This document shows, one piece after another, positions 1 through 34,983 of a stretch of 34,983 bases of DNA. Source of the stretch: Bacteroidaceae bacterium (GTDB lineage: Bacteria; Bacteroidota; Bacteroidia; Bacteroidales; Bacteroidaceae). The stretch is taken from positions 1 to 34,983 of the forward strand of contig JAGCDQ010000075.1 in assembly GCA_017651245.1 (NCBI GenBank), given 5' to 3'. The notes beneath the pieces are model-generated. The model had not been told where the DNA came from, made no database searches, and saw nothing but the letters and a program-made list of their open reading frames with translations. Numbering within the stretch: position 1 is the stretch's first letter; every line of letters begins with the position of its first letter. The position numbers and the translations under genes are program-made.

Positions 1-1
1 C

Positions 2-922
2 GACCGCATCTCGGAATTTATTGCCGACAACGTGCTGACGAAAGATGAACAGGATTTTAACCAAACCATCATCTATTGTACGCGCGAGACGGCTGTTGCG
101 GATGTGATAAATTGCGCGCGCCGTTACCCGATGATGGCAAAATATCAAGTGGTAATTGTTAAAGAGGCGCAGAATTTGTTAAAAATTGATGAGCTTTCGC
201 TCTATGCACAAAATCCAATGCAGACCACAATTTTGGTGATTTGCTACAAAAATGGCAAGGTGGATGGACGAAAGAAGCTGATTCCTGCCGTCGAGAAGGT
301 GGGCGTCGTGTTTGAAAGCCCCAAACTGAAGGAGGGCATGCTGCCTTCGTTCATTGTGGAGTACCTGACTCGCAAGCAGGTGACCATCGAGGAACGTGCC
401 TGTCTGATGATGGCGGAGAGCGTCGGTTCGGATCTGAACCGTATGGCTGGCGAACTGGACAAGCTCGTGTTGGCTCTTCCAGCAGGGCAGAGTCGCATCA
501 CGACCGACCTCGTGGAACAAAACGTTGGAATCTCTAAAGAGTTCAATTTGTGGGAGTTACGTGCAGCTGTTTCCAATAAGGATGTGGTGAAGGTGAACAA
601 AATCATCTTCAATTTCGACCAGAATCCGAAAGCCAATGCGCCTGTTGCCACCGTGTCGATGCTCTTCAATTTCTTCTCCCAACTGATGCTGGCATATTAT
701 GCGCCAGAGAAGTCGGAGAAGGGGCTGATGGCACAGCTCGACCTGCGTCAAACCTGGCAACTTCGTGAATATACGACTGCCATGCGGAAATACTCGCCGC
801 TCAAGGTGATGCAGATCATCGGGAAATTGCGTGAGACGGATGCTTGCCTCAAAGGAATCAATCGAGGCAATTTGTCGGATGCCGACATCATGCACGAACT
901 CATTTTCTTTCTTCTTCATTGA
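2..922 (+). CDS. holA: DNA polymerase III delta subunit (5' partial)
   Basis: The reading frame is open from base 2 to the stop at 922 and enters from outside the window, so the N-terminus is missing. The first visible residues, DRISEFIADNVLT, fit the segment of HolA just after its Walker-A-like start, and the family is about 340 residues long, so only about 30-40 residues should be missing. HolA is the clamp-loader subunit that opens the beta sliding clamp in the replisome. The visible C-terminal helical part (SVGSDLNRMAGELDKLVLAL and following) is the usual domain II/III region with the LNRMAGELDKL motif. A GTG at 32 is only an internal codon. No promoter is visible and none is expected. 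Identification is by family resemblance. Confidence 0.9.
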   Translation, partial: DRISEFIADNVLTKDEQDFNQTIIYCTRETAVADVINCARRYPMMAKYQVVIVKEAQNLLKIDELSLYAQNPMQTTILVICYKNGKVDGRKKLIPAVEKVGVVFESPKLKEGMLPSFIVEYLTRKQVTIEERACLMMAESVGSDLNRMAGELDKLVLALPAGQSRITTDLVEQNVGISKEFNLWELRAAVSNKDVVKVNKIIFNFDQNPKANAPVATVSMLFNFFSQLMLAYYAPEKSEKGLMAQLDLRQTWQLREYTTAMRKYSPLKVMQIIGKLRETDACLKGINRGNLSDADIMHELIFFLLH

Positions 923-1306
923 TTTTCTCCTGACAACATTTTCAACCCCGTTTATTTTTGTTCAGATGATTCGTCCTAAAAAAATGAAAGACGATTTTTG
1001 TGTGTGCCAGTAGGGTGCCAAAATTTACTTTTGGGGGTCTCCTGAAGGTCAAAATTCTTCAATTTTTTAGCCTCAAAATTGCGAACAAAATCTCTTTCAC
1101 TCTAAAATCCAAACAAAAAATTCAGGGGTGTTTCTTCGGAAAATCAGCACTTTAACCCCTAAAATGCCCTCAAAAAATGAGGCTATTTTCACGAAAAAAT
1201 GCCCTCAAAAGTCTCTGTTCGATTCTCGCAAATTCCGTCTCTTTTTCGACAAAAAGAAGGCTCCGATTTTTTACATTAACAAAAATTAAGAAAGCATAAA
1301 TGGAAA

Positions 1307-1813
1307 TTTACAAAAAGAAAATCGCCTCTTTGTAAATTGTTTTTACAAGTTTCATCGCTTTCGTTTCAGTGCAAGGTTTTATGATGTAAAACACTTTTTG
1401 TTTTTACGTTTTACAAATTAAAGGTTTTACAAATCAAAACCATTGATTATACACCCTTTTTCATCACACTATAATTGTTTGTAAAAACGGAAATTACACG
1501 TTTTTATTGTATGTAAAAGCAAGAACGCCCCGCACTGGCACCGCCTATATACACGCACTTCAAGGGTTTTAACCCATGATGTGGTTATAGGAGCACTCAT
1601 AACGGTATTTTAATCAGTTTATTGCTATCAATATATAAAGTGATGGAAAAGGTCGATTTTACACTTGTTATTTTACAAAGATGTAATATTTACAAAAGGA
1701 AAGATGTATTGCTTTTACAATTTAAAACTTTCAAAATAGAAAAATGAAATTTAAGATTACAAAAAGAAAGCGAAAAATTTTGATGAATGGAAATTATTCC
1801 CTACCTTTGTAAA
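1307..1813. promoter_or_regulatory. Cluster of TTTACAA heptamers upstream of HTH regulator
   Basis: Exact TTTACAA occurs at 1307, 1342, 1410, 1426, 1672, 1689 and 1714, and its complement TTGTAAA at 1330, 1479 and 1807. Two of them form a perfect inverted repeat TTGTAAA-N5-TTTACAA at 1330-1348. The last copy overlaps the -7 element of the downstream promoter. Near copies (ATGTAAA, GATTACAAA) add to the count. This looks like an operator array for a DNA-binding protein, possibly the HTH protein encoded next door. High A+T content inflates chance matches, so the operator role is inference. Confidence 0.4.
1778..1809 (+). promoter_or_regulatory. Bacteroidota-type promoter for HTH gene
   Basis: A -33 TTTTG at 1778-1782 and a -7 TACCTTTG at 1802-1809 are separated by 19 bases, matching the Bacteroidota primary sigma consensus TTTG...TAnnTTTG. 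The coding start follows at 1848 after a leader of about 30 bases that contains GGAAG. Confidence 0.7.
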
Positions 1814-1847
1814 AAATTAGAAAAATACTCATTAAACACGGAAGATC

Positions 1848-2426
1848 ATGACTGATAAGGAAAAAATCGAGTTTATCATCCAAGAAAAGCATCTCAATAA
1901 CACTCAATTTTGCAATGAGGTGTGTATCTCTCCTGGTACCCTCTCTCACATTTTGAGTGGTCGCACCCAACCCACCCTGAACATCCTCAGGAGTATCACC
2001 CAAGCTTTTCCTGATATCAACCCTGCTTGGTTGTTCTATGACAAGGAACCTATCTATCTCGAAACGGACTCTCCCACTCCTGGAGTTGAAGACACAGATG
2101 GTACTTATTTAAATAGTACCCATCCTGAGGAAATGGCTTCATCGGAAGATGGCCAGATGTCTCTTTTCGCCTTTTCCCCCAACTCTACCCCTGCAGCCAA
2201 GGGTTCTAACCCAGGAAACAGTCAAGGAATGGCAGTCCCCACAGCCTCTCCCAATGCGGCTGCATCCCGCCGTACATCGGCATTTCAGCCTGTTTCATCT
2301 CCTTCGCTGAATGTGCAGGAAATCGTGGCGGAAACGCTGAAACAGCAGCAGAAACCCACCCGAAAAGTGGTTGAAGTACGTATTTTCTTTGATGATGGCA
2401 CGTTTGAGACCTTCAGTGCCAACTGA
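1848..2426 (+). CDS. Small HTH (XRE/Cro-like) DNA-binding protein
   Basis: This is a 192-residue protein. Residues 1-65 form a helix-turn-helix domain of the phage-repressor (XRE) type: NNTQFCNEVCISPGTLSHIL is the HTH, followed by GRTQPTLNILRSI and a NPAWLFY segment typical of these domains. The middle (about 75-155) is a Ser/Pro/Ala/Thr-rich linker with no recognisable fold. The last 30 residues (RKVVEVRIFFDDGTFETF) form a short beta motif that I recall in similar Bacteroidales regulators. The start is supported by GGAAG just upstream and by the promoter at 1778-1809. The gene is alone, with a hairpin after its stop. It may bind the TTTACAA cluster in front of it, including a copy over its own -7 box, which would give autoregulation; that is inference. 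No ligand domain is visible. Confidence 0.85.
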   Translation: MTDKEKIEFIIQEKHLNNTQFCNEVCISPGTLSHILSGRTQPTLNILRSITQAFPDINPAWLFYDKEPIYLETDSPTPGVEDTDGTYLNSTHPEEMASSEDGQMSLFAFSPNSTPAAKGSNPGNSQGMAVPTASPNAAASRRTSAFQPVSSPSLNVQEIVAETLKQQQKPTRKVVEVRIFFDDGTFETFSAN

Positions 2427-2457
2427 AAATTGTAACAAAAAATAACAATAGTTAAAG

Positions 2458-2489
2458 AATGCCTACTATTTAACATATTAGTAGGCATT
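2458..2489 (+). terminator. Hairpin after HTH gene
   Basis: AATGCCTACTA at 2458-2468 pairs perfectly with TAGTAGGCATT at 2479-2489 around a 10-base loop. It lies 32 bases after the stop of the HTH gene and is followed by TACTTTATATA, a weak T-tract. Confidence 0.6.
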
Positions 2490-2610
2490 TACTTTATATA
2501 TACTTAATTTGATTTTGTTCAAAAAACGTCACTTACTAGAAATTTGAGGTTTTTTTTCTGATTCAAATGATGTTTTCATCAGGTTTGAATGAAAAAAGGA
2601 GCTCAAAAAC

Positions 2611-2636
2611 AAAAAAAAGGAGCCCCAATGACTCCT
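2611..2636 (-). terminator. Terminator downstream of tRNA-Arg
   Basis: Read on the minus strand, AGGAG...CTCCT (plus-strand 2618-2636) forms a short stem followed by a run of eight T, a few bases beyond the tRNA 3' end. Confidence 0.65.
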
Positions 2637-2643
2637 GACGAAG

Positions 2644-2717
2644 TGACTCGGATGGGACTCAAACCCATGACCTGCAGAACCGGAATCTGACGCTCTATTC
2701 AACTGAGCTACCGAGCC
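2644..2717 (-). tRNA. tRNA-Arg (anticodon CCG)
   Basis: The minus strand folds as a 74-base tRNA. The acceptor arm is GGCTCGG/CCGAGTC with one G-T pair and discriminator A. The D stem is GCTC/GAGC, the anticodon stem CAGA/TCTG carries the loop TTCCGGT, and the T arm is ATGGG/CCCAT with loop TTTGAGT. The anticodon CCG reads the Arg codon CGG. CCA is not encoded, so it would be added after transcription. A T-run terminator follows. Confidence 0.93.
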
Positions 2718-2787
2718 ATTGATGTTGCATTTCGGCGGCAAAGTTAAGGATTTTTATCGATATTATTAATTTTATTGTTGATTTTTG

Positions 2788-2818
2788 TTTGAATTTTGGA
2801 TTTTATGTGGTACTTTTG
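2788..2818 (+). promoter_or_regulatory. Bacteroidota-type promoter for OmpA-like gene
   Basis: TTTG at 2788-2791 and TACTTTTG at 2811-2818 are 19 bases apart. The coding start chosen for the OmpA-like gene (2848) lies 29 bases downstream, which argues against the earlier in-frame TTG at 2785 because that lies inside the promoter. Confidence 0.7.
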
Positions 2819-2847
2819 CAAGTATAACACGTAAAAATCACGTAGGA

Positions 2848-4029
2848 ATGAAGAGATTTTTGATGAAATTGATCGCGACGATGTGTCTGCTTGCGTGTGT
2901 TTTGGCGGCATCGGCTCAATTATATGACGCTCCCAAGCACAAGCATGGTGACTGGTATATGGGTGTGGGAGGAGGTTTCAGTCAGTCGCTGGCAGAGAAT
3001 GCTGATGCAACCGACTTTATCTTCCATCAGCTGCCGTCTGTTGATTTTGTGTTGGGACATAATTTCTCACCATCCTTTGGTGTACAACTCGATGCTGGTA
3101 TTACGACGCAGGTGTCACGATGCAGCGAAGCGGCTGCCCACGCGATGCCAGAGGTGTATGGTAACGGACGTTATTCGTTCAAATTCCTCAGCGCTTCGCT
3201 CTCTGGTGTTGTCAATCTGACCAACGTATTCTTCGGCTATGATGCAGACCGTCCTGTCACATGGGGACTCACCTTTGGTGCTGGTGCCATTCATACCTTC
3301 GGTTTTGAGGAAAAGCTGGCGAAATGGAATGTGACGCCTAATGCGGAGAAACCTTATTATCCAGTCAATAAAGACGGTGGAAAATATATCACAGGTCATG
3401 CGGGTTTGCAGATGGGAATTCGTTTGAACGAGCCTTGGGACATCCTCGTGGATTTGCGTGCCAATGCCACAGACAACAAGTACAATGGTGCTTCCAACGG
3501 CAACAGCATTGACTTTTATCTGGACTTGATGGTCAATTTCGTCTATCACTTCAAGAACGGCAAGCAGCAGTTGCGCCGTTTCCGTTTGCCTCCGAAGGAG
3601 CCGTTTGTTGACCCCGTGCTGATTGACCATACACGAGATTATAAAGAGACGGTTCGATATGGAGAGGCGATGTACACGGAAATTCCGTTCTATTCGGGTT
3701 TCCACTACCTGAATACCACTACGAGCAAACGTGTGGAGTTTGTGGCGAAATTCCTTCAGTCACACCCCTTGGTGAACCTTAATATTGTGGGACACCCAGA
3801 CATCATTCCTGATGAGGATGAGGAGTATCATCGTGACTTGGCTGAGAAGCGTGCAGAAGCCGTCCGACAGGCACTTGTGCTGAACTATCACGTTGACCCG
3901 ACACGCCTGCGCACATCCATTGACAACAAGGCGCTGCAGTCGTTCAAGACGGTGCGTGAATGGGTGCCTGCTGTGAACTTCATCATGGAAGACCCAGGTG
4001 ATGAAATTCCTACAACGGACAAGAAGTAG
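2848..4029 (+). CDS. OmpA-family outer-membrane protein
   Basis: The protein has 393 residues from the ATG at 2848, which follows TAGGAA and begins a signal peptide (MKRFLMKLIATMCLLACVLA, ending near ASAQ). An upstream in-frame TTG at 2785 lies inside the promoter and is rejected. Residues 30-250 have the alternating, aromatic- and glycine-rich pattern of an outer-membrane beta-barrel. The C-terminal part (about 290-385) resembles an OmpA-like peptidoglycan-binding domain, with VGHPDI near residue 313 and DLAEKRAEAV then RLRTSIDN after it. The usual second Asp/Arg pattern is altered, so peptidoglycan binding is likely but not certain. The protein probably anchors the outer membrane to the cell wall. 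It is a single gene with its own promoter, and two inverted repeats lie after the stop. Confidence 0.85.
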   Translation: MKRFLMKLIATMCLLACVLAASAQLYDAPKHKHGDWYMGVGGGFSQSLAENADATDFIFHQLPSVDFVLGHNFSPSFGVQLDAGITTQVSRCSEAAAHAMPEVYGNGRYSFKFLSASLSGVVNLTNVFFGYDADRPVTWGLTFGAGAIHTFGFEEKLAKWNVTPNAEKPYYPVNKDGGKYITGHAGLQMGIRLNEPWDILVDLRANATDNKYNGASNGNSIDFYLDLMVNFVYHFKNGKQQLRRFRLPPKEPFVDPVLIDHTRDYKETVRYGEAMYTEIPFYSGFHYLNTTTSKRVEFVAKFLQSHPLVNLNIVGHPDIIPDEDEEYHRDLAEKRAEAVRQALVLNYHVDPTRLRTSIDNKALQSFKTVREWVPAVNFIMEDPGDEIPTTDKK

Positions 4030-4030
4030 G

Positions 4031-4051
4031 TTTGAGGTTGGAGATTTGAGG
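4031..4051. repeat. Heptanucleotide repeat, 3 units
   Basis: TTTGAGG-TTGGAGA-TTTGAGG directly follows the OmpA-like stop. It is the reverse complement of the YCTCMAA heptamer family found in coding DNA at 7257-7326 and 25192-25219 and between genes at 26081-26094. Confidence 0.6.
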
Positions 4052-4055
4052 TTTA

Positions 4056-4166
4056 TTGCGGCAAGCCGCCGAAGGAAAAACAGGTAAAAATAGGGAAAAA
4101 TAAATAAAAATATTTTTTATATCTTTACTTGTTTTTTTATATTTTTTCTTCGGCGGCTTGCCGCAA
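4056..4166. repeat. 111-base element with 19-bp perfect inverted ends
   Basis: TTGCGGCAAGCCGCCGAAG at 4056-4074 is repeated inverted at 4148-4166 with no mismatch. Between them is very AT-rich DNA. Each end also folds on itself (GCGGC-AA-GCCGC). No target-site duplication and no reading frame are visible. It sits between convergent genes, so it may be a MITE-like insertion, an RNA-stabilising or termination structure, or both. Confidence 0.7.
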
Positions 4167-4185
4167 CTTCTATTTAACGATAAAT

Positions 4186-4216
4186 AAAAGAGGCGGTCTT
4201 GGGGACCGTCTCTTTT
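4186..4216. terminator. Bidirectional terminator between convergent genes
   Basis: AAAAGAGGCGGTC at 4186-4198 pairs with GACCGTCTCTTTT at 4204-4216 (13 bp, one G-T) around a TTGGG loop. The stem has A-rich and T-rich arms, so it can stop transcription from both the OmpA-like gene and the GH127 gene. Confidence 0.8.
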
Positions 4217-4234
4217 GTGTTTATAGGGGTTTGC

Positions 4235-6661
4235 TTATTTCTTCAGGAGTCGCAGGTAGTAGAGACCTGGACACATGGTGTTGGGCGATGCGACGATGCG
4301 GAAGGTGAGCTTCTTCTTCACGTTGCCCTTGCTGTCGAGGAGCATGGATTCTGGGATGGCGTACTCGACGTTGAAGAATCCCTGTTCGTCAGCACCTCTC
4401 ATGCGCTGCTGGATGGTGATGTCGCCCAGTTTCTGGTCGTCGATGAAAATGTCGGCTGTGCGTCCACGATCGGAAGTGATGAAGCGGAGCAAGAGGGAAA
4501 CATCGTTCTTGATGCCTTCCGTGTTCTCGATGACATACTGGATGTACTCGCCGTTCTTGGCATCACGATAGTTCTCACCACGATAGCTGCCGCTGGTGGA
4601 GCCTGTGGAATACTTCACTTCGTGTCCTGCCTCGCTCTGCTGTTCGCCTGTAGCCACATAGTCGAGGGTGCGTGCCTGCAATGCCTGCTCTTCAGCGTCC
4701 TTGCGACCCATATCGGAGTTCGCATATTCCTCTTTGGTTCCCTGGAAGAAATAGCAGGAGTAGCGTGAATGCTGAATGCTGTAGAAAGGTTCAAGTGGCA
4801 GGGTGCCCTTGTCTGTGGTGAGTGAGAAACTCAGCTTGCTCAGGTCGTTCACCTTGATGTTGCTCAGCACCTCAGAACGGTTGCCGATAAGGAGTGGGGC
4901 AGAAGAGAGCGGCTTGGCGTTGGCACGTGCGCCTGGAGAGTGATCCATACGACCCTCACCACCATATTCATTGGGCAGTTGAGCCTCTGTGGCAAGGCGT
5001 GCGCCCAAGAGGATAGGACCATACTTGAAGGCGATGTAGCTCTTGTAGTCAGGGCATTCCTCATAGCGGAGCTGCATAGGGAGATCCACCTCAATCATGT
5101 CGCCTGCCTTCCACTTCTTGGTGTAGCAAGTGTAAGAACCTTTGCCGTCTGCGCTTGCCCATGATGGTTTGCGGATAGCGAGGGTGAACTTGCCGCCTTT
5201 GGTGATGAAGATGCGGCTTCTCTGCTCGTAAGGGAAGGCAGTTTCCTGACGAATGCCAAACTTCTTTGACTTCAGTTCGCTGGCTGTGAAGAGATTCACA
5301 TAGAGTGTGTCGTTGGTGGCACTATGGGTGTAGATGAAGTGTCCGTATTTGCTGTGGTTCTCCATACCTGTACCCACGCAGCACCACATACCCTGATTCA
5401 CCTGTGAATAGATGCGATAGGAGAGAGGACGCAGGGAAGTGAAATACACGTAACCACCTGTCTCTGGGTCTTGTGTGGACATGATGTGGTTCCACATCGT
5501 TGCCTCGTAGAAGTCGGCATATTTCGCTTCGTGAGTGTCGTCGAAGAGGTCTTCTGTGAGTTTCAGCATATTGTTGGAATTGCAAGACTCAGGACCTTCC
5601 ATGTTGTTGATGTAGAGCTGGCCGTTCTGATGGCTCTGGAAGTGCTCGCTGATGGAGTTTCCACCAATGCAGACCGTACGATTCTGTGCCACATCTGTCC
5701 AGAAGTTCAGTACAGCGTTGCGATAGTCCGTCAGGCTCTTGTCTTCCTGCCAAGCACGCTCGAAACCGATGTACTTAGGCACTTGTGTGTTGGCGTGCTT
5801 GCCATCGAGGAAGGTGGGGTTGAAGGTCTTCATGCCGTCAATCATCTGACGGTGGCTGTACTTCTTGGCTGCCTCCAGATACTTCTTGTCACTAAAAATC
5901 TTGTAGGCGTCCACCAGCGTCTCGTTCATACCTCCGTGCTCAGAACCCAGCACCTGCTGCATCTGCTCGTCGGAGAGCTTGCTCACGAGGTTCACACTCC
6001 AGTCGGACAAACCTCTGAACAATTCCTTCGCCAATGGGCTGCCTGTGTAGAGATAGGCGTCACGCAAACCAGCCAAGACCTTGTGCTGGCAGTAGAAAGG
6101 CACCCAACCGCCAGAACGACGGAAATCATTGATTTCTCCAGCATAGAGACTGGTCCAGATGTGGTTGAGTGGCTGTCCACCAATAAAGCCCTTCAGACCC
6201 TTCGTGTCGTCCTTGTAGGCATCCTGACAGTCCTTCATGATGTTGAGGCAGTGATCCAGCTTCTCCTTCATCTTGGCTTTCATGCTTGCATCGTTGGTGG
6301 CAGCATAAGCCAATGCGAGAGCGGATACATAATGTCCTCCCACATGACCGCTGAGGTCGAAACCAGCATCGCCACCCCAGTTGGGGAAGTTCGGGTGCTT
6401 CTCCTCCCAACCGTTATACTTGGAAGAAGGATTCTTGGATAATCCTGCCTGACGGATGAAGGGAGTCATCAGACGATCTGCGTCATACTCCAGGAGGAGC
6501 TTGTCGTTCGTCTCCATCATCTTCTTCATCGGACCATCGAGAAGTGTCACCTCTGAGAGATTGAAATGCTGTGGATAGATTTCGCTTTGTGCGGCAACAT
6601 GGTTGGGGCATACTGTAAATGCCGTCGCCGCCATTGTGATAGATAGTAATTTCTTAAACAT
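4235..6661 (-). CDS. GH127 (DUF1680) beta-L-arabinofuranosidase-like enzyme
   Basis: The protein has 808 residues from the ATG at 6661, which begins a signal peptide (MFKKLLSITMAATAFTVC, cleaved near AAQS). A longer in-frame start at 6697 would add 12 residues and overlaps the -7 promoter box, so it is rejected. Residues about 30-600 match the GH127 (alpha/alpha)6 barrel: WGGDAGFDLSGHVGGHYVSA, GGQPLNHIWTSLYAGEI and SEHGGMNETL. In characterised GH127 enzymes a Zn-bound cysteine is the nucleophile, with a Glu-x-Cys and a Cys-Cys pair. Here these would be E358-S-C360 and C427-C428 (MWCCVGTGMENHSKYG), with E339 in the GGNSISEHF segment as possible acid/base. The last 200 residues form beta-rich accessory domains. 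It is likely a periplasmic enzyme releasing L-arabinofuranose or related sugars from plant glycans. It is monocistronic; no SusC/SusD pair is nearby. Confidence 0.9.
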   Translation of the reverse strand: MFKKLLSITMAATAFTVCPNHVAAQSEIYPQHFNLSEVTLLDGPMKKMMETNDKLLLEYDADRLMTPFIRQAGLSKNPSSKYNGWEEKHPNFPNWGGDAGFDLSGHVGGHYVSALALAYAATNDASMKAKMKEKLDHCLNIMKDCQDAYKDDTKGLKGFIGGQPLNHIWTSLYAGEINDFRRSGGWVPFYCQHKVLAGLRDAYLYTGSPLAKELFRGLSDWSVNLVSKLSDEQMQQVLGSEHGGMNETLVDAYKIFSDKKYLEAAKKYSHRQMIDGMKTFNPTFLDGKHANTQVPKYIGFERAWQEDKSLTDYRNAVLNFWTDVAQNRTVCIGGNSISEHFQSHQNGQLYINNMEGPESCNSNNMLKLTEDLFDDTHEAKYADFYEATMWNHIMSTQDPETGGYVYFTSLRPLSYRIYSQVNQGMWCCVGTGMENHSKYGHFIYTHSATNDTLYVNLFTASELKSKKFGIRQETAFPYEQRSRIFITKGGKFTLAIRKPSWASADGKGSYTCYTKKWKAGDMIEVDLPMQLRYEECPDYKSYIAFKYGPILLGARLATEAQLPNEYGGEGRMDHSPGARANAKPLSSAPLLIGNRSEVLSNIKVNDLSKLSFSLTTDKGTLPLEPFYSIQHSRYSCYFFQGTKEEYANSDMGRKDAEEQALQARTLDYVATGEQQSEAGHEVKYSTGSTSGSYRGENYRDAKNGEYIQYVIENTEGIKNDVSLLLRFITSDRGRTADIFIDDQKLGDITIQQRMRGADEQGFFNVEYAIPESMLLDSKGNVKKKLTFRIVASPNTMCPGLYYLRLLKK

Positions 6662-6694
6662 AGGTCTGTTTGAGTAAAGTTCTATAATTGAGTG

Positions 6695-6702
6695 CAAAGG
6701 TA
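6695..6702 (-). promoter_or_regulatory. -7 element for GH127 gene
   Basis: TACCTTTG on the minus strand, 33 bases before the ATG at 6661. No clear TTTG was found at the expected -33 distance. Confidence 0.5.
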
Positions 6703-6808
6703 CGTCTTTTTTGTCAAATATCGTTGTGCCTGTGTTACATTATTTATTTTATAGGTTACAACAGAAAGAAATCTCAGGAAAGTCTTGTGAGGTTCTTGGA
6801 AAAAATCG

Positions 6809-6816
6809 TAACTTTG
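6809..6816 (+). promoter_or_regulatory. -7 element for ATP-grasp-like gene
   Basis: TAACTTTG ends only 4 bases before the ATG at 6821, with a loose CTTG at 6784-6787 as possible -33. If functional, transcription would start at or next to the ATG, giving a leaderless or nearly leaderless mRNA. Confidence 0.45.
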
Positions 6817-6820
6817 TGGT

Positions 6821-7840
6821 ATGAAACTGCCAAGCATCTTTAATTGTTCCAATGATATGGCTTTGGCTGCCAATGTGCGCCAGTACCGTCCTCCCAAGCG
6901 TATTCAGCAGATGGAGACGGATTTGGCGGCTTTGGCGCAGGTGTGGGAGAACACGCCATTTGCTGGTCCTTGGGGATGGAGCCTTGCCACCAAACAGCGG
7001 TACAGGCAGAGGGGTGTGGCTGAAGAGTTGTTGCCATCGGACGAGTGGCTTGCTGAATTGAGACGACTGTCCAGCAGGGAATTTGCGTGCCGATATATCA
7101 AAGAACTGTTAGGGAAGATGAAGGATGAAAGGTTGTTGGGAAGTGAGATGAGGTGGGTCGATAAAAACAACCTTAACGATAACCTGAACCCTAACGGTCC
7201 ACTCATCTTCAAATCCCCTTGGTCATCATCAGGCAGAGGGGTGTTTGTGGAAAAAACCTCAAACCTCCAATCTCCAATCTCAAACCTCCAACCTCAAACC
7301 TCCAACCTCAAATCTCCAACCTCCAACCGTCTCCATGGTTTCCTCTTTTCTCAAGGTGGTTATGTGGTGGACAGGTTCTACGAGGACAAGGTGTTGGACT
7401 TTGCAATGGAGTTTTATGTGCATGAGGACAGGAAGGTGGAGTTCTTGGGATGGTCTGTGTTCCATGCGAGTGAGAATGGGGCGTATGGGTATAATTATGT
7501 GGAGAGTCAGGAGGAGTTGGTGGGGAGAATTTTGAATGGGGAGAATGGACTTGATGGGTTGGATGGAGAGTTTTTGGGGAGACTCGTTCGGTATCATCAG
7601 GAACATCTGGCAAAGACGGGGTATCGGGGACCAGTGGGTATTGATATGCTCAAGACGGTTGATGGGCGTGTACATCCTTGTCTCGAAATCAATTTCCGCA
7701 TGAATATGGGCATTCTTGCCTTGCTGTTGTATGCGCAGTATGGAGCTGATTGCACGAAACAATTAACCCCTCTCAATCCCAATGGTTTTGAGGCATTGGT
7801 TGAGAAGGGTAAACTGATGATTGCTTATCGTCGGCAATAA
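6821..7840 (+). CDS. ATP-grasp-like conserved protein with heptamer-repeat insert
   Basis: This is a 339-residue cytoplasmic protein. It opens with FNCSNDMALA, the counterpart of the FNPENDLALA start of a Bacteroidota family of uncharacterised ATP-grasp-like proteins, which fixes the ATG at 6821. KSPWSSSGRGVFV (131-143) resembles the flexible glycine-rich nucleotide loop. GPVGIDML (270-277) and CLEINFRMNMG (287-297) match the ATP-grasp C-terminal segment with metal-binding Glu and Asn. Substrate and product are unknown. Residues 146-169 (SNLQ/SNLK-type low complexity) are encoded by ten tandem heptanucleotides inserted right after the nucleotide loop, and are probably a surface loop. The stop abuts the stop of the opposite-strand GHL10 gene with no gap. 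The repeat makes the gene a candidate for slippage. Confidence 0.75.
   Translation: MKLPSIFNCSNDMALAANVRQYRPPKRIQQMETDLAALAQVWENTPFAGPWGWSLATKQRYRQRGVAEELLPSDEWLAELRRLSSREFACRYIKELLGKMKDERLLGSEMRWVDKNNLNDNLNPNGPLIFKSPWSSSGRGVFVEKTSNLQSPISNLQPQTSNLKSPTSNRLHGFLFSQGGYVVDRFYEDKVLDFAMEFYVHEDRKVEFLGWSVFHASENGAYGYNYVESQEELVGRILNGENGLDGLDGEFLGRLVRYHQEHLAKTGYRGPVGIDMLKTVDGRVHPCLEINFRMNMGILALLLYAQYGADCTKQLTPLNPNGFEALVEKGKLMIAYRRQ
7257..7326. repeat. Ten-unit heptanucleotide tandem repeat inside a gene
   Basis: Units of the form YCTC(A/C)AA follow without gaps: CCTCAAA, CCTCCAA, TCTCCAA, TCTCAAA, CCTCCAA, CCTCAAA, CCTCCAA, CCTCAAA, TCTCCAA, CCTCCAA. No unit order creates a stop in the reading frame used. 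Gain or loss of one unit shifts the frame, since seven is not a multiple of three. Confidence 0.9.
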
Positions 7841-9445
7841 CTATTTCTTCTTGTTTTTCTTCTTTCCTGTTGAGGCTTTCTTGCTGCCCTTTAAGTCACG
7901 ATTGATGAGTTGTGGCACATTGATGTGTTTGGGAGGCTCAATAGTGGGCTTCTCTTCCTGTATGGCAGGACTTTCATTGCCGAAGCGGTCAATGGCTGTG
8001 ACAGCATAGTGGCGCACTTTCTGGGCGCGCGCATTGAGTTGCCATTGGGTGTCGCGAATGTTGACGGCAAGAAGATTCTCTGCTTGGGTCACATCAACAG
8101 GATAGAGGTTGGAACCATAGACATTATATAATATATAGTTTGATTGGGCTGATTGAGAAGAATGGGCAGTGTGCCAGTGGAGGATGCCGTTCTCGTAGTT
8201 GAGGGAGGTGGGGGCAGCGGGTGCGATGGTGTCGCCCATCCAGGTTATACGAGCTGTGAGTGCTGGATAAGGGTAGAACTCGTCGCAGGTAGTGTCGTAG
8301 ATGCCTTTGCAGTTGTTGGTGAAAAACTCCCCACGATAGAAGGCGATGCCTCCGATGCCAGCATTACGGGCTGAGTGCATTTCAGCACGTACTTCGTTGA
8401 GGGTCCAACGTCCTTCGCGTGGGTCGAGGAAATAGATTCCGAGTCCTGGACAGATAGGGTGTCCGTGTGCATTCTCGAGCCATTGGTAGAGGAAGGGGTA
8501 GTAGTTGTTGCCTGTGAAGTACATCATCGGGAAGAGCAGATCCTGCCAATTCTCCTTGAGCCAAAGAATGGGGTCTTGCCACACAGCGTTGTATCCATTC
8601 CAACCCCCAGCGCTATAACGGCTGGTGTCACGATATTTTCCGATTGGGGAACTGCTGAGTTTCACCCACGGCTTGAGAGGTTTCACCACATCGTGCACAC
8701 GACGCACAATGCGGGTGATGTTCTCACGTTTCCAGTCAGCCTTGCTCATCGAAGAGGAACGTGGGTAGAGATTTTCGTCAGAGAAATTGTAGATGGATTC
8801 AGGGTAGCGGATATAGTCGAGCGAAATGCCATCCACATCGTAGTTCTCCACGATTTCCTTGCAGATGCTGGCGATGTAGTCAGCCGTCTCTGGTTTGCCT
8901 GGAATCATGAACATTTCGCCTCCCTTGGCGGTCTTGACCAATTCGGGGTGCTTCTTCACAAGGGATGCAGACCCATAACCACGTTGGCGTTCCTGAGTTC
9001 CAATAGGAATGCACACCACCCAAGCATGCAGTTCCATTCCTCGTTTGTGGCACTCTTCAATGCAGAATGCGAGTGGGTCATAGCCAGGCGATTGTCCTGC
9101 CTTCCCTGTCAGGGAAAGTTCCCAAGGCTCAATCTTGGAGGGGTAGAGGAGGGCTGCACGCACGCGTGTCTGGAAAATGACAGTGTTGATGTTGGCACGC
9201 TTGTATTGGTCAAGAATACGGATGAGCTCCTGCTTTTGTCGCTCGCGGCTGGAGGAATCTGTGGCTTTGATACGTGGCCAGTCGAGTCCTCCAATGGTGG
9301 TGAGCCACACGGCACGGGTTTCTCGGAGAGGGTGTTCTTTTTCGTAGAGATATTGAGTGTTTTCTCTTGGCTGTTGTGCAAAGAGAGTTGTAGTCACAAC
9401 ACTCAAAAATGCCCACAAAAGAAATGCTTTATGTTGATTAGTCAT
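7841..9445 (-). CDS. GHL10-family (PF02638-like) glycoside hydrolase
   Basis: The protein has 534 residues from the ATG at 9445 (MTNQHKAFLLWAFLSVVTTT is the signal peptide, cleaved near FAQQ). An ATG three codons earlier (9454) is also possible. Residues 40-380 match the glycosyl-hydrolase-like-10 family (YngK type): RAVWLTTIGGLDWP, NTVIFQTRVRAALLYPS, DGISLDYIRYPE, WVKLSSSPIGKYRD and FPMMYFTGNNYYPF. Asp and Glu in DGISLDY and in the later strands are the likely active site. Residues about 400-480 look like a fibronectin type III-like domain, and the tail is lysine-rich (GKKKNKKK). Family members are thought to act on peptidoglycan-related or other surface glycans; the substrate is unknown. 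It ends flush with the convergent ATP-grasp-like gene, with no terminator between. Confidence 0.88.
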   Translation of the reverse strand: MTNQHKAFLLWAFLSVVTTTLFAQQPRENTQYLYEKEHPLRETRAVWLTTIGGLDWPRIKATDSSSRERQKQELIRILDQYKRANINTVIFQTRVRAALLYPSKIEPWELSLTGKAGQSPGYDPLAFCIEECHKRGMELHAWVVCIPIGTQERQRGYGSASLVKKHPELVKTAKGGEMFMIPGKPETADYIASICKEIVENYDVDGISLDYIRYPESIYNFSDENLYPRSSSMSKADWKRENITRIVRRVHDVVKPLKPWVKLSSSPIGKYRDTSRYSAGGWNGYNAVWQDPILWLKENWQDLLFPMMYFTGNNYYPFLYQWLENAHGHPICPGLGIYFLDPREGRWTLNEVRAEMHSARNAGIGGIAFYRGEFFTNNCKGIYDTTCDEFYPYPALTARITWMGDTIAPAAPTSLNYENGILHWHTAHSSQSAQSNYILYNVYGSNLYPVDVTQAENLLAVNIRDTQWQLNARAQKVRHYAVTAIDRFGNESPAIQEEKPTIEPPKHINVPQLINRDLKGSKKASTGKKKNKKK

Positions 9446-9461
9446 TATTAACATTAAATTT

Positions 9462-9493
9462 TTTGCAAAGGTAAGTATTTTTCCTTACTTTTG
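9462..9493 (+). promoter_or_regulatory. Promoter for cstA
   Basis: TTTG at 9462-9465 and TACTTTTG at 9486-9493 lie 20 bases apart, and the cstA ATG follows at 9522. The minus-strand -7 box of the GHL10 gene lies inside this promoter. Confidence 0.65.
9466..9473 (-). promoter_or_regulatory. -7 element for GHL10 gene
   Basis: TACCTTTG on the minus strand, 20 bases before the ATG at 9445. The transcript leader would be very short. No strong -33 TTTG was found. Confidence 0.55.
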
Positions 9494-9521
9494 CTCTCAG
9501 TTTGCAAGAATAAAAACTAAA

Positions 9522-11024
9522 ATGGTTACTTTTATTGTCTCTTTATTGCTCCTTGTTTTGGGTTATGTCCTTTATGGAGCATTTGTCAATAAGGTCTTTG
9601 GTGCTGACCCACAACGTCAGACTCCCTGTTACGCTTCATGTGATGGTGTTGACTATATGCCAATGCCTACCTGGAAGGTCTTTTTGATTCAGTTTCTGAA
9701 CATAGCAGGAACAGGCCCTATCTTTGGTGCCATTCAGGGTATCTTGTTTGGTCCGAGTGCATACCTTTGGATTGTGTTGGGTTGCATCTTTGGTGGTGCG
9801 GTGCACGACTATATGTCGGGTATGATCAGCTTGCGTAAGAACGGAGCCAGTCTTCCGGAAATTGTGGGTGACGAATTAGGTTCCCCAGCACGTTTCGCCT
9901 TGCGTGTCATGTCGTTGGTACTGATGATTCTGGTGGGTGCCGTGTTTGTGACCACTCCTGCAGGATTGCTTGCCAACATGATCGGTGGCGACAGCATGCT
10001 TGGAGAGAATCTTTTCTGGGTCATCGTTATCTTTGTGTATTATCTGCTTGCAACCCTCTTGCCAATCGACAAACTGATTGGACGCATTTACCCTGTCTTT
10101 GGTATAGCGTTGTTGGTGATGGCTGTTGGTTTGGTGTATGGTATCTTTGTCAATGAGGGTGGAATGCCTGAGATCACAGAAGCATTCAGCAATCATCATC
10201 CTACCAGCACGATGCCAATCTTCCCAGGTCTGTGCATCACCATCGCTTGTGGTGCTGTGAGTGGTTTCCATGCCACCCAAAGTCCGATGATGGCACGTTG
10301 TCTGAAGAATGAGAAATATGGTCGTCCTATCTTTTATGGTGCGATGATTACCGAAGGTCTGGTGGCATTGATTTGGGCAGCAGCAGCCATTAAGTTTGCT
10401 GGCTCGTTCGATGTGACGCAGTTTGGAATGACTGGTGATGAGGCTCCTTACGAGAAACTCTGGGCTATCATGACCAATGGTGGAACCAGCAATCCTAATC
10501 CAGCTGTGTTGGTCAATGTCCTTTGTTCCACATGGCTTGGCAAAGTGGGAGCCGTTTTGGCCATCTTGGGTGTGGTAGCAGCACCTATTACGAGTGGTGA
10601 CACCGCTTTGCGTAGTGCCCGTCTGATTGCTGCCGACTTTATGCACTATAAGCAGAACAAGATTTACAAGCGTCTGATTCTGTCAATCCCAGTCTTCATC
10701 ATTAGTGGTGTGCTGATGTTTGTCAACTTCGATGTCCTGTGGCGTTACTTTGCTTGGTTCAACCAGAGTCTCGCTGTGATGACATTGTGGGCGATTACCG
10801 TATGGCTGACCAGACGCAGTGCTGCTGAGAGAACAAATAAATTCGCATTTCTCATTGCGCTGGTGCCAGCTCTGTGGATGACTATCGTGTGCACAACCTA
10901 CATACTTATTGCCCCCGAAGGTTTTCAACTCCACAACTTCATCGCATATTTGCTGGGTGGTCTCATCACGTTGGGCGTACTGATATGGTATATTTTGTGG
11001 GCTAGAAAGCAGTATGCACGATGA
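9522..11024 (+). CDS. cstA: CstA-family carbon starvation transporter
   Basis: A 500-residue, multi-pass inner-membrane protein with about a dozen hydrophobic segments. Motifs typical of CstA are FLNIAGTGPIFGAIQG (about 53-68), FGGAVHDYMSGMISLRKNG (about 89-107), SGFHATQSPMMARC (about 247-260) and APITSGDTALRSAR (about 351-364). CstA proteins import peptides or pyruvate during carbon limitation. The length fits the shorter Bacteroidota form rather than the roughly 700-residue E. coli CstA. It has its own promoter 29 bases upstream, and the stop overlaps the ATG of a small membrane protein (ATGA), so the two are probably translated together. Substrate is not deducible from the sequence. Confidence 0.92.
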   Translation: MVTFIVSLLLLVLGYVLYGAFVNKVFGADPQRQTPCYASCDGVDYMPMPTWKVFLIQFLNIAGTGPIFGAIQGILFGPSAYLWIVLGCIFGGAVHDYMSGMISLRKNGASLPEIVGDELGSPARFALRVMSLVLMILVGAVFVTTPAGLLANMIGGDSMLGENLFWVIVIFVYYLLATLLPIDKLIGRIYPVFGIALLVMAVGLVYGIFVNEGGMPEITEAFSNHHPTSTMPIFPGLCITIACGAVSGFHATQSPMMARCLKNEKYGRPIFYGAMITEGLVALIWAAAAIKFAGSFDVTQFGMTGDEAPYEKLWAIMTNGGTSNPNPAVLVNVLCSTWLGKVGAVLAILGVVAAPITSGDTALRSARLIAADFMHYKQNKIYKRLILSIPVFIISGVLMFVNFDVLWRYFAWFNQSLAVMTLWAITVWLTRRSAAERTNKFAFLIALVPALWMTIVCTTYILIAPEGFQLHNFIAYLLGGLITLGVLIWYILWARKQYAR

Positions 11025-11200
11025 AACGTTACGTTTGGCAACCCATCGCGTTCTTTGCCGTTGGATTCGGATTCTATCTGTATAACGGCTTCATATGGAA
11101 CACATGGCTCACCTATCTGCCCCACATCCTTGGCTATGCAGCTATCTGCGGCGCTTTGGCGTGGGCATTGTATAAGAAAGAACATTTACAAAACAAATAG
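11021..11200 (+). CDS. 59-residue membrane protein coupled to cstA
   Basis: The ATG overlaps the cstA stop (ATGA at 11021-11024) and the frame runs 59 codons to TAG. The sequence MKRYVWQPIAFFAVGFGFYL begins it, and there appear to be two hydrophobic helices (about 7-25 and 34-51) separated by a W/N/T-rich turn, then a basic tail KKEHLQNK. Its position resembles the small DUF466/YbdD-type partners that follow cstA in enterobacteria, but no sequence match to those is visible. It may be a CstA accessory subunit. The next gene starts 4 bases after its stop. Confidence 0.75.
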   Translation: MKRYVWQPIAFFAVGFGFYLYNGFIWNTWLTYLPHILGYAAICGALAWALYKKEHLQNK

Positions 11201-11204
11201 AATT

Positions 11205-11738
11205 ATGAAGAAAATTGTTTTTACACTCATCTTTGCCCTCGTTGGCATCAGCAGTGCATTCGCACAGTTTGAAAAAGGCAAGTACTATATGGCTGCCACT
11301 ACCAATTCTGGTGGTTTCTCCTACAGCAAATCCCACAAGGCACGTTTCAATCTTGGTGTGAATGGAGGCTATATGTTCGAGGAGGCTTGGATGGCTATCG
11401 CTGAATTAGGCTTTGACTACCACAACTCCGATATGCAGAAGTTCTATGTGGGAGGAAAGCTTCGCTATCTCATTAAGCAGAATGGTCTTTTCTTGCAGGC
11501 TGGTGCCAAGTATGTGCACGAAGCACCTAACTTCAACGATGTACAGTTGACACCCGAAGTAGGGTACTGTTTCTTCCTGAATCGTCACCTTACCGTAGAG
11601 CCATCTCTCTACTACGATGTGTCTCTGTCTGACTTCTCCGACAAGAGCGAGTTTGGCGTAAAGATTGGTCTTGCTTGGTATTTCGATAACGATAAAAAAC
11701 CTGCTGACTATGTTAAGCGTCTCAGAACTAAACGATAG
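11205..11738 (+). CDS. Small outer-membrane beta-barrel protein
   Basis: A 177-residue protein with a clear signal peptide (MKKIVFTLIFALVGISSAFA then QFEKG). Upstream in-frame codons to 11055 lie inside the preceding genes and are rejected. The mature part has the alternating strands, glycine and aromatic content of a small eight-stranded barrel: YYMAATTNSGGFSYS, FNLGVNGGYMFEEAWM, VGGKLRYLIKQNGLFLQAGA, VEPSLYYDVSL. The C-terminal region GVKIGLAWYF looks like a closing strand with aromatic end, followed by a short basic tail. It fits the porin-like OmpW/OMP_b-brl group; function unknown. It lies in the run cstA-small protein-OMP-nadC, and its last 29 bases overlap nadC. Confidence 0.8.
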   Translation: MKKIVFTLIFALVGISSAFAQFEKGKYYMAATTNSGGFSYSKSHKARFNLGVNGGYMFEEAWMAIAELGFDYHNSDMQKFYVGGKLRYLIKQNGLFLQAGAKYVHEAPNFNDVQLTPEVGYCFFLNRHLTVEPSLYYDVSLSDFSDKSEFGVKIGLAWYFDNDKKPADYVKRLRTKR

Positions 11739-12585
11739 ATTGATTGACCTTGCCTTTGCAGAAGACATTGGCGATGGTGACCATACCACACTCTGTTGCA
11801 TCCCTGCTGATGCTTATGGTGAAAGCAAGTTGCTCATCAAGGAAGAGGGTATCTTTGCAGGTGTGGAGATTGCCAAGGAGGTATTTCATCGATTCGATCC
11901 CACGATGGAGGTGGAGGTCTATATCGAGGATGGTACTCATGTGAAGCCTGGCGATATCGTGATGTCGGTGAAAGGTAAGGAACAAAGCCTTCTTCAGACA
12001 GAACGTCTCATGCTCAATATCCTCCAGCGTATGAGCGGTATTGCCACGATGACTCACAAATATCAGCAGGCACTTATTGATGCAGGCACCAAAACCCGAG
12101 TGCTTGACACCCGCAAGACCACGCCTGGTATGCGTATGCTTGAGAAGGAAGCGGTGAAGATAGGTGGAGGCATGAACCATCGTATCGGACTCTTCGACAT
12201 GATTCTTCTCAAAGACAATCACATCGATTTCTGTGGTGGTGTTCACAACGCAATCTCACGTGCCAAGCAGTATTGCAAGGATCATAACAAGGATTTGAAG
12301 ATAGAATGTGAGGTGCGCAACTGGAAGGAACTCGAGGAAGCGCTGGCCGAAGGTTGTGATCGCATCATGTTCGACAACTTTACTCCTGAAGATACGGAGA
12401 AGGCTGTCAAGTTGGTGGCTGGACGTGCAGAGACAGAATCCTCTGGCGGCATCACCTTTGACACGATGATTCCTTATGCCAAAGCTGGTGTTGATTTCAT
12501 TTCCTTTGGAGCCTTGACCCATTCAGTGAAAGGTCTTGACATGAGTTTCAAGGCTGCAGGGAGTGACAAACTCATCATCAAGTAA
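11710..12585 (+). CDS. nadC: Nicotinate-nucleotide pyrophosphorylase (quinolinate phosphoribosyltransferase)
   Basis: A 291-residue cytoplasmic enzyme that converts quinolinate and PRPP to nicotinate mononucleotide in de novo NAD synthesis. Family motifs are AEDIGDGDHTT near the N-terminus, RMSGIATMT, DTRKTTPGMRMLEKEAVKIG, GGMNHRIGLFDMILLKDNH and IECEVRNWKELEEAL, then MFDNFTPE and SSGGI with the usual phosphate-loop glycines. The ATG at 11710 is chosen because MLSVSELNDRLIDLAFAEDI matches the family start. It overlaps the end of the outer-membrane gene by 29 bases in another frame, so translation may be coupled. An extended start at 11665 lies within the previous gene. No other nad genes are adjacent. 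A strong terminator follows. Confidence 0.95.
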   Translation: MLSVSELNDRLIDLAFAEDIGDGDHTTLCCIPADAYGESKLLIKEEGIFAGVEIAKEVFHRFDPTMEVEVYIEDGTHVKPGDIVMSVKGKEQSLLQTERLMLNILQRMSGIATMTHKYQQALIDAGTKTRVLDTRKTTPGMRMLEKEAVKIGGGMNHRIGLFDMILLKDNHIDFCGGVHNAISRAKQYCKDHNKDLKIECEVRNWKELEEALAEGCDRIMFDNFTPEDTEKAVKLVAGRAETESSGGITFDTMIPYAKAGVDFISFGALTHSVKGLDMSFKAAGSDKLIIK

Positions 12586-12602
12586 AATTAATAATGTATA
12601 AA

Positions 12603-12642
12603 GAAAAGGGCTGCACCTGTTTTGGGGTACAGTCCTTCTTTT
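12603..12642. terminator. Bidirectional terminator between nadC and porin-like gene
   Basis: An A-rich arm with GGGCTG pairs with CAGTCC and a T-rich arm (AAAAGGGCTG ... CAGTCCTTCTTTT), with one G-T pair. It lies between convergent stops at 12585 and 12656. Confidence 0.75.
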
Positions 12643-12655
12643 GTCTGTGTTGGGA

Positions 12656-13372
12656 TTATGGACGCAAAGTCAATCCAAAGACCAGATAAGCTTTCTGGCT
12701 GCAAGGATTTCCGACCACTTCTCCAAAAATAGGAATGCTGAATGAGTTAGTCACCTTGATTTCTTTTGTTGCTCGAAGGGCGAGGTTGATGACTGCGAAA
12801 CCGCTGGTTCCATAATAATCAGTAGAGTAGGGAACAGCACCTGCTGTAGCTTGCCAGTCGCAGGTTGCCAGTTTGAAAGGTGCTGCCACCTCGAAGTAGG
12901 AACTGTAGGCACGTTTGCCTTTTTTGTTCACACCATCAGCCCCTGCAAAGTTCGTGTACCATGCTACTGATGCCACACCGAAGTCGTAGCCAACAAAACC
13001 CTCAAATAAGTGGTTGGTGCCGTGGGCATCATATTTGAAGTAACGTCCCTGTGGGTCAAGTCCATCGCTGAACCAGTAGTCGCTGACACCGAAGTTGAGA
13101 CCTCCGATGGTGTAAGAGAGCGTAAGGTCAAACTCTTTTGCGTCGGAAGAGTCGGTCAAACCTACGCTGCCCCACGCCTCAAGCGACAAACCTTTGTAGT
13201 TGATGCCCAGAGTAGGTTGAAGCGCTGTGTTACCTAAATCTTGACCACGCCAGATATATTGATTCACTATATCTGCTTCGAGCGTTGCTCCCACTTTGTC
13301 TTGTGCCTCCATAGTAATTGCCCCTGCGAGCATGAAAACCATGAGAGTCAATAGTTTGATTTCTTTCCTCAT
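12656..13372 (-). CDS. Porin-like outer-membrane protein (TorF/Gcw_chp-like)
   Basis: A 238-residue protein with a signal peptide (MRKEIKLLTLMVFMLAGAIT, cleaved near MEAQ). The mature start ADIVNQYIWRGQDLGNTALQ matches the VSxYxWRG signature of the TorF/Gcw_chp group of small putative porins. Repeated amphipathic strands follow (LSLEAWGSVGL, FDLTLSYTIGGLNFGVSDYW), and the C-terminus KAYLVFGLTLRP ends as barrel proteins do. Transported substrate is unknown. It is monocistronic and divergent from the riboswitch-led operon; a TACCTTTG box lies 63 bases upstream, giving a leader of roughly 60 bases. Confidence 0.8.
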   Translation of the reverse strand: MRKEIKLLTLMVFMLAGAITMEAQDKVGATLEADIVNQYIWRGQDLGNTALQPTLGINYKGLSLEAWGSVGLTDSSDAKEFDLTLSYTIGGLNFGVSDYWFSDGLDPQGRYFKYDAHGTNHLFEGFVGYDFGVASVAWYTNFAGADGVNKKGKRAYSSYFEVAAPFKLATCDWQATAGAVPYSTDYYGTSGFAVINLALRATKEIKVTNSFSIPIFGEVVGNPCSQKAYLVFGLTLRP

Positions 13373-13435
13373 AAATGTTTGATTATTTTTGATTTTTATT
13401 AGGTTTTACAGTCCTTTGTTGCCACTTTCTGGAGG

Positions 13436-13443
13436 CAAAGGTA
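13436..13443 (-). promoter_or_regulatory. -7 element for porin-like gene
   Basis: TACCTTTG on the minus strand upstream of the ATG at 13372. It lies about 44 bases from the divergent plus-strand -7 box. No good -33 element was seen. Confidence 0.5.
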
Positions 13444-13486
13444 GTGAATTTTTTGGTGAAGTGAGTGAAAACAAAAAAAATTTTTG

Positions 13487-13494
13487 TACCTTTG
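13487..13494 (+). promoter_or_regulatory. -7 element for riboswitch-led operon
   Basis: TACCTTTG ends 6 bases before the first base-paired residue of the cobalamin riboswitch, exactly where a transcription start for the RNA would be expected. A well-spaced -33 TTTG was not found. Confidence 0.6.
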
Positions 13495-13500
13495 CACCGC

Positions 13501-13723
13501 ATTTGGTTCTCCCCCACGTCGAATTTGGGCCGATGTGGCGACGGAGCTAAGATGGGAATGCGGTGGAAATCCGCAACATTACCCGATGCTGTGAGTCCTT
13601 TTTTATGGGTTGCCAACAGTGTCACTGGAGTCAAAACTGAGTCTGACGGATGAAGCTTTGAAATCTCTGGGAAGACCGCGAACCCGATGAGGATGAAGTC
13701 AGAAGACCTGCCATTTGCCAATA
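13501..13723 (+). promoter_or_regulatory. Cobalamin riboswitch
   Basis: The core is unmistakable. GGGAATGCGGTGGAAATCCG begins at 13554 and continues CAACATTACCCG, which is the conserved GGGAA-x-GGTG-AAATCC-CCCG block. CTGTGAGTCC and CACTGG (13623-13628) follow, then GGGAAGACCGCGAACCC (13669-13685). The B12 box AAGTCAGAAGACCTGCC ends at 13712 and matches the consensus rAGYCMGgAgaCCkGCC. TTGGT at 13503-13507 pairs with GCCAA at 13717-13721 to close the P1 stem. It senses cobalamins, and most family members switch expression off when the ligand binds. The next gene is an SLC13 transporter 254 bases away. Confidence 0.93.
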
Positions 13724-13976
13724 GTAATGCGTGCCTGCGGGATTACGGGCATCGACAGAATATTAGACATTATTTTAAAAATGGTGAATCGCCGTGTGTC
13801 AGTTATGCTGTACCGGGGATGTCCTGTGTTGGGATGTCCTTGGCGGATGCTTCTGTTACATGGCTTTGTGTGTGATGAAATCTTCATAAAATATTAATGA
13901 AAGTGTTGTAAATGCCGAGTGCCCCAGCAGTGATGCTCGGGCACTCCAATCTTGAATGTTCTAATTTATTTATTAT
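13724..13976 (+). other. Long leader between riboswitch and transporter
   Basis: About 250 bases with no convincing gene. It holds a GTGCC...GGCAT hairpin just after the aptamer, two copies of GGGATGTCCT-like sequence near 13816-13843, and the strong hairpin at 13917-13946. A 38-codon frame from ATG 13781 has no recognisable content. This is probably the expression platform and 5' leader. Confidence 0.5.
13917..13946 (+). terminator. Strong leader hairpin, possible riboswitch expression platform
   Basis: GAGTGCCC pairs with GGGCACTC, then after one C/C mismatch AGCA pairs with TGCT around a GTGA (GNRA-type) tetraloop. It lies 31 bases before the transporter ATG. What follows is AT-rich but not a clean T-run, so it may be a terminator or an RNA-stability or translation-control element. 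Confidence 0.45.
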
Positions 13977-15482
13977 ATGTCAATATTTAACAACAAATTG
14001 TTCCATCTTCACATGTTCAAGAAGTTGGAACCACAAAGAAGTGGAAAGTTCGGCAACAAGTTGTCGAGCAGGTTCAACAACAAGGCGTTCATTGCCTCTT
14101 TCATCTCCATCATCGCAACAGTGGTGGTGGCTTGTTTGCCAACAGATAGTTTTGGTATCGAAGGACTGACGGTGGTGCAGCAGCGTATTATCTCCATTTT
14201 CGTGTTTGCCACACTGATGTGGCTGACGGAGGCGATTCCTGCATGGGCAACATCAGTGTGCGTTATTTGTATGCTGCTGTTTGCCACATCGGATAGTGCC
14301 TTGAGTTTCTATTCGTCGGGTTTGGAAAAGTCAGACCTGCTTAGCTACAAGGTGCTGATGGCTACCTTTGCCGACCCCATCATCATTCTTTTCTTGGGTG
14401 GTTTTGTGTTGGCAATTGCTACTACGAAGAGTGGTTTGGATGTGGTGATGGCTCGTTATTTGCTGAAGCCTTTCGGAAAGAAAAGTGAAATCGTTTTGTT
14501 GGGCTTTATCCTCATCACAGGTTTGTTCTCGATGTTTATCAGTAACACCGCTACGGCGGCGATGATGCTCACTTTCTTGGCACCTGTATTCAAAGCATTG
14601 CCTGCTGACGGAAAAGGACGTATTGCTTTGACGATGGCGATTCCTTTGGGTGCGAACATTGGTGGTATCGGTACTCCTATTGGTACACCTCCTAACATGA
14701 TTGCCCTGAAATATCTGAACGATCCAGAGGGTATGAACCTCAATATCGGTTTCGGTGAGTGGATGATGTATATGGTGCCGATGACCCTTCTTTTGCTGGT
14801 GATCGGATGGTGGTTGCTCTTGAAGCTCTTCCCCTTCAAGCAGAAGACGATTGAACTGAACATTGAAGGAAATGTCCAGCACAACTGGCGTACGACTGTG
14901 GTGATTGTTACGTTTATTGTCACGATTCTTTTCTGGTTGCTCGACAAAGTGACGGGTGTGAATGCCAATACCGTTGCCATGATTCCTATTGCCGTATTCT
15001 CCGCTACGGGTGTCATTACGGCGAAAGACCTTCAGTCTGTGAACTGGAGTGTGCTTTGGATGGTGGCAGGAGGTTTCGCTCTGGGTGTGGCTCTCAACGA
15101 GTCAGGTTTGGCAGAGAATGCCATCCAGAGCATTCCATTCGACCAGTGGTCACCACTTGTGATTCTCATTATCGCCATGTTGGTTTGCTACGCCATGTCG
15201 AACTTCATTAGCAACACTGCCACAACGGCGCTGTTGGTGCCTGTGTTGGCTGTCGTATGTAAGGGTATGGGCGACAGATTGGATTCCATTGGTGGTGTGA
15301 CCACAATGCTCATCGCTATTGCTATCACAGCTTCTGTTTCTATGTGTCTGCCTATCAGTACACCTCCTAATGCGATTGCGCACTCAACTGGTTTGGTGAA
15401 GCAGAATGAGATGTTGAGAGTGGGTATCATCATTGGTGTTGTTGGTATGGTGCTGGGTTATTTCACCCTTCGTCTTATGTGA
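13977..15482 (+). CDS. SLC13/DASS-family sodium:carboxylate symporter
   Basis: A 501-residue inner-membrane transporter. The two-fold repeat of the DASS fold is clear: SNTATAAM (189-196) with GTPIGTPPN (232-240) in the first half, and SNTATTALL (412-420) with STPPNAI (461-467) in the second. These SNT/TPP motifs form the sodium and carboxylate sites. DASS proteins move C4-dicarboxylates such as succinate, or citrate or sulfate; the sequence alone does not choose. An alternative start at 14013 (MFKKLEPQ) would remove 12 residues. It is the first gene after a cobalamin riboswitch and is followed 17 bases later by a small gene and the carboxylase genes, so a dicarboxylate (succinate) substrate is plausible. 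That is inference. Confidence 0.88.
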   Translation: MSIFNNKLFHLHMFKKLEPQRSGKFGNKLSSRFNNKAFIASFISIIATVVVACLPTDSFGIEGLTVVQQRIISIFVFATLMWLTEAIPAWATSVCVICMLLFATSDSALSFYSSGLEKSDLLSYKVLMATFADPIIILFLGGFVLAIATTKSGLDVVMARYLLKPFGKKSEIVLLGFILITGLFSMFISNTATAAMMLTFLAPVFKALPADGKGRIALTMAIPLGANIGGIGTPIGTPPNMIALKYLNDPEGMNLNIGFGEWMMYMVPMTLLLLVIGWWLLLKLFPFKQKTIELNIEGNVQHNWRTTVVIVTFIVTILFWLLDKVTGVNANTVAMIPIAVFSATGVITAKDLQSVNWSVLWMVAGGFALGVALNESGLAENAIQSIPFDQWSPLVILIIAMLVCYAMSNFISNTATTALLVPVLAVVCKGMGDRLDSIGGVTTMLIAIAITASVSMCLPISTPPNAIAHSTGLVKQNEMLRVGIIIGVVGMVLGYFTLRLM

Positions 15483-15499
15483 TATAATATAAATGATTT

Positions 15500-15871
15500 A
15501 TGGATATTTATCATTCAACCTATACACAATACATTGACTTGATGAGTCAGCTGAAGGAAGATGTTCAGGAACTCGTGTCTCAGTCGTATGATGAGAACCA
15601 GAGACTTGATGGTGCCAAGGTGATCATCGAACAGATAGAGAACACCATTGATACGGCATTGGGAGAGACTTTTCTGCCTACGGGCGAACTTTTGAACATC
15701 ACGAAGGAGTTGTTTGACATCAAGAAAAAGATGTACGTGAAAACGCCTGCCACAGAAGCAATGCTCAAGCAATGTTTCCGTACGCTCAACAAGGCAGCTT
15801 TCTCGCTTAAGCAGATTACCGAGGACTGTGCGCTCATTGAGGCGAATGAGTTGTCGGAACAGGAAATGTAA
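15500..15871 (+). CDS. Conserved-looking small helical protein, function unknown
   Basis: A 123-residue soluble protein, not recognised. It lacks a signal peptide or membrane segment and appears almost wholly helical, with an acidic composition. It begins MDIYHSTYTQYIDLMSQLKE and has a central FLPTGELLNITKELFDIKKK segment. It stands between the transporter (17 bases) and the biotin carboxylase (16 bases) on the same strand, so it is almost certainly co-transcribed. It is not OadG-like (no membrane helix) and has no biotinyl motif. A role as a small carboxylase subunit or regulator is possible but unsupported. Confidence 0.7.
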   Translation: MDIYHSTYTQYIDLMSQLKEDVQELVSQSYDENQRLDGAKVIIEQIENTIDTALGETFLPTGELLNITKELFDIKKKMYVKTPATEAMLKQCFRTLNKAAFSLKQITEDCALIEANELSEQEM

Positions 15872-15887
15872 ATAGTAAATAGAATTT

Positions 15888-17402
15888 ATGATTAGAAAGA
15901 TATTAGTAGCAAATCGTGGGGAGATAGCTATCCGTGTGATGAGAAGTTGCTATGAGATGGGTATCCGTTCTGTGGCTGTGTATAGTACGGCTGACCGTCT
16001 TTCTCGTCATGTGCTCTTTGCCAACGAGGCAGAGTGCATAGGTGGGGCAAGCAGCAGCGACAGCTATTTGAACATAGACCACATCCTTGAGGCAGCACGG
16101 AAGCACAAGGTGGACGCTATTCATCCTGGATATGGTTTCCTCTCGGAGAATTCAGAGTTTGCCCGTCGATGCGAACAGGAAGGCTTCATCTTTATTGGTC
16201 CTCGTCCTGAAACGATGGAGGAGATGGGCGATAAAATCAGTGCCCGTCGCAAGATGATAGAGGCTGGTGTACCTGTGGTGCCAGGAACGGAAGAACCTCT
16301 GAAATCAGCAGAGGAAGCTGTGAAAGTGGCAAAGAAGATTGGCTTCCCTGTCATGCTGAAAGCCAGCATGGGCGGTGGTGGCAAAGGTATGCGACTCATC
16401 GAACGTGAAGAGGATGTCGTGGAGATGTACAATGCGGCTCGCAGCGAGGCGATGTCGGGCTTTGGCGATGACACCGTCTATATAGAGAAATTTGTCGAGG
16501 AACCTCATCATATCGAGTTCCAGATATTGGGTGACAAGCACGGCAACGTGGTGCATCTTTTCGACCGTGAATGCTCCGTGCAGCGTCGCCACCAGAAGAT
16601 TGTGGAGGAAAGCCCAAGCCCATTCATTGACTATAACCTGCGTATGGAGATGGGTGCCAAAGCGGTGGCAGCCGCACGTGCTGTGGGCTATGAGGGTGCA
16701 GGAACCATTGAGTTCTTGGTGGACAAATACCATAAGTTCTACTTTTTGGAGATGAACACACGCTTGCAAGTGGAGCACCCGATTACAGAAGAAGTGGTGG
16801 GCATCGACTTGGTGAAGGAGCAGATTCTCATTGCTGACGGACAGCCTTTGCGTTATCGTCAGGAGGATATCCGTCAACGTGGTCATGCCATCGAGTGCCG
16901 TATTTGTGCAGAAGACACAGAACACAACTTCATGCCCTCTCCTGGTGTGATCAAACAGTTGACAGAGCCTCATGGTATCGGTACGCGTATTGATTCCTAC
17001 GTGTATGAGGGATACGAGATTCCTGTGCATTACGACCCGATGATTGGCAAGCTCATCGTGTGGGCAACCAGTCGTGAATATGCGATTGAGCGTATGCGTC
17101 GTGTGCTCTACGAATACAAAATCACGGGCTTGACGACCAACATCCGCTATCTACGTCGCATCATTGATGTGCCTGACTTCAAGCAGGGTAACTATAACAC
17201 CTATTTCATCGAACGCAATCAGGATCGTCTGCGTCCTCGTCCAGGTTTCAAGAACGATTCTGAGCCGATGGCAGTCATTGCGGCATACATCGACTACCTG
17301 ATGAATCTTGAGGAAAATAAACCCACTACGCTCACAACGGAGAATACCGCAATCAGCCGTTGGAGAGCATTTGGATTGCAGAAAGGAGTATTGAGGGTAT
17401 AG
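15888..17402 (+). CDS. accC: Biotin carboxylase subunit of acyl-CoA carboxylase
   Basis: A 504-residue ATP-grasp enzyme that carboxylates biotin using ATP and bicarbonate. The start MIRKILVANRGEIAIRVMRS is the family N-terminus. HPGYGFLSEN (79-88), the ATP-lid GGGGKGM (162-168), ECSVQRRHQK (228-237) and EMNTRLQVEHP (288-298) are all present, including the catalytic Arg and Glu residues. The C-terminal part (after about 450) is somewhat longer than in plain AccC and ends in a basic tail. It lies 3 bases before the biotin carrier gene and in one operon with a carboxyltransferase, so it probably serves a propionyl-CoA carboxylase or methylmalonyl-CoA-type complex rather than fatty acid synthesis. 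The symbol is generic for the family. Confidence 0.93.
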   Translation: MIRKILVANRGEIAIRVMRSCYEMGIRSVAVYSTADRLSRHVLFANEAECIGGASSSDSYLNIDHILEAARKHKVDAIHPGYGFLSENSEFARRCEQEGFIFIGPRPETMEEMGDKISARRKMIEAGVPVVPGTEEPLKSAEEAVKVAKKIGFPVMLKASMGGGGKGMRLIEREEDVVEMYNAARSEAMSGFGDDTVYIEKFVEEPHHIEFQILGDKHGNVVHLFDRECSVQRRHQKIVEESPSPFIDYNLRMEMGAKAVAAARAVGYEGAGTIEFLVDKYHKFYFLEMNTRLQVEHPITEEVVGIDLVKEQILIADGQPLRYRQEDIRQRGHAIECRICAEDTEHNFMPSPGVIKQLTEPHGIGTRIDSYVYEGYEIPVHYDPMIGKLIVWATSREYAIERMRRVLYEYKITGLTTNIRYLRRIIDVPDFKQGNYNTYFIERNQDRLRPRPGFKNDSEPMAVIAAYIDYLMNLEENKPTTLTTENTAISRWRAFGLQKGVLRV

Positions 17403-17405
17403 GAT

Positions 17406-17921
17406 ATGGAAATACAAGTAGGAAATAAGACTTTGGAAGTGACCTTGTTGAGCAAGGAAGGCAACCAAGTGAAGATAGATATTGACGGGAAAGTGTATGA
17501 TGTGGATGTGGCGATGCTGCAGAACGGCACCTGTTCCCTCATCTATGACGGCAACTCTTACAATGCCGAACTCATTCGTGAGACAGGGGAGAAGCATTAT
17601 CGTGTGAACCTCAACTATTCCACCTATCAGATTGATATGCTCGACTCACAAGCCAAGTACATGAAGCTGCGTCGTGGCGGTTCTTCTGACTCCACTCAGG
17701 CAGACGTCATCACGGCACCAATGCCTTGCAAGATTGTGAAGCTCTACGTGAAGCCAGGCGACACGTTGAAGGAGGGCGACACCGTGCTGACGATGGAAGC
17801 CATGAAAATGCAGTCGAACTATAAGGTTAGTGCTCCCTGCAAGGTGAAAGAAATTTTGGTGAATGAAGGTGATAGTGTGCGTGTGGAACAAGCACTCATC
17901 CGTTTAGAATTAAATCATTAA
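17406..17921 (+). CDS. Biotin carboxyl carrier protein
   Basis: A 171-residue protein. The C-terminal domain (about 100-170) is a biotinyl domain with MEAMKMQ, where K134 is the biotinylated lysine, preceded by KIVKLYVKPGDTLKEGDTVL and followed by KEILVNEGDSV. The first 90 residues form a beta-rich domain (VKIDIDGKVYDVDV, YNAELIR, YRVNLNYSTYQIDM) like the BT linker domain that joins the carrier to the carboxylase in propionyl-CoA carboxylase alpha chains. This is therefore the C-terminal half of such an alpha chain encoded as a separate gene. It starts 3 bases after the biotin carboxylase stop. It carries carboxybiotin to the carboxyltransferase encoded next. Confidence 0.92.
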   Translation: MEIQVGNKTLEVTLLSKEGNQVKIDIDGKVYDVDVAMLQNGTCSLIYDGNSYNAELIRETGEKHYRVNLNYSTYQIDMLDSQAKYMKLRRGGSSDSTQADVITAPMPCKIVKLYVKPGDTLKEGDTVLTMEAMKMQSNYKVSAPCKVKEILVNEGDSVRVEQALIRLELNH

Positions 17922-17925
17922 AAGA

Positions 17926-17978
17926 TTGAAGAATTGAAGTTTGGACCGCATAGCAACTTCAATTTTTCAATTCTTCAA
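17926..17978. repeat. 13-bp inverted repeat between carrier and carboxyltransferase genes
   Basis: TTGAAGAATTGAA at 17926-17938 is repeated inverted at 17966-17978 without mismatch, with further TTCAA-rich sequence around it. It fills most of the 73-base gap before the carboxyltransferase ATG and would form a hairpin close to its ribosome site. Confidence 0.65.
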
Positions 17979-17994
17979 CTTTTCAATTTCAGAT

Positions 17995-19434
17995 ATGAAT
18001 AAACTCACAGCAAGAGAACGTATAGAAACCCTGCTCGACCGTGGCACCTTTGTTGAGATGGACAAGCACGTGGTGCATCGTTGCAATGACTTCGGAATGG
18101 AGAACAAGCGTGTCGAGGGTGATGGTGTGATTTCTGGTTATGGCAAGATAGACGGACGCATCGTGTTTGTCTATGCCTTCGATTTCGCAGTGCTGGGTGG
18201 CTCCCTTTCAGCAGCCAACGCACAGAAAATTGCGAAGGTGCAGGATTTGGCATTGAAGAATGGCGCTCCCATCATTGGCTTGAATGACTCGGGTGGTGCC
18301 CGTATTCAGGAAGGTGTGGAATCGCTTACAGGATTTGCACATATATTTAAAAGAAATGTGATGGCCTCGGGCGTGATTCCTCAGATTAGCGCCATTTTGG
18401 GTCCTTGTGCGGGTGGTTCTTGCTACTCGCCAGCGCTCACCGATTTCATCCTGATGGTGAAGGAGCAGAGCCAGATGTTTGTGACTGGTCCGAATGTGGT
18501 GAAAGCAGTCACCAACGAGGATGTGGATAAGGAAACGCTGGGCGGAGCGATGACGCATAATAGCGTGAGTGGTGTGAGCCACTTCATTTGCAACAGCGAT
18601 GAAGAAACCCTCATGACCATCCGCGAACTCATCGGTTTCATTCCTTCCAACAATATGGAGGACGCGCCCGTGCATCCAGTTACCGACGAAACGACACGCA
18701 TTTGCCACGAATTGGATGAGGTGGTGCCAACCGATCCGAACATCCCTTACGACATTCGCAACATCATCGAGCCTGTTTGCGACCAACAGTATTTCTTCGA
18801 GATTCAGCCAGAATTCGCCAAGAATATCGTTATTGGTTTTGGTCGTATGGCTGGACGAACGGTCGGCTTTGTTGCCAATCAGCCCAATTTCTTGGCAGGT
18901 GCCCTCGATATTGATGCTTCGGATAAGGCAGCCCGCTTCATCCGTTTCTGCGATTGTTTCAACATTCCTCTCATCGCTGTGGAGGATGTGCCTGGTTTCT
19001 TGCCAGGTGTCCAACAGGAGCACAACGGTATCATCCGTCATGGAGCCAAGATTGTCTATGCCTTTGCTGAGGCAACGGTGCCAAAAATCACGCTCATCAC
19101 TCGCAAGGCATATGGTGGTGCTTACATCGTGATGAACTCCAAGTGCATCGGGGCAGATGTGAACCTTGCTTACCCAACAGCTGAAATCGCTGTGATGGGA
19201 GCTGAAGGTGCTTGCAACATCCTTTATCGTAAAGCCTCTCCTGAAGAGCGCGCCGAGAAGATTGAGGAGTATCGCAAGAAGTTTGCTAATCCTATGCCTG
19301 CTGCACAACTCGGTTATATCGATGAAATCATCCAGCCTTGTGACACTCGTCTGCGACTCATTCAGGCTTTGGAGATGACACGCAACAAGAATCAGAGCAA
19401 TCCACCAAAGAAACACGGAAATATGCCGTTGTGA
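17995..19434 (+). CDS. Acyl-CoA carboxylase carboxyltransferase (propionyl/methylmalonyl-CoA type)
   Basis: A 479-residue protein that moves CO2 between biotin and an acyl-CoA. It is of the fused beta-chain type (PccB/MmdA): LNDSGGARIQEGVESLTGF and GPCAGGSCYSPALTDFILM hold the N-terminal crotonase oxyanion glycines. ALDIDASDKAARFIRFCDCF, EDVPGFLPGVQQEHNGIIRHG and TRKAYGGAYIVMNSK are the C-terminal counterpart. The ATG at 17995 gives MNKLTARERIETLLD. Related proteins usually have about 30 more residues (a helix with GGG and a KGK before LTARERI), which are missing here. Codons back to TTG 17941 give no such sequence. It ends the riboswitch-led gene run; with the two upstream genes it forms a complete biotin-dependent carboxylase, probably propionyl-CoA/methylmalonyl-CoA. 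Direction of reaction is not deducible. Confidence 0.92.
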   Translation: MNKLTARERIETLLDRGTFVEMDKHVVHRCNDFGMENKRVEGDGVISGYGKIDGRIVFVYAFDFAVLGGSLSAANAQKIAKVQDLALKNGAPIIGLNDSGGARIQEGVESLTGFAHIFKRNVMASGVIPQISAILGPCAGGSCYSPALTDFILMVKEQSQMFVTGPNVVKAVTNEDVDKETLGGAMTHNSVSGVSHFICNSDEETLMTIRELIGFIPSNNMEDAPVHPVTDETTRICHELDEVVPTDPNIPYDIRNIIEPVCDQQYFFEIQPEFAKNIVIGFGRMAGRTVGFVANQPNFLAGALDIDASDKAARFIRFCDCFNIPLIAVEDVPGFLPGVQQEHNGIIRHGAKIVYAFAEATVPKITLITRKAYGGAYIVMNSKCIGADVNLAYPTAEIAVMGAEGACNILYRKASPEERAEKIEEYRKKFANPMPAAQLGYIDEIIQPCDTRLRLIQALEMTRNKNQSNPPKKHGNMPL

Positions 19435-19456
19435 CGAATTGTAACAGACGAATTAT

Positions 19457-19487
19457 TTTGTTGTATGAACATTATACCGTACCTTTG
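19457..19487 (+). promoter_or_regulatory. Promoter of cobalamin-uptake operon
   Basis: TTTG at 19457-19460 and TACCTTTG at 19480-19487 are separated by 19 bases, a full match to the Bacteroidota consensus. Only 54 bases remain before the first ATG, too few for a cobalamin aptamer. No terminator was seen after the carboxyltransferase, so read-through from the riboswitch-led operon is also possible. Confidence 0.75.
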
Positions 19488-19541
19488 TACCCACAAAGTG
19501 CGGACAATAATAATCATTATTATCAATAAACTTAACTAACA

Positions 19542-20282
19542 ATGAAAAAGATCTTTTTATCTTTCGCTGTGCTGGCAATGAGCATGGCTATGTTTACATC
19601 GTGTAGCGATGATGACGACGAGAAGAAACCTGCAGAGGACATTCGTACAATAACCTTCGAAGGTGACGAGTGGGCTTCTCTGATTCCTGAGGGTCAAGCA
19701 TACGAAGTTGCGACACTTGTTTATGGTGAAGATGCCCTCAATTACTCATGGACAGATGCTCAAACCCAATTGCAAGGTGGACTTACTTTGGCATGGGGCG
19801 GCACTTATGGATTGGCTGAGGGTGGTACTGTGGTGTCAAATTATATTGATGCAAACGTAGCAGAGCATGCATCATCCGACTATCAATTATCAGTTCCTGT
19901 TAGCAATGGAAGTAAGAATTTTGCCGTTGTGTACTGCGACGCCAGCATTCAATTCCCTGAAGGTGAAAGCCATGTGGTCAAGTCTATGGATATAGCTCCT
20001 ACTACCTACTTGCTGGGTGAAATGAAAAATGGTGGATATGGAAAGGCTCTGACAGAGGAAGGTGACTATTTTACTTTGACTCTGACAGCTGATAACGGAA
20101 ACACGTTGGATATAGATCTTGCGCGTGATGGTGAGATTCTGGAGGAATGGAAAACTTTCGACCTCTCATCGTTGGGTGCGGTGAACAAGATTAGCTTCAC
20201 AATGGATGGTAGCGACAGGTCTTCTTATGGTGTGAAGCAGCCTAAGTACTTCGCTTTCGACAATGTAGTAGTCAAGTTCTAA
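19542..20282 (+). CDS. DUF4465-type surface lipoprotein, possible cobalamin binder
   Basis: A 246-residue lipoprotein. The signal MKKIFLSFAVLAMSMAMFTS precedes C21, and SDDDDEKK right after it is the acidic export signal of surface lipoproteins in Bacteroidota. The mature part resembles DUF4465: ITFEGDEWASL, WTDAQTQLQGGL, AWGGTYGLAEGG, VVSNYID, YQLSVPVSNGSKNFAVVY and a C-terminal KYFAFDNVVVKF strand. Such proteins occur in Bacteroidota cobalamin loci, and BtuH of Bacteroides thetaiotaomicron is a surface lipoprotein that binds B12 from such a locus. Whether this protein is a BtuH homologue cannot be decided here. It is first in the uptake operon, 8 bases before the BtuG-like gene. Confidence 0.75.
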   Translation: MKKIFLSFAVLAMSMAMFTSCSDDDDEKKPAEDIRTITFEGDEWASLIPEGQAYEVATLVYGEDALNYSWTDAQTQLQGGLTLAWGGTYGLAEGGTVVSNYIDANVAEHASSDYQLSVPVSNGSKNFAVVYCDASIQFPEGESHVVKSMDIAPTTYLLGEMKNGGYGKALTEEGDYFTLTLTADNGNTLDIDLARDGEILEEWKTFDLSSLGAVNKISFTMDGSDRSSYGVKQPKYFAFDNVVVKF

Positions 20283-20290
20283 TCTAATAG

Positions 20291-21403
20291 ATGCAACTTA
20301 AAAAAAACTTTACATACATGCTGCTGTCGGCTTTTTTGCTGACGGCAGCATGCAGTGGTTCTGATGATACCTCCGAAGAGGAGTCTTTTTTTTCGACGGG
20401 GCAGGGCGTTTTTGTGCTGTGTGAAGGTAACTTCAATGCAGGCAATGCTTCGCTGTCTTATTATGACCCCGTGAAGAAGCAAGTGGAGAATGGCGTGTTT
20501 CAACGTGCCAATGGACGAAAATTGGGCGATACGGGACAATCCGTCATTCTGAAGGATGGGACGGCATACATCGCGATAGAGAACTCTGGCATCATCTGGG
20601 GCATTGATGCTGAGACTTTTCGCGTGAAAGGTCAGGTGGAGGCGACAGGAACCCAAATCATCAATCCCCGATATGTGCATTTTGTGAGCGACACAAAAGC
20701 ATACGTGACAGACCTTTATTCACCTTATATCAATATCATTAACCCCAAAACCTTCAAATGGACAGGAGCTATTGCCACTGGACAAGAAGCCAGTCGTGGT
20801 TATTGCTCTACTGAGGAGATGGTGCAGGTGGGGGAATACGTTTACACCAACTGCTGGTCATACAGCAACAAGCTGTTGGTCATCAACACCGAAACGGACG
20901 AGCTGGTGCGTGAAATCACCCTCAGCAGTTGGCAACCCAAGTCGATGAAAGCCGACAAGAACGGCAAATTGTGGGTCATCACCGATGGGGGTTATTCAAT
21001 GGAGGACGACAGTTTTAGTGATAACATTCCGCATCTTTATCGCATCGATGCTGCGACTGGTGCTGTGGAGTTAGACCAAGCCCTCGATTCCGATGAAGCG
21101 AATGTACAGATAGAAATGAACAGCACGAAGGATGTTGTTTACCTGATCAATAACGATATATACCGAATGGGCATCACAGATAGCCATGTGCCTGTACGAC
21201 CTTTCATTGCTGCACCCAAAGATACGAATGGTCGTCGTCACAAGTTGTATGGCATTGGCGTGAATCCTCATAATGGTGACATTTATGTGGGTGATGCTGT
21301 GGATTATAGTCAGTCGGGAGTGGTGTATCGCTATGATGTCAATGGTGCGTTGATAGACCAGTTCCGAGTGGGCATCAATCCCAATCATTTTGCATTTAAA
21401 TAG
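20291..21403 (+). CDS. btuG: BtuG-like beta-propeller cobalamin-binding lipoprotein
   Basis: A 370-residue surface lipoprotein with lipobox LTAAC (C21) and SGSDDTSEEE after it. The mature part has repeated propeller blades: GVFVLCEGNFNAGNASLSYY, YIAIENSGIIWGIDAETF, AYVTDLYSPYINIINPKTF, YVYTNCWSYSNKLLVINTET, LWVITDGGYS, VVYLINNDIYRM and DIYVGDAVDYSQSGVVYRYD. This pattern matches BtuG (YncE-like/DUF5074), the lid protein of the BtuB receptor, which captures cobalamin and cobinamide at the cell surface with very high affinity. The nearby BtuB-like receptor supports the call. The next gene begins 8 bases after the stop. Confidence 0.85.
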   Translation: MQLKKNFTYMLLSAFLLTAACSGSDDTSEEESFFSTGQGVFVLCEGNFNAGNASLSYYDPVKKQVENGVFQRANGRKLGDTGQSVILKDGTAYIAIENSGIIWGIDAETFRVKGQVEATGTQIINPRYVHFVSDTKAYVTDLYSPYINIINPKTFKWTGAIATGQEASRGYCSTEEMVQVGEYVYTNCWSYSNKLLVINTETDELVREITLSSWQPKSMKADKNGKLWVITDGGYSMEDDSFSDNIPHLYRIDAATGAVELDQALDSDEANVQIEMNSTKDVVYLINNDIYRMGITDSHVPVRPFIAAPKDTNGRRHKLYGIGVNPHNGDIYVGDAVDYSQSGVVYRYDVNGALIDQFRVGINPNHFAFK

Positions 21404-21411
21404 TAGAAGAA

Positions 21412-22950
21412 ATGAAGAAATACGGTGTTTTATGTCTGATGGCATTGTTGCTGATTCTGACAGCATGCAGCGACTATGAGGGTGACAAACAGCAAGGCCT
21501 GTTGCCTACCATCACGTTTCCTGTGGCATCTGCACGCTATCGTATGGAATTGGGTAGTGAGTTGGAAATCGTGCCCAAATGTGGCAATGTGGACGAGCAA
21601 ACCACTTACGAGTGGAGCATGGACGGCACCGTGATAGGAACAAAGGCATCCTACACCTTTGTGGCAGAGACTTTGGGCGACTATTACATCAAGGTGAAAG
21701 TCACCAATGCATTCGGCACAACGGAGGATGAATTGAAGATTACGGTCATCGAGGTGGATAAACTCTCGGAAAACGAATCAGCTGAGGGACTCTACACTCC
21801 CAACGATACAGCATTCGCTTGGAAGTTCCCTTGGACGAGCATCAACATTCCATCGGGCAGAACCATCAAGGTGAAAGCCTACATGATCGAGAATGATTTG
21901 GATGGTACCTACACCTGGACACTTGATGGTGTGGATGTTGCGGGGCCATATCGCCTTCAAGAGGTGTCTGATGTGTCGTATGTGTTTGACACAGACGGAC
22001 TTTCGCAGGGACATCATACTTTGTTGCTGACGATGAAGAATGACGATGGTGAGGTGAGCCAGTCGTTCACCCTTCAGGTGTGTCCTGCTGAGGGTTCTTA
22101 TCGTCGTGCTGTCACTACTGAAAGCCAGTCGTTGGTCAATAAAGTTTATGAGTTTATGCCTGCTCCTGGACATCAGGTGAATGGCTATACGATTGTAGGC
22201 GATATGATTCGTGATGGTGCTTCGATGGAAGAGGTTTGTGATACGGTGTTGAAGCATTGGAAGAAAGTGTGGTCTGTCTCGTTGGGTGCTCAAGGAGGTT
22301 ATGTGATTGCTGGATTTGACCATAGTGTAGAGAACTCAGGTGGCTACGACCTTGCCATCAAGGGTAATCCTTTCAGTTATCAGTCAGAACCAGGCATCAT
22401 CTGGGTGAGTCAGGACGTGAATGGTGACGGATTGCCCAATGATCCTTGGTATGAGTTGGCAGGTAGTGAATACGGTACGGAAAACAGCACAATGGAGTAT
22501 GCCATCACTTACTATAAGCCCAAGACTCCTCGTTCCCATACAGCATGGAAAGACTGTTTTGGGGCTACGGGCATTGTTCCCTATATGTCGCTTTGGAATA
22601 CGCATGCCTACTACTGGCAGGATTGGGTAGGGGGCACAGAGCACACTTACTTTGGCACCCGATTGAAAGACACCCACACCTATGAGGGTGGTTATACGAA
22701 TGAACCTCCTTATGCGTGGGGATATGCCGATAACCAAGGTTCCGACTATGTCAGAAATAAGGACTTTGATGCAGCCATTGCGATGGGTTACTACAAAATC
22801 AGCAATGCCAAGACTTGGGATGGCAAGGATGCCAACTTGCAGTATATCGATTTCGTGAAGGTGCAGACAAGTCAGACGGGCTATTCCCCTAATTTGGGCG
22901 ACATCTCCACAGAGGTGTATGGCATCTGGGATTGTCATATCAAGAAATAA
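21412..22950 (+). CDS. PKD-domain surface lipoprotein of the cobalamin operon
   Basis: A 512-residue lipoprotein; lipobox LLILTAC places the lipidated cysteine at 19, followed by SDYEGD. Residues about 30-113 form a PKD/Ig-like domain (TTYEWSMDGTVIGTKASYTF, VKVTNAFGTTEDELKITV). A second Ig-like region spans about 130-225 (YTWTLDGVDVAGPYR, TLLLTMKNDDGEVSQSF). The C-terminal 280 residues are a separate domain with GYVIAGFDHSVENSGGYDL, a DVNGDGLPNDPWYELAGSEY segment that resembles a calcium-binding loop, and conserved-looking aromatic stretches. It stands between BtuG-like and BtuB-like genes, 6 bases before the latter, and so is probably part of the outer-membrane cobalamin capture complex. Its exact role is unknown. 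Confidence 0.8.
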   Translation: MKKYGVLCLMALLLILTACSDYEGDKQQGLLPTITFPVASARYRMELGSELEIVPKCGNVDEQTTYEWSMDGTVIGTKASYTFVAETLGDYYIKVKVTNAFGTTEDELKITVIEVDKLSENESAEGLYTPNDTAFAWKFPWTSINIPSGRTIKVKAYMIENDLDGTYTWTLDGVDVAGPYRLQEVSDVSYVFDTDGLSQGHHTLLLTMKNDDGEVSQSFTLQVCPAEGSYRRAVTTESQSLVNKVYEFMPAPGHQVNGYTIVGDMIRDGASMEEVCDTVLKHWKKVWSVSLGAQGGYVIAGFDHSVENSGGYDLAIKGNPFSYQSEPGIIWVSQDVNGDGLPNDPWYELAGSEYGTENSTMEYAITYYKPKTPRSHTAWKDCFGATGIVPYMSLWNTHAYYWQDWVGGTEHTYFGTRLKDTHTYEGGYTNEPPYAWGYADNQGSDYVRNKDFDAAIAMGYYKISNAKTWDGKDANLQYIDFVKVQTSQTGYSPNLGDISTEVYGIWDCHIKK

Positions 22951-22956
22951 TTCCGA

Positions 22957-24954
22957 ATGAGGTGGTTGTTTCCCATATTCTGCTCGATGTCCTGTCTGCT
23001 GATGCAGGCACAGGACGTGGTGCATCTGGACGATGTTCAGGTGGTGGCACATCGTCGCCTCAAGGATGTGGGTGTGGAGATGACCAAACTCGACACGATG
23101 GTGCTGCATGAGAATATCTCTTTATCGATGGCAGACATTCTGACGAAGCACTCCACCGCTTTTGTGAAGAGTTATGGTCGTGCCACCGAATCGCTGGTGG
23201 AGTTTCGGGGTACATCGCCCTCTCATACACAGGTGACTTGGAACGGGATGCGCATCAACTCGCCCATGTTGGGCACACTCGACTTCTCCACCGTCCCTGC
23301 CTATTTCATAGATGAGACGCGTCTCTATCATGGAGCCTCCTCCATCAATCTGACGGGTGGCGGTTTGGGAGGTGCTGTTGAGATGGTGAACATCCCTGTC
23401 GAGAAAAAAGGGTGGGGTATGCAGTTTGTGCAGGGCATTGGTTCGTTCGATACCTACGACGATTTTCTTCGTCTCACCTACAAGAACCAACGCCTCACCT
23501 TTTCCACACGAGTCGTCTATTCCACCTCCGACAATGACTACAAATACACTAACTTCGACAAGAAGACGGATGTGTATGACCAGCAGGGCAATTGGTTGAC
23601 TTCCTATCATCCAGAGGAACGCAACAAGAGTGGTTATTTTGACGATTTCCATGCGTTGCAGGAACTCTACTACGATGCAGGCAAAGGTCATCAGTTGGGT
23701 GCATCCGTCTGGCTGACGCATTCCAAACGTGGATTGCCCTTCTTGAGTGTGGATTATAAGGATGACAGCGATTTCAAGAACGAGCAACGCAACAACACCT
23801 TGCGTACAGTCCTTTCGTGGGATATCCTGAGGGAAAAGACCAAGTGGGCAATGAAGGCAGGTTTTTCCTATGCAGATATAGGTTATGAGTACTTCACCAC
23901 ACGACAGGAGATGAAGACTTCCATCACCAGCTCACGCAGTTACTCCAACATGGCTTTCCTTTCCGCTCATGCTGATTGGATGCTCTCGTCACAGTTCATG
24001 CTGATGGGAGGCTTGGATGTGTATGAAACCCATGTGAACAGTCACGACCGCAGTCCTTTCCATATCGGCAAGAATTTCGACAAAGGGCGTCCTGAGTATC
24101 ATGCTGATGTGCAAGCCCGTTGGCGACCTGTGGAACCCTTCTCTTTGGCGGCAGTGGTGCGTGAGGAGGTGTATAAAGACGATTGGGTGGCACCCATTCC
24201 TGCCCTCTTTGCTGATTTGATTCTATGGAAACCTTGGAACGTGGTGCTGAAAGCCTCTGTGGCACGTAATTACCGCTATCCCACGATGGACGATCTCTAC
24301 TTCCAGCCAGGAGGCAACCCCGACCTGCGTCCCGAGAAAGGCTTCACGTATGATATGGGTGTGGAATTTGCCGTGAAGAAGGCACGTTGGACATTGACGG
24401 GGAATGTGACAGCCTTCGATTCCCACATCAAGGACTGGATTCTTTGGACGCCCAACACCAAAGGTTTTTGGGAACCTTCCAACGTGAAGAAGGTGCATAA
24501 CTACGGAGTGGAATGTTCGGTGGATGGTAGTTGGCTGATGGCAAAAGACCTGAAACTGAGCCTTGCCACCAACTTTGCTTGGACGCCCTCCAAGAATGTA
24601 GGTGAGCAGGTGAATGATAACGATGCCAGTTATGGGAAGCAATTGTGCTATGTGCCCAAGACCTCAGCCAATATCAATGCGCGGCTTCAATGGCGCACTT
24701 GGATGCTTGCTTATCAGTGGAGCCACTACTCCGAACGCTACACCACCACCAGCAATGAAGTCAACTACATCACAGGACGCCTGAAACCCTACTACATGAC
24801 GGATATCTCTCTGGAGAAGATTTTCCGTTGGCATTGGATGGAGTGTGCGGTGAAAGGAGTGTGCAACAACCTCTTCTCCACTCAGTACGTCACCGTTCTG
24901 TCACGTCCCATGCCTCGTCGCAACTACGAAATCTATCTGACCATCAAACTATAA
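22957..24954 (+). CDS. btuB: TonB-dependent cobalamin receptor, BtuB-like
   Basis: A 665-residue outer-membrane receptor. A signal peptide (MRWLFPIFCSMSCLLMQAQD) is followed by a TonB-box-like LDDVQVVAHRR. The plug domain has LSMADILTKHSTAFVKSYG, ATESLVEFRGTSPSHTQVTW and GAVEMVNIPVEK. The 22-stranded barrel follows, with YRYPTMDDLYFQPGGNPDLR (about 428-447) and an aromatic C-terminal strand MPRRNYEIYLTIKL. Length and motifs match BtuB-type receptors that take up cobalamin with BtuG and ExbBD-TonB energy. The position between BtuG-like and BtuF-like genes supports cobalamin as substrate, though siderophore receptors share the fold. Confidence 0.88.
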   Translation: MRWLFPIFCSMSCLLMQAQDVVHLDDVQVVAHRRLKDVGVEMTKLDTMVLHENISLSMADILTKHSTAFVKSYGRATESLVEFRGTSPSHTQVTWNGMRINSPMLGTLDFSTVPAYFIDETRLYHGASSINLTGGGLGGAVEMVNIPVEKKGWGMQFVQGIGSFDTYDDFLRLTYKNQRLTFSTRVVYSTSDNDYKYTNFDKKTDVYDQQGNWLTSYHPEERNKSGYFDDFHALQELYYDAGKGHQLGASVWLTHSKRGLPFLSVDYKDDSDFKNEQRNNTLRTVLSWDILREKTKWAMKAGFSYADIGYEYFTTRQEMKTSITSSRSYSNMAFLSAHADWMLSSQFMLMGGLDVYETHVNSHDRSPFHIGKNFDKGRPEYHADVQARWRPVEPFSLAAVVREEVYKDDWVAPIPALFADLILWKPWNVVLKASVARNYRYPTMDDLYFQPGGNPDLRPEKGFTYDMGVEFAVKKARWTLTGNVTAFDSHIKDWILWTPNTKGFWEPSNVKKVHNYGVECSVDGSWLMAKDLKLSLATNFAWTPSKNVGEQVNDNDASYGKQLCYVPKTSANINARLQWRTWMLAYQWSHYSERYTTTSNEVNYITGRLKPYYMTDISLEKIFRWHWMECAVKGVCNNLFSTQYVTVLSRPMPRRNYEIYLTIKL

Positions 24955-24966
24955 AAGAAACGCCTT

Positions 24967-26079
24967 ATGAATAAATATCTCTATCTTCTCATTGGCACAT
25001 TTCTGCTACTGTGTTCGTGTGGGGGCAACACCACTTCTACCTTGGAAGGGGAGGGCGACACCATTCCCATGCAGTATGCCAAGAACATCACGATGGTGCG
25101 CTATGGCGATTGTGTGAAGGTGGAACTCGCGAATCCTTGGGGTGAAGGACTGCTCGGTTCTTACATCTTGGTTCCCTCTGATTCCGAACAATCTCAAACC
25201 TCAAACCTCCAATCTCAAACCATTCTTGTTCCTCTGAAGAACGCCTTGGTCTTCACCGCCGTGCATTGTGGATTGATCTGTGAATTCGGGATGGAGGAGA
25301 GCATAGGCGGTGTGTGTGAGAAGGAGTACATTCATGGACTCACCAAGGAGGTGGTGGATTGCGGCAATGGTATGTCGCCCAATCAGGAGCGCATCATCAA
25401 GCTCCATCCTGATGCGATGTTGGTGTCTCCGTTCGAGAGCAACACAGGGCATGATAAGTTGGGGCAACTCGGCATACCGATTGTGGAATGTGCTGAATAC
25501 ATGGAACCTACGGCTTTGGGGCGTGCAGAGTGGATGAAGTTCTATGGCATCTTGTTTGGCAAGGAGAAAGAGGCGAATGCGATGTTCGAGGCATTGGTGG
25601 CTCGCTACGACAGCTTGAGTGCCTTGGTGAAGAACTCCGACAAGCGTCCTCGCATCCTCTCCGAAGAGCTGTATGGTAACGTGTGGTATCAGCCCGGCGT
25701 TCACAGCACCATCGGTCAACTCTATGCTGATGCAGGGGCACAGACAGCGTTTCCTGAGTACACGCAGAGTGGTTCCGTGCCACTGTCGGTCGAGCAAGTG
25801 TATGCCACTGCTCACGATGCCGATGTTTGGTTGATGCGCTACGATTCTGACGCCACCATGAGTCTTGCCGAACTGGGTGCCCAAGCCGATGTCTATCCCC
25901 GTTTCGAAGCCTTCAAGAAGGGCAATGTATGGGGTTGCAACACACGCACCTCTTACTTCTACGAGCGTTCACCCTTCCATCCCGACCGCATGCTCTCCGA
26001 CATCATTCAGATCACCCATCCTGAGATCTCGCTCCAAGAGCCCATGTACTTCTACAAGAAACTTGGTGCTAAACAATAA
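24967..26079 (+). CDS. btuF: Cobalamin ABC transporter binding protein, BtuF-like
   Basis: A 370-residue lipoprotein (MNKYLYLLIGTFLLLCSCGG; cysteine 16 or 18 lipidated). The two-lobe helical-hinge fold of class III binding proteins is shown by ALVFTAVHCGLICEFGMEES, VVDCGNGMSPNQERIIKLHP, DAMLVSPFES, KLGQLGIPIVECAEYMEPT and WMKFYGILFGKEKEANAMFE. It delivers cobalamin to the BtuCD importer in the periplasm; siderophores or heme remain possible by fold alone. Four heptanucleotide repeat units (25192-25219) encode the SQTSNLQSQT stretch (about 76-85) in a region before the first ligand-binding lobe. Downstream comes the BtuC-like permease, with more repeat units in the gap. No ATPase follows. Confidence 0.87.
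   Translation: MNKYLYLLIGTFLLLCSCGGNTTSTLEGEGDTIPMQYAKNITMVRYGDCVKVELANPWGEGLLGSYILVPSDSEQSQTSNLQSQTILVPLKNALVFTAVHCGLICEFGMEESIGGVCEKEYIHGLTKEVVDCGNGMSPNQERIIKLHPDAMLVSPFESNTGHDKLGQLGIPIVECAEYMEPTALGRAEWMKFYGILFGKEKEANAMFEALVARYDSLSALVKNSDKRPRILSEELYGNVWYQPGVHSTIGQLYADAGAQTAFPEYTQSGSVPLSVEQVYATAHDADVWLMRYDSDATMSLAELGAQADVYPRFEAFKKGNVWGCNTRTSYFYERSPFHPDRMLSDIIQITHPEISLQEPMYFYKKLGAKQ
25192..25219. repeat. Four-unit heptanucleotide repeat inside btuF
   Basis: TCTCAAA, CCTCAAA, CCTCCAA, TCTCAAA in tandem, in the same family as at 7257-7326. It encodes SQTSNLQSQT in frame. Confidence 0.8.
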
Positions 26080-26080
26080 A

Positions 26081-26094
26081 CCTCAAACCTCAAA
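26081..26094. repeat. Heptanucleotide repeat between btuF and btuC
   Basis: CCTCAAA twice, then CCCCAA up to the btuC ATG at 26100. The repeats occupy the whole space between the btuF stop and the btuC start, where a ribosome-binding site would lie. Confidence 0.7.
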
Positions 26095-26099
26095 CCCCA

Positions 26100-27098
26100 A
26101 TGAAACTCCGCATCTCTCTACTGATTATAGGTGTTGTGGCACTCTTCGTCCTCAACCTTTTCATGGGTTCCGTCCACATCGACCCCTCTGAGGTGTTCCA
26201 GACCTTGCTTCATGGTGATTCAGCCAACGAAGCCATTGCGTATATCATTTTGGGTTCGAGACTTCCCACTGCACTCACGGCGATGCTGGCTGGTGCAGGA
26301 CTTGCCACCGCAGGTCTTCTTCTCCAGACCTCTTTCCACAACCCGCTGGCTGGTCCTTCCATCTTGGGTATCTCCTCGGGTGCCAACCTCGGCGTGGCGA
26401 TTGTGATGCTTTCATTTGGCGGTACCATCACGGCAGGACTCTATTCTTGGAGCGGCTATCTTGCCATCGTGGGTGCAGCCTTCTTGGGTTCCCTGCTCAT
26501 CATGGGCTTGCTCCTGCTGTTCTCGTCGTTGCTGAAGAACAACCTCATGCTGCTCATCACTGGTATCATGATGGGGTACATCACCTCCTCGCTCATTTCC
26601 CTGCTCAATTTCCTGGCATCGGTGGAGAACATCCAGAGTTTCCTCATTTGGGGCATGGGCAACTTCAACAGCGTCTCCATGCAACAGATGCCCATCTTCG
26701 CTTCCATGTGCCTCATCGGTCTCTTCCTTGCCCTCTTGCTGATGAAGCCCCTCAATGCCATCCTCTTGGGTGAGTCGTACGCCACCAACCTTGGCATTGA
26801 CATCCAGCGCACCCGCAATCTCCTTTTGCTTGCCACAGGCTTGCTCACCGCTGTCATCACCGCCTATTGTGGACCTGTCGCCTTTCTCGGATTAGCCACC
26901 CCCCATGTGGCGTTCCTCCTGTTGGGCACCTCCAATCATCGTGTGCTGCTGCCTGTCACCATGCTGACCGGAGCCGTCTTGGCACTCCTTTGCAATCTCC
27001 TTTGCACCCTGCCATCCACCACGGTCATCCCTCTCAACGCCGTTACCCCCATTCTCGGCGCTCCCGTCATCCTCTACATCATTCTCCGCCGCCGCTAA
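26100..27098 (+). CDS. btuC: Cobalamin ABC transporter permease, BtuC-like (FecCD family)
   Basis: A 332-residue inner-membrane permease with about ten hydrophobic helices. FecCD signatures are present: SRLPTALTAMLAGAGLATAG, NPLAGPSILGISSGANLGVA, WGMGNFNSVSMQQMP, ESYATNLGIDI, CGPVAFLGLATPHVAFLLLG (the ATPase-facing region) and NAVTPILGAPVILYIILRRR at the end. It would form a dimer with an ATPase partner and BtuF. The ATPase gene usually follows, but the next 1.2 kb contains only repeats and no Walker motifs. It is last in the operon, ended by a hairpin at 27160. The RLPR motif is altered to SRLPTAL, within family variation. Confidence 0.88.
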   Translation: MKLRISLLIIGVVALFVLNLFMGSVHIDPSEVFQTLLHGDSANEAIAYIILGSRLPTALTAMLAGAGLATAGLLLQTSFHNPLAGPSILGISSGANLGVAIVMLSFGGTITAGLYSWSGYLAIVGAAFLGSLLIMGLLLLFSSLLKNNLMLLITGIMMGYITSSLISLLNFLASVENIQSFLIWGMGNFNSVSMQQMPIFASMCLIGLFLALLLMKPLNAILLGESYATNLGIDIQRTRNLLLLATGLLTAVITAYCGPVAFLGLATPHVAFLLLGTSNHRVLLPVTMLTGAVLALLCNLLCTLPSTTVIPLNAVTPILGAPVILYIILRRR

Positions 27099-27159
27099 AC
27101 GACATGTTCAGCTAAGACCTCAGTCATCAGACCTCGTCTTCCCTCTCTCCATTTTTTTG

Positions 27160-27181
27160 TTCCCCAATAGGGGAAATTTTG
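27160..27181 (+). terminator. Terminator of cobalamin-uptake operon
   Basis: TTCCCC-AATA-GGGGAA stem-loop followed by ATTTTG, 62 bases after the btuC stop. Confidence 0.55.
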
Positions 27182-27211
27182 TTACCCTATGAGAGAAATA
27201 GTATAAAATAA

Positions 27212-27444
27212 CCTAACAACCTAACATTTGTCCTCAAATGGATTGTGGTTCAGTTAGTTGTCTACGTTAGGTCTTGTGTGAAGACCTAACACAGACCTAA
27301 CACTCACCACATCAGGCAACACTCTGAGGAATATCTATGTGAGATTAAATGTTAGGTCTATGTTAGGTGTTTGGGAAAGACCTAACGTTTCTCAATCCCT
27401 TTGTACATCAGGGTTTGAGGCTTGTCATGTTAGGTTGTTAGGTC
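27212..27444. repeat. Array of GTTAGGTC/GACCTAAC octamers in both orientations
   Basis: GTTAGGTC occurs at 27266, 27351 and 27437, and GACCTAAC at 27283, 27294 and 27379. Partial copies are CCTAAC at 27212 and 27220, GTTAGGT at 27362 and GTTAGGTT at 27429. Some pairs form hairpins, for example GTTAGGTC-N9-GACCTAAC at 27266-27290 and GTTAGGT-N10-GACCTAAC at 27362-27386. Confidence 0.75.
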
Positions 27445-27564
27445 TTTTTGAGAAATACTCTTTTTTTTGTTCCCCCACGAGAAAAAATTTGCTCCCCCGT
27501 GAGAAAAATATTTTTCCCTAACTAGGCAGAAAAAGTGCTTCCCCCTAAGGAAAAATTTTGCAGC

Positions 27565-27594
27565 CCCTAAGGGTAACAAAAATTTCCCTTAGGG
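27565..27594. repeat. CCCTAAGGG/CCCTTAGGG hairpin with related copies upstream
   Basis: CCCTAAGGG at 27565-27573 pairs with CCCTTAGGG at 27586-27594 over 9 bp. Degenerate units of CCCC-rich then A-rich sequence precede it at 27471-27560, including CCTAACTAGG at 27517-27526. Confidence 0.6.
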
Positions 27595-27607
27595 ATTGCA
27601 AAAAAAT

Positions 27608-27640
27608 GCCGACAGCTCTCTTAGGTTTTGCTGTCGGCAA
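27608..27640. repeat. 10-bp hairpin TGCCGACAGC/GCTGTCGGCA
   Basis: A perfect 10-bp stem with a 13-base loop. Two direct copies of GATGCTTTGCCG follow at about 27645 and 27667, the latter ending in a TTGCCG-T-CGGCAA palindrome. Confidence 0.6.
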
Positions 27641-27729
27641 AACGATGCTTTGCCGCCGCCTCTTTGATGCTTTGCCGTCGGCAATTAAAAAACCACCCCT
27701 CTTGGAGTCCGCTTGACACTCTCTGGAAG

Positions 27730-27771
27730 TCCGCTTGGCTCGGACTCCCCTTCCGCTTGGCTTGGACTCCC
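27730..27771. repeat. 20-base direct repeat, period 22
   Basis: TCCGCTTGGCTCGGACTCCC at 27730-27749 recurs at 27752-27771 with one mismatch (C to T). The first copy lies in an AGTCCG-CTTGGCT-CGGACT hairpin with a 7-base loop. Confidence 0.65.
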
Positions 27772-27792
27772 AATAACCTGCCTCTGCTGGAT

Positions 27793-27873
27793 AATAAGCG
27801 TTCCTTATTGAGCAATAACCCACCCTTATTCAGGAATAAGTGCCACTTATTGAGAAATAGTCGTCATCTATTT
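27793..27873. repeat. Array of four 5-6-bp hairpins with 7-nt loops, period about 21
   Basis: AATAA-GCGTTCC-TTATT, AATAA-CCCACCC-TTATT, AATAA-GTGCCAC-TTATT and AAATAG-TCGTCAT-CTATTT follow one another with 3-4 base spacers. The arms are nearly constant and the loops differ. The spacers allow alternative pairings (TTATT-spacer-AATAA). Confidence 0.8.
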
Positions 27874-28072
27874 GAAAAAAAGATTTAGAAAAATTTGGAA
27901 GATAGGGAAAAATGTTGTTAATTTGCAACCGAGAGAGTGCTCTATGTGCTTTCTGTGCGGTGCTTCGGTGCCGTGCCTTATTGGATAAATAGAAGCGTTA
28001 TGCTCTTTCTTGCAAGCTGAAAACCTAGGAAATTTTCAATCATTGCAAAGAATGTTTTGAGAGGCTCGTGTG

Positions 28073-28255
28073 CTACAGAGGTGCTCTAAAACAAATGAAG
28101 ACGGACATAGCGGCTTCACGCGTTATTGCGTGGAACTGCGTATTGGTAACCATCTTATTTGTTTGGGCAATTCCTAGGGCCTTCAGCTTGAAGATGTGGA
28201 CATACAGTTCCACGCTTCTTGTGTGAATATAATTGCCTTTGTATGGAACTGACAT
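28073..28255 (-). CDS. Possible small protein in gap (weak)
   Basis: A 60-codon open frame on the minus strand. The middle, SVELYVHIFKLKALGIAQTN followed by TQFHAITREA, looks protein-like, with no low-complexity bias. There is no clear promoter or ribosome site, and the same DNA holds inverted repeats (28128-28138 with 28205-28215), so it may equally be a structured RNA or chance. Divergent from the FtsK cluster. Function not recognised. Confidence 0.2.
   Translation of the reverse strand: MSVPYKGNYIHTRSVELYVHIFKLKALGIAQTNKMVTNTQFHAITREAAMSVFICFRAPL
28128..28215. repeat. 11-bp inverted repeat upstream of FtsK cluster
   Basis: GCGTGGAACTG at 28128-28138 is repeated inverted at 28205-28215. 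A nested hairpin CACGC/GCGTG lies at 28118-28132 and CTTCA/TGAAG near 28180-28192. Confidence 0.5.
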
Positions 28256-28321
28256 GGAATGTTGACAGGCTCACACTTCTTTTGTTGTGTTATATATACT
28301 AATAATTTTAAATTAGAATTT

Positions 28322-28630
28322 ATGGAAGATACTTTTTATTTATTGATGCTGAGACTTCTTTCTGATTCAAAAAAATTTGAAGCATTCAAAGATTGTCTTT
28401 TACAATTACCTGAGAGTATAAAGGATAATCCAGAAATAGGACGGCTTCTCAGTTGTCCCAATTATGATGACCTAGACTTGTTCAAAGACTCTTTCACTTC
28501 CCTGAACGAAATACAACAACATATCATTATTAAACTAATAATGCACCTTAAACACAACGGACAAATAGATGGTGCCATTCGTGTTATTCAGCAATATATA
28601 AAAACTAAAGAAGAAGAAAATATAGACTGA
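28322..28630 (+). CDS. Small acidic helical protein, first gene of FtsK cluster
   Basis: A 102-residue protein from the ATG at 28322; an earlier in-frame ATG at 28259 adds residues lacking similar composition. It is soluble, mostly helical by pattern and acidic: MEDTFYLLMLRLLSDSKKFE, CLLQLPESIKDNPEIGRLLS, then IQQHIIIKLIMHLKHNGQID and a charged end. Not recognised. Its A+T-rich sequence matches the next gene, 16 bases away on the same strand. A weak TAATTTTA box with TTTG 18 bases upstream (28281-28310) could be its promoter. As first gene of the cluster it may be regulatory or a small component. Confidence 0.6.
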   Translation: MEDTFYLLMLRLLSDSKKFEAFKDCLLQLPESIKDNPEIGRLLSCPNYDDLDLFKDSFTSLNEIQQHIIIKLIMHLKHNGQIDGAIRVIQQYIKTKEEENID

Positions 28631-28646
28631 AAATACTTCAATAAAT

Positions 28647-29795
28647 ATGGCAAAGAACATAACATCAATAAAGGATTTAGTCATACAGTTTATGACTAAT
28701 GGTAAAGAAATTGAGAGCAAGGCTGAGAAAGGTGATTCGGAATCCTGCTTTCAAATGGGTATGTCTCATTTACTTGGCATTAATACATCTATAGATTTTG
28801 AGAAAGCTGCTCAATACTTTGGAGATAAATCTTTGGCTGATGATCCAGATGCCAATCGTTTATTAGGTTTTATTGCAGAATGTGAAGGAAAGTTTGGGGA
28901 GGCATTTCAGTATTATGCTAAGACGGGAAAATCTACAAGATCATATTTGCAAAAAGTATATGAGGAAAGAGGGAATCTGCAAAGCTATCTAAAAAAGTTA
29001 AATCTTCCCGACATATTCCTCAATAAGGAAATCACAGCAATTTTATATGATTATATAAAAGATGGTTCCCCGATTCTGCCTAAAATAAAGATTGCATATA
29101 TATGTGAAGACGAACAAACATTTTTAAAAGAAATTCAGGCACTTGTAGAGGGTGGGGATTTGTTCTCGGCTAAAAGATGGTTGCAAATTGGTAATGTTGG
29201 TGTGGAGAATCCTTTGTTCGCCACTATTGAGAAGAAATCGATAGAATTAATGATGGGCTCAAATCCGCCTGAGAAGTTTGATGTGATTGTTGTTGATGGA
29301 AGTTCTTTGGTTTCAGATTTGGAAAAATCATCTTCTTCTAATGAGATAAAGTCTGTATGTGATGAGGCTTCAAAAATGTGTAAAAAAGGATGGTGCGAGA
29401 AAGTGCCCCCAATAATAGACTCATATAAAAGGGCGTTTGAACAGGAAGAAGCAGAACGTAAAAGGAGGGAAGCAGAACGCAGAAAAAAGGAGGAAGAAGA
29501 GGAACGCAGAAGGAAAAAGGAAGAGGAGCTCAAAAGGAAAAAAGAAGAGGAGGAACTCAGAAAGAAAAAAGAGGTGGAACGTCTAAGAGAACAAAACAGG
29601 AGAGCAATGCGTGTTTTCGACATATTTATGGTTGTCGGATATATCGGTTTCTTATTGTGGTTTACACATCTTTTCGATGATAATGGGGAAATTAGTATTC
29701 CTGGAATTCTCGCCTCCCATTTTATATGTTGTATTCCCTTCGTCTTCATTTGGTTGGTAATAAGTAACAATATAAAGAAAAGATTTGATTTATAA
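28647..29795 (+). CDS. Sel1-like, coiled-coil, two-TM protein
   Basis: A 382-residue protein. Residues 20-110 resemble Sel1/TPR-like repeats (AEKGDSESCFQMGMSHLLGI, FEKAAQYFGDKSLADDPDAN, GKFGEAFQYYAKTG). The middle is helical and unassigned. Residues 262-320 are an uninterrupted E/K/R coiled coil. Two hydrophobic helices follow (about 324-341 and 352-374), ending in a short basic tail (NNIKKRFDL). No signal peptide. The topology suggests a cytoplasmic N-terminal body tethered to the inner membrane by a C-terminal hairpin. In the cluster it is the only protein with membrane segments, so it is the natural anchor for the soluble FtsK-like ATPase that follows 33 bases later; that is inference. The gene is notably A+T-rich. 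Confidence 0.75.
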   Translation: MAKNITSIKDLVIQFMTNGKEIESKAEKGDSESCFQMGMSHLLGINTSIDFEKAAQYFGDKSLADDPDANRLLGFIAECEGKFGEAFQYYAKTGKSTRSYLQKVYEERGNLQSYLKKLNLPDIFLNKEITAILYDYIKDGSPILPKIKIAYICEDEQTFLKEIQALVEGGDLFSAKRWLQIGNVGVENPLFATIEKKSIELMMGSNPPEKFDVIVVDGSSLVSDLEKSSSSNEIKSVCDEASKMCKKGWCEKVPPIIDSYKRAFEQEEAERKRREAERRKKEEEEERRRKKEEELKRKKEEEELRKKKEVERLREQNRRAMRVFDIFMVVGYIGFLLWFTHLFDDNGEISIPGILASHFICCIPFVFIWLVISNNIKKRFDL

Positions 29796-29828
29796 AAAGG
29801 TAAGAAAATATCACAAATAGAGATTAAG

Positions 29829-32498
29829 ATGAAAACAATAAAGCAAATCAAATTGCTGGTTGAAAATATAATTACAGAATCATGTAACATTCCAGCCCCC
29901 AATAGTAAAGAGAAGAATAGTGGGAAGAAAACCGTTGACAGCAAGAGCCAAGAGCTAATCAATGCTGTTAAGGATAATTATCTGCCCCTTTTCCAGTTTA
30001 ATATCGACGCACCTTCATCAGAAGCGGCTCAGGCAGTCTTTAGTCAAATCGCAGGAAACACGCAAAGAGCGTCCTTCGTGTCCTATTTGCCTGATGGTCA
30101 GCATACGACAGACAAAATTGGTGATCTGGCTTTCGAAACACCCACTATTTTGGAATGGCAAAACAGCGATGTCGGTCAAAACTTTGTCATCAACTATACA
30201 AGCAAGACGGCGAGCAAGGCTCAGAATTGTTTGAACCAACTCGTTGTCAATATGCTGTTGTCACTTCCTGGCAATAGTTTCAGGCTCCATTTCATTGATC
30301 TCTCGTTCTCGGCTCAAGCATCATTCCTGACAAGAAACTTGGACGACAAGTTATATGATAAGCTTGTCAGTAGTCCTAACGACTGGTATCAGTTGAAAGA
30401 AAGCCTTCGCGAAAAGATGGCGAAGTCTCTGGAGAATTACGGCAATGTGGTGAAATACAATGAGAGCAAGGGCAAGGTTGAAGTACCATATGATGTGGTG
30501 GTAATTACTGACTACCAGAAATGCATCAATGACATGCGTGACATAGATGCCCTGTTTGAGAATGGTCATAAGGGCGGAATCTATTTCATCCTGATGAACA
30601 ATCAGGACTATAAGAGTGATATGGACACGCTCATGGCACTGCAGAATTTCTATCAAGTGCTGGATGCGGAGAAACTGGGAGATTACTCCAAGAGTGCCAT
30701 GATTCGTTGTACCCCTATTCTTGACAATCCTATCTTGGCAAAGGCTTGTTTCAACTATGTCAATAAGGGTGCAGAACTTCCACAGGTGGCAGCAGCGAGT
30801 GTGGATCATGACAAGATGCTGAAATCGGGCTTTGAGTCTATTGACAAAGCGATGGTTATCCCTGTTGGCTCAACAGACAAGGGTGAGCTGGTAGATTTCA
30901 CGCTCGATACCGTCAGCCATACACATTGCTTTATTATTGGTCAATCAGGTACTGGTAAGTCTGTGTTCCTGCATGATGTCATTATTGGTGCAATGGCTAA
31001 ATATTCACCAGACGAACTTGAGTTGTATTTGATGGACTTCAAGATTGGCGGTGTGGAGTTTAACCGCTACAAGGACGAGAAGCATGTCAAGGCTTTGCTG
31101 GTTGACAATTCGGATATTCAGATAACCTTGGAAATCCTAAGAGAAATCAGCAACAAGATGCGTGAACGCGGCAAGTTGCTCCGTTCGAGTGGCGTTTCCA
31201 ATATCGTGGAATACAACTCCATCAATACCGATAAGAAAATGCCACGAATTGTGGTTATCGTTGATGAATGTCATGTGATGTTCCCAACGATGAACAGCAA
31301 AGAGGCAAAACTCTATCGTGAGATTTCAGAGATTCTACAGAAGATAGCCAAGGAAGGTCGTAGCCAAGGCGTGCATTTGGTGCTGGCTACACAAACCATT
31401 GCACAGGCAGACATATCAAGCGAAATACTGAACAATATCTCAGACTTCTATTTGCTGAAGTGTGCGCCAGGCGATTCGGAAAGACTGGTGATGGGTTCAG
31501 CTGAAACAACGAACCAACTGAAGACGGGTCAGGTGCTTCATCATGACATTGATAGCGATGTGGTGTTCAAGTCAACCTATCTGCCGACGAAGGAGGCTCT
31601 TGAAGTGATCAAGAAGATTAACGAGAAGGCAAAGGACTTCGAGAATGAGCAGTTCTACTTTGTCGGCTCTCAGATATTCAAGATTGATGATGAGGTGAAG
31701 AGCCTGCTTTCTGGACAAGTCAATTCCAAAGCTTCAATTGCCTTTGGACGTTCGATTGACACGAAGATGGAACCTGTCATCATCCCATTGCGCAACGAGT
31801 ATGCCGACAACGTGATGCTGTTTGGCATCAATGATGAGGAACAGGTGTCAAGAACGATGCTGGCTTCCCTTCAGAGTCTTAGGGCGTCGAACGAGTCTGT
31901 TAAGATCAAGGTCATCAATTGCCTGCCTGCAGAGCAAGTGAAGACCATCAAGAAACTCCAAGATTATGCCAAGAAGGGGGAGATAGAGATGCTAAGCCCC
32001 CAAACCTGCGGATCAGAATTGCAGCGTCTTGCTAATTCTATTAAAAACAGGGATGCAGAACAAACAGTTCTGTATGTTCTGGGACAGGAACGCTTCAGAG
32101 AGTTGCGTATGGATATGGAAATATCCGTGGGCGATAGCAAAGACGATGCAGGTGATTTTGGATTCTCTAGTGATTTCTCGTCATCTGATTCTTCTTTCGA
32201 TAGTTATCAGAAGGCTCTGGGATACATTTTGAAGAATGGCGCAGAAGTGGGTGTGCATGTCATCTTACAGATTGACAAGCCCAAGCAGTTGCTTTTCGCT
32301 GACTATATGTCTTCCAAGGATTTCTTCAACATGTTCCATCATCTGGTGATGCTGAAAAGTGATGAGAATGCCATTATCAACTTCGGACTCAGCGATGATT
32401 TGCAACTGGAGAACCTGTCATCGGACATTGAACGCCTTCGTGCTATTTACTATAATGAGACAAACAACAGCTACACGCTGTTCACTCCTTTCGCATAA
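29829..32498 (+). CDS. FtsK/SpoIIIE-EssC-like ATPase with three tandem domains
   Basis: An 889-residue protein, no membrane helix. The middle domain (about 335-600) is a complete FtsK-HerA ATPase: Walker A GQSGTGKS (371-378), LYLMDFKIGGVEFNRYK (399-415), MRERGKLLRSSGVSNIVEYN (444-463), Walker B IVVIVDE (474-480) and EGRSQGVHLVLATQT (509-523). The N-terminal domain (about 110-310) keeps the fold pattern but has TSKTASKA where Walker A should be and a loose VVVITDY as Walker B. The C-terminal domain (about 640-889) has FGINDEEQVSRT without GKS. Three tandem domains are the plan of EssC/EccC of type VII secretion, which also have TM segments, missing here. It lacks the DNA-binding gamma domain of FtsK. 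It may drive export of the WXG100-like proteins encoded downstream. Confidence 0.88.
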   Translation: MKTIKQIKLLVENIITESCNIPAPNSKEKNSGKKTVDSKSQELINAVKDNYLPLFQFNIDAPSSEAAQAVFSQIAGNTQRASFVSYLPDGQHTTDKIGDLAFETPTILEWQNSDVGQNFVINYTSKTASKAQNCLNQLVVNMLLSLPGNSFRLHFIDLSFSAQASFLTRNLDDKLYDKLVSSPNDWYQLKESLREKMAKSLENYGNVVKYNESKGKVEVPYDVVVITDYQKCINDMRDIDALFENGHKGGIYFILMNNQDYKSDMDTLMALQNFYQVLDAEKLGDYSKSAMIRCTPILDNPILAKACFNYVNKGAELPQVAAASVDHDKMLKSGFESIDKAMVIPVGSTDKGELVDFTLDTVSHTHCFIIGQSGTGKSVFLHDVIIGAMAKYSPDELELYLMDFKIGGVEFNRYKDEKHVKALLVDNSDIQITLEILREISNKMRERGKLLRSSGVSNIVEYNSINTDKKMPRIVVIVDECHVMFPTMNSKEAKLYREISEILQKIAKEGRSQGVHLVLATQTIAQADISSEILNNISDFYLLKCAPGDSERLVMGSAETTNQLKTGQVLHHDIDSDVVFKSTYLPTKEALEVIKKINEKAKDFENEQFYFVGSQIFKIDDEVKSLLSGQVNSKASIAFGRSIDTKMEPVIIPLRNEYADNVMLFGINDEEQVSRTMLASLQSLRASNESVKIKVINCLPAEQVKTIKKLQDYAKKGEIEMLSPQTCGSELQRLANSIKNRDAEQTVLYVLGQERFRELRMDMEISVGDSKDDAGDFGFSSDFSSSDSSFDSYQKALGYILKNGAEVGVHVILQIDKPKQLLFADYMSSKDFFNMFHHLVMLKSDENAIINFGLSDDLQLENLSSDIERLRAIYYNETNNSYTLFTPFA

Positions 32499-32528
32499 AA
32501 GTGTAATAAGCATAAATTTTTTAAGACT

Positions 32529-34043
32529 ATGTATTCAGAACAATTAGAAGAACTTATTTCCTTGGCTTTGGAAGATGGTATTCTTACAGAGCAAAAGAAA
32601 AATTTGATTATCCGTAGAGCGGCGAAGGAAGGGGAAGACGTTGAAGAGGTGATGATGGTCCTTGAAACCAGATTACAAAAGCTTAATCTCGAGCGTACAA
32701 TCGGAAAAAAGACCGTAGTAGAAAAATATATACAGCCATTTGAAGGTTTGGTGGCTAATCTTGAGAAAAATCTGAGAATTCAAAGAGAGAATCCACGGAA
32801 AATTGTTATGACTTTGTGCAATCCAGATGGTTGTTATTTATCCGACAATATGGACATTATTGGTTATGTACCATTCTTTGAAGGAGAAACAATCAATGAT
32901 GAACCATGTTCAATAAATGTTTCATGTGGGTTAAGAATTAGAATTAGTAACTGTGAACTCGATTTATTTGATGGCTCGGATCCTTTGAATAGTACTCATG
33001 ACGAGGAGCCTAAGTTGCAATTAAAAGTGACCTTCTGGGATAATGATGGTTGTTTAGAGTCTTTCAGAACTCTTAAATGCGCTAATATGTTTCGTGAGAT
33101 AAGCCATGAAACGACAGATGGTGATATACTGTATCAATACTTCGTGGACTGTGGTCAGAATGTTAATGAAATGGCATCTGTGTATACAGAAATCCTCACG
33201 AAAGTGTATGGTCTTCAATCAGAAGATGTTAGTATGGATGCTTTATGGACAGGTCTGTTCTCAACAAAATTGATTGACAAGGAAATTACAGACAAGGAAG
33301 ACTTACGCGCTGCTCTAAAAAACTATGGATTGACTCATTACAAGATGCCTCAAATTAATTCCAAAATGTTAGTTCGCGAGGAAATCATTGACGAAATGGA
33401 GGAAATGATAAATGTCTATAATGAAAAATACTCTAAAAGCACATTTATACATTATGATTTAGATAAGGATAAAAGATATCTTATCATGACTGTATTGAAT
33501 GGAGATATGTCTACAAATAAATTGAAGGAGATACAAAGAGCTTTTCAAGTTCAAAAGGCAGAAGAGTACGAAATTCAGATGTTCAATTTGGGACAATTAA
33601 GTTGGAAAGAAGTTTGTGCCGTTGGAGCTATGGACGAAAAAATAGAGGGGAAGGCGTATGTTGCAGATAATGATAAAGAAGATGAGGGACAAGCCATAAA
33701 TAATGATACGGAAGAGAATTTGTATCAGGAGGAATGGCATCATGATGCAGAAGAAGATCTGCAATGTGACACTGATGAAGTTGCCATGATACAGGTTCCA
33801 GAGGAAGTTCTTCCACAAGTGATGAAGATTGTGAAATATTATAATGAGCGTGCGATTAAATGGGGATATGAAGTATTGGAATATGATGATGAATCACACA
33901 CTCTTTCTGGTTCATTTAAGGCAAAAAAGGATGCTGAAAAATCTTCCAGTTTTGGTTTCTGGAACAAAATAAAAGAAGCAGGGAAAAATGCAGACTTACA
34001 AGCAGAATATCAGAAAATTCTCAAATTATGTGGTCTTGATTGA
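32529..34043 (+). CDS. 504-residue acidic protein with TerB/SHOCT-like N-terminus
   Basis: Not recognised as a whole. Residues 1-55 (EQLEELISLALEDGILTEQK, LIIRRAAKEGEDVEEVMMVL) resemble the small helical N-terminal motif often seen in Bacteroidota proteins with TerB-like or SHOCT-like elements. The middle (about 100-330) is mixed alpha/beta without clear motif. Residues about 380-430 are strongly acidic (DNDKEDEGQAINNDTEENLY), probably disordered. The last 80 residues are a small alpha/beta unit ending in FGFWNKIKEAGKNADLQAEY. No signal peptide or TM segment. It is very A+T-rich compared with the ATPase gene. It lies 30 bases after the ATPase stop and 38 before the WXG100-like gene, so it likely acts in the same system, perhaps as an adaptor or chaperone. 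Confidence 0.7.
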   Translation: MYSEQLEELISLALEDGILTEQKKNLIIRRAAKEGEDVEEVMMVLETRLQKLNLERTIGKKTVVEKYIQPFEGLVANLEKNLRIQRENPRKIVMTLCNPDGCYLSDNMDIIGYVPFFEGETINDEPCSINVSCGLRIRISNCELDLFDGSDPLNSTHDEEPKLQLKVTFWDNDGCLESFRTLKCANMFREISHETTDGDILYQYFVDCGQNVNEMASVYTEILTKVYGLQSEDVSMDALWTGLFSTKLIDKEITDKEDLRAALKNYGLTHYKMPQINSKMLVREEIIDEMEEMINVYNEKYSKSTFIHYDLDKDKRYLIMTVLNGDMSTNKLKEIQRAFQVQKAEEYEIQMFNLGQLSWKEVCAVGAMDEKIEGKAYVADNDKEDEGQAINNDTEENLYQEEWHHDAEEDLQCDTDEVAMIQVPEEVLPQVMKIVKYYNERAIKWGYEVLEYDDESHTLSGSFKAKKDAEKSSSFGFWNKIKEAGKNADLQAEYQKILKLCGLD

Positions 34044-34081
34044 ATGTTTTATTTGTATAATCAATAAAAATAAGAAGAACT

Positions 34082-34360
34082 ATGGCAAGTGATGCTGGTG
34101 TAAGAAACATAGAACAGTTGGCTATGTTTGGAAAGAACCTTAAGAGTCTCGGACAGAACATGTATCAAACGATGCAGACGGCGCAGCAGCGTATGAACGC
34201 TGTGTGCGAGGGCTGGCAAGACAAACAGAATGACAAGTTCAGAGAACAATTCAACAAGAGTGTCTTGGAGGTGAAGAAGATGTCGGAACAATTTACGGAA
34301 TATTCAGAATACATCTCCAAGATAACTGCCAAGTTGATGGAGTATCAAGGAATAAAATAA
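34082..34360 (+). CDS. WXG100-like small helical protein
   Basis: A 92-residue protein, close to the usual length of WXG100/ESAT-6 proteins. It is predicted to form two helices (about 8-43 and 50-88) around a turn with CEGWQDKQNDKF (43-54). The Trp at 45 sits at the expected turn position, but the motif is WQD rather than WxG. No YxxxD/E export motif is seen at the C-terminus (TAKLMEYQGIK). No signal peptide. WXG100 proteins are secreted substrates of type VII systems and pair with EssC/EccC ATPases; here an EssC-like ATPase is encoded two genes upstream. Short distance (9 bases) to the next gene suggests the two products form a pair. Confidence 0.78.
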   Translation: MASDAGVRNIEQLAMFGKNLKSLGQNMYQTMQTAQQRMNAVCEGWQDKQNDKFREQFNKSVLEVKKMSEQFTEYSEYISKITAKLMEYQGIK

Positions 34361-34369
34361 ACCTGACGA

Positions 34370-34849
34370 ATGGCAAATTCTGATGTAAAGGTGAGGGAAG
34401 TAAGGCTCTTGGAGTCTTACTCGGAAGCTTATGGGAGATTCTTCGAGTCGAATATACACACAACATATCATCTTGCGGCGGCTCTCGGGTGGAAGTTAGA
34501 TAAGGCGCGAGAATATCTTCATCATATTTCGGATAGTTGTCACTATATTCATTACAAGATGGTGGGTGCCAAAGCTGATGTAGAAGCTTCGATGAGACGA
34601 GGCGGCGGTATGGATGGCAGGGAATTGCAGTATCGTCAAGAGACCTATCAGAAGTTCAAAGCCCTCTACCAGAAAGCTCAACAATATGAAGAGATTGCCA
34701 AAAAGCTTTGCCAAAACATCCAAATTGAAGTGAGGCGTGGTGAAGAGATGTGCAACAGCCAAAGAAACAAAATGGAACAGAATAGAGAGGAAGGGATGAA
34801 CTTTCTCAAAAAGGCTATTTCTGCGTTAAATGAATATAAACAATCATAA
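34370..34849 (+). CDS. Helical protein paired with WXG100-like gene
   Basis: A 159-residue all-helical, basic protein with no signal peptide or TM segment. It begins MANSDVKVREVRLLESYSEA. There are long amphipathic helices (about 7-40, 45-75, 83-150), with HHISDSCHYIHYKMVGAKAD, a RRGGGMDGREL turn and QKFKALYQKAQQYEEIAKKL. Not recognised. Two-helix partners and chaperones are often encoded beside WXG100 proteins in type VII loci, and this protein could be one, or a larger substrate-like relative. It starts 9 bases after the previous stop and ends the cluster. Confidence 0.7.
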   Translation: MANSDVKVREVRLLESYSEAYGRFFESNIHTTYHLAAALGWKLDKAREYLHHISDSCHYIHYKMVGAKADVEASMRRGGGMDGRELQYRQETYQKFKALYQKAQQYEEIAKKLCQNIQIEVRRGEEMCNSQRNKMEQNREEGMNFLKKAISALNEYKQS

Positions 34850-34851
34850 GT

Positions 34852-34870
34852 GTCCCGTTAAAATTGGGAC
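34852..34870 (+). terminator. Weak hairpin after the cluster
   Basis: GTCCC/GGGAC, a 5-bp stem with a 9-base loop, starts 3 bases after the last stop. There is no T-run, so termination is uncertain. The minus-strand gene's stop is 11 bases away. Confidence 0.35.
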
Positions 34871-34880
34871 GAGTTAAATA

Positions 34881-34982
34881 TTAATCAAACAACCCCGGAA
34901 TAAGGGGACCAGATTGCTCTTTGACATCATTGGAATAAGTCTTATCGAATAGTTCTCTGAGTGACGTTTTGTCCGTGAGCGA
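34881..34982 (-). CDS. Unknown protein, C-terminal end only (5' truncated)
   Basis: A minus-strand frame open from the window edge to a TAA at 34883-34881 gives 33 residues, including SLTDKTSLRELFDKTYSND and SGPLIPGLFD. The composition is protein-like. The family is not recognised. It is convergent with the FtsK cluster, so it marks the probable end of that cluster. Confidence 0.45.
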   Translation of the reverse strand, partial: SLTDKTSLRELFDKTYSNDVKEQSGPLIPGLFD

Positions 34983-34983
34983 C

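Follow-up and report, generated by a model that had tools for sequence, protein, structure and literature searches.

Six genes at the end of a contig from a Bacteroidota genome include one for an ATPase homologous to the motor of type VII secretion systems (T7SS) and one for a small helical protein homologous to WXG100 proteins, and both homologies are well supported. Membership of a canonical T7SS is unsupported, because the parts that were tested for are missing and the turn motif differs. The best explanation, which in our judgement stands an even chance of being correct, is that the locus is a mobile, minimal relative of type VII secretion in which the motor acts on helical protein complexes. 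Kept together in the module are an ATPase of the EssC/EccC type, in which a single motor domain (D2) is intact, the W-x-D proteins A and C, and the helical protein B. The earlier note on this DNA had set out three outcomes contrary to a type VII relationship, namely a 92-residue protein (here protein A) lacking a WXG100-like fold, an ATPase grouping with FtsK or HerA, and genes not occurring together in other genomes. None of the three was observed, the second being judged by profiles and by a tree that includes FtsK, which favours homology to type VII.

Gene layout and the contig end

The window, i.e., the whole stretch of DNA that was analysed, is contig C73 (34,983 bases) of a 2.83-Mb genome that is 86% complete. 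As had been described, six + strand open reading frames follow each other in 28322-34849, with gaps of 16, 33, 30, 38 and 9 bases (Table 1), and all six frames are intact. The G+C content is 47.8% in bases 1-27115 and 31-44% in the six genes, a drop that fits acquisition from elsewhere and does not prove it. No promoter of the TAnnTTTG type was found in 27116-28320.

Table 1. Features of the cluster and of the contig end, with positions in the window.
Feature	Position	Strand	Basis
Small protein, 102 aa from inner ATG	28322..28630	+	weak TPR-like similarity
382-aa protein, weak Sel1-like start, charged coiled coil, C-terminal hydrophobic hairpin	28647..29795	+	
EssC/EccC-like ATPase, 889 aa	29829..32498	+	profiles, tree, AlphaFold model
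Sole Walker A of the ATPase, GQSGTGKS, residues 371-378, domain D2	30939..30962	+	
504-aa protein	32529..34043	+	best Pfam match E 0.13, under cut-off
Protein A, WXG100-type helical hairpin, 92 aa	34082..34360	+	Pfam PF06013, AlphaFold, Foldseek
W45-Q46-D47 in the hairpin turn of protein A	34214..34222	+	alignment of relatives
Protein B, helical/coiled partner, 159 aa, own stop codon	34370..34849	+	B profile
IS end, probably IS4 family, where the contig stops	34851..34983	.	similar plasmid stretches

The closest related operon, L009, carries counterparts of the first two genes. The 102-aa protein, whose Pfam TPR_19 match lies under the cut-off (E 0.0049), has a relative of 108 aa there (blastp, 31% over 85 aa), and the relative of the 382-aa protein is 49% identical over 262 aa (blastp). 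The 382-aa protein had been described as a Sel1, coiled-coil and two-transmembrane protein; its Sel1 match is under the Pfam cut-off (E 0.07), one hydrophobic stretch exceeds the threshold, at residue 349, and a second, weaker stretch was recognised by eye. The L009 protein likewise has a hydrophobic C-terminal stretch and lies beside the ATPase. The gene for the 504-aa protein is absent from L009, and the protein is therefore probably not core to the module.

The contig stops 134 bases after the last gene, within an insertion sequence (IS) end that begins after the stop codon of protein B. Plasmid records of Bacteroides, Parabacteroides and Phocaeicola, 28 in all, contain similar stretches, and one such stretch overlaps an annotated IS4 transposase gene at its end. 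Since relatives carry a gene for protein C behind B, we looked for C elsewhere in the source genome, and the C profile gave a single match, on contig C54 (1.2e-13). The ends of C73 and C54 share the same 12-base terminal inverted repeat, and on C54 the C gene begins 16 bases past that repeat and 150 bases from the contig end. Over 79 aa this C shares 62% identity with that of L009. It is followed by a gene for an SprT-like peptidase (Pfam 5.3e-10 on the L009 copy), 65% identical to its L009 counterpart over 139 aa; both genes are open frames behind the second IS end. A downstream SprT-like peptidase gene was recorded in two genomes, G025 and the source genome. The gene set thus appears to continue from C73 onto C54; no IS target duplication was found at the two contig ends, so the linkage rests on the gene order of L009.

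Protein A and the ATPase

Protein A is a WXG100 relative with a W-x-D turn. It had been described as a WXG100-sized protein with a tryptophan in its turn, and in Pfam it barely exceeds the WXG100 cut-off (PF06013, 27.5 bits against 27.3); in a scan of the whole genome it scored 26.5 bits, 0.8 under the cut-off, and was the sole match at E <=0.01. AlphaFold models it as a two-helix hairpin (helices 2-42 and 48-91, pLDDT 89.4), and the first 19 Foldseek ranks were all Esx-type WXG100 chains with TM scores of 0.74-0.80, at E-values of only 0.018-0.14, followed at rank 20 by a variant of ROP. The modelled fold is thus WXG100-like, as had been supposed. A PDB profile search with 29 relatives of A placed HP0062 of Helicobacter pylori first (3fx7, 5e-10), followed by Gram-positive Esx proteins, with WXG100 structures matching at 5e-10 to 3e-8. 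The hairpin and its tryptophan were therefore borne out and the W-x-G turn of WXG100 proteins was not, the motif here being W-Q-D. The W and D of the turn are invariant in 29/29 aligned relatives, which are not an unbiased sample because the profile was seeded on such proteins. None of the 29 has the motif YxxxD/E within its last 35 residues, and three of them contain HxxxD/ExxhxxxH.

The ATPase is an EssC/EccC relative and not an FtsK, on which profiles, tree and AlphaFold model concur. It scored 114.7 bits with the EssC profile (TIGR03928), 108.4 with EccCa (TIGR03924) and 43.6 with FtsK (NF007615), each under the cut-off of its own model (778.4 for EssC and 509.15 for EccCa), and it matched Pfam FtsK_SpoIIIE at 1.4e-25. 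In the PDB profile search EccC (4nh0) reached 2.4e-58, YukB 1.1e-43 and FtsK 1.5e-29, and the HerA sequence score was well below those of EssC and EccC. The tree, which holds one EccC (two domains, loosely placed), no canonical EssC and no HerA, split 13 FtsKs of Bacteroidaceae from the ATPase group at 100/100 support and placed the window ATPase in a Bacteroidales clade of 13 rows at 100/99 (100/98 with EccC left out). Two Bacteroidales lineages appear in the tree; separate origins for them were considered and not retained, since a single clade was not rejected (p-AU 0.192).

The three domains that had been attributed to the ATPase are supported by its AlphaFold model, according to which the protein carries tandem ATPase domains; a P-loop is present in one of them only. 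Structural alignments were taken from the best 50 of Foldseek's top 1000 chains, re-aligned (VIA list). Domains D2-D3 of EssC (4lya) aligned over 489 residues at an rmsd of 5.2, and EccC (4nh0) over 719 residues at an rmsd of 16.1. FtsK, TcpA and HerA aligned with the middle domain and its edge only, and among the matches listed T7SS ATPases alone cover D1 or D3. At the sequence level neither D1 nor D3 gave a match of its own, and D1 compared with D3 reached a probability of just 8.6%. The Walker B of D2 ends in DE (residues 479-480). Walker A lies in the middle domain of all 42 aligned ATPases and is the sole such motif in 41; the remaining one, L088, has one further Walker A motif match.

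The module and its neighbours across genomes

Relatives of the ATPase were found in 5 of 101 genomes of relatives, the source genome included. A search of 399 genomes of the family gave matches in 24, again with the source genome among them; twelve, from seven genera, matched at E 1e-77 or better, and the other twelve, at 3e-33 to 1e-30, group with FtsK in the tree. The ATPase module is therefore sporadic in the family (12/399 genomes). Across the phylum, 2 of 395 genomes had a match, these being the source genome and one of its family. From GTDB genome contigs, 80 loci were kept of at least 92 ATPase matches.

A six-frame search for A and C covered the surroundings of 74 member loci, with 12 FtsK loci as controls. 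A or C lay within 8 kb on the same strand at 65/74 member loci and at 0/12 controls, the controls spanning just 2.2-5.7 kb per side and the member A and C frames lying within 4.9 kb. The expectation that the genes co-occur in other genomes was thus confirmed. Counts were 14/14 in Bacteroidales lineage 1, 4/4 in lineage 2, 35/43 in the Planctomycetes group (Planctomycetes, Verrucomicrobia and Lentisphaera), 7/7 in Proteobacteria and 5/6 elsewhere, and three of the nine member loci without A or C begin at the very edge of their contig. The E-values of this survey are flattered because the profiles were partly built from these loci, some of them near-copies, and the weight rests on the contrast between member loci and FtsK controls.

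WxD protein A, coiled protein B, a second WxD protein C and the ATPase recur together as a module. Within lineage 1, B matched at 11/14 loci, the window included, and a separate C frame was present at 10/14; three loci (L010, L016 and L018) had neither. The order is ATPase-A-B-C in Bacteroidales and A-B-C-ATPase in the Planctomycetes group, where all three partners were found at 26/43 loci with frame centres so ordered in 25. Profile comparison related the B of Bacteroidales to the B of other phyla at 82% probability and A to C at 90%, figures that coiled-coil composition could inflate. The proteobacterial B is longer (436-521 aa as called).

Proteins with TPR or Sel1 repeats adjoin the ATPase in several lineage-1 loci, with matches over the Pfam cut-off in L011, L126 and L128 and under it in L125 and L123. 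Among genes that may point to mobility, those for a Mob_Pre relaxase and a tyrosine recombinase flank L011, one resembling VapE is close to L122 and one for a resolvase is close to L018; at the window locus the IS end is the sole mobility feature recognised among the part of the window genes that was scanned. In lineage 2, one ATPase bears an FHA domain (L088), and JAB and ThiF genes lie near another locus (L012). A proteobacterial locus (L073) combines the module with genes for a vWA protein, a PP2C phosphatase, a kinase, a CARF/Card1-like nuclease and an SF1 helicase, and such neighbours are also annotated on a Caballeronia plasmid. Membrane proteins beside three Phycisphaerae loci (L028, L044 and L046) were considered as parts of the module and rejected, as by eye they look like respiratory-chain genes.

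Possible action and relation to known systems

Neither EssB nor EsaA, which had been noted as not visible in the window, was credibly found in the source genome, which is 86% complete. EssB/YukC gave a sub-threshold match only (E 0.023, 13.7 bits against 27.4), and EsaA and YukD gave none; in each of these searches one of 14 control genomes exceeded the cut-off (B. subtilis for YukD), and B. subtilis was among the controls matched in the EssB and EsaA searches. EccD had no match in the source genome, the lone matching control being itself under the cut-off, and EccB had none in the source genome or in any control. In those cluster genes that were scanned, neither Pfam nor TIGR/NCBI-type profiles recognised a channel or an outer-membrane component. 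Transmembrane segments were called by hydropathy, which is a crude test. By this test an N-terminal hydrophobic pair occurs, among the 42 aligned ATPases, in the Planctomycetes group only (16/18; one of the remaining two has a single stretch and the other none). None of the 16 Bacteroidales ATPases, the window's included, has such a pair, and the four aligned proteobacterial ATPases have no predicted transmembrane segment. The operons L125 and L126 contain none at a threshold of 1.8 among their called genes, the C of L126 excluded; a looser threshold flags a single stretch within the ATPase part of their ATPases (L102 and L103) and of L005.

By analogy with EccC/EsxB, A and C would pair with one another, self-associate or combine with B to give four-helix bundles, and the bundle complex would dock on the ATPase and cause it to oligomerise; in EccC, D3 is the docking domain. 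Hydrolysis of ATP by D2 would then move the helical complex, perhaps with a passenger, through the ring. The 382-aa protein is, judging by its sequence, a possible membrane tether, and in the source genome its hydrophobic hairpin may tie the ATPase to the inner membrane; most ATPases of the Planctomycetes group have an N-terminal hairpin of their own. That the helical complex crosses any membrane goes one step further, and here we consider the chances to be balanced.

The ring and the WxD proteins could instead act inside the cell as a cytosolic conflict or stress-response module with nothing secreted. One form that this could take is a regulated ATPase scaffold through which a nuclease or peptidase reaches its target. 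We regard the cytosolic reading, the main alternative, as a serious possibility, somewhat short of even. Characterised WXG100 proteins are substrates of T7SS, and the Bacteroidota lineage is not known to have a defence phenotype, both of which speak against it, as do the hydrophobic pair kept by most ATPases of the Planctomycetes group and, in the window and in L009, the ATPase-adjacent protein whose C-terminal part contains a hydrophobic stretch. The lack of predicted transmembrane segments in L125, L126 and the proteobacterial ATPases argues for it, together with the nuclease, helicase, vWA, PP2C and kinase genes of proteobacterial relatives and the SprT-like peptidase gene downstream in G025 and in the source genome. 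The C-terminal part of the long proteobacterial B also fits, by eye, a coiled coil-nuclease fusion in the published account of CoCoNuTs (PMC11090510). For operons of the L125/L126 type, which are ordered TPR protein-ATPase-A-B-C, a type VII motor with Esx-type partners and no membrane, i.e., a soluble ring moving helical complexes inside the cell, is conceivable, though we lean against it; if true, secretion would not define the motor but be one of its uses.

It is improbable that the ATPase translocates DNA in the manner of FtsK/HerA, with the WXG-like proteins serving as cofactors in DNA processing. EssC and EccC score clearly above FtsK and HerA, T7SS ATPases alone cover D1 or D3 among the best 50 structural matches, and the FtsK loci lack WxD genes (0/12); assignment to FtsK or HerA was discarded on the profiles and, for FtsK, also on the tree, from which HerA is absent. 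The matching IS ends at both contig ends raise the further question of whether the IS has parted A and B from C and left a decayed or inactive remnant that no longer works here. We consider this very unlikely, as the six frames are intact, B stops before the IS, and beyond the other IS end the frames of C and the peptidase are open, with 62-65% identity to L009; the linkage of the two contigs is itself inferred.

A mobile, minimal type VII relative, the reading that we prefer, is of a kind already in print, and the suggestion that the system might be new found no support. In Table 1, footnote 6, of Zhang et al. 2012 (PMC3482391), 'mobile versions of T7SS' are mentioned in Gram-negative lineages, with Bacteroidetes named. 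That group is marked by a WXG-type gene beside the ATPase, as at 14/14 lineage-1 loci here, and by activity of only the middle ATPase domain, in which Walker A lies in 42/42 ATPases here. Gene order, a B or C partner and the W-x-D signature do not figure in that footnote, to which our analysis adds the layout of the module and its spread in the family. A close set was described in more detail in 2024 for Type III-A CoCoNuTs (PMC11090510), whose EssC-like ATPase is predicted to be active in D2 alone and to have no transmembrane domains, and whose EssC-like extension comprises two WXG100-type proteins and a coiled-coil protein. In the same account CoCoNuTs also include TerY-P, nuclease and McrBC components; none of the six window proteins scored over the Pfam cut-off with a family of vWA, kinase or phosphatase type. 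Unlike CoCoNuTs, several loci here have TPR/Sel1-type proteins by the ATPase, and two genomes have the SprT-like peptidase gene. In the open-licence papers searched, WXG100 and type VII were met together with the phylum under the name 'Bacteroidetes' and not under 'Bacteroidota'.

T7SSb of Bacillota and T7SSa/ESX of Actinomycetota also combine WXG100-type proteins with an EssC/EccC-type ATPase. In contrast to both, the system here has no credible EssB, EsaA or YukD in the source genome, one intact P-loop, an ATPase without an N-terminal transmembrane pair, and W-x-D in place of W-x-G. For such a small module in gut-type Bacteroidales the question is whether the motor exports Esx-type proteins in a two-membrane cell or acts inside it, and concrete mutants and comparisons follow from the invariance of W-x-D, the recurrence of A-B-C and the lost or separated membrane hairpin. 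WXG100 genes beside a gene of the FtsK/SpoIIIE family have been reported in other diderms, namely Cyanobacteria, Lentisphaerae, Proteobacteria and Verrucomicrobiae (PMC6471051, citing Sutcliffe 2011); the passage on such pairs in a review (PMC10765036) describes none as confirmed to be a secretion system. HP0062 matches the WxD family better than any other PDB entry; its turn contains WRD, and its gene is clustered with that of an FtsK/SpoIIIE protein (PMC3397514, PMC4978471). The H. pylori pair HP0062/HP0066 belongs to another phylum and is likened to the present module by its protein and by the published description of its cluster.

Apparent continuation and flanks of the window module

The module, which comprises the EssC/EccC-like ATPase, the WXG100-type protein A, the coiled protein B and a second WxD protein, C, seems to continue from the window onto C54, another contig of the same genome, which carries C together with a gene for an SprT-like peptidase. 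Both contigs terminate in insertion-sequence ends. A whole or partial uptake operon flanks the module of the window as well as those of L124/L017 and L125 (loci from relatives), and these modules may share a common insertion site.

The 504-aa gene is missing from L009, the closest related operon, which encodes an ATPase 81% identical to that of the window. By eye, the start of the 504-aa protein is similar to a 272-aa protein of L016, another relative's locus (983-1801).

Features of the window and related loci
Feature	Location	Coordinates	Strand	Remarks
Uptake operon or part	Window	20291-27098		TonB receptor / surface protein / Peripla_BP_2 / FecCD type
Uptake operon or part	L124 (contig equal in length to that of L017)	14708-19900		Same type
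Uptake operon or part	L125	908-5121		Same type
504-aa gene	Window	32529-34043	+	Between ATPase and A
IS end	Window	34851-34983		Contig end; 12-base inverted repeat common with C54 end
IS end	C54 (L145)	27319-27452		Contig end; 12-base inverted repeat common with window end
Proteobacterial module	L130			Caballeronia plasmid pSBC2-5

Neighbours in the second Bacteroidales lineage

The WxD module of L012 is followed by genes for a JAB-domain protein and for a ThiF/E1-like one (4723-6866), a possible connection with ubiquitin-like chemistry. In L088 (5166-17083), the ATPase bears an FHA domain (Pfam, 2.6e-18), and its surroundings encode a 164-aa WXG100-like protein with WRG, whose Pfam score is below the cut-off. 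Further FHA-domain genes and a kinase-like gene were seen by eye around this module.

Other related loci

Genes of the vWA, CARF/Card1-like nuclease, PP2C, kinase and SF1 helicase types accompany the proteobacterial modules L073 (6456-19687), L090 (gene content read by eye) and L130. L092 (6295-19545), in Hominisplanchenecus murintestinalis, resembles them: vWA-like, PP2C-like and kinase-like genes were recognised there by eye, and an SF1 helicase gene is also present. This gut species falls outside the diderm groups and is probably a member of the Lachnospiraceae. A relative of the window ATPase (124 bits) is encoded by L131 (MT836827.1), an unannotated 10.4-kb contig from human faeces filed as phage.
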